From Paludibacteraceae bacterium (GTDB lineage: Bacteria; Bacteroidota; Bacteroidia; Bacteroidales; Paludibacteraceae): a DNA stretch of 53,332 bases. Positions 1 to 53,332 of this stretch are shown one piece after another. Location: assembly GCA_905233925.1 (NCBI GenBank), contig CAJOFV010000007.1, positions 1 to 53,332 on the forward strand. Direction: 5' to 3'. Both the position numbers and the translations under genes were made by a program. Every line of letters begins with the position of its first letter. Positions within the stretch are counted from its first letter, which is position 1. The notes beneath the pieces are model-generated. The model was given only the letters and a program-made list of their open reading frames with translations, did not search any database and had not been told where the DNA came from.

Positions 1-1237
1 CGTCATCCGTTGCTTGAAGGTTCTTGTAGTAGCCGCGCATGACGTTCTCACCACGCACTAACAACTCACCTTCCACCTTGCGCGGATCCGGCGAATCAAC
101 CTTTATTTCCAGGCGGTCGATGCCCTTACCGCACGAGCGGAACGCATACTTCGACCAGTGCTCATAGCATACCAGCGGCGCACACTCCGTCATACCGTAG
201 CCGACCGTGAACGGGAACTTGATTTGCTTCATGCAGCGTTCTACGTCTTCGTTCAGCGCCGCTCCGCCGATAATCAATATCTCCAACTTGCCGCCGAACG
301 CCTGCAACAACTGCTTGTGCACTTTCTTCCGGATGGGGATGTTTACCAACGGCGTGTACCACAGCATCTTCACCAACGGCTTTTGGATGGCAGGGAAGAT
401 TTGTTTCTTGAAAATCTTCTCCACGAGCAGTGGCACTGTCAGAATCATATACGGCTTCACGTCCTTGAACGCTTGCATCAGCAGCGACGGCGTCAGGCTC
501 TTCACAATGAAATACACGTGTGTTCCGCCTGCCAGTTGGTACAGGAACTCGAACATCAGTCCGAACATGTGCGCCATCGGCAGCATCGATACTATCGATT
601 TCGACGGGTCGTTCGGAATCCTGTCCTGGCCGAATATCACATTCGAACTCAGGTTGCGGTGCGTTACCATAACGCCTTTCGGATTACCCGTCGAGCCCGA
701 TGTATAGTTAATCAACGCAAGGTCGTCCATGTTGTCTTTCGGGAATACGACATCGTCCTTGCCGTAGCCGTTCGGATATTTCTCCGCAAACGCTTTGTCT
801 ATCTCCGCGAGGTCGATCTCGTGTTTGCTTTGCAGGATACTGAAATCTGCCAACGCCACGAACGTGTCTATATCCGGCATTTGGCTCAAATCCACGCGGC
901 CGCGAACCCACGGACCTACAAACAGCACCTTCGAATCCGAGTGGTGCACCAGTTCGTAAATGCTCTCGCTCGTATAATCCGGCAACAGGCTGACTGCCAC
1001 CAACTTACGTGCAGCCACGGCAAGATACACAATGCCCCAGTTACTGCAGTTACGCCCGCAGATGCCCACTTTGTCACCGGGTTGCAAACCCAATTTGTCG
1101 AACAGCATGCCCAACCACTCCACTTTTTGTGCCAACTGGCCGTATGTGTAGTTGATTGTTCCTCCGTAATCCGAAACAGCCACGCCGTTCCAGTTAGACT
1201 TGATTGTCTTCTCCAAATAATCGAAATAATGTCTCAT
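1..1237 (-). CDS. AMP-dependent acyl-CoA synthetase (long-chain fatty acid-CoA ligase type), C-terminus outside window
   Basis: Activates a carboxylic acid, probably a long-chain fatty acid, to its acyl-CoA through an acyl-adenylate. The start MRHYFDYLEKTI lies at 1237 and the frame is open to the window edge, so about 412 residues are visible and the C-terminal lid domain is missing. The P-loop-like AMP-binding motif YTSGSTGNPKGV is encoded near 655-700, and VGYGMTECAPLV (the A5 motif) near 180-210. The substrate cannot be read from sequence. A consensus promoter (1309-1340, minus) lies upstream, so the gene probably has its own transcription start, divergent from parE. Family assignment is secure; chain-length preference is inferred from overall similarity only. 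Confidence 0.9.
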   Translation of the reverse strand, partial: MRHYFDYLEKTIKSNWNGVAVSDYGGTINYTYGQLAQKVEWLGMLFDKLGLQPGDKVGICGRNCSNWGIVYLAVAARKLVAVSLLPDYTSESIYELVHHSDSKVLFVGPWVRGRVDLSQMPDIDTFVALADFSILQSKHEIDLAEIDKAFAEKYPNGYGKDDVVFPKDNMDDLALINYTSGSTGNPKGVMVTHRNLSSNVIFGQDRIPNDPSKSIVSMLPMAHMFGLMFEFLYQLAGGTHVYFIVKSLTPSLLMQAFKDVKPYMILTVPLLVEKIFKKQIFPAIQKPLVKMLWYTPLVNIPIRKKVHKQLLQAFGGKLEILIIGGAALNEDVERCMKQIKFPFTVGYGMTECAPLVCYEHWSKYAFRSCGKGIDRLEIKVDSPDPRKVEGELLVRGENVMRGYYKNLQATDD

Positions 1238-1308
1238 ACCTTAAAATATATTATATCTGTTTAATCCTTTTAATCTGCGGAACTATACTCTTTCCGCAAA
1301 AACCGCCG

Positions 1309-1340
1309 CAAAAGTACTTCCTTTTCATCATCCCCTCAAA
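1309..1340 (-). promoter_or_regulatory. Bacteroidota promoter of acyl-CoA synthetase
   Basis: On the minus strand, TTTG (1340-1337), 20 bases, then TACTTTTG (1316-1309). This matches the Bacteroidota -33/-7 consensus exactly and lies about 70 bp before the start codon at 1237. Confidence 0.75.
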
Positions 1341-1440
1341 TAATTGGTCTTTCAACCCCCATTTTGGGACGAAAACCCCGTTTTTGGGGGTGAGATTCAA
1401 AATATAGGGGTGAAATTCATCTCTCGCCGTCTCTTTTCAT

Positions 1441-1472
1441 CTTCAAATTTTCAAATTTTCGAATTTTCAAAT
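1441..1472. repeat. 8-bp tandem repeat, 4 units (TTTCAAAT type)
   Basis: Four units of 8 bp (CTTCAAAT, TTTCAAAT, TTTCGAAT, TTTCAAAT) lie directly upstream of the parE promoter. This belongs to the 7-8-bp period repeat class found in many junctions of the window. Confidence 0.7.
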
Positions 1473-1479
1473 ACTTTTT

Positions 1480-1511
1480 TTTGGTAATTTCAAAAAAATG
1501 TTGTACCTTTG
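1480..1511 (+). promoter_or_regulatory. Bacteroidota promoter of parE
   Basis: TTTG (1480-1483), a 20-base spacer and TACCTTTG (1504-1511). Only 20 bases separate the -7 box from the ATG at 1532, so the mRNA leader is very short and contains TTGGAAT just before the start. This promoter decides the start codon of parE: the longer open frame from a TTG at 1481 would begin inside the promoter. Confidence 0.8.
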
Positions 1512-1531
1512 CGCGCTTTTTTGGAATTATC

Positions 1532-3466
1532 ATGGCAGAAACGAATCCACAAACCCCGCAGTATGACGAGAGTAACATCATTACCCTCACCGGTCTTGAG
1601 CACATACGTCTCCGCCCGGGTATGTACATTGGCAAACTCGGCGACGGCTCGCACTCCGACGACGGCATTTACGTCCTCATCAAAGAAACCATCGACAACT
1701 CCATTGACGAGTTCCGCATGGGCGAGGGCAAAATCATCGATGTCAACGTCGAAAACCGTACTGTTACCGTCCGCGATTACGGGCGCGGCATACCTTTAGG
1801 CAAACTCACCGATGCGGTTTCCGTCATCAACACCGGCGGTAAATATGACAACAAAGCCTTCCATAAATCCGTCGGACTAAACGGTGTCGGCACAAAGGCG
1901 GTAAATGCACTTTCTCTCGATTTCACCGTACAATCCTTCCGCGATGACTGCACGCGCAAAGCCACCTTCCACCAGGGTGAGTTGACCGATGACACCGGCA
2001 TAATCTCCATCTCCGAGTGGATGAAGCTGTCCGGCGAGAAGAACGAGCCCAAACGCGGCACGCTGATTCAGTTCACGCCTGATAATGACAAAAAACTCTT
2101 CGCCGAATATTCCTTCCGCGACGAATACATTGAGACCATGCTCCGCAATTATGCCTACCTCAACACCGGTCTCACCTTAATATATAATGGCAAGAAGTTC
2201 GTCTCCAAAAACGGCCTCTTCGACCTCCTTACCGAGCGCATGACGGCAGAGCCGCTATACCCCATTATCCACATCACCGGCGAGGACATTGAAATTGCCC
2301 TTACCCATACCAACCAGCCCGGCGACGAGTACTATTCCTTCGTGAACGGACAATACACTATCCAGGGCGGAACACATCAGGCGGCATACCGCGAAGCCAT
2401 CGGACGCACCATCAAGGAGTTCTTCAACAAGAACCAGGAACTTGCCGACATCCGAAACGGCGTTGTCGGAGCCATTGCCATCAACGTCGAAGAGCCTGTC
2501 TTCGAGTCCCAGACCAAGGTCAAACTCGGCTCGAAGGACATGGCGCCCAACGGCGATATATCTGTCAACAAGTTCGTCAACGACTTTGTCAAGACCCAGC
2601 TCGATAACTACCTGCACAAGCACCCCGAGATTACGGATGTTATGTTACAGAAGATTCAGGACTCCGAGAAGGAGCGCAAAGCCATTGCCGGCGTCACAAA
2701 AGCTGCCCGCGAACGCGCAAAAAAGAACCTTCTCAACAATCCCAAACTCCGCGATTGCCAGATTCATTACAACGACACCAAGCCGGTGAAATCGGCAAAA
2801 GATGCAGATGATGACCTCCGTCAGGACAGCGCCATTTTCATCACTGAGGGTCTTTCCGCGTCCGGTTCGATTACCAAATCCCGCGACGTACGCACGCAGG
2901 CTGTTTTCTCCCTCCGAGGCAAACCGCTCAACTCCTATGGACTCTCCAAATCCGTTGTCTATGAGAACGAGGAATTCAACTGCCTGCAGTCCGCGCTGAA
3001 CATTGAGGACGGTTTGGATGAACTTCGCTACAATAAAGTTATCATCGCCACCGATGCCGATGTGGACGGCATGCACATCCGTCTGCTCATGCTCACGTTC
3101 TTCCTGCAGTTCTTCCCCGAACTCGTCAAGAAAGGGCATGTCTATATCCTACAGACACCGCTTTTCCGCGTCAAGAACAAGCAGGAAGTCCGTTACTGCT
3201 ACTCCGACGAGGAGCGCCTGCAAGCCATTGCCGACCTCAAGAATCCCGAAATAACCCGATTCAAAGGTCTCGGTGAAATCAGCCCTGATGAGTTCAAAGG
3301 CTTTATTGGCAAAGAGATTCGTTTGGATCAGGTCACTCTCCGCAAGGAAGATGCCGTCAATGACCTCCTCGCCTATTACATGGGCAAGAACACCTCCGAG
3401 CGCCAGAACTTCATCATCAACAACCTGGTCATCGAAGAGGACAAAGTCGGAGAAGATTTTAACTAA
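1532..3466 (+). CDS. parE: DNA topoisomerase IV subunit B (type IIA topoisomerase ATPase subunit)
   Basis: ATPase subunit of topoisomerase IV, which decatenates daughter chromosomes together with ParC (not in the window). 644 residues, a normal length. GHKL ATPase motifs appear in order: [17 protein letters not shown] and the ATP-lid sequence [13 protein letters not shown]. The TOPRIM acidic residues appear as EGLSASGSI and [12 protein letters not shown], followed by the C-terminal [18 protein letters not shown] region. The start at 1532 is chosen because the promoter -7 box ends at 1511. GyrB is the main alternative because the two are close paralogues. ParE is preferred from the length and the bacteroidete-style N-terminus ([18 protein letters not shown]). 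Confidence 0.88.
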
Positions 3467-3482
3467 ACAATAACGAGCCTCC

Positions 3483-3515
3483 ATCGGGTGCTCATCGGGT
3501 GCTCATCGGGTGCTC
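3483..3515. repeat. 11-bp tandem repeat, 3 exact units (ATCGGGTGCTC)
   Basis: Three identical 11-bp units in the parE 3' region. Same period as the repeats at 15811, 17110, 31591 and 49218, although the unit sequence differs. Confidence 0.85.
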
Positions 3516-3548
3516 AAGCCGCCAAAAGGCTCCCATAAAGCCCCTACA

Positions 3549-3577
3549 CATTAAACTTTAAACTTTAAACTTTCAAC
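3549..3577. repeat. 7-bp tandem repeat (TTAAACT/TTCAAC type)
   Basis: Units of the form TTAAACTT repeat with period 7 just before the GTG start at 3588. The same units recur at 15865-15890, 16000-16030 and 17143-17185. Confidence 0.7.
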
Positions 3578-3587
3578 ACTACAACTC

Positions 3588-4010
3588 GTGCTCGAACTTT
3601 TTCTCTTCATAGCCCTCGGTCTCTTGATTCTCGTTCTCTTTGAACTCCGCGCCCGCAAGCAGAGGAAAAACGAAGAATCTTCAAATCTTCCAATCTCCGA
3701 ATCTTCAAATTCCTCGGCTCCCGCCGGGGAGTGCTGCGGTCAGCACCTCGTCTGCGAGCGTGAAACCCTGCTCCAGACCAATGCGCAAATCGAATACTTC
3801 GATGACGAAGAACTGGATGCGCTTGCCGGCATTGCTCCCGAGAACTACACAAAACAACAGCACGAAGACCTTCGTGCCGTTTTCAATACCCTTTTGGAGA
3901 AGGATGTTCCTGCCTGGTGTCGTTCCTTGCAGCTCCGCAATATTCAGCTTCCTTCCGACATCCGTGAAGAAGCCCTCCTCATCTGCCGCGAACGTCGCCA
4001 GAAGAAATAG
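3588..4010 (+). CDS. conserved Bacteroidales membrane-anchored protein of unknown function
   Basis: 140 residues with a GTG start. An N-terminal hydrophobic anchor (residues 2-18, LELFLFIALGLLILVLF) is followed by a low-complexity Ser/Asn linker, then a soluble acidic domain beginning GECCGQHLVCERETLL and containing IEYFDDEELDALAG and a C-terminal LQLRNIQLPSDIREEALLICRERR. I recall proteins of this pattern (CCGQH-VCE, YDDEELD) as conserved Bacteroidales hypotheticals; no function is known to me. The linker is encoded by five 8-bp repeat units (3677-3716), apparently a repeat expansion inside the gene. Its last 67 bases overlap the 3' end of the convergent CPBP gene. It follows parE by 121 bp with no visible promoter, so cotranscription is possible. 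Confidence 0.7.
   Translation: MLELFLFIALGLLILVLFELRARKQRKNEESSNLPISESSNSSAPAGECCGQHLVCERETLLQTNAQIEYFDDEELDALAGIAPENYTKQQHEDLRAVFNTLLEKDVPAWCRSLQLRNIQLPSDIREEALLICRERRQKK
3677..3716. repeat. 8-bp tandem repeat inside a coding sequence (5 units, ATCTTCAA type)
   Basis: Five 8-bp units (ATCTTCAA, ATCTTCCA, ATCTCCGA, ATCTTCAA, ATTCCTCG) encode the Ser/Asn-rich linker of the 140-aa protein. They closely resemble the intergenic repeat at 1441-1472. Confidence 0.75.
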
Positions 4011-4885
4011 ATTCCTATTCCTACAAGCACGATGCTGACAGCGCCGACCCAGGCTGTGTCGCCTGTTCCGAACGTTTCTATGGTCTCGGGATTGATACCC
4101 GTGCGGTATATGCACCAATACGCTACCACCGTCACGCAATTGTTCGTGAAATGCATCACTATAGGCACCCACAGACTGCCCGTCCACAGAAGCGCATAGC
4201 CGAACAACGCGCCGAGCAGCATCCGCGGCACAAACCCGTAGAACTGCATGTGTATCGCCGAGAACAATATTGCCGTCACCCACACGGCTACATGTGCCCG
4301 CTTCCCGCTAAACGTTAAACGTTCAACGTTAAACAATCCCATAACCACTCCCCGGAACGTCAACTCTTCCGCGCAAGCCGGCAGCAATGCCATCAGCCCG
4401 ATATTTACAACCAACACTCCGATGCTCGTTCCTGCCAGGAACCGTTCCGTCAGAGCCATCGCCGCGTTCTCCTGTGCCTTCATCCATGCCTCTATGCCGG
4501 CCATGCACTCCGGCAGCACCATCCGGCTGTTCCAGTCCGCCAACAGGTTAATCCCCGGCATCGCCACTATCATCAGCACGATGGCAGCACCGTATAGGAA
4601 CGGTGATGTTTGATGTTTGATGTTTGATGTTTGATGTGAGGCGAGATGCAGCCATTGTAGGGGATTCTCGCTCCACAACCACGCGCAAATAAACGGCGGT
4701 AGCAGGAACGTCCCGATTGTCTGCATAAACTGAAACCACTTCAGCGCTTCGGTCGAAGCATGATTGCACGGAATAATCAGCCATACCCCCATAGCAACGA
4801 GGGTCAGAACCGCCATTATCCCTAACCATTGTATCACTTTCACCCACCCGGGGGATTTCTGATATTTGCCTTTATAAAGTGCCAT
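3944..4885 (-). CDS. CPBP-family intramembrane metalloprotease (Abi/CAAX-like)
   Basis: 313-residue multi-pass inner-membrane protein of the CPBP/Abi family, whose members cleave within the membrane (prenyl-protein endopeptidase-like) or act in bacteriocin immunity. The motifs are present: EELTFRG (motif 1, catalytic Glu pair and Arg), FSAIHMQF (motif 2, His) and HFTNN (motif 3, His/Asn). About eight hydrophobic segments are visible. Two stretches look inserted: SHQTSNIKHQTS, encoded by five 7-bp units at 4604-4638, and NVERLTF, encoded by four 7-bp units at 4309-4336. Both lie in loops. Convergent with the 140-aa gene, and 3 bp downstream of the phosphatase stop. The substrate is unknown. 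Confidence 0.85.
   Translation of the reverse strand: MALYKGKYQKSPGWVKVIQWLGIMAVLTLVAMGVWLIIPCNHASTEALKWFQFMQTIGTFLLPPFICAWLWSENPLQWLHLASHQTSNIKHQTSPFLYGAAIVLMIVAMPGINLLADWNSRMVLPECMAGIEAWMKAQENAAMALTERFLAGTSIGVLVVNIGLMALLPACAEELTFRGVVMGLFNVERLTFSGKRAHVAVWVTAILFSAIHMQFYGFVPRMLLGALFGYALLWTGSLWVPIVMHFTNNCVTVVAYWCIYRTGINPETIETFGTGDTAWVGAVSIVLVGIGIYFFWRRSRQMRRASSRMSEGS
4309..4336. repeat. 7-bp tandem repeat inside CPBP gene (4 units, TAAACGT type)
   Basis: Units TAAACGT, TAAACGT, TCAACGT, TAAACAA in frame inside the protease gene, immediately after the motif-1 helix. Confidence 0.75.
4604..4638. repeat. 7-bp tandem repeat inside CPBP gene (5 units, TGATGTT)
   Basis: Four exact TGATGTT units plus TGATGTG. 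Translated on the minus strand they give a 7-residue periodic insert in a loop. Confidence 0.85.
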
Positions 4886-4888
4886 TTG

Positions 4889-6676
4889 TCAATTCAATTT
4901 CTGCCCTTGAGCATTATACAGATTGCTTTCCTGTCGGATATATAATAACCCGTCCCGTATTATCTTCGTCCATTCGCCCTTTTGCCCATTCGTCCATTCG
5001 CCATTAGCGGTCGCTGTACCGTTCAGTTTAGCTTTCAGGGCTTCTATCTGCGCTTCTGTCACCCATCCGCCGTCCACAAAATGTTTACATACTGCCGCAT
5101 TGAATGATGCATCCGTCGCAGGGTCAACACCGCATAACCGTTTCAGACTATAGCGGATACAATTACGGTGGCGGTACTCGTTCACTTTCAAATTACTTGT
5201 CGCCTCATAGTCCGCAGCAATTTGTTCCCACGAAGCCCCGCATAGTGCAGCGACGGTTGCGCAAAATGCTCCTGTCCGATCCGACCCCAACGCACAGTGT
5301 ATCTGATACGGCGCAGGATGAGCTTCGTCCAAGATGAACGTCACCACTTCCTGTATCCACTCCGCAAAGCGCGCACTCCCGCTATCAAAGATAGCCGTGC
5401 TGTACGATGGTGTATGACCGTTGGCGGTGCCCACATACAGCACACGGTTATTGGATATAAGCGTCTTGTAGTAATCGGGAATAGTAACCGTATACGTCTT
5501 CCCGCCACACGTGTACGGATTCCCCGCATGACCGGTCATATCGCCCGAAAGCGCGATATCACACTGAATACCCGCCGCTGTTGCCAAATTGGCGACCCAG
5601 TATAACCGCCTTTCCTCCGTCTCATATTCCGCACGTGACGGGTCAAAGGGATGGTAACTGCGGTAGAGTTGTGTTGTTGCGGGCACGAGACGCCAGTTCG
5701 CTATTCGCGCCTGCTCGGATGGCTGGGTCAGGTCGAAGTTTGCCAATTTATCCACCTGTTGCGCCTGCACACTGCGGCTATGTATCTCGTCAAGGTTATC
5801 CCCCGGCAGGGCAACAATCATGTTTACGCCGTTATTGTCAAACAGCAGGCGGCTGTCAACGCCCGACCATGTGGAGTGTGCGCGGTCTGTGTAACCATCA
5901 TTCTCCGCATAGTTCTCGCCGTACTTGAAAATATTAAACAGAAACTCCGGCTGCCCGCTGTTGCCCACATACTCTAACACAGACATCGGCATTGTGCGGT
6001 AGAAGCAGCCGTCATCCGAGAATCCGTTGAGACGAAACGCCTCGTTGGTTTGGTCCCAGGCACTCACAGAACCATATACATACACCCGCGATACGGCAGA
6101 GCGGGACGTGTTGAACCGGCCTCCCGAAGTGGAGAATATAAACGTGATGGTCTGATTGGCTGCATCAAGCTTGTAACAGGCGTTCTTTTCCGCATCAGTA
6201 AAGGAGACACCTTTATACCCCTCTCCCAAGTATTTCAGCGACAGCGTATTACCGCTTGCCGTGAACGAGAATCCCTGTCCGGCACTTGCTTTCAAGCCGG
6301 AAGTATAAACGGCATAGTGATTGGCATTACTGAGATTTTCCTTTCCCCACGTGCCTTTGCGCCACACGCTTCCGCCGGTTATAACCGCCATATATTCGGC
6401 ATCGCTCCAGCCGGAAGAAGGTAGCGCGGTGTACCACTTGCTAATCACACCGTTGGTGGTAGTTGCGTCTGGCGCGGGGCTCATCTCATAAACAGAGGCA
6501 TAACTGCTGCCGCCGTTAGCTGTTCCTTTGCCAATAATAAGCATGAAACTGTTGTCCTGCCATTGGGTTTCTGTATTCTCAAAATACATATACCCGCCAC
6601 TAAAACTCCATTCCGCCGCAGCGGCAAACGCCCAGGCCGTCAATCCGAATAATACGGTTCCTATTCTCCGTTTCAT
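4889..6676 (-). CDS. secreted tyrosine/dual-specificity phosphatase with N-terminal beta-rich region
   Basis: 595 residues. The start at MKRRIGTVLFGLTAWAFAAAA is chosen because it gives a clean signal peptide and lies 40 bp after the promoter -7 box; the open frame continues 44 codons further upstream through that promoter. The C-terminal half (about residues 330-520) carries the PTP loop HCALGSDRTGA (H-C-x5-R-T) and an upstream LYRSYHPFD segment, as in the Y_phosphatase3 family. The first 280 residues resemble beta-sandwich segments of the giant proteins (YVYGSVSAWDQ...). It ends GLLYIRQESNLYNAQGQKLN, the same kind of C-terminal tail as giants A and B. Predicted location is periplasm or surface. 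The substrate is unknown; phosphotyrosine or phosphoinositide hydrolysis would be a guess. Confidence 0.8.
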   Translation of the reverse strand: MKRRIGTVLFGLTAWAFAAAAEWSFSGGYMYFENTETQWQDNSFMLIIGKGTANGGSSYASVYEMSPAPDATTTNGVISKWYTALPSSGWSDAEYMAVITGGSVWRKGTWGKENLSNANHYAVYTSGLKASAGQGFSFTASGNTLSLKYLGEGYKGVSFTDAEKNACYKLDAANQTITFIFSTSGGRFNTSRSAVSRVYVYGSVSAWDQTNEAFRLNGFSDDGCFYRTMPMSVLEYVGNSGQPEFLFNIFKYGENYAENDGYTDRAHSTWSGVDSRLLFDNNGVNMIVALPGDNLDEIHSRSVQAQQVDKLANFDLTQPSEQARIANWRLVPATTQLYRSYHPFDPSRAEYETEERRLYWVANLATAAGIQCDIALSGDMTGHAGNPYTCGGKTYTVTIPDYYKTLISNNRVLYVGTANGHTPSYSTAIFDSGSARFAEWIQEVVTFILDEAHPAPYQIHCALGSDRTGAFCATVAALCGASWEQIAADYEATSNLKVNEYRHRNCIRYSLKRLCGVDPATDASFNAAVCKHFVDGGWVTEAQIEALKAKLNGTATANGEWTNGQKGEWTKIIRDGLLYIRQESNLYNAQGQKLN

Positions 6677-6715
6677 ATTAGCGTGGTTTATACTATTGCT
6701 CTTCTTTTCCGCCCG

Positions 6716-6747
6716 CAAAAGTACTGCTTTTTTCTGATATGCACAAA
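6716..6747 (-). promoter_or_regulatory. Bacteroidota promoter of the secreted phosphatase
   Basis: Minus strand TTTG (6747-6744), 20 bases, TACTTTTG (6723-6716). The -33 box touches the terminator stem of giant gene A. Confidence 0.8.
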
Positions 6748-6773
6748 AAAAGTGCGATTTTCTCGCACTTTTT
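6747..6773 (-). terminator. intrinsic terminator of giant gene A
   Basis: Inverted repeat AAAAAGTGCGA (6747-6757) / TCGCACTTTTT (6763-6773) with a 5-base loop, 47 bp after the stop of giant gene A, with a T-tract on the minus-strand exit side. Confidence 0.8.
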
Positions 6774-6819
6774 CTGTATTCACAGGCTCCAAACCGGTAA
6801 CCTGTCACCGAGAATCGGA

Positions 6820-9800
6820 TTACTCCACTTTCCGGCCGTTCGCGTCATAAACGTCATTGCCGCGGATGATATACATCAGGCCGTTGACGAATACTTTGCG
6901 CGGAGCGGTCTCGCTGCCTTCGCCGCCGATGATATCAATCGACGTGGTGGCATTACGCGGATCAATCTCCAACGCGAAGCGTCCTTCATACGTACCGGCT
7001 TCAAGTGTTACGGTGTAATCGGTCATCGCGAGGTTGGTATGCGTGTTGGCAACATTGTCTATCAGCGTCACGCTCATACCCTCCGTGCCTTCCGGCATCG
7101 TGAACGTATATTCGCCCGCTGCGCCGATGGTCACGCCTACAGGAACAACCGTCGCTTTGTCGGTCTCCAACGGCAGACAGTTACCCGCAGCCTCTACGTT
7201 CTCGCCGATGATGGTATAGAGGTTCGTTGCTTGCGAGAACGCACCATACATCATCTTGCACAGGTCGTAGTTGAAGTCGAAGTCTTTCGTTACCTCGTCA
7301 TTGTCGCGCAGACTGATGTACGTATGGTCTTTCTCCTCGCCATCCTGCTGCAATGCCAGACGGAACTCATAAACGCTCTTGTAATCCGCATTTCTACGTG
7401 CTGCTACAGCCGCCGGAGTGGTATTAACACTTACCCAATAAATGCTCGTGCCCGAGTATTGTACCATATAACTGTACATCGGTTTGAAGGTCATGGACGA
7501 ACTGCTCATGATTTGCATCGTATTGTCATCCGCCTGCCAGGTATATACGTACGGAACAGAAGTCGTCCAAGCAGCAGGATTTTCCGGTGCTGTCGGTGCA
7601 GTACCTGTCCAGCTTGAACCGGCTTCATGATTTGCATTTGCATAACTCGGCACACCAAGCACATGCCAGTAGCTATCCTTGATACGGCGGTCTCCATCCG
7701 TGCCATACGTACGATTGATGGCACACTTGTAACCGGTTTGATCAATGTTCACCGTCTTGCTGGTAGCTTGAATATTCTCAACCGTTGCCGTGGACGGGAA
7801 GTACAGATATACATTCTCTACACCATAGTTCCAAACCGGCGAATTCAGACCCAATTCGTCCAAATCCAATGCCAGTACATAACCTTGGTTGGCTTCAAGT
7901 GTATATGTTCCCATCATACTCTTGGTCACGAACTTCCAGTTGGTCGGACTGTCTTTCCAGTAGCCCTTCTCGGCACGTCCCTTACCGTCGTAGTACTCGA
8001 TAATCCAGTGCTTGCCGTATGTACCGAAACCGAATACCTCGCTCAACTTCACATCAAACGGGAAGGAAATGAAGAACAAGTCACGTTCCCATTGGCTCAA
8101 AACAGTATTCTCATGAGTACTTTCATCCTTGTTGTTCAAAATCCACTTATTGAACTTCATGGCACCATAAACCGTCTTCACTTCGGTCAGTTTGCTGCCT
8201 TCACCGGAGAAGGTTATCTGCTGTGCATCAAGTTGATGCTTGCGGATAATCATCACGTCTGCATCTACTTCAAACGCGGTTGTTACATCTCCGTCAGGTA
8301 ACCACGCGCATACAAGACGGTTGGTCTTGAAGTCATAAACTACACGTACTTTGTACTTATCATCTCCTGTACCGCCAATTAACTGGTAGGTATTTTCATC
8401 CGAACGGTCTCCCTCTTTACCATAGAAGTATTGCACATTCTTATCAAACTTGGCGGTCAGTTTAATACGCTCTAACGGATTCGCCTGAACGGTCGCCTCA
8501 TATATCCAGTTCTGGTCATCGATAAAGTTCATCTCGTAGTCATTCAGACCACTCACTTTACCGCCTCCCGCTGTTGTCAAGGCCTGGCCGCTTTCATTAT
8601 ACAAATGCTCATCACCTTCCAATACAAGGAATCTGTCGCTTACATTGGACGAGCCGCTGATATATGCACGTCTGATTTGGTTGGTATCGTAGTACCACAT
8701 GAAGCGGATATTGGCTTCCTTCTCTATCCATTCTTTTGCATAGGTATCATCTACCAACGTATCCGAGATACACAGGCTGTAGTCATTGGCTACCACAAAC
8801 TTGATGTTCGAGCCTGCATTGACGTGACGCATGAAGTAGTGCGAGAACGGACCACCTTCTCCGCCATGACTGAGTGAATATTCCGAATATGTCATCGTAT
8901 TGGCACCGGACGTCTTGTAGTTCGTCCAACCACCATCCGAAGCATCCGTACGAACATAGAAGTTGCCTGTATAACTGCCGGCAAAAGCTACTGTCGCATT
9001 GCCTCCTGCATCTTGGGTCACCTTGTAGTTATAAATACCTTTCGCCGAGACACCTAACGTAACATCCGTTCCAGGATTCTCCCAAACAGGCTTACCACTG
9101 CCGTCAATAGAGGTACACGTCTGCAATTTGATAGACGGAGAAGAACCGTATGCCACGTAGAACGAAACTGTATCTACCGCATTCGCTTTCTTCTTAATGA
9201 TACGCGAGGGGTGACTCCAGTTGGCATCATGTGCACCATTGGACCATGTAGCATTGTCTTTATATACCAGACGATAATCACCTGTAGATACCGGATATTC
9301 CACATTCACAACCGGACGACCGGTACCGAAGGAAACGGTAAACTCATAATCGCCGACTGCTTCTGTCTTAAGTCCGCAACGTGTACCATTCTCACTTGCC
9401 CCGTCAGTAGTGAAATGCCACGGCAACGTATTCGTATTGGATTGGATTGTACCATAGTTGGTGTACCACAAATCATTCGTAATCTTGGCATATTCTTTAT
9501 GCAGCATAAAGCCATAAGTGTAGTTACTTGACGGGAAATATACCTTCGCCTTGAACTCAAAGCCACCGGCCACTTCCGCCGTCAGCAGTACGGGCGTACC
9601 GCCAACTGCACTACCGCCCGAGCCGGAAACAAACGTATTGGCATAAATCTTATACCCCGGGTCAGTAGAGTTATACTTCATCCAGCAACCGGTGCGATAG
9701 TACGTACCACCGTTACGGGGCTCACTATCGCCATTGTAAGGAATGAACATGGTAGCCTTCGGGTCAAAGTCACCGCGTCCGAGGAACTCGCCGCTATCAA

Positions 9801-12800
9801 AAGCATCCTTCTCTCCAATATTTCCCGTTGCAGCGAAGCCTGTGTTATCAAATGCGATATTCCATTTCCAATTGGCATAATTGTTACTGAGATAAGCCTC
9901 AGGGATTTCATAATAGAATATATCGGAGGTTCCCAATTGTTCCATCTTGTAATACGGTTTTCCATTATTGGATGGTGCATTTCCTTTACTACTATTAAAT
10001 TCGCAATCAAAGGTTACATACACATCATCCCAGCCGAGATTGTTCTTGAAATAAACCATTGGTTCTTCCGTGTACTCGGCGGTAATCGTTGTCATGTCAG
10101 ACGCATTAACGGTAGTGGATTTCTCGGTCGGATCTCCGAATGTTACCTTCCCTGCTTCGCCACTCCATATAGAGAATGCATATCCCAATATCTCCGGAGC
10201 CTCAATTTCGGCGGCAAGTGAGGTGGCTGAAGCATTGACTGTCGTCGACGGACGTAGCACTATATCGCCACACTTATATTGCACCGTTACGGTATAGGTA
10301 CTTTCGAACCGTGCATAGAGTATATGGTTGGAAGCCGTGCTGACAAGCGTTTCTGCAGTTACGCGCGTTCCTTCACCAGAAGGCGTTGTGTACCAACCGG
10401 CGAACTGTCTGCTGGCATGCGTTGCCGTCGGTAACTCGCCGTATGCCGAAGCAAATGTTACTCCCTTGCTTGCCGTAGCACACGTACCGCCATTCGTCGT
10501 CGCATCAAACGTTACGGTATAATTATTCGGGGTATATTGCGCATAAACATCTTTTGCAGCATTGATTGTCAGTTGGTTGCTTCCATTTACGCCCGCAGAA
10601 ACATCTCCGTCTGCCGTGGTGTACCATCCCTTGAACGTATAACCACTGGCTGCCGTTTGTGAGAACGTAACCACATCATTTTTCAATACGTAATCACCCG
10701 AATCGAATGCGCCACTATTGGTTCCCGTTGCCGATACACTTGCGCCACCCGTGCCGTAACCATAGTTGACGATGTACGCCGCAGGATAAGTAACGGTCAT
10801 AACCTTAGTACTTGTATTGAATGAGAACGTATAATTGCCCGCATAGTCAGTCGTGATAGTGAGGTTATTCTCATCCGAAGCATTCAATGTCGCAGAATTA
10901 GATTCGCGCGTCAGTGCGGTCGAGTTTTTGCTGTAATATTCAGCATTAAATATCGGTTTAAACGCGTATGTGCTATTAGCTGTAAGGGCAACTGTCTTGG
11001 TGACAGTTCCACTACCGGTCATTGTAAGGAAGTCAAAAGTTCCTCCTCCGGCAGTAGTCTCTATCATCAATGTCGGGTCAGCATACGGGCAGAGCATTTC
11101 GCCCATACGGTCACCCTGTGCGCCTTCCGTAGGATGATACCAATAGCACTTGTCAGCAAACGTATTTACAAAATCATCTGTTTGATTAGAACCGTTTTCA
11201 CTAATGATGAATTTGCTATATTCCGTTGACAATGTGTAGGTATACCAAACGTAGGTCGTTCCAGTAATGGACGATGTCATTGCAACTCCTGGCCAATCGG
11301 CATTCTGCGCTTTAATGCCGTCACAATCATTCGCATCAGTCCATGCATAAATCTTTGGTACGGCACGTCCGACTGCACTGCGCACTTGAATCGTGTTCGT
11401 TCCCGCTGCACGGGTAGTGATAGATTTGGAATTAGTGCTGACACCTGTACCGTGGATATTTTCTGCATACGCTTTTACGGTATATGCCGTTCCCGCCGTC
11501 AGACCAGTGATATACCCCCAAAAATAATCACCATCGTTGTTCTTGCACGTCATCGGATACTTTGTTTCTCCGATTTTGAATCCGACCTCTTTCATGTCTG
11601 TCGCATGGTTTCCATCACCTCCATAATTGGTAATGTGACCCGTGACGAAAATCATTGTCGTATTAACCATATAACTAGCATCGTCGCCTGTTGACACCTC
11701 AACTGTCGGATCGGTTACCGTAACGGATTGCAGGTTGCCCAATCTAAATGCATCTATATACCAATATGTATTTGGAGCATACGTAGATATGTTAACATTC
11801 AAATCGTTTGTCTTGACATCATTTCCACTATCTTGTTCCCCATTCTTGTTGAGAATGAACGTAGTCGCTTTTCCGTCTAATGTCACGGTATACCAAGAAT
11901 TGCTGCCATTGTATTTGGGACTTTCTGTGCCCGGCCAACTGCCGTTTGCTTCATCGTTGTATGTATAGATACTCATCTTCCCCCAATTCTGAACATCATG
12001 CACATAAATATCCCACTTTCTACCAATGATGCTTGTGTAGGTCGCCGTCTGCGTGCCGTTATACGTTATCTTTACGGTATATTGTTTGCTGATGTCGTCA
12101 CCAAACGAAGGTGTGATACTGAATTCGTGCGAGTGCGTTGTCGCAGAAGTGGAACCACTCCATGTCGCAACCGGATCACCCGTTGCCGTTGCGCCGGCAT
12201 ATACATCATATTTGATAGTCTTACCCGATGTAACATTACCAACCGAAGCTGTCAGCGTAGAGGCATTACCAGAATAAACGGAAGTTGCTGTCCACGACAA
12301 TGATGGTGGGAACGTAATTGTTACAGTGGGCGAAGCCGGAGTGGAATAGTCCACCATAATCTCATAGTCACCGGCCACATCGGCACATATTTGAACGTTA
12401 TCGTTGTTGGTACTATGATTTATCATCGGTTGTGTTCCATAATCCCGTTTATATAGCCAATCATATGAGCAATTATCTGTATGCAATCCGAACCATGTAT
12501 TACCTGGACTTACGACTTTAAAGTTGTAATCGGCATTTCCGCCTTCCGGATTAGTGCCAGAAATCGAAACAGTATAATAGCCTACATCCTCTGTGGAATG
12601 ACCAGACTTTTTGGTAAGTGCTAAACGTTGGTTCCAGGTGTCATTCCCAAACACACTACCACCACATATAACCCATCCTCCGGTTGACAAATCCTCTGTA
12701 TAATTGGCGGTAATCGTGTAGGTTCCGCTTGATTTAGTTTTAATGGATATAGGACTCGATGAGGTTGATGTTGTGGCTGTAATTCCGGATTCAACAGTCC

Positions 12801-15147
12801 AACTACTAAACGTATAACCACTAATCGCAGGTGCTGAAACTTCACTTGTTGTTACCTCACCGACATTACTTTCAGTAGTGGAGTTCTTGATAGTTGTTTC
12901 TCCGTATTTATATTGAACCGTAACATTGTGTTTCGTCTCTGCGAAGTTCGCCGTTACAGTAGCTGAACCGCGGGCGGTCATAGCATATACACCCGTAGCT
13001 GCATTCGTCGAAATTTCACCATCACCCGTTTTGGTCCAGTTAACAAAGTGATAACCGCTATTTGCTTGCGCGTATATATTTAGGTTTTGTGCAGTATTAA
13101 TGCCTGTATATGATGCAGAACTCCCCCAGGAACCACCGTCTTTCTTGACTTGTCCATTAGCCCCCGCTACAATATCCAGTTGTCCGTTGGGCAGTGCTTC
13201 GAAGTTCGCTGTCACAGTTGCTCCTGCTGAAGTGGCTGTTATCGTTGTACTTGCCGCACTTGCATCTGCGATGGTGACATTCCCTGATTTCGTCCATCCG
13301 GTAAAACGATAACCACTTGCCGGAGTGGCTGTAATGGCACAATCAGAGGTAACATATTTTGCCGTTACGGTAGTACTCGTCTGATTGCTCATGACTTTAC
13401 CCATCGTACTATTGGCAGTCTGTACAGTAACTGAATATGTTTTTTCAGTCCATTTGGCATATATGGTTGGAGAATTTGCATCCACATCCCAAACGTTAGC
13501 ACTCGTTCCCGAGCTATTGTAGTATTGGGTGCCGCTTCCGCCCGTCGAACCATAATATCCTCCAAAGTCATAACCTGTCTTGGAAGGTTTGTTGGATGCA
13601 ATACTTGGCATTGCGGCACCATAAGTTGCACTTACACTTGCAGCTCCTGCGGTCGTCGCACTTTGGTTGTCGAGAGTTACGGTATATTGTTTAGCCGTCC
13701 ACTTTGCAAAAAGTTCCGTGTCCGCAGTTACTTTATCTGTGCTGAAGTTCCAAGCATTAGTGCAGCCCGTCTCCTTATACCATCCGCCGAAAGTATATCC
13801 TGTCGCCGTTGGCGCAGGCGAAGGTGTTGTAGCTAAACCATTATAGTAAACATTCTGGCTACTAATCGCTGAACCATGAGACTTCATATTGAAAGTAACG
13901 GTAAGCGTTTTTTCAGCGAGGTCTTTTTTGTTATTTGCTCCATCAACGAAATAATAACTTCTTCCTTCAGTATAATTACTTGTGGTCAAGTCATTCGTTT
14001 GCGTTCCGCTGCCATTATTGAGAATGAGGTTGCCTGCTCCAGCCAAAATATCGATTTGATACCAATTACCTCCCAAAGAAGTTACACCTCCAGACCCCGG
14101 CCAACTGCCATTCCTATCGTCTGAATACGTGTAAAGATTCATGGTTCCCCACGAAACGTTGTCATACACATAAATGGTCTTTGCAATCCATCGTGCATAG
14201 AGAGTGGTATTGGCCGTAATGCTGAATGTTGCTCCAGGAGCGTATGTCGTTCCGCCACCATTTTGGGCGGTCATCCAACCATCAAAAGTACATCCGGTCT
14301 TGACCAAACTGCCGGTATTCCCTAAAACGGTTACTGTACTTCCTGATGTATAACTGGTTCCATCTGTTGGCACAGAACCACCGGTCTTTCCGTTGTCGTT
14401 GTAAGTGACTGAATATGAACCAGCAGCACAAGTGATGACAATATTTCCTGTGGACGAATTGTATGTAATGGTTACTGTTCCGGTTCCTGCTGGCTCAAAA
14501 CAAATGTTACTTCCATCATTGCTCTCAGCATAGGGAGAACAATTTGTACCACTAACCATATTGCTATATCCTACACCATTCCACGTACCACACTCAAAAA
14601 TTTTAAAGCGGCAATCTGTTCCACTTGTTACAGAAGAAGATGTCCAAGTATATGTACCATCACTATTATTTGTCATTGAACCGCCACTATTATTCCAACT
14701 ACCGAGTCCGCCCCATGAGTTTCCTGCAATACACATGTCGGGATAAGATGGTGCATCTGGATTTACCGTGGTAGCATAAACCTTACTTCCATTATACACT
14801 ATATACCAAGTGCCGGTTTGAGAACAACTAATATTGTTCCCGTCTCCATTCTGGGTTAATGTAATATTACCTAGACTATTATCAATATGACTCAAGTTTT
14901 TATCATCATCCCAGTTGCAGCCATTTTGTACCTTAAACTCGCCATTACTTGTCGCCGTATAATAATAAGTAGAGGTGCTGCCGACTTGGGTCATGGCAGT
15001 ACATCCCCATGAGTTCATAAAACCACGAACATTTGGAGTGTCAGCATACATTTGTACTATGCCGACTAAGAGCATTACTCCTAATAATACAAGTGTTTTC
15101 CACTTTTTACAACTCCCGCAGAGTTGACTTAATAATTTGTTTTTCAT
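6820..15147 (-). CDS. giant secreted repeat protein A (List-Bact/InlB-type repeats and starch-binding-like modules)
   Basis: 2775 residues with a signal peptide (1-35, ending VQMYA). Approximate order: N-terminal modules (36-240); List-Bact/InlB repeats at 242-322, 410-485, 486-568 and 1456-1610 (signature GYTFGGWY...YAKW); divergent repeats (569-820) of the form SGYHFVNWTKTG...VTANF; CBM26-like modules near 327-400, 1046-1115 and 1250-1330 (IYVHDVQNWGKMSIYTY, NGSWPG, WYTVTL). From about 1690 to the end there is a region clearly homologous to giant B (shared ISFPF-VKLSEVFGFGTYG, ANQGYVLALDLD, GTEGM-VTLIDNV-THTNLA). The last residues, VFVNGLMYIIRGNDVYDANG, form a short C-terminal tail shared with giant B and the phosphatase. 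Probably surface-exposed; binding of glycans is suggested by the CBM26-like modules but not shown. Confidence 0.85.
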   Translation of the reverse strand: MKNKLLSQLCGSCKKWKTLVLLGVMLLVGIVQMYADTPNVRGFMNSWGCTAMTQVGSTSTYYYTATSNGEFKVQNGCNWDDDKNLSHIDNSLGNITLTQNGDGNNISCSQTGTWYIVYNGSKVYATTVNPDAPSYPDMCIAGNSWGGLGSWNNSGGSMTNNSDGTYTWTSSSVTSGTDCRFKIFECGTWNGVGYSNMVSGTNCSPYAESNDGSNICFEPAGTGTVTITYNSSTGNIVITCAAGSYSVTYNDNGKTGGSVPTDGTSYTSGSTVTVLGNTGSLVKTGCTFDGWMTAQNGGGTTYAPGATFSITANTTLYARWIAKTIYVYDNVSWGTMNLYTYSDDRNGSWPGSGGVTSLGGNWYQIDILAGAGNLILNNGSGTQTNDLTTSNYTEGRSYYFVDGANNKKDLAEKTLTVTFNMKSHGSAISSQNVYYNGLATTPSPAPTATGYTFGGWYKETGCTNAWNFSTDKVTADTELFAKWTAKQYTVTLDNQSATTAGAASVSATYGAAMPSIASNKPSKTGYDFGGYYGSTGGSGTQYYNSSGTSANVWDVDANSPTIYAKWTEKTYSVTVQTANSTMGKVMSNQTSTTVTAKYVTSDCAITATPASGYRFTGWTKSGNVTIADASAASTTITATSAGATVTANFEALPNGQLDIVAGANGQVKKDGGSWGSSASYTGINTAQNLNIYAQANSGYHFVNWTKTGDGEISTNAATGVYAMTARGSATVTANFAETKHNVTVQYKYGETTIKNSTTESNVGEVTTSEVSAPAISGYTFSSWTVESGITATTSTSSSPISIKTKSSGTYTITANYTEDLSTGGWVICGGSVFGNDTWNQRLALTKKSGHSTEDVGYYTVSISGTNPEGGNADYNFKVVSPGNTWFGLHTDNCSYDWLYKRDYGTQPMINHSTNNDNVQICADVAGDYEIMVDYSTPASPTVTITFPPSLSWTATSVYSGNASTLTASVGNVTSGKTIKYDVYAGATATGDPVATWSGSTSATTHSHEFSITPSFGDDISKQYTVKITYNGTQTATYTSIIGRKWDIYVHDVQNWGKMSIYTYNDEANGSWPGTESPKYNGSNSWYTVTLDGKATTFILNKNGEQDSGNDVKTNDLNVNISTYAPNTYWYIDAFRLGNLQSVTVTDPTVEVSTGDDASYMVNTTMIFVTGHITNYGGDGNHATDMKEVGFKIGETKYPMTCKNNDGDYFWGYITGLTAGTAYTVKAYAENIHGTGVSTNSKSITTRAAGTNTIQVRSAVGRAVPKIYAWTDANDCDGIKAQNADWPGVAMTSSITGTTYVWYTYTLSTEYSKFIISENGSNQTDDFVNTFADKCYWYHPTEGAQGDRMGEMLCPYADPTLMIETTAGGGTFDFLTMTGSGTVTKTVALTANSTYAFKPIFNAEYYSKNSTALTRESNSATLNASDENNLTITTDYAGNYTFSFNTSTKVMTVTYPAAYIVNYGYGTGGASVSATGTNSGAFDSGDYVLKNDVVTFSQTAASGYTFKGWYTTADGDVSAGVNGSNQLTINAAKDVYAQYTPNNYTVTFDATTNGGTCATASKGVTFASAYGELPTATHASRQFAGWYTTPSGEGTRVTAETLVSTASNHILYARFESTYTVTVQYKCGDIVLRPSTTVNASATSLAAEIEAPEILGYAFSIWSGEAGKVTFGDPTEKSTTVNASDMTTITAEYTEEPMVYFKNNLGWDDVYVTFDCEFNSSKGNAPSNNGKPYYKMEQLGTSDIFYYEIPEAYLSNNYANWKWNIAFDNTGFAATGNIGEKDAFDSGEFLGRGDFDPKATMFIPYNGDSEPRNGGTYYRTGCWMKYNSTDPGYKIYANTFVSGSGGSAVGGTPVLLTAEVAGGFEFKAKVYFPSSNYTYGFMLHKEYAKITNDLWYTNYGTIQSNTNTLPWHFTTDGASENGTRCGLKTEAVGDYEFTVSFGTGRPVVNVEYPVSTGDYRLVYKDNATWSNGAHDANWSHPSRIIKKKANAVDTVSFYVAYGSSPSIKLQTCTSIDGSGKPVWENPGTDVTLGVSAKGIYNYKVTQDAGGNATVAFAGSYTGNFYVRTDASDGGWTNYKTSGANTMTYSEYSLSHGGEGGPFSHYFMRHVNAGSNIKFVVANDYSLCISDTLVDDTYAKEWIEKEANIRFMWYYDTNQIRRAYISGSSNVSDRFLVLEGDEHLYNESGQALTTAGGGKVSGLNDYEMNFIDDQNWIYEATVQANPLERIKLTAKFDKNVQYFYGKEGDRSDENTYQLIGGTGDDKYKVRVVYDFKTNRLVCAWLPDGDVTTAFEVDADVMIIRKHQLDAQQITFSGEGSKLTEVKTVYGAMKFNKWILNNKDESTHENTVLSQWERDLFFISFPFDVKLSEVFGFGTYGKHWIIEYYDGKGRAEKGYWKDSPTNWKFVTKSMMGTYTLEANQGYVLALDLDELGLNSPVWNYGVENVYLYFPSTATVENIQATSKTVNIDQTGYKCAINRTYGTDGDRRIKDSYWHVLGVPSYANANHEAGSSWTGTAPTAPENPAAWTTSVPYVYTWQADDNTMQIMSSSSMTFKPMYSYMVQYSGTSIYWVSVNTTPAAVAARRNADYKSVYEFRLALQQDGEEKDHTYISLRDNDEVTKDFDFNYDLCKMMYGAFSQATNLYTIIGENVEAAGNCLPLETDKATVVPVGVTIGAAGEYTFTMPEGTEGMSVTLIDNVANTHTNLAMTDYTVTLEAGTYEGRFALEIDPRNATTSIDIIGGEGSETAPRKVFVNGLMYIIRGNDVYDANGRKVE

Positions 15148-15175
15148 AATAATTTTATGTTTATAAGTTAATATT
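15136..15175 (-). repeat. 40-bp leader/start repeat, copy A
   Basis: Covers the 28 bases before, and the first 12 bases of, giant gene A. It is identical over 40 bp to 18550-18589 on the opposite strand (giant gene B). Confidence 0.9.
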
Positions 15176-15258
15176 CCTTACGTTTTCAATAGTTATATTT
15201 TTTTCTTGTAAGCACAGGGCAAATCGATGCCCTCTGCCCTAAATACTGTCAGATGAGG

Positions 15259-15387
15259 TTAATCAAGATTTTCCAACAAACTATCCAAGTCTTCCATGCG
15301 TTCTTGATAATCCTCGTCGGACTCAAATCGACTTCTCTCCCTACTCATGTCGGAGTAATCATCTCCCTTTCTAAAACCTCTTGCCAT
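15259..15387 (-). CDS. small acidic protein, 42 aa, unknown
   Basis: Short frame MARGFRKGDDYSDMSRERSR... ending LDSLLENLD and stop. It is rich in charged residues and lacks a signal peptide. It starts 11 bp after the stop of the 110-aa gene, so the two look like an operon. Highly charged and probably helical and soluble. No family recognised. It is supported mainly by close coupling to its neighbour and by the reading frame, so confidence is moderate. Confidence 0.5.
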   Translation of the reverse strand: MARGFRKGDDYSDMSRERSRFESDEDYQERMEDLDSLLENLD

Positions 15388-15398
15388 ATTGTTTCGAT

Positions 15399-15731
15399 TT
15401 AGTTTTTTCTCGCAATATTTTTCAGTTCCTCAATATGCTGTTGCCAGTAATGTTTCACTTTGTAATAGCCATCCTCTCTTGCCCAACTTATGATGGATAG
15501 TTCTGTTTTTGCAGAATCTTTTGGCAGATTGGCGACGCCGTTTTCCTCTAACTCCGCAATCAGTTCATCATACTCTTTTCTCCATGATTTGTAGATGGCT
15601 CTTATCTGGTCTGTGCTCATGGTATCCGTTGTCCGACCGTCGTACAGACACTTCTTCTGCTCATCATCAAGAACCTCTTGTCCTCTTTTGATGAGTTCCT
15701 CCACCTTATTTCTCAAATCAATTTCAATCAT
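15399..15731 (-). CDS. hypothetical soluble helical protein, 110 aa
   Basis: MIEIDLRNKVEELIKRGQEV... is mostly charged and predicted helical, with no signal peptide or membrane segment, and contains YKSWRKEYDELIAELEENG and YYKVKHYWQQHIEEL. I do not recognise a family. The sequence directly upstream of its start (15733-15800) is the beginning of repeat block A, which also occurs at 17035 without this gene. No consensus promoter is visible close upstream. Together with the 42-aa frame it sits between giant gene A and the GNAT cassette, so it is probably accessory cargo of this variable region. Confidence 0.55.
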   Translation of the reverse strand: MIEIDLRNKVEELIKRGQEVLDDEQKKCLYDGRTTDTMSTDQIRAIYKSWRKEYDELIAELEENGVANLPKDSAKTELSIISWAREDGYYKVKHYWQQHIEELKNIARKN

Positions 15732-15732
15732 T

Positions 15733-16057
15733 TCCGTTTTTATACTTTTTCCTTCGCTTACTGAGCCGGAAGTTAGTCATTAGTTAGATATTAGTTAGTT
15801 ATTACCCGGACTCAATCGGCACTCAATCGGCACTCAATCGGCACTTAATCGCTCCTTAATCGCCCCTCAACGTTAAACTTTCAACATTCCCCTTTCCACC
15901 TTCCACTTTTATTGGTCACTTGTATGTCAAAAGTGTTCTAAAAGTCATCTTCTCGGGGAATGGTCCCGTGATGGTCCTGTTCCCAACTTCACTTTCAACT
16001 TTCAACCTTAAACTTTCAACTTTCCACTTTGATTACCGCCACACAAAAAAGCGGTAA
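15733..16057. repeat. duplicated cassette block A, copy 1
   Basis: Begins TTTTTATACTTTTTCC and contains GAGCCGGAAGTTAGTCATT, a 7-bp TTAGTTA repeat, the 11-bp repeat, TTAAACTTTCAAC units and the hairpin segment GATTACCGCCACACAAAAAA. Copy 2 is 17035-17213. No other gene is seen in the 370 bp between 15732 and 16101. Confidence 0.8.
15811..15865. repeat. 11-bp tandem repeat, 5 units (CTCAATCGGCA type)
   Basis: Three exact CTCAATCGGCA units followed by CTTAATCGCTC and CTTAATCGCCC. The duplicate at 17110-17142 has only one of the first type, so copy number differs between the two copies. Confidence 0.85.
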
Positions 16058-16079
16058 ACCTTGATTGGATTACCGCTTT
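16045..16079 (-). terminator. intrinsic terminator of the GNAT operon
   Basis: Minus-strand stem AAAGCGGTAA (16079-16070) with TTACCGCTTT (16057-16048), a 12-base loop and a T-tract over 16050-16045; 23 bp after the GNAT stop. Confidence 0.85.
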
Positions 16080-16101
16080 ATATGCACCATAATAATTTGA
16101 C

Positions 16102-16635
16102 CTACTGAATTTCTTCTGTTATATTGACTTCTGTTTCAACAAATTCATCACCATTGATAATAGGACGATACATGCTGAGTGTGTCCTTATGACCATCAAA
16201 AAATTCTGCTCGAATGAAACCACATTTTAGATAAAACCCAACAGCATCGTATGGTCTTGGTTTGTGTCGGCGAAGAACTAATGCTTCAACTGTCAATATA
16301 TCAGAAGAAAAATCTTCTACTGCAAGCTGTATAATTTTTCGAATAATCGCTGTGCCTAAACCTCGATAATCATATCGTTTATCAACAACAAGAAAAGCTA
16401 TTTCAACGGCCTCCTCATTTTGGGGATCTCTACGTATTGCAAAGAATGCAGCCAATGTACCTCCGTCATAAATGCCATAAGGGACACAATCACTATCCGC
16501 CATTGCTTCAACGAGTCCATTACGGATGTATTTGTGGCGACTATGGATGAAGTCATCCAATTCATCTATACGACATACAAAACCTGCGAACTCGTCAAAG
16601 TTCGTAAAGGGGCAATATGTGAACGTTTGTGCCAT
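16102..16635 (-). CDS. GNAT-family N-acetyltransferase
   Basis: 177 residues. Transfers acetyl from acetyl-CoA to an amine of unknown identity. The GNAT core is visible: AFLVVDKRYDYRGLGTAIIRKI (motif A, R-G-L-G-T for CoA binding), then ILTVEALVL and the conserved tail PYDAVGFYLKCGFI. An N-terminal FDEFAGFVCRIDELDDFIHS region matches the start of many stand-alone GNATs, including some toxin GNATs. It is preceded with a 2-bp gap by a 54-aa frame, and the pair has its own promoter (16842-16873) and terminator, so it behaves as a self-contained cassette. A toxin role, resistance role or protein modification are all open. Confidence 0.8.
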   Translation of the reverse strand: MAQTFTYCPFTNFDEFAGFVCRIDELDDFIHSRHKYIRNGLVEAMADSDCVPYGIYDGGTLAAFFAIRRDPQNEEAVEIAFLVVDKRYDYRGLGTAIIRKIIQLAVEDFSSDILTVEALVLRRHKPRPYDAVGFYLKCGFIRAEFFDGHKDTLSMYRPIINGDEFVETEVNITEEIQ

Positions 16636-16637
16636 CC

Positions 16638-16802
16638 TTATTCACGAACCAACACCACGTCACCTGTCTCTTGCTGAAAATGCAGGGCAGCTTTGTCAGC
16701 TTTGTTTAAGCGACCTGAACGTACGCGCCTCATCGTAGCACGCATTTCTTCTGCAAAACGTCCTTTGATTTCTACTCCATTTGATGCGCTAAAACCTAAC
16801 AT
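16638..16802 (-). CDS. small basic protein preceding the GNAT gene, 54 aa
   Basis: MLGFSASNGVEIKGRFAEEM... ending ETGDVVLVRE. Basic in the middle (RATMRRVRSGRLNKADKAA), with no signal peptide. It starts 40 bp after the -7 box of a perfect promoter and ends 2 bp before the GNAT start, so translation of the two is likely coupled. It is the usual size and position of an antitoxin in GNAT toxin-antitoxin pairs, but I cannot see a clear DUF1778-type ribbon-helix-helix pattern, so that role is a guess. Confidence 0.6.
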   Translation of the reverse strand: MLGFSASNGVEIKGRFAEEMRATMRRVRSGRLNKADKAALHFQQETGDVVLVRE

Positions 16803-16841
16803 AATATACCTTTCTTTTTAGAGCCGTTACTTTTGACGCTG

Positions 16842-16873
16842 CAAAAGTACTGCGTTTTCGCGATATATGCAAA
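16842..16873 (-). promoter_or_regulatory. Bacteroidota promoter of the 54-aa/GNAT cassette
   Basis: TTTG (16873-16870), 20 bases, TACTTTTG (16849-16842) on the minus strand, with extended -33 TTTGCATAT. Confidence 0.85.
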
Positions 16874-16980
16874 TATTTGAGCAAAATTTTCTCTTTTTTT
16901 TGCTCAAAGTCGCTTTTTTGCGGTAATCTCAATCTGTCAATGTTCACTTTGCCTCGGTTTTAAGCCCTGGGGCGGGGCTG
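16850..16980. repeat. duplicated cassette block C, copy 1
   Basis: Contains TGCAAATATTTGAGC, an inverted repeat TTTGAGCAAAA/TTTTGCTCAAA, CGGTAAT and TGCCTCGGTTTTAAGCC. Copy 2 at 17314-17441 aligns throughout. The following 55 bp (16981-17034) are unique. Confidence 0.75.
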
Positions 16981-17034
16981 TATTTCTGTCATGGCTTTCA
17001 CCAGATTATTTTGATTTTTCGTCAATCTTTTGCA

Positions 17035-17213
17035 GTTTTTATACTTTTCCCTCCGCTCACTGAGCCGGAAGTTAGTCATTAGTTAGATATTAGTTAGTTA
17101 TTCAGCTTACTCAATCGGCACTTAATCGCTCCTTAATCGCCCCTCAACGTTAAACTTTCAACTTTAAACTTTAAACTTTCAACTTTGATTACCGCCACAC
17201 AAAAAAGCGGTAA
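17035..17213. repeat. duplicated cassette block A, copy 2
   Basis: Second copy of 15733-16057, shorter because it has fewer 11-bp units and lacks the middle unique part. It keeps GAGCCGGAAGTTAGTCATT and GATTACCGCCACACAAAAAA. Confidence 0.8.
17110..17142. repeat. 11-bp tandem repeat, 3 units
   Basis: CTCAATCGGCA, CTTAATCGCTC, CTTAATCGCCC: the contracted counterpart of 15811-15865. Confidence 0.8.
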
Positions 17214-17240
17214 CTCCGTTTTTTAGTGGAATTACCGCTT
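17201..17240 (-). terminator. intrinsic terminator left in the gutted cassette
   Basis: Minus-strand AAGCGGTAA (17240-17232) pairs with TTACCGCTT (17213-17205), followed by a T-tract (17206-17201). Counterpart of 16045-16079. Confidence 0.75.
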
Positions 17241-17262
17241 ATTTTGAAAAAGCAAACCGCTT

Positions 17263-17316
17263 CTACATGTTCATGTCTTTGATTATCTGTTGTAAGAACT
17301 TATCACTAACGTTCGC
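17263..17316 (-). pseudogene. 3' remnant of a deleted cassette gene
   Basis: Seventeen codons ending VSDKFLQQIIKDMNM and stop lie between the retained terminator and block C copy 2. The junction with block C falls just where the -7 promoter box lies in copy 1, so the promoter -7 box, start and nearly the whole gene are missing. The tail does not match the GNAT C-terminus, so the lost gene was different. Interpretation as a remnant is inferred from position and from the protein-like composition of the tail. Confidence 0.4.
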
Positions 17317-17441
17317 GACATGTGCAAATATTTGAACAAAATTTTGTTGTTTTTTGCTCAAAATCGCATTTTTTCGGTAATTCCACTATTTCAAAGGTCA
17401 TTTTGCCTCGGTTTTTAAGCCTTGAGGATACGGCTGTAGTT
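17314..17441. repeat. duplicated cassette block C, copy 2
   Basis: Aligns with 16850-16980 (TGCAAATATTTGAAC, TTTTGCTCAAA, TGCCTCGGTTTTTAAGCC). It retains the -33 CAAA but has lost the -7 box. Confidence 0.75.
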
Positions 17442-17481
17442 GCCTATACGCATAGACATCCGACAATCCAGGAGTTAGCCG

Positions 17482-17970
17482 TTATGCACGACTCCTCGCA
17501 CGACGGAGCATAATCGCTCCGGCAAAAAGTGCTGCAAATACAAATAATACCAACGGTTCGCCAACCGGATAATCCTCCGACTGGTTCGCCTCACCCGGCG
17601 TGTCAAAGCCCTTGCGGATGCCAGGTTTGTTGGCGCGGCCGGTGCCTTCAGAAGACGGATTATAGGCATCCGACGGCACCTCATCCGTTCCGACCGGATA
17701 AATGGTCGGCGAATAAGACGAATAACCGGTTGCCTTCGTCTGGTCAACCGTTGTCGAAGCCACTACAAACGGCCGTCCCTCCGCATTCTGCGACCAACCA
17801 AACGGGTCGTTTCCCGCGCTTGCACGGCCAGCCGCACAAGGCATCACTAAAAGAATCATCGTTACCATCCACACACCTGCACGCCACACGCCCGACGTAT
17901 GACTTTTGCTGTTTTGTACCGAGCCCGCGGCTCTTGATGTAACTGCTAACATAATATTCTCGTTTTTCAT
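17482..17970 (-). CDS. small secreted/membrane partner protein A with PVGE-TM-Arg C-terminus
   Basis: 162 residues. An N-terminal hydrophobic segment (about residues 33-50, AGVWMVTMILLVMPCAAGRASA) looks like a signal peptide or anchor, preceded by an unusually long, charged N-region; a later start at MLAVTS (residue 7) is possible. The middle is polar, with IYPVGTDEVPSD and GFDTPGEANQ. It ends PVGEPLVLFVFAALFAGAIMLRRARSRA: a Pro-Val-Gly-Glu motif, one membrane helix, then an Arg-rich tail. The same architecture and VPSD/PVG motifs occur in the 123-aa protein behind giant B, so the two are paralogues. Its promoter lies inside an inverted-repeat-bounded segment. Function unknown; probably works with the giant proteins. 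Confidence 0.75.
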   Translation of the reverse strand: MKNENIMLAVTSRAAGSVQNSKSHTSGVWRAGVWMVTMILLVMPCAAGRASAGNDPFGWSQNAEGRPFVVASTTVDQTKATGYSSYSPTIYPVGTDEVPSDAYNPSSEGTGRANKPGIRKGFDTPGEANQSEDYPVGEPLVLFVFAALFAGAIMLRRARSRA

Positions 17971-17986
17971 CAGTATGATTATTTAA

Positions 17987-18005
17987 TCGACCATATAATG
18001 GGGCA
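17987..18005. repeat. inverted repeat 1, left arm (promoter segment)
   Basis: TCGACCATATAATGGGGCA; pairs with 18182-18200 with one mismatch over 19 bp. Lies in the 5' leader of small protein A. Confidence 0.85.
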
Positions 18006-18082
18006 CAATCCGACACCAAACCAACGGCGCCACAATGCCCGTTTTACACCCCCTATTACGGGAGCATATAAAATTATCGCGG

Positions 18083-18114
18083 CAAAGGTACTACATATAT
18101 TACATATATGCAAA
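18083..18114 (-). promoter_or_regulatory. promoter of small protein A, inside inverted repeat 1
   Basis: TTTG (18114-18111), 20 bases, TACCTTTG (18090-18083), minus strand, extended -33 TTTGCATATATG. It is enclosed by the inverted repeats 17987-18005 and 18182-18200, so inversion would point it toward giant gene B. Confidence 0.85.
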
Positions 18115-18181
18115 TATTTTACCAAAAAAATATATTTTTTACGTGTTTTTGCCCCATTTCGGACGAAATAAACGCCGCAAA

Positions 18182-18200
18182 TGCCCCCTTATATGGTCGA
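18182..18200. repeat. inverted repeat 1, right arm
   Basis: TGCCCCCTTATATGGTCGA, the reverse complement of 17987-18005 with one mismatch; the enclosed segment is 176 bp. Confidence 0.85.
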
Positions 18201-18213
18201 ATAGCGGGACAAA

Positions 18214-18262
18214 GTTGAAAGTTGAAAGTTGAAAGTGGAAAGAGGAAAGGGGAAAGTGGAAT
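18214..18262. repeat. 7-bp tandem repeat, 7 units (GTTGAAA type)
   Basis: GTTGAAA x3, then GTGGAAA, GAGGAAA, GGGGAAA, GTGGAAT: a clear 7-bp period with progressive divergence. Confidence 0.85.
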
Positions 18263-18270
18263 ATAGAAAA

Positions 18271-18298
18271 GCAGCGGCTCGCTGCTGAACAACGAGCC
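18271..18298 (+). promoter_or_regulatory. alternative hairpins in the giant-B upstream region (possible attenuator)
   Basis: GCAGCG (18271-18276) can pair with CGCTGC (18280-18285), or GGCTCG (18276-18281) with CGAGCC (18293-18298). The two stems exclude each other and lie before the terminator at 18343-18366, as in attenuation leaders. Functional role is inferred. Confidence 0.3.
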
Positions 18299-18310
18299 GG
18301 AGAACATTGA

Positions 18311-18326
18311 CATACTGAAAACAAAC
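18311..18326. repeat. inverted repeat 2, left arm
   Basis: CATACTGAAAACAAAC, the exact reverse complement of 18460-18475; encloses 133 bp. Confidence 0.9.
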
Positions 18327-18342
18327 AGACTGCTTACAAGAA

Positions 18343-18366
18343 CGGTGTGAAATACACCGGTTTTTT
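18343..18366 (+). terminator. intrinsic terminator inside inverted repeat 2
   Basis: CGGTGT (18343-18348), loop GAAAT, ACACCG (18354-18359), then GTTTTTT. It would stop rightward transcription before giant gene B in the present orientation. Confidence 0.65.
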
Positions 18367-18459
18367 GCAAATTCGCAAATTTATTTACAAAAAAATGCTA
18401 TAATTCCGTAAATTTATACGACTAAACACTATATAAATCCGCGAAAACGCATTTCTCGA

Positions 18460-18475
18460 GTTTGTTTTCAGTATG
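18460..18475. repeat. inverted repeat 2, right arm
   Basis: GTTTGTTTTCAGTATG, the exact 16-bp reverse complement of 18311-18326, 102 bp before the giant-B start. No consensus promoter is visible between 18476 and 18577. Confidence 0.9.
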
Positions 18476-18549
18476 AAAAGAGTTCTTTTGAATGATAATA
18501 GATAGTGATAAAACCGCAAAAAGATTAACTGAAAATCAAAAACGTTGAT

Positions 18550-18589
18550 AATATTAACTTATAAACATAAAATTATTATGAAAAACAAA
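18550..18589 (+). repeat. 40-bp leader/start repeat, copy B
   Basis: Identical over 40 bp to 15136-15175 on the opposite strand. Covers the AT-rich leader and first four codons (MKNK) of giant gene B. Confidence 0.9.
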
Positions 18590-21500
18590 ATCTTAAAATC
18601 GTTATTGATAGCTATTGGGCTATTGGCGACAAGTTTAACGACCCAGATGTGGGCGGCGGATTACATTTTAGGCCCTGATGGTTCTTGGACTCAAAATGCA
18701 GCACACACGATGGGTTCGTCAGGTATTACGAATTGGGTGTATAAAAACCTTACTCCTTCTGGGCAATGGACTAATTTTAAAGTTCTAAATAGTGGCACGT
18801 GGTACGGTAAAAATTCTGGAGGTAACAATGTTACCGTTGGAAGTGAATATACGCCAACAACAACAGGAGATAATATGTATTGTGACTTTACATCGAACTA
18901 TAGTAACATGTCGTATTATTTCTTCTTTAATACATCCACTCACAAACTGATTATTCAGCCTGACTATTATTTGGCTGGAACGTGCGGTGCATCTAATCAA
19001 AGTTGGGGACAAACGCAAAACAAAACTACTTATGATGCGACGAACGGATATTTCAAATGGAATACGTGTTCATTAACAGCCGGAACTGAATACTCTTTTA
19101 AATTATGCGGTTATAATTCATGGACATACCAAAGAGGAGATGCTTCTAACGTGACCATTACACAAGGCACAAAGACATCAAGTGGTAGCGGAGATATTAA
19201 GTTCCAATCCACCTATGCTGGTACAGCCGTTATTACATTTGTTCCGACGTCCAACGATATGGTTATTCACTGTCCTTACCAAATCTCATACAATAAGGGT
19301 GCAAATGGTTCAGGCACAGTTGCTAGCGGCTCCAAAACATGGAATGCTAGTTTCACGCTCTCATCCTCGACTTTCACTCGTGCCGGTTATACACAAGACG
19401 GTTGGTCTACTTCGGATGGCGGGGAAAAGGTGTATGATTTAGGCGGCAGTTATACGACGAACGCTGATTTAACCCTCTATCCTCACTGGACTGAAAACAT
19501 GTCCTCTGTTACCTTGACAGCTTCGCCGAGCGGAAAAGGTTCGTTTACAATTGGTGGCTCTGCCGCAACTAGTACTTCTGTAGGTGTTACTACAACCAAG
19601 TCTGTGACAGCTGTTCCTATTTCTGGTTATCATTTTGTTAGCTGGGCTATAACAGGCGGTGCGACAATCAGCAGCACTACCACAAACCCGACAACAGTGA
19701 CCGGTGGAGGCGCAGGGACAGCTGCAACGCTTACTGCTACATTTGCAGCAGATGACGTTTACACACTGACCGTTGCAGCAGGTACAGGTATATCTGCCGT
19801 AACCGGTACGACAAATAATATTAAGGCGGGTGATAACATCGCAATTACGGCCACCGTTGCTCCTGGTTATACATGGAGTACTTGGACAAAGACAGGTGCA
19901 GGTACACTCTCTACCTTTACTGCCGGTACTAAGAACCAAACCGTAACTGTCGGTACAGCAGGAGATATAACACTTACTGCTTCTGCGACAGAGAATATGT
20001 CCACGCTGACGACCTCCAATCATTATGATGCAGGCGACCCGAGTTATAGCGCACCGACTATTTCTGGTTCTGCGACTAATGTGGGTTATGTAACGACACG
20101 CGAGATTACTGCTCCGGCAGCCGGAACGGGCTATAATTTCGTTGGTTGGACATTGACAAATTGTACGCGTACGGATGGAGGAGGAGCAACTGCAAACCCG
20201 ATTACCATTCGTTCAAATGGAGATGGCGCAGCTGCAACCGTTGTGGCGAATTATGAAGAGGTTTTGACTACGAGTTATGTGATTGTGGGTGGATCTGCCA
20301 TTGCGGGTACACCAACTTGGTCTAACACAATCTCATTTAGCAAGAAATCCGGTGAGGCAGCGAGCAACGTTGCATACGCTGAGATACCTATTTCTGACGT
20401 TATAGCAGAAGGTACGAAAGGCAACTACGAGTTTAAGATTAAAGACGGTGATACTTGGTATGGTCTTAACGGAAATGGGAATGTGTGGGATTATTATAGC
20501 AATTCCGGAGAGCAAACATTAGTAACGGGTGATAACATTCGACTGAACGCGAATGTAGTTGGTACTTACATCGCTAAAATAGACTACACTTCTGATCCGA
20601 AAATTACCATTACTTGGCCGGTGGCATTGTCGATTTATCGTTCGGATCCCAATGACGATACTAATGTGGGTGACCATGCATGGAGTACTATGCCAACCAG
20701 TACCAGTTATCGTTGGACACTCAATCTGGAAGCCAATACGACTTATGAATTCAAGATTAATGATAAGGGGACGTACTATGGCAGTAATACAGATATTACA
20801 ACATCTATTTCTAACAGAGATTTCGCGACAAACACTAACGATACCAAGTTAATTACCAAATCAGCAGGGACATTCACATTCACTTGGGATGCGAGCACTC
20901 ATAAATTAACTGTACAATATCCGAAATCAGCCGCTATCAGTGCCTCGCCGGCTTCGGTATATGATGAAGGGACAACAGCTCTTACCGGCTATGCGTCTGA
21001 ATTAGGTTCCGGAAGCCATACTATCACATACGAATTCTTTAAGGGAACGACTTTGACAGATGCCAATAAGATTGCAACGAAATCAAAGACAGAATCTGAG
21101 ACCTATCAGGAAGTTACTCAAGATAATGTTACGGTTGACTTTGACGGAAATGCAACAAGTCAAGTTTATACCATTCGCATAAAAGAAGGTAGCGATGTAC
21201 TTGCAACCAATACCGTAACCGTTTATCGCAAATGGGATATTTATGTACATGATGTAGCTTCTTGGGGAGGAATGTATATCCACATGTGGGGTAACGGAGA
21301 AACCACGTGGCCTGGAAATGAGTGTTCCTTATATAATAGTAGCACATCCTGGTATACAGTAACTCTTGATGCCAAGTATCCGCACTTCCAGCTTAACTGC
21401 AACAACTGTACTGATACCAAGCGTACTTATGGCGGAGATGATGCATATACACCCAATATTTCTACCTTCTCCCCCGGTTCTTATTGGTACACCGAGTTTC

Positions 21501-24500
21501 ACGATCACGGAGGTGATGGGCATGACTATTATACATTACACTCTATTACGCTCACTGATCCGACTGTTACGTTATCTGCTTCCATAGCGAACTGCAAGGA
21601 TATCACATTAACCGGTACAGTTACCGACTGCGGTAATGATGGTTCGTTTGCATCAGACATGAAAGAGGTTTACTTCGAAGTGGGAGGAACGAAGAATGCC
21701 GCAACAACAGTCAGTATAACGGATGGCACATTTACCAAGACGCTCTCAAATGCTACCGCAGGAGCTACCAACACTCTGCAAGCCTTTGCCACCAATATTC
21801 ATGGCACCGGTTCAAGTAGTACGTTGCATTATACCAATGTAACATTAGACCGTCAAAACGGAACAACCGGAACAACTGCTGTAACAGCTGTAGATGGTAT
21901 GGCAATGCCTGCCGGTGCATCCGCGCCCGGAAGAACAGGTTACACCTTCGGCGGCTATTATGCATCTACTAGCGGTGGCGGCAAACAATACTACAATGCT
22001 TCGATGGGAAGCGCAAACAACTGGGATCAAACGTCTCAAGCAAAGACCATTTATGCCAAGTGGACTGCAAATACATGGTATGTCCGCTTCAATAAGAATG
22101 GAGGTACCGGTACAATGAGTAACGAGTCGTTTACCTACGATGCGTCAGCAAAAGCATTGACGACGAATACATTCACCAAGCCCGGCTACAATTTTAGCGG
22201 ATGGGCAACTACGCAAGAGCGAGCTAATGCCGGAACAGTCGATTATACCGATGGCCAAACAGTAAGAAACTTGACAAGTACTGCCAATGGTATTGTGGAC
22301 TTGTTCGCAATATGGACAGCAAAGACCACGTCCATTACACTTCATCAAGATGGAGCAAAAACATCGGGTTCCACGACATCGCGCACAGGAACTTATGATT
22401 CAGCAATGCCTGCCATTACTGGTAGTGGTTCGCTGCCTATTGCCCCAGATGGTTATGCATTCATGGGCTATTATGATGATGTTGACGGCGAAGGCATACA
22501 ATATTATAACGCGGACGGTACAAGCGCGCATATATGGGACAAAGTTGATGCCACGGCAGACCTCTATGCTTACTTTAAGAAAGCAGAAATAACAGGTATT
22601 TCTATTTCACCATCTGCCGTAGTGGCACCAGAAACTGCCGTAACTGTGACAGCCACACTAAGTCCTACACCGGCAGGCTCTACCATCGTTTGCTGGAAAC
22701 TACTGCACAGCAATGGTAATGCGTTGGATGAACAACCGACCTTTACTCCGATTACTAATACGCCGGCTTCGCAGACGTCGGTACGTTTCACTGCAAATCA
22801 ACCAAGTGCCTCTTATATCATCGAAGCCACTTTGCGTCCCGGTTCATCCTGCGGAGCGGGAACAGCACTTGATACGAAGGAGGAAACCTTCCAAATAGCC
22901 GGTGACCATGATGTGGCAGTAGAATATAAGTGTGGCGATTTGGTAATTAAGGCAACCGGGGCTGTCACTGGCAAACCATTAGATTGGACAGAGACTACAG
23001 CTCCGGATATTGTGGGCTATTCCTTCTCCAAATGGAAAGCCGGCGATGGAATTACTATTGACGGAGCAGACGAAAACGGAGAGATAGCGACTGCCACTAT
23101 CCAATTCAAGGCTATTTATGATGGAAAATTGACCGCCATTTACACAGCGAAGCGTATGATTTACTTTAATAATACGCTCGGTTGGAGTAGCGTATATGTC
23201 TATTTCTACAAAAACGATAGTTATTGGCAAACTGTCTCTCCATATAATGGTTCTGGAGCAAATCCAGAATATACATGGACAAATACTCCTTACAGTGAAG
23301 AAAAACATGGTCAGATGCAACCTGTAAGTGAAGGTTCGAATATCTACTACTTCGATGCAGAAGCTGCTGGAGTTAATGCTTCCTACGATGATGTGGTCTT
23401 CACAGAACATAACCAACATGGTTACAATTATTTCTATGAAACAAATGCTGTACGCCGTGGAGATTACAAATCCTCTATGCCGATGTTCGTGCCTCTATCC
23501 GGTCAGACAGCAGATGTGCATAATAAAACGAATTACTACAATACTGGTTATTGGATGAACTATCCAGAAAATACGGGTTATACATTATATATTTACAATT
23601 GGTATACAGATGCCAAGGCATCACCCACAAGGACATATCAGTTCCCGTATGGTGAAGGTAAGACAATGCCGTTGAAGTTGGATGTAGAATTCAACGATAC
23701 CCAAAAGAATCAATATTGGATTATGGTATATCGCAATGATGGAACGTATTTAAGCACAAACTATACGTTTAAGCAAGGTTGGAATGACGAGCAGTCAATA
23801 GCTTCGACTGAAAATAAGATAGAACTTTTTACCTCTGCGACAGGTGTATATCACTTCACGCTGACTTATCATCAGAATGGTAATAACAATGATTACTTTA
23901 TTGATGTTGATTATCCGATTGCAAGTAATGACTATCGCATCATTTACAAAGATAATGCTACATGGTCGCATAATGCACATGGTGAAGAATGGTATCACCC
24001 ATCAGACATTATACGACAAATAGATGGAGCAGCCACTGAAGCGAAGAAAGATACCGTTTCCTTCTATATAAGCAAAGCGTCTGGTGCGAATGCAGCAATG
24101 AAATTCCAGAAGGCTAGTGTGACCGGAGAAGGTGTTGTTACTTGGTCGGATGTATCAGGAGGAAGTATAACTATTCCAAGTTCAGTTACCGAATCCGGTG
24201 TATATAACTTCATCGTTTCACAGCCGGTTGGAGGCGGTTCTATATCACTTGAAAAAGCTGAACCTTATACAGGTAATTATTATATCCGTACAGATTGTGC
24301 CAACAGTAAGTGGGATAATTATCGCAGCGATCCGGATCACTTGATAACCTATTCAGAGTATTCCATTGATCATGGAGGATATAGCCACTACTACACACAC
24401 TGGGTAAAATATACAGATACCGGACGTAAGAACGTGAAGTTCTGTATTGCCAATGATTACAGTCCGTCTATTTCAGATACGTTAGCTCGTGAGGATGCTT

Positions 24501-26425
24501 CTTTGAGCGAGTGGACTAATATCGGAAATTACATAGAAGCAGGCGGTGACCTGAAACGTGATGCGAATGTGCGCTTTATGTGGAATCAAAGCACTAATAA
24601 AGTCAGCCGTGCATATATTGACGGTGCACAAGAAGATGGCAGTAACTTCCTTCAGTTACTCAGCAGCGACAGTAAAATTAAGAATAGTACAGAAACGGAG
24701 ATATTAACCGCCGTCACTTTCTCTGATAACGAAAACTGGATTTATGAGGCTAACATCAAGGCGCAAACGAATGCACAATACCGACTAAAATCCACTTGGG
24801 GAACGAGCAACACTATTGAGCAGTACTTCAAAGGAAAAGCCGATGGCACGACCGAAACACTCATTGGCGGTAGCGGTACGGCGTGGTATGATATCCGTTT
24901 GTTGTATGACTTCAAGACCAACCGTATCGTTGCATCCTACGTGCCTGCTAGCGGTAATAGTGATTCGGAATTAGCGATTAATGCAGATGTGATGTTCATC
25001 CGTGATCATCAAGGTGATATCGCTCAATTGACGTTCGGCACTAATGGTAAAATCTCGGCGATTAAGACCGCGTATGGTGTATTAAGACTCAACAAGTGGA
25101 CATTGAATAATAAGGAAAGAGAGATAAGAGATGGCAAGCACAATGTATTAAGCAGTCCGGCATCCATTTATGAGCGTTCGCTATACTTCATATCCTTCCC
25201 GTTCCGTGTTAAATTGAGTGAAGTATTCGGTTTCGGCACCTACGGTACACATTGGGCTGTACAGCGTTACGACGGTGCGGACCGTGCGGCAAGAGGTCAC
25301 TTCCAAGAGAATGGAAACTTCTGGAAATGGATGAATCGTAACACAGAATATTTGGAGCCGAACCAAGGTTACCTCTTGGCCATTGATTTGGACTTATTAG
25401 GCGAGAGCTCCAGTGTCTGGGGACCTGAAAGTAAGAGTGAGCGAATTGAACTCTACTTCCCATCCTTCGGAACGATGCCAAATATTACAAATGCTGATGT
25501 TAGACAAGAACTTCCTGCACATACGTGTACTATTAACTGGTATGAATCCGGCAAGGTTCCGGGACCTGACACCGGTGATCCTCGAACCTCATACAATCGT
25601 ACCGTATTTGATAGTCACTGGAATGTGATGAGTGTTCCGACGTATGTCAACACAAGTTCTGTAACGTTTGATGATAATCCAACATGGATAGCGAAGATTG
25701 GGCCTAAGTTCCTCTACACGTGGAATTCGGACGACAATACGATAACAGCGACAACGGCTAGCACATACACTTATCATGCGATGCATGCATATATGGTTCA
25801 GTATTGCGGAGAGGTTGTTTGGTCAGCAAGTAGTGGTTCGCCGTCATCGATAGTAGCACGTCGTACGTATATGGACAAACCGCAAGAGGTTGAGTTCTGT
25901 CTCGAAGTACAACAGAACGACAAGATGATTGACCGGACATATATCAATCTGAGCGATGACGAAGAAGCAAGTGCTTCGTTCAAGTTCGGTGAAGATATGG
26001 CGAAAGAGTTCAACTCCAGAAATGCAAATATCTATACTTTCATTGATAACATGAAGGTTGCCGGTAATACGATGCCTATTGACTTTGAGAAGACAACCGT
26101 TATTCCGTTTGGTGTAGATATTAAGACTGCAGGCGAGTTTACCTTCTCAATGCCGGATGGAACAGAAGGCATTGGTGTAACGCTGATTGATAATGTTCGC
26201 GGCACGCATACGAACCTTGCACTGGGCGATTATGTTGTTGATCTCGAAGCCGGTACTTATGACGACCGCTTCGTTCTGGAGATTTCACCGATAATGAACA
26301 CTCCGACGGATATTGAAGGCGTTGACAGCCATAATGACGATATCCGGAAAGTGATGGTTGACGGAATCCTATACATCGTCAAGGACGGCAAAGTATTTGA
26401 TGCCCGCGGCTCACGCGTGAAATAA
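18578..26425 (+). CDS. giant secreted repeat protein B (paralogue of A)
   Basis: 2615 residues. The start at MKNKILKS is chosen over an in-frame ATG 33 bases upstream because it matches the start of paralogue A within the identical 40-bp leader and gives a good signal peptide (1-26, TQMWA). Approximate order: two beta modules (27-230), List-Bact/InlB repeat (234-306), divergent repeats (307-560), beta modules with WYGLNGNG/WYTVTL, a CBM26-like module (885-951, WDIYVHDVASWGGMYIHMW, TTWPG), three List-Bact repeats (1087-1164, 1167-1248, 1251-1334), an Ig-like group-2 type segment (1335-1440), then from 1525 to the end a region homologous to A. The tail is VMVDGILYIVKDGKVFDARG. Probably extracellular. 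Followed 45 bp later by small protein B. Confidence 0.85.
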   Translation: MKNKILKSLLIAIGLLATSLTTQMWAADYILGPDGSWTQNAAHTMGSSGITNWVYKNLTPSGQWTNFKVLNSGTWYGKNSGGNNVTVGSEYTPTTTGDNMYCDFTSNYSNMSYYFFFNTSTHKLIIQPDYYLAGTCGASNQSWGQTQNKTTYDATNGYFKWNTCSLTAGTEYSFKLCGYNSWTYQRGDASNVTITQGTKTSSGSGDIKFQSTYAGTAVITFVPTSNDMVIHCPYQISYNKGANGSGTVASGSKTWNASFTLSSSTFTRAGYTQDGWSTSDGGEKVYDLGGSYTTNADLTLYPHWTENMSSVTLTASPSGKGSFTIGGSAATSTSVGVTTTKSVTAVPISGYHFVSWAITGGATISSTTTNPTTVTGGGAGTAATLTATFAADDVYTLTVAAGTGISAVTGTTNNIKAGDNIAITATVAPGYTWSTWTKTGAGTLSTFTAGTKNQTVTVGTAGDITLTASATENMSTLTTSNHYDAGDPSYSAPTISGSATNVGYVTTREITAPAAGTGYNFVGWTLTNCTRTDGGGATANPITIRSNGDGAAATVVANYEEVLTTSYVIVGGSAIAGTPTWSNTISFSKKSGEAASNVAYAEIPISDVIAEGTKGNYEFKIKDGDTWYGLNGNGNVWDYYSNSGEQTLVTGDNIRLNANVVGTYIAKIDYTSDPKITITWPVALSIYRSDPNDDTNVGDHAWSTMPTSTSYRWTLNLEANTTYEFKINDKGTYYGSNTDITTSISNRDFATNTNDTKLITKSAGTFTFTWDASTHKLTVQYPKSAAISASPASVYDEGTTALTGYASELGSGSHTITYEFFKGTTLTDANKIATKSKTESETYQEVTQDNVTVDFDGNATSQVYTIRIKEGSDVLATNTVTVYRKWDIYVHDVASWGGMYIHMWGNGETTWPGNECSLYNSSTSWYTVTLDAKYPHFQLNCNNCTDTKRTYGGDDAYTPNISTFSPGSYWYTEFHDHGGDGHDYYTLHSITLTDPTVTLSASIANCKDITLTGTVTDCGNDGSFASDMKEVYFEVGGTKNAATTVSITDGTFTKTLSNATAGATNTLQAFATNIHGTGSSSTLHYTNVTLDRQNGTTGTTAVTAVDGMAMPAGASAPGRTGYTFGGYYASTSGGGKQYYNASMGSANNWDQTSQAKTIYAKWTANTWYVRFNKNGGTGTMSNESFTYDASAKALTTNTFTKPGYNFSGWATTQERANAGTVDYTDGQTVRNLTSTANGIVDLFAIWTAKTTSITLHQDGAKTSGSTTSRTGTYDSAMPAITGSGSLPIAPDGYAFMGYYDDVDGEGIQYYNADGTSAHIWDKVDATADLYAYFKKAEITGISISPSAVVAPETAVTVTATLSPTPAGSTIVCWKLLHSNGNALDEQPTFTPITNTPASQTSVRFTANQPSASYIIEATLRPGSSCGAGTALDTKEETFQIAGDHDVAVEYKCGDLVIKATGAVTGKPLDWTETTAPDIVGYSFSKWKAGDGITIDGADENGEIATATIQFKAIYDGKLTAIYTAKRMIYFNNTLGWSSVYVYFYKNDSYWQTVSPYNGSGANPEYTWTNTPYSEEKHGQMQPVSEGSNIYYFDAEAAGVNASYDDVVFTEHNQHGYNYFYETNAVRRGDYKSSMPMFVPLSGQTADVHNKTNYYNTGYWMNYPENTGYTLYIYNWYTDAKASPTRTYQFPYGEGKTMPLKLDVEFNDTQKNQYWIMVYRNDGTYLSTNYTFKQGWNDEQSIASTENKIELFTSATGVYHFTLTYHQNGNNNDYFIDVDYPIASNDYRIIYKDNATWSHNAHGEEWYHPSDIIRQIDGAATEAKKDTVSFYISKASGANAAMKFQKASVTGEGVVTWSDVSGGSITIPSSVTESGVYNFIVSQPVGGGSISLEKAEPYTGNYYIRTDCANSKWDNYRSDPDHLITYSEYSIDHGGYSHYYTHWVKYTDTGRKNVKFCIANDYSPSISDTLAREDASLSEWTNIGNYIEAGGDLKRDANVRFMWNQSTNKVSRAYIDGAQEDGSNFLQLLSSDSKIKNSTETEILTAVTFSDNENWIYEANIKAQTNAQYRLKSTWGTSNTIEQYFKGKADGTTETLIGGSGTAWYDIRLLYDFKTNRIVASYVPASGNSDSELAINADVMFIRDHQGDIAQLTFGTNGKISAIKTAYGVLRLNKWTLNNKEREIRDGKHNVLSSPASIYERSLYFISFPFRVKLSEVFGFGTYGTHWAVQRYDGADRAARGHFQENGNFWKWMNRNTEYLEPNQGYLLAIDLDLLGESSSVWGPESKSERIELYFPSFGTMPNITNADVRQELPAHTCTINWYESGKVPGPDTGDPRTSYNRTVFDSHWNVMSVPTYVNTSSVTFDDNPTWIAKIGPKFLYTWNSDDNTITATTASTYTYHAMHAYMVQYCGEVVWSASSGSPSSIVARRTYMDKPQEVEFCLEVQQNDKMIDRTYINLSDDEEASASFKFGEDMAKEFNSRNANIYTFIDNMKVAGNTMPIDFEKTTVIPFGVDIKTAGEFTFSMPDGTEGIGVTLIDNVRGTHTNLALGDYVVDLEAGTYDDRFVLEISPIMNTPTDIEGVDSHNDDIRKVMVDGILYIVKDGKVFDARGSRVK

Positions 26426-26426
26426 T

Positions 26427-26468
26427 GAGTGAATGATTGAATGTTGAATGTTTAATGAATGAATATTG
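26427..26468. repeat. 7-bp tandem repeat (ATGTTGA/ATGAATG type)
   Basis: Six degenerate 7-bp units fill the gap between giant gene B and small protein B. Confidence 0.7.
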
Positions 26469-26470
26469 AT

Positions 26471-26842
26471 ATGAAAACAAGAATCAGTATAATCACATTA
26501 TTGAGCGTAATCGCAATAAGTGTTTGGGCACAGAACAATGCTCCTGCCAACAGTAAAGTCAATGACGAGGTGATATGGAGCACGCAGCAGCGAATGTATA
26601 GCGGTTCGCAGTATGTAGGACCGGTATATGAGCCTTTCGGCAATACAGTTCCTTCGGATCAGAGCGAAGTGGGTCAAGCCACTTCCGCTCGTTCCGGGAG
26701 CAATACACACAGATCCCTTATCAACGGTCCGGAAGACCCGGCGGGTCCTTCGCCGGTTGGTGATGCGGTGTTGCCGCTGTTGGCAATGGCGTTGCTGTTC
26801 GGGGCAGTGGTTTACCGGAAGAGGCTGCGTCGGGAGGCATAG
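26471..26842 (+). CDS. small secreted/membrane partner protein B with PVGD-TM-Arg C-terminus
   Basis: 123 residues. The start at MKTRISIITLL is preferred to an ATG 12 bases upstream lying in the repeat tract. Signal peptide MKTRISIITLLSVIAISVWA. The polar middle contains YEPFGNTVPSD and GPEDPAG. The C-terminus is PVGDAVLPLLAMALLFGAVVYRKRLRREA: PVGD, a membrane helix and an Arg/Lys-rich tail. It is paralogous to 17482-17970 (shared Y-P-x-G...VPSD and PVG(E/D)-TM-Arg). A strong bidirectional terminator follows at once, so it is the last gene of the giant-B transcript. The terminal layout resembles membrane-retention/sorting signals such as LPXTG or PEP-CTERM, but the motif is different and no processing enzyme is known to me. 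Confidence 0.75.
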   Translation: MKTRISIITLLSVIAISVWAQNNAPANSKVNDEVIWSTQQRMYSGSQYVGPVYEPFGNTVPSDQSEVGQATSARSGSNTHRSLINGPEDPAGPSPVGDAVLPLLAMALLFGAVVYRKRLRREA

Positions 26843-26853
26843 AGAGAGAGGAC

Positions 26854-26886
26854 AAAAAAGCACACTTTTTGAGGGTGTGCTTTTTT
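26854..26886. terminator. bidirectional intrinsic terminator between giant-B locus and CoA-transferase
   Basis: Perfect 12-bp stem AAAAAAGCACAC / GTGTGCTTTTTT with a 9-base loop, placed between two convergent genes. Confidence 0.9.
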
Positions 26887-26910
26887 GTTGGGGGGATAGG
26901 GGACTAGTGG

Positions 26911-28413
26911 TTATCTTTGATAATTTTCCCACTTGGTGTTGCGCATGTCGCCGGACTTGAGGAACTCCTCGTGCATGGCAAGGGCACAACTGAGCACATG
27001 CGGCGTGTGAGCGGTCTTCGCCATCGCAAGATACTCGTTCAACAAAGGACGATACTGCGGGTCTACACAATTATCTATAATCGCGTGCGCGCGCTGTATA
27101 GGACTCTTGCCGCGGAGATCTGCAATACCATGCTCGGTGATGATAATCTTCACGGAGTGCTCAGAGTGATCCAAGTGACTAACCATCGGTACAAACGCGG
27201 AAATAGCTCCACCCTTCGCCGTAGAAGGCGTAGTGTAAATGCTGACATACGCGTTGCGGGTGAAGTCGCCCGAACCGCCGATACCGTTCATCATCTTCGT
27301 GCCACAGACATGCGTCGAGTTGATGTTACCAAAGATATCCGCCTCAAGGGCAGTATTGATGGTAATGAGACCCAAACGACGTGCGACCTCGGGGTTATTG
27401 GAAATCTCCTGCGGACGAAGCACAATCTTGTCGCGGAAGAAATCAATATGATCCATGATATGCTGCAGTTTGTCTGCGCCAATCGTGAGCGAGCAACCCG
27501 AAGCGAACTTGATACGTCCTTCGTCCATAAGACCTACTACGGAGTCCTGAATGACTTCGGTGTACATCTCGAACGGCGGGATGTGTTTGTTCTCACCAAG
27601 TGCGCCGAGGACAGCATTCGCCACATTACCTACGCCGGATTGGATAGGCAAGAAGGTTGCGGGAATACGTCCGGCTTTCATCTCAGCTTCCAGGAAGGCA
27701 GCAACGTTGGCACCGATCTTCTCGGTCACTTCATCCAGCGGCGTGAACTTGCCGACCTCGTTCGGGCGGTTGGTCTTAACCACTGCAGCGAGTTTGGACG
27801 CGGGAATGGTGATGCAGTCTGCACCAATGCGGTCAGAGACATGATAAACAGGAATCTCGCGGCGTTGCGGCGGGTCTGCGGGCTCGTAGATATCGTGCAT
27901 GCCGCGCATGGTAGCGGGCATAGCTTCGTTGAGTTCGACAATGACCTTGTCCGCCAAGCGGCAGAAAGTAGGCATGTTGCCCACGCCGGCCGTCGGAACG
28001 ATTTCTACCATGTCGCCTTTCTCAACGATTTCGCAAGACTCGATGATGGCAAAGTCAGGCTTGGGCATAAAGCCGTAGCGGAGATCCTGTGCCAGTTCGG
28101 AGAGGTGCATATCGAAGTAATGAGCGCCCTGTGCGTTCAGTTCAGTACGAAGATCCTTGTTGCCCTGGTAAGGTGTGCGGAACTCGATGGCATGTGCGCG
28201 TGCGAGAGCACCGTCACAGCTGTCGCCTGTGGAAGCGCCTGTGTACATGCCAATCTTGAAGGGTTTGCCTTCGGCATGGAGGGCTTCAGCACGTTTGGCA
28301 ATGGCTGTAGGAACATCTTTCGGTGCACCTGCGGGGGTGAAACCACCCATGCCGCAGATAGCGCCGTGATTGATTAATTGAGCAGCCTCGTCGGCTGACA
28401 TATATGGAAGCAT
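26911..28413 (-). CDS. acetyl-CoA hydrolase/transferase family protein (succinate/acetate/propionate CoA-transferase)
   Basis: 500 residues, full length for class I CoA-transferases of the AarC/Cat1 type. Such enzymes move CoA between acetyl- or propionyl-CoA and succinate, which fits succinate/propionate fermentation in Bacteroidales. Visible signatures: MGGFTPAGAPKDVP near the N-terminus; QSGVGNVANAVLGAL followed by FEMYTEVIQD, where the catalytic Glu is expected; and MNGIGGSGDFTRNA, the Gly-rich oxyanion loop. It is last in a minus-strand run OPT-aldolase-this gene, with a 54-bp repeat-filled gap and no promoter visible in it. Exact acyl specificity cannot be told. Confidence 0.9.
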   Translation of the reverse strand: MLPYMSADEAAQLINHGAICGMGGFTPAGAPKDVPTAIAKRAEALHAEGKPFKIGMYTGASTGDSCDGALARAHAIEFRTPYQGNKDLRTELNAQGAHYFDMHLSELAQDLRYGFMPKPDFAIIESCEIVEKGDMVEIVPTAGVGNMPTFCRLADKVIVELNEAMPATMRGMHDIYEPADPPQRREIPVYHVSDRIGADCITIPASKLAAVVKTNRPNEVGKFTPLDEVTEKIGANVAAFLEAEMKAGRIPATFLPIQSGVGNVANAVLGALGENKHIPPFEMYTEVIQDSVVGLMDEGRIKFASGCSLTIGADKLQHIMDHIDFFRDKIVLRPQEISNNPEVARRLGLITINTALEADIFGNINSTHVCGTKMMNGIGGSGDFTRNAYVSIYTTPSTAKGGAISAFVPMVSHLDHSEHSVKIIITEHGIADLRGKSPIQRAHAIIDNCVDPQYRPLLNEYLAMAKTAHTPHVLSCALAMHEEFLKSGDMRNTKWENYQR

Positions 28414-28417
28414 AATC

Positions 28418-28472
28418 GTTTAACGGATTAACGGATTAACGGGTTAACGGGTTAACGGATTAACGGATTAAG
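28418..28472. repeat. 8-bp tandem repeat, 7 units (GATTAACG type)
   Basis: GTTTAACG, GATTAACG x2, GGTTAACG x2, GATTAACG, GATTAAG. It fills the gap between aldolase and CoA-transferase and supplies the aldolase stop codon. Confidence 0.85.
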
Positions 28473-29456
28473 CTTTGCCGTCGGAGCCGAGGACGTTGAT
28501 GATTTTGTGCTTGTAGAGCTCCTCCATGAGGTCACGAGCAGGACCACAGTACTTGCGCGGGTCAAACTCTGCGGGCTTCTCGGCAAGAACCTTGCGGACA
28601 GCAGCGGTGAACGCCAGACGGCTGTCGGAGTCAATATTAATCTTGCAGACAGCACTCTTGGCAGCCTTGCGGAGCTGCTCCTCAGGGATACCTACTGCAT
28701 CAGGCAGTTTGCCACCATACTGGTTGATCATGTCCACATACTCCTGCGGAACAGAAGACGAGCCGTGGAGAACGATTGGGAAGCCGGGGAGTTTCTCCAT
28801 TACAGCGTCGAGCACGTCAAATGCCAACGGGGGAGGAACAAGACGACCGGTCTTCGGGTCGCGGGTGCACTGTTCGGGTTTGAACTTGTAAGCACCGTGC
28901 GAAGTACCGATGGAGATAGCGAGGCTGTCGCAACCTGTGCGAGTAGCGAAGTCAATCACCTCTTCGGGTTTGGTGTAGTGGGATTCTTCAGAAGCCACTT
29001 CGTCTTCCACGCCTGCGAGTACGCCGAGCTCTGCCTCAACGGTTACATCGAACTGATGTGCATACTCAACAACTTTCTTGGTGAGGGCGATGTTCTCTTC
29101 ATAAGGAAGGGAAGAACCGTCGATCATAACGCTTGAGAAATGCAGGATTTGCAGGTCTCAAAGCTGTCACCGTGGTCGAGGTGCAGCACGATTTCGGGCT
29201 TCTCCCAACCCAGTTCGCGTGCATAAGCGACAGCACCTTCCGCGAGGTAACGCAGGAGGGTTCCGTTTGCGTAGTTACGCGCACCTTTGGACACTTGGAG
29301 GATAACCGGCGATTTGGTTTCTGCAGATGCTTTAACGATGGCTTGCAGTTGCTCCATGTTGTTGAAATTGAAGGCGGGAATAGCGTAGCCGCCTTTGATT
29401 GCCTTCGCAAACATCTCACGGGTGTTTACAAGGCCGAGGTCTTTGTAGTTTACCAT
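28468..29456 (-). pseudogene. fba: class II fructose-bisphosphate aldolase, interrupted by a frameshift
   Basis: Two frames together give a complete class II aldolase (zinc-dependent cleavage of fructose 1,6-bisphosphate to DHAP and glyceraldehyde 3-phosphate). The first (29456-29124) runs MVNYKDLGLVNTREMF... to HLDHGDSFETCKSCI, then ends SQAL-stop. The second (to 28468) resumes at FSSVMIDGSSLPYEENI and contains VEAELGVLAGVEDEV, IGTSHGAYKF and VLHGSSSVPQEYV (metal and phosphate ligands). In relatives I expect DSGF between CI and SSVM. The break near 29143 is consistent with loss of about 10 bases. Either a real inactivating deletion or an assembly error; the rest of the gene is intact. Confidence 0.85.
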
Positions 29457-29478
29457 AGGATTAAAAATTTGTTATTGG

Positions 29479-31377
29479 TTATTTGTCATTTGTTATTTTT
29501 TTGCTTGCAATAATAAAGTAGGTGATGAGGGCGGCGTAAGCGAAGATGCTGAGGATTTCAGCACCACTGCTTGCAGCCCAAGAGGTCAGGTAACAGTCTG
29601 CTCCGCAGAACTTGACGAGCGCGGAAACGACGCCCATGAGTGCGCCACCGGCAATGAAACCGCTGGCGATGAGCGTACCTTTCTGGTTAGCGGCTTCGCC
29701 TTTTTTGCTCACAAGCCACGAGATAGCACCGCCGACCAAGAGCGGGGTGTTGAGCATCAGCGGAATGAACATACCGAGCGCAAAGGCAAGTACGGGTACT
29801 CCCATGAAGTTCAAGATGAGCGCGAGGACAGCGCCTGCGAAGTAAAGCATCCACGGCGCGCCCTGACCGGACATAAGCGGTTCGATGACCGCAGCCATGG
29901 CGTTCGCCTGCGGGGCAACGAGTGCATTATCTCCGACAAAGCCGTAGGTCTTGTTAAGAATAATCATCACGCCGCCAACCGTTGCCGCAGAGACAAGCGT
30001 TCCGAGGAACTTCCAGGTCTCCTGCTTGGCAGGAGTAGTGCCTATCCAGTATCCGATTTTGAGGTCGGTGATGAAGCCGCCTGCCATCGCGAGTGCGGTA
30101 CAAACAACACCGCCTATAACCATCGCGCCGACCATGCCGGAAGCACCTTTCATGCCGATGGCAACAAAGACCACCGAGGCGATGATAAGGGTCATAAGTG
30201 TCATGCCGGAAACAGGATTACTGCCGACAATAGCTATCGCATTTAAAATACTTCCTTCTGCGTTAATGCGAGCCGCAATATATAAATTATGCAGGACGCC
30301 CACCCAGAAGAAGACCAGCGTCACCAACAAAGCAACAATGACCGCAAGAACGACGAATTTCATGCTGAGGTCGCGTTCTGTGCGGAGACTTGCCTGCGCG
30401 ACGGCTTTGGATTTGCCGCCGAGTTCCTTGCCTGCGAGTCCGACTGCGGATTTGATGACACCCCAAGACTTGACAATGCCAATAAGTCCCGCCATAGCGA
30501 TTGCACCGATGCCAATATTACGTCCGTAACCGGTGTAGATGACCTGCGGGTCTACGGCCTCCATACCGGGCATTGAGCCAATCAGCGGAAGGATTACCCA
30601 CCAAGTGAAGAACGAGCCGGCACAGATTATCGCCGCGTACTTGAGACCGATAATATAACCGAGACCGAGTACGGCGGCAGAGGTATTGATGGAAAAGACG
30701 AGTTTGAGTTTGCCTGCAAGGAGTTCGCCCCAGCCTGTCATGCGGGTGGAAAGGCTCTCCGTCCACAAGCCGAACGTGGAAACGACGAAGTCGTACAATC
30801 CGCCTATTCCAGCCGCCCAGAGAAGCGGTTTTGCCTGCGAGCCGCCCTGTTCGCCGGAGACAAGAACCTGCGTTGTGGCAGTCGCTTCGGGGAAAGGATA
30901 TTCGCCGTGCTTCTCCTGCACGAAGTATTTTCTAAAGGGAATGAGGAAGAGTATGCCCAGACATCCGCCGAGGAGGCTGGACATAAAGACCTGCATGAAG
31001 CTGACGGTTATTTCGGGGTATTTGGCCTGGAGAATGTAGAGGGCAGGAAGGGTGAAGATAGCACCTGCTACAATCACGCCGGAAGAGGCGCCGATACTTT
31101 GGATAATCACATTTTCGCCGAGGGCGTTTTTGCGTCGCGTTGCTGCGGAGAGGCCGACCGCGATGATGGCGATAGGAATTGCCGCTTCAAAGACCTGTCC
31201 GACCTTGAGGCCGAGGTAAGCCGCAGCAGCGGAGAAGATGATGGCCATGAGAACGCCCATGAGCACGCTGTAGGGGGTTACTTCCGCGAAGTTACTGTTT
31301 GCCGGCATAATCGGCTCGTATTTTTCGCCCGGCTTCAAGGGGCGACCTGCATTTTCGGGTAATTTTATTTCTGCCAT
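29479..31377 (-). CDS. OPT-family oligopeptide transporter
   Basis: 632-residue multi-pass inner-membrane protein of the OPT family (proton-coupled uptake of small peptides or metal chelates). N-terminal features: PYSVLMGVLMAIIFSAAAAYLGLKVGQVFEAAIP, then SIGASSGVIVAGAIFTLPALYI and the conserved EYPFPEATATTQVLVSGEQGG loop. More than a dozen hydrophobic helices follow. It heads a minus-strand run (22 bp to aldolase) with a promoter at 31424-31455. The substrate cannot be predicted. Length is normal for bacterial OPT proteins. Confidence 0.9.
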   Translation of the reverse strand: MAEIKLPENAGRPLKPGEKYEPIMPANSNFAEVTPYSVLMGVLMAIIFSAAAAYLGLKVGQVFEAAIPIAIIAVGLSAATRRKNALGENVIIQSIGASSGVIVAGAIFTLPALYILQAKYPEITVSFMQVFMSSLLGGCLGILFLIPFRKYFVQEKHGEYPFPEATATTQVLVSGEQGGSQAKPLLWAAGIGGLYDFVVSTFGLWTESLSTRMTGWGELLAGKLKLVFSINTSAAVLGLGYIIGLKYAAIICAGSFFTWWVILPLIGSMPGMEAVDPQVIYTGYGRNIGIGAIAMAGLIGIVKSWGVIKSAVGLAGKELGGKSKAVAQASLRTERDLSMKFVVLAVIVALLVTLVFFWVGVLHNLYIAARINAEGSILNAIAIVGSNPVSGMTLMTLIIASVVFVAIGMKGASGMVGAMVIGGVVCTALAMAGGFITDLKIGYWIGTTPAKQETWKFLGTLVSAATVGGVMIILNKTYGFVGDNALVAPQANAMAAVIEPLMSGQGAPWMLYFAGAVLALILNFMGVPVLAFALGMFIPLMLNTPLLVGGAISWLVSKKGEAANQKGTLIASGFIAGGALMGVVSALVKFCGADCYLTSWAASSGAEILSIFAYAALITYFIIASKKITNDK

Positions 31378-31423
31378 GTGTTCAAGTTTTCAACCGAGAA
31401 AGCCCAGTTTCCCAAAATCGCGG

Positions 31424-31455
31424 CAAAGGTACAACAAAAAATCCGAACATGCAAG
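31424..31455 (-). promoter_or_regulatory. promoter of the OPT-aldolase-CoA-transferase run
   Basis: Minus-strand CTTG (31455-31452; consensus TTTG), 20 bases, TACCTTTG (31431-31424), about 47 bp before the OPT start. Confidence 0.7.
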
Positions 31456-31466
31456 ATTTTTGTGAC

Positions 31467-31502
31467 AAAAAACAATTCTGCAAGGCAAAAAGGCAGAATT
31501 GT
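31467..31502 (-). terminator. orphan intrinsic-terminator-like hairpin
   Basis: Perfect 10-bp stem ACAATTCTGC/GCAGAATTGT with an 11-base loop and a T-tract on the minus-strand exit side. No gene is seen on that strand between 31503 and 31797; the stretch otherwise holds only the 11-bp repeat and the promoter at 31747. Confidence 0.55.
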
Positions 31503-31590
31503 CGGGAATTCAGATTCGAAAAAAAAACTTATTGAAGTGTCCAAAAAACGGGGTACACTCCCCCTTTCTCTTACGGTACTCCTATACTTA

Positions 31591-31645
31591 TCATTCGTTT
31601 ATCCTTCGTTTATCGTTCGTATATCATTCGTTTATTCTTCGGTTA
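31591..31645. repeat. 11-bp tandem repeat, 5 units (TCATTCGTTTA type)
   Basis: TCATTCGTTTA, TCCTTCGTTTA, TCGTTCGTATA, TCATTCGTTTA, TTCTTCGGTTA. Confidence 0.85.
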
Positions 31646-31746
31646 AAAATAATGAAAACGGTGCAAAGGCAGAATAAAAATTGTAAGGAAAGAGCGGACC
31701 AAGAAAAACGAAAAAACAAAGATTATAGGAAGAAAATTGCAAAAAA

Positions 31747-31778
31747 TTTGCATATTCGGCAAAAAAGCAGTACTTTTG
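31747..31778 (+). promoter_or_regulatory. promoter of the beta-barrel/RHH pair
   Basis: TTTG (31747-31750), 20 bases, TACTTTTG (31771-31778), with extended -33 TTTGCATAT. The start codon follows 19 bases after the -7 box. Confidence 0.85.
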
Positions 31779-31797
31779 CGCGGTAAATTGGAATATT

Positions 31798-32595
31798 ATG
31801 GGGAAAAGACTATTTGATATTATGGGGAAAAGGCTGTCTATTATTATTGTGACGGCGCTGATGTGCAGCGGCGTGGCGGCGGTGTTCACGGAGGCGCAAG
31901 CGACAGTGGTAACGTTAAAGAACGGAACCGTTGTGCGCGGAGAAGTCCTGGTCAACAACGAGCAGGTTGTTATCGTCAAGACCGTTGAAGGAACCCGTTT
32001 CCAATATCCGGCAGCGGAAGTGGTTTCCGTGAGCGAACATGAAGAAGAGGAAGAGGCAGAGGCCGTTGAAGGTGATGATACGAAGAAAATGCACGGCAAG
32101 AAGACCTTAATCCTTATAGACGCGGGCACAGGCGGAACCATCATCCCACACAGCAAAGGCGGAGCGTACGCCGGCGGCGAAGTGATGATCGGTTCGCGGT
32201 ATATCGGCAACAAACAAATATTCGTCGGCGGCGGACTGAGTATCCACGCGATGATTACGCCCGAACAGACCTATACGTTCCTGCCGCTGCAAGTAGCAGT
32301 CAAAGTGCCGTTCCTTGAAGGCAAACACTCGCCGTACGTAGGTGCGGGTTTGGGCTGCGGCTTCGCGTTGAGCAAGAAATACAAACACGGTATTTATACG
32401 TATGCGCAAGTGGGCTACCGTTACCAAATGAAGGGCAACGCGATGCTGATGGCCGGTATAAAGGCACAGTTCCAGCAGACGAGAGCCGATGTGACGGAAA
32501 CGATTGTGGCAGAGGACGGGACAGAAAGTGCGTATATCACTGATTCGGGGCTGAGCCTGTTCACGATTGATGTGAATATAGGTTTTGCGTTCTAA
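31798..32595 (+). CDS. secreted, probably outer-membrane beta-barrel-like protein, unknown function
   Basis: 265 residues. A signal peptide follows the second Met (residue 9, MGKRLSIIIVTALMCSG...EAQA). A 16-bp sequence containing the start is repeated 24 bp (8 codons) later, so either Met could be used; the first is nearer the usual distance from the promoter. The N-terminal third contains TVVTLKNGTVVRGEVLVNN and an acidic EHEEEEEAEAVEG stretch. The C-terminal part has alternating amphipathic strands (GGGLSIHAMI, PYVGAGLGCGFAL, YTYAQVGYRYQM) ending DVNIGFAF with terminal Phe, typical of outer-membrane barrels. Its stop overlaps the next start by one base (TAATG), implying coupling to the RHH protein. 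Confidence 0.6.
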   Translation: MGKRLFDIMGKRLSIIIVTALMCSGVAAVFTEAQATVVTLKNGTVVRGEVLVNNEQVVIVKTVEGTRFQYPAAEVVSVSEHEEEEEAEAVEGDDTKKMHGKKTLILIDAGTGGTIIPHSKGGAYAGGEVMIGSRYIGNKQIFVGGGLSIHAMITPEQTYTFLPLQVAVKVPFLEGKHSPYVGAGLGCGFALSKKYKHGIYTYAQVGYRYQMKGNAMLMAGIKAQFQQTRADVTETIVAEDGTESAYITDSGLSLFTIDVNIGFAF

Positions 32596-32801
32596 TGGAA
32601 GCAGTATCGAGCAATAGGAAGTTCGACAAAGAACAACGGAAGAACCGCGTGAGTATCATGCTGAATGACAGCGAGATGCGCGCGCTAAACCGTTTTTGCG
32701 AACATTACACGGTGAAGAACCGCAGCCGTTTAATACGCGAGACGCTGATGCGGGCGATACTGAAGCGGTTCGACAAAGACACGCCGACGCTGTTTGACTG
32801 A
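32595..32801 (+). CDS. small ribbon-helix-helix-like DNA-binding protein
   Basis: 68 residues. The pattern RKNRVSIMLNDSEMRALNRFC followed by NRSRLIRETLMRAI fits a ribbon-helix-helix (CopG/MetJ-like) fold: a short beta strand (RVSIML), helix, turn, helix. Translationally coupled to the preceding beta-barrel gene. It could be an autoregulator of that gene or an unrelated small regulator; no partner toxin is next to it. It ends one base before the convergent nucleosidase stop. Confidence 0.65.
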   Translation: MEAVSSNRKFDKEQRKNRVSIMLNDSEMRALNRFCEHYTVKNRSRLIRETLMRAILKRFDKDTPTLFD

Positions 32802-33302
32802 TTATTCGACGCCGTGGGTGAAGTCGTGGTAAGCATGGAGAGAGAGATTATCACTGACATGCTTGAGCGACGACAAGGATTTGAAGCCCAACGCGGCAAT
32901 AAAAGCCAATTCCATATCAAAGACACAGTCCTTGTAATCAGATGCAAGGACAAAGTCACAATTAGAAAAGCAAATGCTTTTCTTGATTGATGATTGATGA
33001 TTGATTATTGATAGTTGGTCTGCAAGCGGGGTGAGTTTAAGAACGGGCTCGGGATAGGTGACGTTGGGATGATTGAGACGGACTTCGGTGACTTCGACCA
33101 GCGTGCCGATGTCGAAGTTGGCACTACCGGCATAACCGATGTTAATCAACTCGGCGTCACGGGGAACGTCCTGCAGGGAACGGATGATGTTAATGGCACC
33201 GACACCGGTAACAATCACAGGATAATCACAACCAGGGAGGTACTTGGCAATGAGGTCACGTTCGCCCTCTTCAGCTATAACAATGTATTTTCTCATTTTC
33301 AC
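32802..33302 (-). CDS. nucleoside phosphorylase/MTA-SAH nucleosidase-like protein (short form)
   Basis: 166 residues. The phosphorylase superfamily core is recognisable: KYIVIAEEGERDLI, IVTGVGAINIIRSL, the phosphate/ribose-site strand LINIGYAGSANFDIGTLVEV, then VFDMELAFIAALGF (the FDME motif contacting ribose) and VSDNLSLHAY. A low-complexity stretch QLSIINHQSSIKKSI between strands is encoded by five 7-bp units (32984-33018) and looks like an expansion. Purine or methylthioadenosine cleavage is likely but the substrate is unproven. It has its own promoter (33340-33370), overlapping the divergent promoter of 33428. Confidence 0.7.
   Translation of the reverse strand: MKMRKYIVIAEEGERDLIAKYLPGCDYPVIVTGVGAINIIRSLQDVPRDAELINIGYAGSANFDIGTLVEVTEVRLNHPNVTYPEPVLKLTPLADQLSIINHQSSIKKSICFSNCDFVLASDYKDCVFDMELAFIAALGFKSLSSLKHVSDNLSLHAYHDFTHGVE
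32984..33018. repeat. 7-bp tandem repeat inside nucleosidase gene (5 units, ATGATTG type)
   Basis: TTGATTG, ATGATTG x2, ATTATTG, ATAGTTG in the middle of the coding sequence. Confidence 0.8.
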
Positions 33303-33339
33303 ATTTTTTCATTTTCTCATTTTTTTCATTTTTCGGGTG

Positions 33340-33370
33340 CAAAAGTACAACAAAATTTTGACATATCAAA
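33340..33370 (-). promoter_or_regulatory. promoter of nucleosidase, overlapping a divergent promoter
   Basis: Minus strand TTTG (33370-33367), 19 bases, TACTTTTG (33347-33340). Confidence 0.8.
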
Positions 33371-33387
33371 ATAAAGTCGTATCTTTG
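33357..33387 (+). promoter_or_regulatory. promoter of the pRiA4b-like/miaA run
   Basis: TTTG (33357-33360), 19 bases, TATCTTTG (33380-33387). Its -33 region overlaps that of the minus promoter (33340-33370), so the two may compete. Confidence 0.8.
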
Positions 33388-33427
33388 CGCAAAATTTTGG
33401 AAAAATAACGCATAAAAACCAAGAAAT

Positions 33428-33982
33428 ATGATATACCACATTACATTTTCGTGCGAAGAAGCAGATAACTTCCGCCGCACCTTCGAGGCAGACAGCGAAG
33501 CCACATTTTTAGACCTGCACAAAGCTATCCTCGCGTCCGTGAACTATCCGGATGACCAAATGACGTCGTTCTTCATGTGCAACGACCACTGGGAGAAAGA
33601 ACAGGAAGTGACACTCGTGCCGATGGAATCGAGTTTCGACTACGACAATATGGTAATGGAAGATACGCGGCTGAGCGACCTGATGGAAGAACAAGGGCAA
33701 CGGCTGATTTATATCTTCGACCCGATGTTCGAGCGGTACTTCTTCGGTTCGCTGAAAAAGATTGAGGCTGGTAGCATGGACGGCGTCAAATGCACCGAGA
33801 GCAAAGGCAAAGCGCCGAAACAACTACATACGGAAGACCCGCTTGAAGGACTGACCGGCAAAGGCGGCAAGGCAGACTGGGAAGTGGACGAAGACTTCTA
33901 CGGAGACAGCCAATACGACGAGGGGGACATTGATATGGAAGGGTTCCAAGACTTGTCGTTTGAGGACGGGTCAATGTTTTAA
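33428..33982 (+). CDS. plasmid pRiA4b ORF-3-like family protein
   Basis: 184 residues. The N-terminal domain matches the pRiA4b ORF-3-like fold (IYHITFSCEEADNFRRTFEADSEATFLDLHKAIL, FFMCNDHWEKEQEVTL, then RLSDLMEEQGQRLIYIFDPMFERYFFGSLKKIE). The C-terminal 60 residues are acidic and probably disordered (DWEVDEDFYGDSQYDEGDIDMEG). Molecular role unknown; in Bacteroidota it commonly sits before miaA, as here (25-bp gap filled with a 7-bp repeat). Cytoplasmic. Confidence 0.8.
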   Translation: MIYHITFSCEEADNFRRTFEADSEATFLDLHKAILASVNYPDDQMTSFFMCNDHWEKEQEVTLVPMESSFDYDNMVMEDTRLSDLMEEQGQRLIYIFDPMFERYFFGSLKKIEAGSMDGVKCTESKGKAPKQLHTEDPLEGLTGKGGKADWEVDEDFYGDSQYDEGDIDMEGFQDLSFEDGSMF

Positions 33983-34007
33983 TTGACGATTGACAATTTG
34001 ACAATTT

Positions 34008-34940
34008 GTGGGGACGCTGTTGGTGATAACAGGGCCGACGGGAGTCGGGAAAACGGAACTGACATTGCGGGTGGCAGAGGCATACGGATGCCCGATTGTG
34101 AGTGCCGACTCGCGGCAGATATACCAGGAAATCCCTATCGGGACGGCAGCACCGACAGCAGCGGAATTAGCGCGGGTAAAGCATTACTTCGTGGGGACAA
34201 TGTCCGTACAGGAAGAGTATAACGCAGGCATGTACGAGCGGGACGCGTTGGGAGTGTTAGACATCCTCGCGGACTCGGTCAATAAAGAGGTGTTTGCGAT
34301 ACTAACGGGGGGAAGCATGATGTATATCGATGCGGTGTGCAAAGGGTTTGACGATATACCGGCAGTGCGTGCGGACGTGCGGGAGCAAGTGAGGAAGGAG
34401 TACGCGGAGAAAGGATTAGCATGGCTGCAAAGCGAAACGGAACGGTTAGACAAGACCTACTGGGAGACCGTTGACCGGCAGAACCCACAACGGCTGATGC
34501 ATTGTCTTGAAGTGACGCTGAGTGCGGGAAAACCATATTCCGAGTTCCGGCGGGCAACACAAACCAAACGAGCGTTCGGGATTGTAAAAGTGGCGCTGGA
34601 ACGTCCGCGGGAAGAGTTATACGAGCGCATCAACCGGCGTGTGGATGCAATGATGGCAGCAGGACTGGAAGAGGAGGCGCGCGCGGTTTATCCGCTACGG
34701 GAACTGAACAGCCTGCAAACCGTCGGCTACCGCGAACTGTTTGATTATTTCGACGGAAAAACAACCCGCGAGGAAGCAATAAGACTGATTAAACAAAACT
34801 CACGGCACTACGCCAAGCGGCAAATGACGTGGTTCCGCGCAGATCCAACAATACATTGGCTTGACGCCAACATGAAGTATGAAGAACAAATGGCTCATAT
34901 TAGCACTTGGCTGCATGATAGCAGCGTGCAGCAAGAATGA
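34008..34940 (+). CDS. miaA: tRNA dimethylallyltransferase
   Basis: 310 residues, normal length. Transfers a dimethylallyl group to A37 of tRNAs reading UNN codons. P-loop GPTGVGKT (9-16), DSRQIY (34-39), a Gly-rich LTGGSMMYIDAV segment and the C-terminal YAKRQMTWFR motif are all present. The start is GTG at 34008: an in-frame TGA at 33999-34001 leaves no earlier start. Its last 62 bases overlap the start of the PKD lipoprotein gene in another frame. Confidence 0.95.
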   Translation: MGTLLVITGPTGVGKTELTLRVAEAYGCPIVSADSRQIYQEIPIGTAAPTAAELARVKHYFVGTMSVQEEYNAGMYERDALGVLDILADSVNKEVFAILTGGSMMYIDAVCKGFDDIPAVRADVREQVRKEYAEKGLAWLQSETERLDKTYWETVDRQNPQRLMHCLEVTLSAGKPYSEFRRATQTKRAFGIVKVALERPREELYERINRRVDAMMAAGLEEEARAVYPLRELNSLQTVGYRELFDYFDGKTTREEAIRLIKQNSRHYAKRQMTWFRADPTIHWLDANMKYEEQMAHISTWLHDSSVQQE

Positions 34941-35940
34941 CGTTGACTTCGGCTACTCGCCGACCAATCCGCGTGCCGGCGAAAAGGTGCAATTCACGAA
35001 CCTCGCGACCAGCGGTGAGGAATGGGAATGGGACTTCGGTGATGGCAGTACGTCGCAGGTGAAGAACCCGTCGAAGGAGTATAAACTGCCCGGAACGTAC
35101 ACAGTGACGCTGAAAGTGGACAACAAAAGCAGTCTGATTAAGACGAAATCCATCACGGTGTCGGACACGGTGCCTACATTCTCATGCTCAGTGGAAGGCG
35201 CTGACACGGCAGGAATAGACGTGTTCGAGGACGTAACGTTCACGGCATTGGTGTATAATCCTTATAATTATACGGTGGAGTACAAATGGACGGTGCCATC
35301 GAACACGCGCTATACGCAGTTGTCGGAGACAGATACGGAAAGTACGTTCAAGGTATATTTCGAGCAGGCAGGTGCGAATGCCGGCGGCGTGCAATTACGT
35401 GTAACATTGAATGGCGTTACGCGTGACACGCTGCGAATATTTAAGGTAAATGATGTGAAGACCACTTCAGTGGTGATGATGACTGGCGATTCAACCTACT
35501 TACGTCAACGCGTGTTCGGCACTCGTGCAGAGATACCTTATCCCATGGCAACAGACGACACGACCGGCAAGAAGATTGTCAATGCGGCACAAGACACCTT
35601 GCAGGAATATAACGGCAAGACGTTTACGCTCAAAGACCTGCAAAAGACCTTCCCTGCTATGACGGGCTTCAGTATCGCTTCGCGGAAAATCTATTTCCGT
35701 CAGGCGGACGGACTATTCGTCGCCAACATCGACGGCACGTTCAAAGAACCGATTTATGCGGGCAAAGTGCTGATGCAACAGGCGGACATCGTCAATAACC
35801 GCATCTACTGGACGACCCCTGACAGCGTGCTGTACATGCCGCTGATCGGCGCAGAAAACAATAAATTTACCACCCAACCGACAACACTCAACCGCAAGGC
35901 GAACGTAGTGAAGTTGGCAATAGACCCTGAGAAACGATGA
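34879..35940 (+). CDS. PKD-domain lipoprotein
   Basis: 353 residues. Lipoprotein signal MKNKWLILALGCMIAAC, with the lipidated Cys at residue 17. A PKD domain follows (residues 25-95, with EWEWDFGDGSTS and GTYTVTLKVDN), then a second beta domain, then a region with IASRKIYFRQADGLFVANIDGT and NNRIYWTTPDSVLYMPLIG that looks like beta-propeller blades. Probably on the outer membrane or periplasmic face. The entire signal peptide is encoded in an alternative frame within the 3' end of miaA. It shares four bases (ATGA) with pepD. Function unknown; ligand or matrix binding is only suggested by the domain type. Confidence 0.75.
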   Translation: MKNKWLILALGCMIAACSKNDVDFGYSPTNPRAGEKVQFTNLATSGEEWEWDFGDGSTSQVKNPSKEYKLPGTYTVTLKVDNKSSLIKTKSITVSDTVPTFSCSVEGADTAGIDVFEDVTFTALVYNPYNYTVEYKWTVPSNTRYTQLSETDTESTFKVYFEQAGANAGGVQLRVTLNGVTRDTLRIFKVNDVKTTSVVMMTGDSTYLRQRVFGTRAEIPYPMATDDTTGKKIVNAAQDTLQEYNGKTFTLKDLQKTFPAMTGFSIASRKIYFRQADGLFVANIDGTFKEPIYAGKVLMQQADIVNNRIYWTTPDSVLYMPLIGAENNKFTTQPTTLNRKANVVKLAIDPEKR

Positions 35941-37391
35941 CAGAACTACAACCGAAAGAGGTATTTTCGATTTTTGACGGTATCCGGCGTGTACCGCGTC
36001 CGTCCAAACACGAGGAACAAATCAGCCAATGGTTAGTTGACTTTGCAGCGGCGCATGGTCTGGAATGCGAGCGAGACGAGGCAATGAACGTGATTATGCG
36101 TGCACCGGCGACAATAGGCTATGAGGACCATGAGGGCGTTATTCTGCAAGGACACATGGATATGGTTTGCGAGAAGAACGGCGACGTGCAGCACGATTTC
36201 ATGAAGGATCCGATTGATGTGTATGTGGACGGCGACTTCCTGAAAGCCCGCGGCACAACGCTTGGCGGCGATGACGGAATAGGTGTAGCTATGGCGTTGG
36301 CGATGCTGACGAGCAAGGACATTCCGCATCCGGCTCTGGAGGCGCTATTCACGGTTGATGAAGAAACAGGTCTGACCGGCGCGTTCAAACTGAAAGACGG
36401 ATGCCTGAAAGGCAAGCGGCTAATCAATCTCGACTCGGAAGACGACGGACAATTGTTCATCGGTTGCGCGGGCGGCATTGATACGTTGGCGAAGATGCAT
36501 TATGCGCCGGTGGCATTGCCGGAAGGGAAGTGGTTCGCGGCACATGTGTGCGTGAGCGGACTGATGGGTGGTCACTCGGGCGACGATATCAACAAGGGGC
36601 GTGCGAACGCGAACAAGATTATTGCGGAGTTCCTGCAGCGTGTCTATGCGGCAACGGACGTACAGTTGGCGGTGATTGAAGGCGGCAACCTGCGGAATGC
36701 CATTGCGCGCGAAGCGGAGACAGTGTTCTGCGTGCCGTTTGCGTACAAGGAGCAACTGCGGATTGATTTCAACCACTATGTAGCAGATGTCGAGGCGCGT
36801 TTCGGAGCTATAGAAAAAGAGTTGCGATTAGAGTTGGAGTCGGCGGAAGAGCCCCAGGAAGTGATTGAACCGGAAAAGGCAAAGACCTTGGTTCAAGCGC
36901 TGTGCGATTGTCCGCACGGAATGATTGCAATGTCAAAAGACATGCCCGGACTTGTGGAAACGAGCACGAACCTTGCGTCCGTCAAAATGAAACGCGACGA
37001 GCAAGGCACATATATTGAAATCAACACCAGCCAGCGGTCATCCATTGAGGCGGAAAAGCACAAAATCAAGGATGCTGTGGAGGCGGCGTTGAAGACCGCC
37101 TGCGACGAGGTGACACATGGTGACGGCTACCCGGGCTGGGCACCGAATGTGAAGTCGGCGTTGTTAGAGGTAACGCGCAAAGCGTACGTGACGCTGTTCG
37201 GCGAGGAACCGCAAGTGCTGGCTATCCATGCAGGACTGGAGTGCGGACTGTTCCTGGAGAAGTATCCGTACTTGGACATGGTGTCCATCGGGCCGCAGAT
37301 GTATGGTGTACACTCGCCGCAAGAGCGTTTGAGTATCTCCTCAACGCAACGCTGCTGGGCGTGGCTGTGCGAGACGCTGAAGAACCTGTAA
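35937..37391 (+). CDS. pepD: aminoacyl-histidine dipeptidase (peptidase D, M20 family)
   Basis: 484 residues, normal for PepD/beta-Ala-Xaa dipeptidases. Zinc-dependent cytosolic hydrolysis of Xaa-His and other dipeptides. M20 residues visible: GHMDMV (His73), LGGDDGIGVAMA (Asp112-113), VDEETGLTGAF (catalytic Glu142-143), LINLDSEDDG and a C-terminal HAGLECG. The inserted dimerisation domain includes GLMGGHSGDDINKGRANANK. Overlaps the preceding stop by four bases and ends one base before aroA. Fits peptide use by a fermentative gut bacterium. Confidence 0.93.
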   Translation: MTELQPKEVFSIFDGIRRVPRPSKHEEQISQWLVDFAAAHGLECERDEAMNVIMRAPATIGYEDHEGVILQGHMDMVCEKNGDVQHDFMKDPIDVYVDGDFLKARGTTLGGDDGIGVAMALAMLTSKDIPHPALEALFTVDEETGLTGAFKLKDGCLKGKRLINLDSEDDGQLFIGCAGGIDTLAKMHYAPVALPEGKWFAAHVCVSGLMGGHSGDDINKGRANANKIIAEFLQRVYAATDVQLAVIEGGNLRNAIAREAETVFCVPFAYKEQLRIDFNHYVADVEARFGAIEKELRLELESAEEPQEVIEPEKAKTLVQALCDCPHGMIAMSKDMPGLVETSTNLASVKMKRDEQGTYIEINTSQRSSIEAEKHKIKDAVEAALKTACDEVTHGDGYPGWAPNVKSALLEVTRKAYVTLFGEEPQVLAIHAGLECGLFLEKYPYLDMVSIGPQMYGVHSPQERLSISSTQRCWAWLCETLKNL

Positions 37392-37392
37392 T

Positions 37393-38400
37393 ATGCCAGT
37401 GCAACTGCCCATTTCCAAGAGTATTGCGAACCGCCTGTTAGTTTTGCAGGCGCTGAATGGTATGCCACTGACGGACATGTCGGGACGCGATGTGCCGGAG
37501 GATGTCAAGCTGATGCACGATGCATTAGTGGCTATCGGCAACGGCGCAACACGACTGGACTTGCAGAACTGCGGCACGGCGATGCGGTTTCTAACGGCTT
37601 ACTGCGCACAACGCGAAGGACAGACCGTGGTGCTGGACGGCTGCGAGCGAATGCGACAACGCCCGATAGGTCAGTTAGTGGAGGCACTACGGGCATGCGG
37701 GGCGGAGATTCAGTATTTGGGCGAAGAAGGTTTTCCTCCACTGAAAATAAACGGCAAGCGGATAGAAGCGGGCAAGTGTATTATTGTCCTATCACAACCT
37801 GTTTCCACACAGTTCGTGTCGGCGTTGATGCTGATGGGTTTGGATGTAAGAACAGACTGTTCCTCTCCTTATATATATATTACGCGCGAGGTGCTTCGAC
37901 GTTGGGCAGCCGGTGAACATGATTTTACGGAGCGCGACTGGAGCGCCGCAGCGTTCTGGTACGAATATGCAGCATTGCACGAAGGCGAGTTGTTTTTGGA
38001 AGGTTTGTACCAAACGGATATACAGGGCGACAAGATTGTAGCAGACATTTTCCGTAACTTCGGCGTGGAAACGTGCTTCGAGGAGAATGGCGTGCGGATT
38101 GGCCGCAAGAAAGCGACAGGCATTACCCGTTATCAACAATCCTTCAAGAACTGCCCCGACCTGTATCCGGCTGTAGCAATTACCTGCGAACGTCTGAGTA
38201 TTGTTCTGGACGCCTCCGGCATAGAGAGTTTACAGTTGAAAGAATCCGACCGTCTGCTGGCAGTCCGCGAACACAGAACTTACGGCGACCATCGTATAGC
38301 GATGGCTCTGCTGGCAGCCGACCTGCCATGCGATGACATTGCCTGCATCCGCAAGTCCTACCCCACCTTCTACGAGCAACTATGTCAATTACGCCGATAA
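37393..38400 (+). CDS. aroA: 3-phosphoshikimate 1-carboxyvinyltransferase (EPSP synthase), unusually short
   Basis: 335 residues against about 400-430 usual. Joins shikimate 3-phosphate and PEP in aromatic amino acid synthesis. Catalytic signatures kept: PISKSIANR, NCGTAMRFL, MRQRPIG, QPVSTQFVSAL, DWSAAAFWYEYAAL, CPDLYPAVAI, KESDR, YGDHRIAMAL and KSYPTFYEQL. Two internal stretches appear shortened: between SPYIYITREVLRRW and DWSAAAF, and between KESDRLLAVR and TYGDHR, where about 30-40 residues normally form strands of the fold. The reading frame is unbroken. One base after pepD; its end overlaps the glycosyltransferase start. Family certain, activity doubtful. Confidence 0.85.
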   Translation: MPVQLPISKSIANRLLVLQALNGMPLTDMSGRDVPEDVKLMHDALVAIGNGATRLDLQNCGTAMRFLTAYCAQREGQTVVLDGCERMRQRPIGQLVEALRACGAEIQYLGEEGFPPLKINGKRIEAGKCIIVLSQPVSTQFVSALMLMGLDVRTDCSSPYIYITREVLRRWAAGEHDFTERDWSAAAFWYEYAALHEGELFLEGLYQTDIQGDKIVADIFRNFGVETCFEENGVRIGRKKATGITRYQQSFKNCPDLYPAVAITCERLSIVLDASGIESLQLKESDRLLAVREHRTYGDHRIAMALLAADLPCDDIACIRKSYPTFYEQLCQLRR

Positions 38401-39106
38401 TACCGCGACGGGGCATCAATGATGATGGCAAGGGCAAGAAACACGCTCTGCACAAAATGATTGCAGCTGCAACGACCGAATATGTGTGGTTGCAGGACGA
38501 TGATATCATTCCACCGAAAATGACCCCCGAAACGGACACCGACCTACTCATTCTGCCATTGAGGATGACCGGAGGGAACTCTTTGCTCGAACGCCTTCAA
38601 ATCGCCGAATACGCCGCCATCCAACAACTGACCATCGACTCCGCCCAGCAAGGCAAACCGGTATTATGTAGCGGCGCAAACCTCATTGTCCGCCGCGAAA
38701 GGTGGTTAGAGAGTTGGGGCGACCTGCGTCCCGAAATTCCGAGCGGCGATGATATGTTTCTTTTAGAGTCCTTCAAGCGACGCGGGTTGCGTATTGAAGT
38801 ACAAGATGCGCCCGAATACACCGCCAGCGTGCAGGCCGTTCCTACCTGGCGGGCGTTCTTCCGCCAACGGATGCGCTGGGCGGGCAAAGCTCCGCACTAT
38901 ACCGACAGGGATATCCGCCGCTGCGGCACGAGGATACTGCTTGCCAATATCATGCAAGTTCTTTGTCCGTTGGTGCTGTTCGTTACCGCCTAATCAAAAA
39001 GAGAGACGCGTCCGTCTCTCTCCTTGATGCTTTCTTACTGGAACTGCTTTACCCGTTCTACATGGCGGTATGCCTTGTCGGCGGGCTGTTCCGTCGCGGT
39101 TGGTGA
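38382..39106 (+). pseudogene. family 2 glycosyltransferase, N-terminally truncated and frameshifted
   Basis: The first frame (38382-38993, 203 aa) begins MSITPIIPRRGINDDGKGKKHALHK, i.e. at a point where complete relatives have already passed the VSIIVPxRNE segment, so roughly 80-100 N-terminal residues seem absent. GT2 features remain: EYVWLQDDDIIPP, CSGANLIV, SGDDMFLL and QRMRWAGKA. It stops at LVLFVTA, but another frame continues RLIKKRDASVSLLDAFLLELLYPFYMAVCLVGGLFRRGW to 39106, an expected C-terminal membrane tail. A 7-base loss in the TTACCGCCTAATC region (38984-38996) would explain the break. The secG terminator lies within this tail. Confidence 0.65.
38996..39021 (-). terminator. intrinsic terminator of secG
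   Basis: Stem AGAGAGACG (39000-39008) / CGTCTCTCT (39013-39021), 4-base loop, T-tract on the minus strand (39000-38996). It is embedded in the 3' part of the convergent glycosyltransferase pseudogene. Confidence 0.8.
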
Positions 39107-39436
39107 TTACTCACCTGCCTCTTCGTTAAAATCTGCAGCGGCGGGTTGAATAGCCTCATTGGCTTCCTGCACCTGCTCCACGATGGCGCTGTCGTCATCG
39201 CTTACCACTTTTTGACCCTGGCTAACACCAACAGCCAAAATACTGAGGAAGACGATGATACCGGCGAGTGTCCAGCTGGCTTTCTCAAGGAAGTCAGCCG
39301 TTCTCGGAGCACCCATCACTTGGTTACCGCTTGCGAAACCTGCAGCCAGACCGCCACCCTTGCTGTTCTGAACGAGCACAAGGAGAATGAGCAGAATCGC
39401 TGCAATAACAATCAAGATTGTAAATAAAATGTACAT
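39107..39436 (-). CDS. secG: preprotein translocase subunit SecG
   Basis: 109 residues. Two membrane helices (about 3-24 and 53-73) flank the conserved LVQNSKGGGLAAGF...GNQVMG loop, diagnostic of SecG, the accessory subunit of the SecYEG channel. The C-terminal tail is acidic (FNEEAGE). Own promoter at 39497-39528 and own terminator. Its stop abuts the end of the glycosyltransferase pseudogene with no gap. Confidence 0.95.
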   Translation of the reverse strand: MYILFTILIVIAAILLILLVLVQNSKGGGLAAGFASGNQVMGAPRTADFLEKASWTLAGIIVFLSILAVGVSQGQKVVSDDDSAIVEQVQEANEAIQPAAADFNEEAGE

Positions 39437-39496
39437 AATATTATGATATTTAATTATTTAACTTGTTTTTCCGCACTTCAAACACGAAAAATCGCG

Positions 39497-39528
39497 CAAA
39501 GGTACAACATTTTTTTTATATACGCAAA
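39497..39528 (-). promoter_or_regulatory. promoter of secG
   Basis: Minus strand TTTG (39528-39525), 20 bases, TACCTTTG (39504-39497). It lies partly within the space after the lptE stop; extended -33 TTTGCGTAT. Confidence 0.85.
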
Positions 39529-39533
39529 AAAAA

Positions 39534-40061
39534 TTACCATTTTGCAACCGTATCGTTGTAAATACTCTCTGCAATTTCCTTAATCATGGTCTGGCAGAGC
39601 TCTTCCTGAACGTCGGTCAGCAGGCGCGAGGAGTCGAAAGTCTGGTAGGCGGAATAGGTCTTCTCAAAACTTTCTTCAGGGCGCACATTATTGATGAAAC
39701 GCACCCGCACGGTAAGGGTCAGTTTCGTTTCTGCCGAGTAGCTGTCCGCTGCAATCGACATTGGCGTGAGCTGGTAGCCGATAATCTCGCCCTCCAGTTC
39801 GAGGTCGCCGTTCTTGGGGAGAAGTTGCAGGCGTGTCTGGCGTTGATACTGATCGCGAATGATTTCGGAGAGGTCATTGCTCAACGGCGGATAAACCAAC
39901 GCAGCATTGTTCGGGAAGTCCGCCACGGAAATCGATTTGGTGGTGGAATAATCAATGTTCGCGCCGTTGAACTTGAACGATATCGCACAACCGTTCAGCA
40001 GGACCATGCAAAGCACCATGCCCCATAACCTATACCCCCTAATCCGTGACCTACAGTCCAT
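39534..40061 (-). CDS. lptE: LptE-family LPS-assembly lipoprotein
   Basis: 175 residues from MDCRSRIRGYRLWGMVLCMVLLNGCAI, with lipidated Cys in LLNGC. The start is chosen because it gives a lipoprotein signal and overlaps the upstream stop by 11 bases; the open frame extends further into the regulator gene. Bacteroidete LptE features: SFKFNGANIDYSTTKSISVADFPN and LSEIIRDQYQRQTRLQLLPKNGDLELEGEIIGYQLTPM. Partner of LptD in outer-membrane LPS insertion. Position after the sigma-54 activator and before secG matches the order I recall in other Bacteroidota. Confidence 0.85.
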   Translation of the reverse strand: MDCRSRIRGYRLWGMVLCMVLLNGCAISFKFNGANIDYSTTKSISVADFPNNAALVYPPLSNDLSEIIRDQYQRQTRLQLLPKNGDLELEGEIIGYQLTPMSIAADSYSAETKLTLTVRVRFINNVRPEESFEKTYSAYQTFDSSRLLTDVQEELCQTMIKEIAESIYNDTVAKW

Positions 40062-41190
40062 ATTCCTTAATTTTGCGGTATAATGTCCGCTCAGAGAAAC
40101 CGAGAGCTTCGGCGGCGGCTTTACGGTTTCCGCCTGTACGGTCAAGCGCCTTGCGGATGCTCTCACGCTCTATTTCTTCGAGGTTTTTCGGTTCATCGTG
40201 CAACACTTCCACCGCCTGATATTCGTCCTGATTGATCGGCTGCGCAGCGGGCTGCCCTGCAAGCAGACCGTTCAGTTGCTGCCGCATCTCGGACATGTCC
40301 CGCTTCATATCAAACAACACCTTGTACAACAACTCGCGTTCGTTCATGAACGTATCGTTTGCCGGCTGCGGCTTGGCAAGCATAAGCGAGTTCTGCAACC
40401 CGTTGTCCGGCAGGTACTTACGCAATGTTTCCGCCGTTATGTCGTGGTTGGTTTCCATGATAGAAATCTGCTCAGCGACGTTTTTCAACTGGCGGATATT
40501 TCCGCTCCAGTAGTACGATTGCAACAGCCGCGTAGCATCATCACTCAACCGCAACGCCGGCATCTTGTAGCGTTCGGCGAAGTCCACGGAGAACTTACGG
40601 AACAGTAACGGGATATCTTCTTTGCGGTCACGCAGTGCGGGCACTTTGATTTCCACCGAGTTGAGACGATAGTACAAGTCCTCGCGGAAACGCCCTTCGG
40701 AAATCGCCTTCGGAATGTCAATATTCGTTGCCGCCACTACGCGGACATTTGTTTTTTGCACCTGACTGGAGCCCATCCGGATGAACTCACCCGTCTCCAG
40801 CACACGGAGCAAGCGCACTTGCGTGGACATTGGCAATTCGCCCACTTCGTCCAAGAACAGCGTACCTCCATCGGCAATCTCGAAGTAACCGCGACGGTCA
40901 CTTTTCGCATCCGTGAATGCGCCTTTCTCGTGCCCAAACAGTTCGGAATCAATCGTGCCTTCCGGTATGGCACCACAGTTCACGGCAAAGTACGGACCGT
41001 GTTTGCGGGCAGAGTTGGCATGAATGATTTGCGGGAAAAATTCTTTTCCCACACCGGACTCACCGGTTACGAGGACGCTGAGGTCGGTCATAGCCACCTG
41101 CACTGCGACCTCTATGGCGCGGTTGAGGGCGGCATTGGTTCCGATTATCCCGAAACGTTGTTTGATGGCTTGTATCTCTTGTTGCGTCAT
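40051..41190 (-). CDS. sigma-54-dependent transcriptional activator without receiver domain
   Basis: 379 residues: AAA+ domain from the N-terminus, then a Fis-type helix-turn-helix at about 345-379 (GGNRKAAAEALGFSERTLYRKIKEYGL). Walker A GESGVGKE (43-50), Walker B GGTLFLDE (108-115), a sensor I-type VRVVAATN and RxFREDLYYRL. The loop that contacts sigma-54 reads GAFTDA (90-95) rather than GAFTGA. There is no N-terminal receiver or PAS domain, so activity may be set by expression or a partner. Overlaps lptE by 11 bases. Probable targets are unknown; envelope genes are suggested by the neighbours. Confidence 0.9.
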   Translation of the reverse strand: MTQQEIQAIKQRFGIIGTNAALNRAIEVAVQVAMTDLSVLVTGESGVGKEFFPQIIHANSARKHGPYFAVNCGAIPEGTIDSELFGHEKGAFTDAKSDRRGYFEIADGGTLFLDEVGELPMSTQVRLLRVLETGEFIRMGSSQVQKTNVRVVAATNIDIPKAISEGRFREDLYYRLNSVEIKVPALRDRKEDIPLLFRKFSVDFAERYKMPALRLSDDATRLLQSYYWSGNIRQLKNVAEQISIMETNHDITAETLRKYLPDNGLQNSLMLAKPQPANDTFMNERELLYKVLFDMKRDMSEMRQQLNGLLAGQPAAQPINQDEYQAVEVLHDEPKNLEEIERESIRKALDRTGGNRKAAAEALGFSERTLYRKIKEYGL

Positions 41191-41209
41191 TTTACTTCAT
41201 TTTAGCGTG

Positions 41210-41241
41210 CAAAAGTACTGCTTTTTTCTGAAACTTGCAAG
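41210..41241 (-). promoter_or_regulatory. promoter of the sigma-54 activator/lptE operon
   Basis: Minus strand CTTG (41241-41238), 20 bases, TACTTTTG (41217-41210), 20 bases before the start codon. Confidence 0.75.
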
Positions 41242-41276
41242 TTTTTGTAAAAAAAGTTACATATTTCGCTCATATA

Positions 41277-41308
41277 TTTGCATATATGGAGAAAATGTAT
41301 TACTTTTG
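41277..41308 (+). promoter_or_regulatory. promoter of the Wza/Wzc-like operon
   Basis: TTTG (41277-41280), 20 bases, TACTTTTG (41301-41308), extended -33 TTTGCATATATG. The start at 41333 follows 24 bases later, after TTGGAAT. Confidence 0.88.
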
Positions 41309-41332
41309 CCGCCTGAATTATTTTGGAATAGT

Positions 41333-42163
41333 ATGCAAACGAAAAAAGCGACTTACTTTGTATTACTATTGACGGCCGTTGGGATATTCAGCAGTTGCGT
41401 GACCCGCAAGAACCTGACGTACTTCAATAGCGTTGGCCCTGAAACGGCGGACAGTGTCAATAAGACATATGAGCCTATTGTTGACCCCTGGGTACAGGTG
41501 GGTTCAGTACTGACAATAACCGTTTCGGCACTGGATATGGATGCCGTAGCACCGTATAACCTGCCGGTAGAGTCCTATCTCACCCCCGGATCGACCACTA
41601 TCAACACTACCAATTCGCTGCAGACATACCTTGTGGATGAAGACGGTGAGATTGATTTTCCGCTCCTCGGCAAGATTGAAGTGGCAGGATTACGCCGGAC
41701 GGAGGTCAAGAACAAAATTGAGGAACTTTTAAGTTCCCAGCTCAAGGACCCGTTGGTAAATGTGAACGTTATCAATCAGCTCGTTACCGTATTAGGCGAG
41801 GTGAAGAATCCCGGGCGATATGCCATTGTAAACGGTCGCTTGACGATACCGGAACTGCTTGCATCGGCGGGTGATTTGACGCCGTATGGCAAGCGGAACA
41901 ATATCCTTTTAACCCGCGAAAAAGACGGCAAATTGGAGTTCATACGACTGAACATGAACGAAGATGAGATTTTCAAGTCGCCGTATTTCTTCCTGATGCC
42001 GAACGATGTGATATATGTATCGCCGAACAGCGTACGTGCCATACAGAGCCAAAACGTCAGTTTGTGGTTGAGTATGGTTTCAACCGTTGCCAGTGCTGCG
42101 ACAGTAATTGTAACCGTGATTAATGCAAGCAATAGTAACAAAAGTTCGAATTCGGGAAATTAA
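41333..42163 (+). CDS. Wza-like polysaccharide export lipoprotein
   Basis: 276 residues from MQTKKATYF; the frame is open upstream into the divergent gene, but the promoter fixes the start here. Lipidated Cys22 (IFSSC). Poly_export domain: YEPIVDPWVQVGSVLTITVSALD, YLVDEDGEIDFPLLGKIEVAGL, then SLBB-like NQLVTVLGEVKNPGRYAIVNGRLTIPELLASAGDLTPYG. The C-terminal hydrophobic helix SLWLSMVSTVASAATVIVTVI probably crosses the outer membrane. Works with the following Wzc-like kinase in capsule or exopolysaccharide export. No glycosyltransferases, flippase or polymerase lie beside it. Confidence 0.88.
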   Translation: MQTKKATYFVLLLTAVGIFSSCVTRKNLTYFNSVGPETADSVNKTYEPIVDPWVQVGSVLTITVSALDMDAVAPYNLPVESYLTPGSTTINTTNSLQTYLVDEDGEIDFPLLGKIEVAGLRRTEVKNKIEELLSSQLKDPLVNVNVINQLVTVLGEVKNPGRYAIVNGRLTIPELLASAGDLTPYGKRNNILLTREKDGKLEFIRLNMNEDEIFKSPYFFLMPNDVIYVSPNSVRAIQSQNVSLWLSMVSTVASAATVIVTVINASNSNKSSNSGN

Positions 42164-42169
42164 TGTATT

Positions 42170-44464
42170 ATGAAAGAGCAAGAAACAAATATGATAGATC
42201 TCAAGGCCATTGGAAAAGCCTTGTTGAAAAAGTGGTATTGGTTTGCCATTAGTTTGGTGCTGTTCGGCACATTAGGTGTGTTGTATTTCCTGTCGGCGCC
42301 GATGAAGTTCCAGGTGGATGCGCAGGTGCAACTGCGTAGCGAGGACGGTTTTTCTTTGCCAGGGTCAGACATGTTGCAGTTGATTGGTCTAGGCGGTTCA
42401 AAGAAAACAGACGACGAAATTGCGATAATGACCTCTCGCGACAACCTTGAGCAAGTCGTGCGCGAATTGGATATCCAGTCGAGTTACAGCCGTAAACAAG
42501 GATTGCGCTGGGTAGGGCAATACGGCGCATACACAAATATGGAAGTGGTTTATCCGGAGATGTTTCTGGATACAATGAAAACGATTGTTACTATTGACAT
42601 CAAGGTGCGCAAAAATGATTATAAAATCAAGGTGAAGAACCACCGTTTCAGCACTCAAACATTTGTTGTACAAAACTTTGACGAACCGCTATTGGTAAAA
42701 GATCTGGGACCGGTTTTCATCAAGTTGCACAAGCCGTTGGAAGAAGATGCGCATTACCGCATCCGAACCGCTCCGTTCCGTGCGATAGTAAAATATTACA
42801 GCACAGAAATCATTGTGGCAAAAATCAAAAAAGAATCATCCATTATCCGGCTTTCCACCATTACCGCTCAACCTAGTCTGGCGGTGGACTTTATCCGGAA
42901 ACAGATAGATGTATATAATTCCAACTCTGTGATTGACAAGAAGTTAATGGCGAACAGCACGGCATTGTTCATTGAGGAGCGGCTGAATCTGATTGCCCAG
43001 GAACTGGCATCGGCAGAGGCGGATGTGGAACGTTACAAAAAGGCTAACAGCCTCACCCAACCGGAAGTGGATTTGGAGATTTACATCAAGGAAAATGCTG
43101 AATACCGCCACCGTCTTGAGGAGCTGGAGACCCAGATGAGACTGGTAAGCTACATCGAAAGTTTCGTGAAAGACGAGAAAAACGACGGACAACTGATTCC
43201 GGCAAACCTCGGTATTACAGACGAATCGCTTTCCGCACTGGTTAACCAATACGACGGGCTGCTGTTGCGCCGGATGCGCATGGACAGGACAGCCACCGAT
43301 TCGAACCCTGTTGTTATGCAGATTAACGACCAGATTGCTATCATGAAAGTGAGCATTCTATCGTCCATCCGCAGCGTCAAAAACAGCCTCGCCATCAGCA
43401 AAGACGACCTCGAATCACTGGCGCGGAAGTCGAACAATATGCTTTCGACTGTTCCGACCAAAGAGCGCGAATACATCGAGAAAGCCCGGAACAAAGAGCT
43501 GCAGCAGAAACTTTATCTCTATTTGTATCAGAAGCGCGAAGAAAACGCCCTGTCACTCGTTACTGCCGTGCCTCCGGCTCAAGTGGTTATTCGTCCGCAA
43601 GTGGACATCATCCGTATGAAACCGAGATTGCGGAATATTGCTGTCGTTTGCCTGTTCTTCGGCTTGGCGTTCCCTGTGGCATTGCTGTATCTGATGTTCT
43701 TGCTGAACACAAAAATTACCGGTCGCCGCCAGTATGAGCAACTGATGCAAGTGCCGTATGTAGGCGAATTACTGAATGTGCCGGAAGGTGACTTCATCGC
43801 GGTAGGCGACGGCATTGATTCCACCGCAGCGGAGCTCTACCGTCTGTTGCGCACAAACATCTATCAGGCACTGAAGAAAGACGAAAAAGTGCTGCTTGTT
43901 ACTTCATGTATCAACAATGAAGGCAAATCGTATGTCGCTTCGAATCTCGCAATGTCATTCGCATTGTTGGAAAAACGCGTAGCATTGGTGGAACTCGACC
44001 TGCGCAACCCGTCTTTAGCGGAGCACTTTGCCGTATCATCCGCAAAGGGCGTTGCCCCATTCCTCAGCGGCAAAGAATACGGCATTGAAGAAATGCTTCT
44101 CTCGTCCGGTCGCAACAAAAACCTTGATATCCTACCGGCAGGTGCGTTGCCTATCAATCCGAATGAGTTGCTCCAATCCGAACGGCTCGACCAACTGATT
44201 GCCATTCTGCGCAAACAATATGATTATATCATCCTTGATTCGGCACCGGTAGCAATGGTCAGCGATACATTCGTGGCAAACCGCGTCTGCGATATGACGT
44301 TGCTCGTCGCCCGTGTGGGAGAAACGACAATCGACATGGCCGAATATGCCAACACTTTGGCGGAGCAAAAACGCTTGAACAATATGGTTTGCATCCTCAA
44401 TGCCGTTGAGCGCGAAGACCTCCCGTACGGCCATTCGTACGGATACGTTCACCGCAAATCATAA
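42170..44464 (+). CDS. Wzc-like polysaccharide co-polymerase/tyrosine autokinase
   Basis: 764 residues. Wzz domain with two membrane helices (about 22-43 and 490-512) flanking a long periplasmic coiled region, then a cytoplasmic BY-kinase domain. Walker A TSCINNEGKS (about 576-586), Walker A' region ALVELDLRNP and Walker B YDYIILDSAP. In usual BY-kinases these read TSxxPGEGKT and (hydrophobic)-D-x-D-x-R, so Walker A lacks the Pro-Gly and A' has Glu for the first Asp. The C-terminal PYGHSYGYVHRKS is a short tyrosine cluster for autophosphorylation. Six bases after the Wza-like gene. Regulates chain length and export; activity with the altered motifs is uncertain. Confidence 0.88.
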   Translation: MKEQETNMIDLKAIGKALLKKWYWFAISLVLFGTLGVLYFLSAPMKFQVDAQVQLRSEDGFSLPGSDMLQLIGLGGSKKTDDEIAIMTSRDNLEQVVRELDIQSSYSRKQGLRWVGQYGAYTNMEVVYPEMFLDTMKTIVTIDIKVRKNDYKIKVKNHRFSTQTFVVQNFDEPLLVKDLGPVFIKLHKPLEEDAHYRIRTAPFRAIVKYYSTEIIVAKIKKESSIIRLSTITAQPSLAVDFIRKQIDVYNSNSVIDKKLMANSTALFIEERLNLIAQELASAEADVERYKKANSLTQPEVDLEIYIKENAEYRHRLEELETQMRLVSYIESFVKDEKNDGQLIPANLGITDESLSALVNQYDGLLLRRMRMDRTATDSNPVVMQINDQIAIMKVSILSSIRSVKNSLAISKDDLESLARKSNNMLSTVPTKEREYIEKARNKELQQKLYLYLYQKREENALSLVTAVPPAQVVIRPQVDIIRMKPRLRNIAVVCLFFGLAFPVALLYLMFLLNTKITGRRQYEQLMQVPYVGELLNVPEGDFIAVGDGIDSTAAELYRLLRTNIYQALKKDEKVLLVTSCINNEGKSYVASNLAMSFALLEKRVALVELDLRNPSLAEHFAVSSAKGVAPFLSGKEYGIEEMLLSSGRNKNLDILPAGALPINPNELLQSERLDQLIAILRKQYDYIILDSAPVAMVSDTFVANRVCDMTLLVARVGETTIDMAEYANTLAEQKRLNNMVCILNAVEREDLPYGHSYGYVHRKS

Positions 44465-44485
44465 ATCGCCAAATCGTAAATAACC

Positions 44486-46381
44486 ATGGTTGTTTGCGTC
44501 GCCGAGAAACCGTCCGTAGGGCAATATATCGCCAAAGTGCTGGGTGCCAACACCCGGCACGATGGTTATTTTGAGGGCAACGGTTACCAGGTCACATGGA
44601 CTTTCGGCCATCTCTGCGCACTCCTTGACCCCAATGAATACAACGACGCTTGGAAAGCATGGAACCTCTCTTCTTTGCCGATGATTCCTGACCGTTTTGG
44701 CATCAAAGTCACCGAAGACAAAGGCGTGCAGAAGCAGTTCGGCATCATTCGTAACCTTATTCAGCAAGCCGACGAAGTCATTAACTGCGGTGATGCCGGG
44801 CAGGAGGGCGAACTTATCCAGCGTTGGGTCTATCAGAAAGCCGGCTGCAAGTGTCCCGTCAAGCGCCTTTGGGTCAGTTCCCTTACCGAAGAAGCCATCG
44901 CAGAGGGCTTCCGCCTGCTCAAAGATCAGTCAGAATACCAGCGTCTTTACGAAGCCGGACTGATGCGCGCTATCGGTGACTGGCTGTTGGGCATGAACGC
45001 CACGCGCGCCTACACGCTCCGTTATGCACAAGGCTATGGCAAAGACAGACAGGTGCTGTCCATTGGACGTGTCCAAACGCCGACTTTGGCGCTGGTTGTC
45101 AAACGCCAGGCAGAAATAGAACACTTCGTCCCTAAAACCTATTGGGAACTGAAAACCAAGTACCGCGACACGCTCTTTTCCGCCCAACTGCCGGCGGAAG
45201 AGGATGAATACGCTATCACTTCCGCGGAATACGGGCAGCAACTGGTCGATGCCATCAAAGACCTGCCACTGACAATCACCTCTGTTTCCAAAAAGAAAGG
45301 CACCGAATATGCCCCGCGGCTCTTTGACCTCACCTCCTTGCAGGTCGAATGTAACAAAAAGTTCTCTTTCTCCGCCGACCAGACGCTCAAACTCATCCAG
45401 TCGCTTTACGAAAAACGTATTACCACCTACCCGCGCGTGGATACCACTTTCCTGAGCGAAGATATTTATCCCAAAGTGCCGGCTACGCTTAACGGCATCA
45501 AAGATTATTTCCCGCAGATCGCACCGCTGATTGGCGCCAAACTGCCCAAATCCAAAAAGGTGTTCGACAATAAAAAAGTCACCGACCACCATGCCATTAT
45601 TCCGACCGGTCAGCGTCCGGACAACCTGACTGCCGATGAACGCAAGGTCTTTGACCTTGTTGCACTGCGTTTCATTGCCGCTTTCTATCCGGATTGCGAA
45701 ATCTCCACCACGACGGTCCTTGCCAAAGCGGGCGATATCGACTTCAAAGTTACCGGCAAGGAAATCCTCAAACCCGGTTGGCGCGAGGTTTTTGGCAAGC
45801 AGCAGGAGGAATCCGAAGATACGGAGCAAAAGACGCTCCCCACTTTCACCGAAGGCGAATCCGGTCCTCATACACCCGAATTGCAGGAGAAAACCACCCA
45901 ACCGCCAAAGTATTACACCGAAGCCACTCTTCTCCGCGCCATGGAAACTGCCGGCAAGACCGTTGATAACGACGAACTGCGCGATGCACTCAAGGAAAAC
46001 GGTATCGGTCGTCCTTCCACCCGCGCGGCAATTATCGAGAAACTCTACCAGCGCAAGTACATTGTCCTCAAAGGCAAATCCATCCATGCCACGGAAATCG
46101 GCATAGACCTTATTCACAAGATTATCTCTCCGCTCCTGAAATCCGCCGAACTGACCGGCTTGTGGGAGAAAAAACTCCGCGAAATCGAGCGCGGCGAATA
46201 CACCGCACAGCAATTTCTGGCAGAACTCAAAACCATGACCACCGAAGTTGTGCGCGAGGTCAAATCCAACAAAGCCGGAATGTTGTGCCCCGTTTGCCGC
46301 AAAGGCACTATTATCCGCGGAAACACACGCTACGGCTGTTCCCGTTGGCGCGAAGGATGCACCTACGCCGAACCGTTCTGA
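44486..46381 (+). CDS. topB: DNA topoisomerase III
   Basis: 631 residues. Type IA topoisomerase that decatenates single-stranded or replication intermediates. N-terminal Toprim with AEKPSVGQYIAKVLG and the acidic GDAGQEGELIQR (about 100-111); SIGRVQTPTLALVV; catalytic Tyr315 in TTYPRVDT; GIGRPSTRAAIIEKL; and a C-terminal zinc ribbon CPVCRKGTIIRGNTRYGCSRW...C. Starts 21 bp after the Wzc-like stop, the gap being a 7-8-bp repeat. Chromosomal housekeeping type; plasmid/ICE-type TopB is also possible in Bacteroidales but no mobile genes are nearby. Confidence 0.93.
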   Translation: MVVCVAEKPSVGQYIAKVLGANTRHDGYFEGNGYQVTWTFGHLCALLDPNEYNDAWKAWNLSSLPMIPDRFGIKVTEDKGVQKQFGIIRNLIQQADEVINCGDAGQEGELIQRWVYQKAGCKCPVKRLWVSSLTEEAIAEGFRLLKDQSEYQRLYEAGLMRAIGDWLLGMNATRAYTLRYAQGYGKDRQVLSIGRVQTPTLALVVKRQAEIEHFVPKTYWELKTKYRDTLFSAQLPAEEDEYAITSAEYGQQLVDAIKDLPLTITSVSKKKGTEYAPRLFDLTSLQVECNKKFSFSADQTLKLIQSLYEKRITTYPRVDTTFLSEDIYPKVPATLNGIKDYFPQIAPLIGAKLPKSKKVFDNKKVTDHHAIIPTGQRPDNLTADERKVFDLVALRFIAAFYPDCEISTTTVLAKAGDIDFKVTGKEILKPGWREVFGKQQEESEDTEQKTLPTFTEGESGPHTPELQEKTTQPPKYYTEATLLRAMETAGKTVDNDELRDALKENGIGRPSTRAAIIEKLYQRKYIVLKGKSIHATEIGIDLIHKIISPLLKSAELTGLWEKKLREIERGEYTAQQFLAELKTMTTEVVREVKSNKAGMLCPVCRKGTIIRGNTRYGCSRWREGCTYAEPF

Positions 46382-46393
46382 TTCTGATTTTGA

Positions 46394-47086
46394 TTACTTG
46401 TTCAACCGCCTGACGTACTTCTCGTACTGCAACGATGCCTGTTTGTACTGCGCCTCCAGCGTATGTATGTCCGTCATCAGCGTTTGCAGCCGCAGCGTCT
46501 CAACCAGTGCCGCTTTGTCCTTGTCGTTCAGCACATACGCATACGATTTGTCTCCGCGGAGCGTCACTTTGATCTTCGACTCCGCAAAACCGCGCACGAA
46601 CTTCAGCAGTTCCACCGCATCCTCGTCATTCAGCGTCAGAATCTCATGCTGACCATCCTCATCAAAGGCATGCAGATTGCCATAAAACGTATTCGCCACG
46701 CTATCCGCACTGACAATCAGACAGTTATGCTTTATGCGCGAACCGTAATACATACTCCGCACAACCGTCTTGAACGCGTCCGTCACATACGCTTGCAGAA
46801 AAATCCGCTGACCGAGACCGGCGGTTTGCAGCTGCGGCAAAATATAATACCCGTTGTCGGCATACTTTTCGTTCTTTACATATTTGAACTTTTTGAGCAG
46901 TTCGTCCGCCTGCGGCAAAGTCGCCTGCAACACCGAATCGGTATAAACCATCGACTGCTCATACTGCAGCATCGAAAGGCTGTCCTGCTGACGTTTTTCC
47001 GCACGTTGTTCCGCAACTGTCGGTTTATGCGGACCGCAAGACGCAAAAACGCACAACAAAACGCCAAAAATGATTGTTTTTTGCAT
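46394..47086 (-). CDS. predicted lipoprotein with coiled coil, unknown function
   Basis: 230 residues from MQKTIIFGVLLCVFASCGPHK (lipidated Cys in FASC). The start lies 22 bases after the -7 box; the longer frame runs through the promoter. An N-terminal charged helix (EQRAEKRQQDSLSMLQYEQS) and a C-terminal helical segment (LQTLMTDIHTLEAQYKQASLQYEKYVRRLNK) probably form coiled coils around a beta-rich middle with GLGQRIFLQAYVTD and IKVTLRGDKSYAYVL. No family recognised. Convergent with topB (12 bp) and divergent from the TPR lipoprotein. Confidence 0.65.
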   Translation of the reverse strand: MQKTIIFGVLLCVFASCGPHKPTVAEQRAEKRQQDSLSMLQYEQSMVYTDSVLQATLPQADELLKKFKYVKNEKYADNGYYILPQLQTAGLGQRIFLQAYVTDAFKTVVRSMYYGSRIKHNCLIVSADSVANTFYGNLHAFDEDGQHEILTLNDEDAVELLKFVRGFAESKIKVTLRGDKSYAYVLNDKDKAALVETLRLQTLMTDIHTLEAQYKQASLQYEKYVRRLNK

Positions 47087-47107
47087 AATTTTACCTGAAT
47101 TTTGCTG

Positions 47108-47138
47108 CAAAGTTACAAAAAATATACGAAAATGCAAA
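47108..47138 (-). promoter_or_regulatory. promoter of the coiled-coil lipoprotein
   Basis: Minus strand TTTG (47138-47135), 19 bases, TAACTTTG (47115-47108). Confidence 0.8.
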
Positions 47139-47153
47139 AAAAATCACATTAAA

Positions 47154-47185
47154 GTTGCATGTTTGCTTTTTTTTTTGTACTTTTG
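47154..47185 (+). promoter_or_regulatory. promoter of the TPR lipoprotein
   Basis: GTTG (47154-47157; one mismatch to TTTG), 20 bases, TACTTTTG (47178-47185). Its leader is longer than others here (about 60 bp) and holds an 11-codon frame MKIYQIRYKNQ at 47197-47232. Confidence 0.7.
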
Positions 47186-47252
47186 CGGGCTGAATTATGA
47201 AAATTTACCAAATTAGGTATAAAAACCAATAAAATCAATAAGTTTAACATTT

Positions 47253-48938
47253 ATGAAGAAAAGTTTATTTCTTGTGTCTATCTTCGCTGTTGCGTTGTTG
47301 ACATCTTGCGGCAATTCCATGCCACAACCCGAACAAATCACCGTTAACCCCAGCCCGCTCGCTGTAGTTGGCAACAAGGTAAACGCTGACATCACAGGTA
47401 CCTTCCCTGTAAAGAAATTCAACAAAAAAGGTATCCTTACCGTTACTCCCGTCCTCAAATTCGACGGCAGAGAACTCGTTGGAGAGCCTGTTACCTACGT
47501 AGGTGAAAAGGTAAAAGAAAACGGTACAACCGTTAATTTCAAAGAGGGTGGCAAGTACACTCAATCTTGCAGCTTCGACTATGATCCCGCTATGGCTCAA
47601 TCAGAGCTCTATCTCCGCTTTACCGCTAAAATCGGCAAAAAAGAAGTGGAAGTTCCCGAACTGAAAGTCGCTGACGGTTTGGTCGAAACCGCTAAAATGG
47701 CGCAAGCTGAGGACAACGAAACCGTTCTTACCGCTGACAAATTCCAGCGCATCATCCAAGAGATGCAGGAAGCTGACATCAAGTTCCTCATCCAACAGGC
47801 TAACCTCCGCAGCTCGGAGACCGGTAGCCAGAGCGTAAAAGACCTCCAGGCTGCTATCAAGGACGCTAACAACGACGAGAAGAAAGAGATCAATAAACTC
47901 GAAGTTAGCGGTTACGCCAGCCCCGATGGTGGTGTAGAACTCAACACCAAGCTCGCTAAACAGCGTCAGGAGAACACCCAGAAGTTCCTCCAGAACCAAA
48001 TGAAGAAGGACAAAGTGAACGCCGAAATCGAGGCTAACACCACAGCCGAAGACTGGGATGGTTTCCAGAAAGCTATGGAAGAGAGCAACATTCAGGACAA
48101 AGACCTCGTTCTCCGTGTGCTCAGCATGTACAACGACCCCGAAGAGCGCGAAAACCAAATCAAGAACCTCAGCAGCGTTTTCAAAACCATTGCTGACGAC
48201 GTTCTGCCCGCTCTCCGCCGCAGCCGCCTCATCCTCACTACCGACATCATCGGCAAATCCGACGAGGAGATTCAGAAATACATGAAGGAAGATCCCAGCC
48301 AGCTCAACGTAGAGGAAATGCTCTATGCTGCTACGCTCACCGAGGACAAAACCGAGAAGATGGCTATCTATCAGAAGGCTGCTGACCAGTTCAACGACTA
48401 TCGCGCTTACAACAACATGGGTATGCTCCACTTCGAGAATGGCAACATCGCCGAGGCACGCCGTCAATACGACAAAGCTCTGGCTATCGAGCCCAACAAC
48501 GCTGACGTTCATTACAACGCTGCACTCGCTGCTATGGCTGACAATGACCTGCCCAAGGCTGAAGAGCACCTCGGCAAGGCTGCCGGCACTTCCGGTGACC
48601 TCAAAGCCGCTCAAGGTACATACTACACCATGAAGGGTGACTACAAAGCTGCGAAAGAAGCTTATGGTAACAGCGCTACCAACAACGCTGCCGTTCAGCA
48701 GATCCTCAACGAGGATTATGCAGGTGCACGCCAGACCCTCAACAACGTGAAAGAGCCGAATGCTACCACCGCTTATCTGTTGGCAGTTGTAGGTGCACGC
48801 ACTAACGACCGCGACGCTGTTTACACCAATATGAAAGTCGCTATCGAGCGTGACGCTGACCTCAAAGCAAAAGCTCAAAAGGACATCGAATTTGCTAAAT
48901 TCGCTGACGACGAGCAATTCGCTGCTATCGTGAAATAA
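47253..48938 (+). CDS. lipoprotein with OmpA-like and TPR regions, highly expressed type
   Basis: 561 residues. Lipoprotein signal MKKSLFLVSIFAVALLTSC. The N-terminal beta-rich part is followed by an OmpA-like segment (VSGYASPDGGVELNTKLAKQRQENTQKFLQ, as in peptidoglycan-binding domains) and, from about residue 365, TPR units (AYNNMGMLHFENGNIAEARRQYDKALAIEPNNADVHYNAALAAM). Codon use is strongly biased to GCT, CTC, AAC and GAC, unlike its neighbours, indicating very high expression. Similar OmpA/TPR lipoproteins in Bacteroidota are abundant envelope components; some work with type IX secretion, but nothing here shows that. Own promoter and AT-rich leader. Confidence 0.82.
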   Translation: MKKSLFLVSIFAVALLTSCGNSMPQPEQITVNPSPLAVVGNKVNADITGTFPVKKFNKKGILTVTPVLKFDGRELVGEPVTYVGEKVKENGTTVNFKEGGKYTQSCSFDYDPAMAQSELYLRFTAKIGKKEVEVPELKVADGLVETAKMAQAEDNETVLTADKFQRIIQEMQEADIKFLIQQANLRSSETGSQSVKDLQAAIKDANNDEKKEINKLEVSGYASPDGGVELNTKLAKQRQENTQKFLQNQMKKDKVNAEIEANTTAEDWDGFQKAMEESNIQDKDLVLRVLSMYNDPEERENQIKNLSSVFKTIADDVLPALRRSRLILTTDIIGKSDEEIQKYMKEDPSQLNVEEMLYAATLTEDKTEKMAIYQKAADQFNDYRAYNNMGMLHFENGNIAEARRQYDKALAIEPNNADVHYNAALAAMADNDLPKAEEHLGKAAGTSGDLKAAQGTYYTMKGDYKAAKEAYGNSATNNAAVQQILNEDYAGARQTLNNVKEPNATTAYLLAVVGARTNDRDAVYTNMKVAIERDADLKAKAQKDIEFAKFADDEQFAAIVK

Positions 48939-48968
48939 TAAATGACAAAACGCAAATCGTAAATCATT

Positions 48969-49193
48969 TTGTCTGTTTTATTTCCGAAAGTAAATAAACC
49001 ACGTGAGTGGGACTATCGCCCCATTTACTATGACCCGGAAAAGGAGGCGCGACTTGCGCGTCTTCATCACGGGTCTTTCCGCGAGGAACACGAAAAGAAC
49101 ATGGCAACTCAGCAGGCGCGTAACAAAACGAAACTCGTCTTCTGGATTGCTCTTCTGGTACTTGCACTGGCATTGTACCTCTTCCTCCGCTGA
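48969..49193 (+). CDS. small conserved membrane protein, 74 aa
   Basis: TTG start (TTG TCT GTT TTA); an in-frame TAA nine bases before it leaves no ATG option. The N-terminal PKVNKPREWDYRPIYYDPEKEARLARL is a pattern typical of small Bacteroidales proteins (PRxWxYxPIYYDPEKE), followed by a basic linker and one membrane helix (LVFWIALLVLALALYLFL). Function unknown. It lies between the TPR lipoprotein and mutL, with 7-8-bp and 11-bp repeat tracts on either side. Confidence 0.75.
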   Translation: MSVLFPKVNKPREWDYRPIYYDPEKEARLARLHHGSFREEHEKNMATQQARNKTKLVFWIALLVLALALYLFLR

Positions 49194-49217
49194 TGCATCC
49201 ACCACCCTGCCTGTATT

Positions 49218-49260
49218 GGGTGATTATTGGGTGATTATTGCGTGATTATTGGGTGATTAG
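49218..49260. repeat. 11-bp tandem repeat, 4 units (GGGTGATTATT type)
   Basis: GGGTGATTATT x2, GCGTGATTATT, GGGTGATTAG, between the small membrane protein and mutL. Confidence 0.85.
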
Positions 49261-49309
49261 CCCAAGAGAACCATAAGACAAGTACAAAAGTGGTATAATT
49301 CTCCCAAAA

Positions 49310-51121
49310 ATGGACATTATTCATCTTTTACCGGACAGCGTTGCCAACCAGATTGCGGCAGGCGAGGTCATTCAGCGACCCGCTTCCTGTCTCAAGGAAC
49401 TGGTGGAGAACAGCTTGGATGCAGGCGCAACCCGCATTCAGGTGCTCGTTCGCGATGCCGGACGGACGCTGCTTCAGGTGATTGATGACGGTTCCGGAAT
49501 GAGCGAAACCGATGCCCGTATGGCGTTCGAGCGCCACGCTACCAGCAAAATCGCAAAGGCGCAGGATCTCTTTGCGCTCCGCACAATGGGTTTCCGCGGA
49601 GAAGCGCTGGCAAGTATCTGCGCCGTGGCGCAGGTCGAAGTGATGACCCGCCGCAAAGAAGACGAAGTAGGCACACTCCTTGAGATTCATGGCAGCGAAG
49701 TGGTTCGTCAGGAACCCTGCCAATGTCCCATCGGCACGAACTTCAAAGTCAAAAACCTGTTCTTCAATGTCCCTGTCCGCCGCAAATTCCTCAAGACAGA
49801 CCAAACCGAACTGCGCAACCTGCTGACCGAGTTTTACCACATCGTTTTGGTCTATCCGAAGGTGCAGTTTACTTTCGTTCATAACGACGAAGTGATTCTT
49901 GAACTGCCCGTCGGCACAGAGAAACAACGCATTGAGGCCGTTTTCGGCAAATCCGGCGGCAAATCCTATACCGGCCAGTTTGTCGATGTGGCAACAGACA
50001 CCGAACTCGTTTCCATTCGCGGCTTTATCGGCAAACCTGAAGCGGCAACCAAGAACGCCCAACAATATTTCTTTGTCAACGGACGTTATATGCGCCATCC
50101 GTATTTCCACAAAGCGGTCATGACCGCTTATTCGGGAATGTTGACTGGCGAAACCAATCCCTCGTACTTCATCTATTTCGATGTCGCTCCCGAAACGATT
50201 GATGTTAATATCCATCCCACCAAAACCGAGATAAAGTTTCAGGACGAACAGATGATTTTCCAGATTCTCATGGCAGCAGTCCGCGAGTCACTCGGAAAAT
50301 TCAATCTGACGCCTTCGCTGGACTTCAACCGCGAAGGAGAAATCGAAATGCCTGTCGGCGACCTTGATGCCGGCAAACCGCGCGTTGTCTTCGACCCGAA
50401 TTACAATCCCTTCACCCGCCCTTCCAAATCCTCTACGCAAGGCTGGGAAAAACTCTACACACCCAATAGTAGAGATACCCGCGTCTCTCCGGACTCGGCT
50501 TTCCAAACCCGCAATCTGTCGGATGATGCCCAACCGCCTCAACTCTTCGAAACTCCCGTTTCCGAACTGACACCTTATATATATAATAAGTATCTTCTTC
50601 TTCCGACCACGGCAGGTTTGATGTTGGTGCATTACCGCCGCGCGCATATCAAGGTGCTTTACGAGCAGTATCTCAAACAGATGTCTGCCGGCAAAGGCGT
50701 CTCGCAGCAGTTGCTTTTCCCTGAAGTGATTGACATGTCGCCGGATGATATGGTGTTGTTGGAATCCATTATTGACGAGTTACGCTTCGCGGGCTTTGAG
50801 TTGGACCAGTTCTCCAAAACATCCTATTCCATCTCCGGCATTCCGGCTTTGCTGAATGCGCAGGACGCACAGACCGCCTTGCAGAATATTTTGCACGCCG
50901 TTCGTGAGACTGCAACTTCCGCCACCGACCATTGGCGCAAACAGATTGCCTTGTCTTTGGCAAAAGACACGGCCATTCCTTACACCCAAACCTTGACTGA
51001 AGAAGAAGCGAAGCATTTATTGGACCAACTATTTGTCCTTCCCGATTACCGTCTCACGCCCGATGGCAAAACTATTTGCGTCCTCCTCTCCGACGACGAC
51101 CTCGCCCGCAAATTCGCATAA
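49310..51121 (+). CDS. mutL: DNA mismatch repair protein MutL
   Basis: 603 residues. Couples mismatch recognition by MutS to strand removal. GHKL ATPase motifs: IAAGEVIQRP, KELVENSLDAGA, DDGSGM, RHATSKI, TMGFRGEAL. Then the FFNVPVRRKFL and VNGRYMRHP regions and NIHPTKTEIKF, and a C-terminal dimerisation domain from about residue 420. Where endonuclease-type MutL proteins have DQHAxxE, this one reads VHYRRAHIKVLYEQY. No promoter seen in the 116 bp upstream, which holds an 11-bp repeat. Confidence 0.95.
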   Translation: MDIIHLLPDSVANQIAAGEVIQRPASCLKELVENSLDAGATRIQVLVRDAGRTLLQVIDDGSGMSETDARMAFERHATSKIAKAQDLFALRTMGFRGEALASICAVAQVEVMTRRKEDEVGTLLEIHGSEVVRQEPCQCPIGTNFKVKNLFFNVPVRRKFLKTDQTELRNLLTEFYHIVLVYPKVQFTFVHNDEVILELPVGTEKQRIEAVFGKSGGKSYTGQFVDVATDTELVSIRGFIGKPEAATKNAQQYFFVNGRYMRHPYFHKAVMTAYSGMLTGETNPSYFIYFDVAPETIDVNIHPTKTEIKFQDEQMIFQILMAAVRESLGKFNLTPSLDFNREGEIEMPVGDLDAGKPRVVFDPNYNPFTRPSKSSTQGWEKLYTPNSRDTRVSPDSAFQTRNLSDDAQPPQLFETPVSELTPYIYNKYLLLPTTAGLMLVHYRRAHIKVLYEQYLKQMSAGKGVSQQLLFPEVIDMSPDDMVLLESIIDELRFAGFELDQFSKTSYSISGIPALLNAQDAQTALQNILHAVRETATSATDHWRKQIALSLAKDTAIPYTQTLTEEEAKHLLDQLFVLPDYRLTPDGKTICVLLSDDDLARKFA

Positions 51122-51128
51122 CTGCACA

Positions 51129-51707
51129 ATGGATAAGAATGCTCCCGAAATAGCGCAGTTGAGGATGGATATAGAATCGCATATCCAACGCAAATTACGC
51201 ACTCCGTATGATTTTGAGTTTTTATCTTCTGCTATTTGGGAGCGTTTGCACGAGAATATTTCTTCTACCACACTCAAGCGCCTTTGGGGATATATTGACG
51301 GAGCCGCAAGCCCGCGTTGGACAACATTAAGTCTGCTAAGCCAATTTCTCGGTTATACGGACTGGGAACAATATCTGACTCAACTCGCCTTACGTGACGG
51401 TATAGAGAGCGAAACATTTCGTAGCAAAGGTATTCTTGCCGAGCGACTTCAGAAGGGCGAGGAGATAGAAGTGACATGGTTGCCTAATCGCAGATGTCGT
51501 TTCCGCTGCGAGGGGAATAGACGATTCCGAGTTATCGTGTCAGAGCACGCCAAATTGCAAGTCGGCGATACCTTTAGTGCCGCAGCATTCTTTATCGGTC
51601 AACCGCTTTTTCTAGACAAGGTAATACCTGCTAATAGCCTGTCAGATGTCCCCATCTCATATATTGCAGGAAAACGTAACGGTATCTTATCCGTCAAGAA
51701 GTTATGA
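51129..51707 (+). CDS. predicted DNA-binding protein with N-terminal HTH-like region, partner of the Ser/Thr kinase
   Basis: 192 residues from MDKNAPEIAQLRMDI (ATG 8 bases after the mutL stop). The N-terminal FLSSAIWERLHENISSTTLKRLWGYIDG...TLSLLSQFLGYTDWEQYL is a pattern I recognise from Bacteroidales regulator-like proteins (S-x-x-TLKRLWGY...FLGY-x-W). The C-terminal part is beta-rich, with EIEVTWLPNRRCRFRCEGNRRFRVI and LQVGDTFSAAAFFIG. Its stop overlaps the kinase start by four bases, so the two should act together, perhaps with this protein as kinase substrate or output. That is inference. Confidence 0.65.
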   Translation: MDKNAPEIAQLRMDIESHIQRKLRTPYDFEFLSSAIWERLHENISSTTLKRLWGYIDGAASPRWTTLSLLSQFLGYTDWEQYLTQLALRDGIESETFRSKGILAERLQKGEEIEVTWLPNRRCRFRCEGNRRFRVIVSEHAKLQVGDTFSAAAFFIGQPLFLDKVIPANSLSDVPISYIAGKRNGILSVKKL

Positions 51708-52732
51708 CCAGCGATTCCGGTTTCATACTGCCTGAACAATACTCCCACGAATGGCAAAACATTCGTCTTCTCCAACAGCGGAGGAATAATATCGTCTATA
51801 TCGGAGAACGATACGGACGTCGATTCCTGCTGAAAGCGCTGCATCAAGATTGCGCGCAACTAACTGAATACCGTTTACAGCAAGAAAAAGAGTTTCGTCT
51901 GGGTATCGCGCTCTCACATCCGAATATTGCGGCAACATATTCATTGGAAGAAGTGCCCGAAATCGGACGCTGTATCGTACAAGAGTGGATTGACGGACAG
52001 ACATTAGGTGAATGGTTGCAGGAACATCCTTCTAAATACGCGCGAAAGCGCGCGTGCGAACAACTGATGGAGGCACTTGCCTATTTACATGCCAATCAGC
52101 GCGTTCACCATGACCTTAAACCTTCCAATATTCTCATTACCAGAAACGGGCGGAATATCAAACTGATAGACTTCGGACTATCGGATAGTGATGATAGTGT
52201 ATGCACCGTGGAACAAGACGCCCGCGATGATATACGCCAATTGGCATGCATCATACAACGGCTCTTCCCGCATCGTTACCGGTCACTTGTGCGCCGTTGT
52301 GCACAAAGAAATTATCCGAATATAACCGCATTGCAAAATGCATGGAAACGTCGTCAACGTGTCTGGAGATTACTGCCGCCAATCTTTTCGATTATTCTTC
52401 TGCTCATCGCCTCTTTTTTCTTCTATATGGCTTATCAAGCGCGTCATGCAGAACAACGCAAACAGGAGGAAATGATGTTGCGTGTGAATGAAGCCTTTGC
52501 CAAATATGCAGAGGGGGTGTGTGCCGCGATAGAAAGAACAAACACTTTTCGGGAAGCATCAATCACACTCTCTCAAATCGCTCAAGAAGGTTGGCTGACG
52601 CGTGATTCACTCATAAACCTTTATCCTGAAAAAGACCCCATCCGCGTGATTGTTTTTGACTATTGGACACAGCAGGATGCCTTATTGCAAACAGAACTAA
52701 TCAAGCAGGCGCAATCAAAGCCAATGCAATAA
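51704..52732 (+). CDS. membrane-anchored eukaryotic-like Ser/Thr protein kinase
   Basis: 342 residues. Hanks-type kinase: Lys44 in RFLLKAL, EKEFRLGIALSHPNI (alpha-C), catalytic loop VHHDLKPSNIL, DFGLSD and DARDDIRQLACII. The glycine-rich loop is degenerate (LLQQRRNNIVYIGERYG) and the catalytic loop has HHD in place of HRD, so it is a non-RD kinase. The kinase domain is short. A membrane helix follows (about 226-247, LLPPIFSIILLLIASFFFYMAY), with a ~90-residue extracytoplasmic part of unknown type. Probably a sensor kinase with the HTH-like protein upstream. Confidence 0.85.
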   Translation: MTSDSGFILPEQYSHEWQNIRLLQQRRNNIVYIGERYGRRFLLKALHQDCAQLTEYRLQQEKEFRLGIALSHPNIAATYSLEEVPEIGRCIVQEWIDGQTLGEWLQEHPSKYARKRACEQLMEALAYLHANQRVHHDLKPSNILITRNGRNIKLIDFGLSDSDDSVCTVEQDARDDIRQLACIIQRLFPHRYRSLVRRCAQRNYPNITALQNAWKRRQRVWRLLPPIFSIILLLIASFFFYMAYQARHAEQRKQEEMMLRVNEAFAKYAEGVCAAIERTNTFREASITLSQIAQEGWLTRDSLINLYPEKDPIRVIVFDYWTQQDALLQTELIKQAQSKPMQ

Positions 52733-52776
52733 TCTTCTACAAAAAAACGTTTTTTTTTGTAAAAATTTACGTTTTA

Positions 52777-52808
52777 TTTGCGTGTATTAATATTTTTTTG
52801 TACCTTTG
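52777..52808 (+). promoter_or_regulatory. promoter of the 6S-like RNA
   Basis: TTTG (52777-52780), 20 bases, TACCTTTG (52801-52808). No protein-coding frame of useful length follows; the rod-shaped RNA does. Confidence 0.85.
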
Positions 52809-52813
52809 CGCCG

Positions 52814-53041
52814 CAAAAGTAATTTTGCCGTCAGCTCTAAGACGCAAAATGGGAGGACATATTGATTTTTAGCGTTTGCTATTTGTTCGACACGGCTCTG
52901 AAACCTAGGAAATTTCAAATCGTGTAAATACCTAAGAACAGAATAAGCAAGCGTCCTTGCGTTGCACGGGCGTTTCTTGTTGGTATTTACTGGTTTTCCT
53001 AGGACCACAGAGCATGAACAAGAACCGTTCGTGCTTTTTTT
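52814..53041 (+). ncRNA. structured non-coding RNA, 6S-RNA-like rod
   Basis: A transcript of about 228 nt bounded by a consensus promoter and a terminator. It folds as a long interrupted hairpin: GCTCTG (52895-52900)/CAGAGC (53008-53013), CCTAGGAAA (52904-52912)/TTTCCTAGG (52995-53003), an asymmetric internal bubble (52913-52923 against 52991-52994), GTAAATACC (52924-52932)/GGTATTTAC (52982-52990), AAGAA/TTCTT and AGCGTCC/GGGCGTT at the tip. A rod with a central bubble is the hallmark of 6S RNA, which mimics an open promoter and binds RNA polymerase. Identity as 6S is inferred from shape and gene layout, not from sequence match; Bacteroidales-specific RNAs of unknown role are an alternative. 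The 5' 80 nt contain a further GCAAAA/TTTTGC hairpin. Confidence 0.6.
53011..53041 (+). terminator. intrinsic terminator of the 6S-like RNA
   Basis: AGCATGAAC (53011-53019) / GTTCGTGCT (53027-53035), one G-T pair, 7-base loop, then T7. Confidence 0.8.
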
Positions 53042-53069
53042 ATGCATGGACGCTTGCCAAAAAGTGCTG

Positions 53070-53101
53070 CAAAAGTAGTACAAATTCGTGACATGAACAA
53101 A
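53070..53101 (-). promoter_or_regulatory. leftward promoter facing the 6S-like RNA gene
   Basis: Minus strand TTTG (53101-53098), 20 bases, TACTTTTG (53077-53070). It reads antisense into the RNA gene. An 86-codon frame (53047-52787, minus) starts 22 bases downstream but has no recognisable protein character. Confidence 0.65.
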
Positions 53102-53153
53102 CGCAAACACAAAAAGGACTAAAAAGGACCATAAATATATCGCAAAAAAGTAG

Positions 53154-53161
53154 TACCTTTG
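53154..53161 (+). promoter_or_regulatory. -7 promoter box of the last gene
   Basis: TACCTTTG 9 bases before the ATG at 53171. No TTTG lies at the expected -33 distance, so the promoter is weaker or atypical. Confidence 0.5.
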
Positions 53162-53170
53162 CAGGCTGAA

Positions 53171-53332
53171 ATGAAAAATACACATAAAATAACTATGAAA
53201 GATATATATTATCGTCCGGAATGGACGTGCGGCAAATATAATGCCACCAAACATGTCGCAATCATGTTCAATCTGCTCATGAATGGTGAGTATTTCTTTG
53301 AACAGGAATCTGCTGATGTGGTGGGATTAATT
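53171..53332 (+). CDS. unidentified protein, N-terminal fragment (runs off window)
   Basis: 54 codons visible and open at the edge: MKNTHKITMKDIYYRPEWTC..., then NATKHVAIMFNLLMNGEYFF and EQESADVVGLI. The start may be the first ATG or the one at codon 9 (MKDIYYRPEW). No signal peptide. The YYRPEWTCGKYN pattern looks conserved-protein-like, but I do not recognise the family with confidence. More of the gene is needed to name it. Confidence 0.55.
   Translation, partial: MKNTHKITMKDIYYRPEWTCGKYNATKHVAIMFNLLMNGEYFFEQESADVVGLI

Follow-up and report, generated by a model that had tools for sequence, protein, structure and literature searches.

The region between a small gene (A) and a giant gene (B) on contig C7 of a Paludibacteraceae genome (assembly of 1.76 Mb in 126 contigs, 77% complete) contains two inverted-repeat pairs. 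We propose that pair 2 probably represents the arms of one copy of an inverted-repeat gene cassette distributed across the genus, that this copy is likely an insertion which was once mobile, holds no gene and has placed a terminator between A and B, and that pair 1 is separate and possibly an invertible promoter. At the level of sequence, pair 2 combines a family site, matched arms and, outside them, a hairpin of predicted pseudoknot type, and the family elsewhere includes a short gene-less form and keeps one cargo direction within each group of like copies. What an earlier note on this DNA had proposed as a switch thus gives a first handle on a cassette family of uncultured gut Bacteroidales, with the warning that inverted repeats around regulatory signals in these bacteria are not necessarily invertons. 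To our knowledge, the spread of the AAA_14/DUF4143, YhcG/DUF1016 and BRO/ORF6N gene families is unexplained; matched arms together with a pseudoknot tag would offer a testable unit of movement for these genes. The stretch analysed, all 53,332 nucleotides of contig C7, is referred to as the window; comparisons within the genus used one genome per species, and gene functions were assigned from profile matches.

Two inverted-repeat pairs and the signals they enclose

Both repeat pairs were confirmed where the earlier note had placed them. Pair 1 (17987-18005 / 18182-18200) matched at 18 of 19 positions and extended to 20 of 22, with its left arm (17984-18005, plus strand) in the 5' leader of gene A and its right arm (18182-18203, minus strand) upstream of the promoter of A. 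Pair 2, with arms at 18311-18326 (plus) and 18460-18475 (minus), matched at 16 of 16 positions and spans 165 bp without a gene. These were the only pairs in the window of at least 15 nt at 90% identity with spacers of 30-600 nt. When the window was shuffled 150 times with dinucleotides preserved (8.0 Mb in all), no pair of equal score arose, and 300 shuffles of the surrounding 2.5 kb gave no strong pair; under a more permissive rule (at least 19 positions at 90%, or 16 perfect ones), two pairs arose across 20 window shuffles (1.07 Mb). Both pairs are therefore real and beyond chance. Looser scans of the window added 17224-17237 / 17375-17388 and 16110-16128 / 16292-16310, the latter a strong pair (18/19) within the 3' part of a GNAT gene. 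Strong pairs in real DNA numbered four in 620.5 kb of the same genome and five in 400 kb of two relatives, with promoter-box arms in three of each (six of the nine strong pairs sampled outside the window), and the window held three, all between 16.1 and 18.5 kb. Pairs 1 and 2 share no sequence by eye, so that one enzyme would hardly serve both.

The signals inside the two pairs were also as the earlier note described them. The Bacteroidota promoter consensus and the Mpi system were taken to apply to the host genus, as general background and from PMC4747536. Pair 1 encloses the predicted promoter of A (18083-18114, minus strand), a Bacteroidota-type TTTG-N20-TACCTTTG with 0 mismatches that points left into A, and pair 2 encloses an intrinsic terminator (18343-18366, plus strand; stem 18343-18359, then GTTTTTTG) that reads right toward B. 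Terminator-like sites across 17900-18700 numbered four, compared with 1.0 expected. The best rightward promoter candidate for B (18461-18490, plus strand; TTTG-N18-TTCTTTTG) has one mismatch in its -7 box, and its TTTG sits in the right arm of pair 2. The stretch around the A promoter (18071-18150) resembles sequence dispersed in the genus, as does a run of AAAGTTG-like heptads (18211-18258, plus strand); AAAGTTG/AACTTTA runs occur both there and at 17144-17187, and also in many relatives.

A family of inverted-repeat gene cassettes

When the intergenic region was used as a DNA query, its stretch 18260-18321 found matches in two relatives, both of which carry the same hairpin and arm start at the 3' end of an ATPase gene, with the opposite arm at the 5' end of that gene in one of them. 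Scanning for the hairpin plus arm start (one genome per species) identified five loci, two in Paludibacteraceae MAGs (goat and roe deer reticulum) and three in uncultured Bacteroidales. Over 56-59 nt, the window's hairpin and arm start were 84-91% identical to cassette ends in five genomes (G032, G163, G009, G197 and G088). One locus (L121) is much like the window, with some 95 nt between its arms and, about 90 nt downstream, a giant gene encoding List_Bact_rpt and InlB-B-type repeats. Another (L124/L260) is by eye a short copy of an ATPase cassette, the gene between its arms having an internal deletion, and it too precedes a giant gene that encodes InlB-B-type repeats. A coding remnant at 18270-18350 was considered and rejected, the frame being broken in L014 (still open in L015).

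The family hallmark, GATCNTTGANATANTGA, was matched 116 times, in 66 of 178 genus genomes, and its reversed control had no match (matches counted by eye). The anatomy of the family was sampled in 16 regions, chosen mainly for site clustering, together with hallmark loci, which make up a part of the 116 matches. Among distinct sites with 1,300 nt or more on the downstream side, 23 of 53 had an inner-arm partner scoring at least 12, compared with 4 of 424 mispaired controls, and matching fell below threshold at the other 30; with the conserved motif counted too, 46 of 59 sites had a partner within 2.2 kb. The inner arms vary between copies and match within a copy. Six of the 46 partnered sites were gene-less elements of 125-208 bp with no open frame of 70 codons. 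The 17 between-arm proteins scanned represent some of the 38 sites that have a gene there, and included AAA_14/DUF4143 and related ATPases, YhcG/DUF1016 nucleases, BRO-N, ORF6N, ParE and YafQ toxins, a nucleotidyltransferase and two proteins without a Pfam match; no transposase was identified among them. RhuM, DUF3800 and an Mpi-family gene were found among the neighbours scanned. We had considered ends specific to DUF4143 ATPase genes and rejected this as too narrow: by eye the repeats occurred at 4 of 30 ATPase loci, where mispaired controls occasionally score similarly, and other cargo has them too. In one genome (G017), two copies of a BRO cassette (L252, 2872-4143 and 6994-8277) are 98-99% identical over two aligned blocks, the homology beginning on the left 7 nt before the family site and continuing on the right beyond the cassette, as far as where the next gene begins.

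A predicted pseudoknot lay outside the site at 26 of 58 sites, the window included, compared with 12 of 580 shuffles; its stems differ between genomes, and the 58 sites are non-independent, as sites within one genome can have near-identical flanks. The remaining 32 sites had none under the rules used. Wobble pairs did not tell the two strands of the pseudoknot apart: the count was 26 with G-T allowed, 21 with A-C, 22 and 20 with two meaningless pairings and 16 with Watson-Crick pairs only. No match was found in the 7 sources compared with Rfam at gathering thresholds.

Pair 2 carries these family features. Its site (18302-18318, plus strand; GAACATTGACATACTGA), one base off the hallmark GATCNTTGANATANTGA (GAAC), ranked 1 of 106,628 window positions in a weight-matrix scan, a ranking within the window only and by a matrix that, being built from pattern-picked sites, favours the pattern; the right arm came at about rank 10. 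Outside the left arm lies a hairpin (18270-18299, minus strand), absent from the earlier note, that is predicted to form an H-type pseudoknot, AGCAG/CTGCT with CGGCTCG/CGAGCCG, which read leftward is a terminator-like site. By eye, the closest likeness of the left arm is to the ends of two YhcG/DUF1016 cassettes, those of L254 and L263, and pair 2 may for this reason be a shrunken member of that group. In those two cassettes a terminator-like hairpin appears, by eye, inserted in one arm of the inverted repeat.

The three best window matches to the family matrix all fell within 16.9-18.4 kb, with pair 2 first. The second, at 17399-17383 (minus strand), belongs to a third matched pair at 17224-17388 (TAGTGGAATTACCG, 14/14), which is assigned to the same family by its site. 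This pair, too, spans 165 bp, with the family site on its right flank; inside it, by eye, are a gene end and a broken promoter, as in an internally deleted cassette, and we read it by eye as a decayed cassette. The third (GAACATTGACAGATTGA, 16929-16945, minus strand) lies between the GNAT gene and gene A.

Several observations weigh against reading pair 2 as a cassette copy. Its site is one base off, and its own genome has no exact match to the hallmark. In the family at large, inner arms fail to match at 30 of 53 sites and the pseudoknot is missing at 32 of 58. Four pairs of different cassettes with homologous cargo but unlike arms carry that cargo in opposite directions, two of these involving ATPases at 72% identity. 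The ends of the elements are placed only to within a few bases. The search yielded neither a clean empty site, the flanks themselves recurring within arrays, which spoilt the comparison, nor a transposase among the 17 proteins scanned. Nevertheless, we consider the cassette origin of pair 2 the probable one.

Mobile insertion cassettes and MITEs are bounded by inverted repeats around a passenger without a transposase, and have gene-less short forms. The pair 2 family resembles them in having terminal inverted repeats around a passenger gene or nothing, with no transposase among the passengers scanned, and in being dispersed in many copies. It differs in that its inner arms are copy-specific yet matched within a copy, in the predicted pseudoknot outside one end and in the absence of a cognate transposase among the scanned proteins (compared with the accessible parts of PMC3913671, PMC10969869 and PMC4596501). 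Integron cassettes, including the gene-less ones of superintegrons (accessible part of PMC11014356), are likewise clusters of single-gene units parted by structured repeats that are near-identical within a genome; in the pair 2 family, however, the genes lie between inverted arms, with no integrase identified, and the likeness is one of layout. The window's genome had three PF00589 matches, none of them on C7. No description of the cassette family was found in the literature searched, in part and with most subscription journals out of reach.

Cargo direction and candidate enzymes

The earlier note had taken pair 2 for an invertible terminator, a reading that found no support in the family. Among the 38 sites with a gene between the arms, we defined like inner arms as those agreeing at 11 or more of 14 positions. 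Cassettes with like arms and homologous cargo formed five groups of 13 cassettes, and all 13 were concordant: in 12 of 12 pairs the cargo points the same way as seen from the hallmark end. We thus saw no sign of inversion among these like copies, nor, among them, the two orientations expected of invertons. When homologous cargo with unlike arms was compared, 24 pairs had the same direction and 11 the opposite; in seven of these 11, only the two hallmark ends of a single BRO cassette (L252) are being compared, and the other four, between different cassettes, were the ATPases of L264 against those of L254 and L245 (72% each), L261 against L265 and L226 against L257 (24% identity each). Over longer times a gene apparently can sit in either orientation. 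These comparisons are across different species, so that rare inversion within a strain would escape them, and the window copy itself is without a comparator. No report of an invertible terminator with phase variation was found in the literature searched, most subscription journals being out of reach.

The earlier note had also looked to a recombinase, together with the same repeats at other loci, as support for its switch. The recombinase part held: both serine recombinases found in the genome exceed the NCBIfam cut-off for the Mpi master DNA invertase (302.7 and 308.1, compared with 272). Their genes are on contigs C10 and C78 and not on C7, which had no PF00589 or PF00239 match. The part concerning the repeats did not hold, as no second pair 1 site was found.

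Some cassette sites lie near recombinase genes. Seven of 34 sites were within 2.5 kb of a PF00239 match (by eye, in the 61 genomes common to both lists), and a looser version of the site occurred at 5 of 31 recombinase loci, compared with one in 1.02 Mb of background. The looser site was also found at 3 of 30 DUF4143 ATPase loci, 1 of 30 A-like loci and 2 of 29 promoter/heptad loci (both found through the hairpin), and at 0 of 30 B-like loci and 0 of 24 loci with the pair 1 pattern; neither Mpi-family gene of the window's genome had one within the locus examined. Because the association with recombinases is little stronger than that with DUF4143 ATPases (5/31 compared with 3/30), we regard the linkage of cassette sites to Mpi-family genes as suggestive only, and such genes may do no more than share the same islands. 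At L261 (about 5640-5850), a cassette end lies, by eye, within a truncated Mpi-family recombinase reading frame.

We infer that each cassette moves as a unit, served in trans by an enzyme for which Mpi-family serine recombinases would be the nearest suspects by linkage, and that pair 2 arrived in the window as such a mobile unit and then lost its gene. A wider and doubtful proposal is that Paludibacteraceae have an integron-like cassette system of new build, in which units with copy-matched inverted arms, a fixed outer core TTTGANATANTGA and a pseudoknot tag would be shuffled by a trans-acting recombinase, perhaps a serine invertase of the Mpi family, which would place ATPases, nucleases, toxins and regulators between the genes for giant surface proteins; pair 2 would then be a gene-less cassette whose terminator decides whether a flipped promoter reaches B.

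Two other explanations of pair 2 were weighed against a cassette origin. The switch of the earlier note was a two-input gate, in which both segments invert and promoter and terminator jointly decide the expression of A or B. The two signals do lie in the right segments and directions, Mpi-family invertases are encoded and a few homologous cassettes with unlike arms lie opposite. But the gate would need pair 2 to flip, and the evidence points mostly the other way: pair 2 belongs to a dispersed family in which like arms and cargo keep one direction, and the two pairs are without common sequence. Nor were the repeats kept as pairs in relatives, a finding that the earlier note had itself named as telling against the switch: both pairs were absent upstream of all six close B homologues with 1,500 nt available, and neither was present at the two closest homologues of A. 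A seventh close B homologue (L156) had only 125 nt available upstream, and the upstream region of another (L157) held an unrelated 17/19 pair and one lone family motif. The gate is very unlikely, even though the four opposite-direction cassette pairs led us to raise our estimate of it by a trace. The least likely of the explanations considered is that pair 2 forms an RNA stem, its arms pairing in the leader transcript of B as an attenuator. The segment does fold with its arms paired and the terminator inside, but none of the promoters with at most one mismatch reads rightward into the left arm. Moreover, in the full cassettes viewed the promoter-side arm lies, by eye, upstream of the cargo's own promoter, so that the two arms are not both on the cargo's transcript.

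Pair 1 and the expression of genes A and B

The earlier note's comparison of pair 1 with the invertible promoters of Bacteroidales fared better. Like the invertons recombined by Mpi and Tsr in Bacteroides fragilis (accessible parts of PMC4747536 and PMC11892184), pair 1 consists of inverted repeats around a TTTG/TAnnTTTG promoter beside predicted surface-protein genes, in a genome that encodes site-specific invertases of the Mpi family. Unlike them, it lacks the further loci with the same arms that are usual for a global invertase, has no linked recombinase and is known from sequence alone; pair 2 differs further from these invertons in having no good promoter inside and arms that belong to cassettes. 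In its own genome (77% complete), the arms of pair 1 occurred nowhere else at up to 2 mismatches and at two further places at 3 mismatches, compared with five for the reversed control. Across 101 genus genomes, matches at up to 2 mismatches numbered 26, including the window's two, compared with 38 for the control (summed by eye). At the two closest A homologues (58% and 47% identity), a promoter-like -7 box was seen by eye, within a different upstream region. Pair 1 is local, and appears to be recent or fast-changing.

Given the perfect promoter inside, the strong arms and the genome's two Mpi-family invertases, we favour as the likeliest single reading of pair 1, tentatively and at somewhat less than even confidence, an invertible promoter recombined by one of these enzymes. 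Membership of the cassette family was rejected, pair 1 ranking about 820 of 106,628 window positions, as was an RNA hairpin, because the right arm lies upstream of the A promoter and the two arms are not on one transcript started there. It is unlikely, though less so than what follows, that the arms are the terminal repeats of a non-flipping miniature element by which A acquired its promoter. Such an element would suit a region rich in repeat-bounded elements, the AAT seen by eye directly on both outer sides of the arms and the changed upstream region of the two A homologues; against it stand the control-level matches of the arms in the genus, their absence elsewhere in the genome and the lack of a cassette-family score. 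Most operators are shorter than near-identical arms of 22 nt. This general consideration, and the absence of the arms at the two closest A homologues, make it improbable that the arms are two inverted operators of a regulator that loops across the A promoter, an arrangement that would otherwise fit one arm lying upstream of the promoter and the other in the leader.

In the sequenced state, the perfect promoter is predicted to drive A, and B is predicted to be expressed at a low level, since B has a single, imperfect promoter candidate and any transcription coming from the left would run into the terminator. If pair 1 flipped as an invertible promoter, the promoter would face B but meet the terminator at 18343-18366, and flipping pair 1 alone would therefore not switch B on.

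Gene A (17482-17970, minus strand) encodes a protein of 162 aa, predicted to be secreted, that ends in PVGE, a hydrophobic stretch and RR. It had no Pfam or NCBIfam match, and matches to it were found in 54 of 101 genus genomes (its own included), mostly to the C-terminal part only. Gene B (18578-26425, plus strand; ATG at 18578) encodes a giant predicted surface protein with List_Bact_rpt / InlB-B-type repeats, and among 178 genomes searched (its own included) seven others had close homologues, at 64-74% over the N-terminus. Just upstream of B, 39 nt (18539-18577) are 90% identical to 15148-15186 on the minus strand, upstream of the giant gene at 6820-15147, which points to a shared leader or a duplication. 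A-like and B-like genes may function together. In L046/L161 (G022) and L061 (G070), a PVG-type A-like small protein is fused in frame with the downstream giant protein, with a second signal-peptide-like start between the two parts, and the giant part of the G022 fusion is a close homologue of B.
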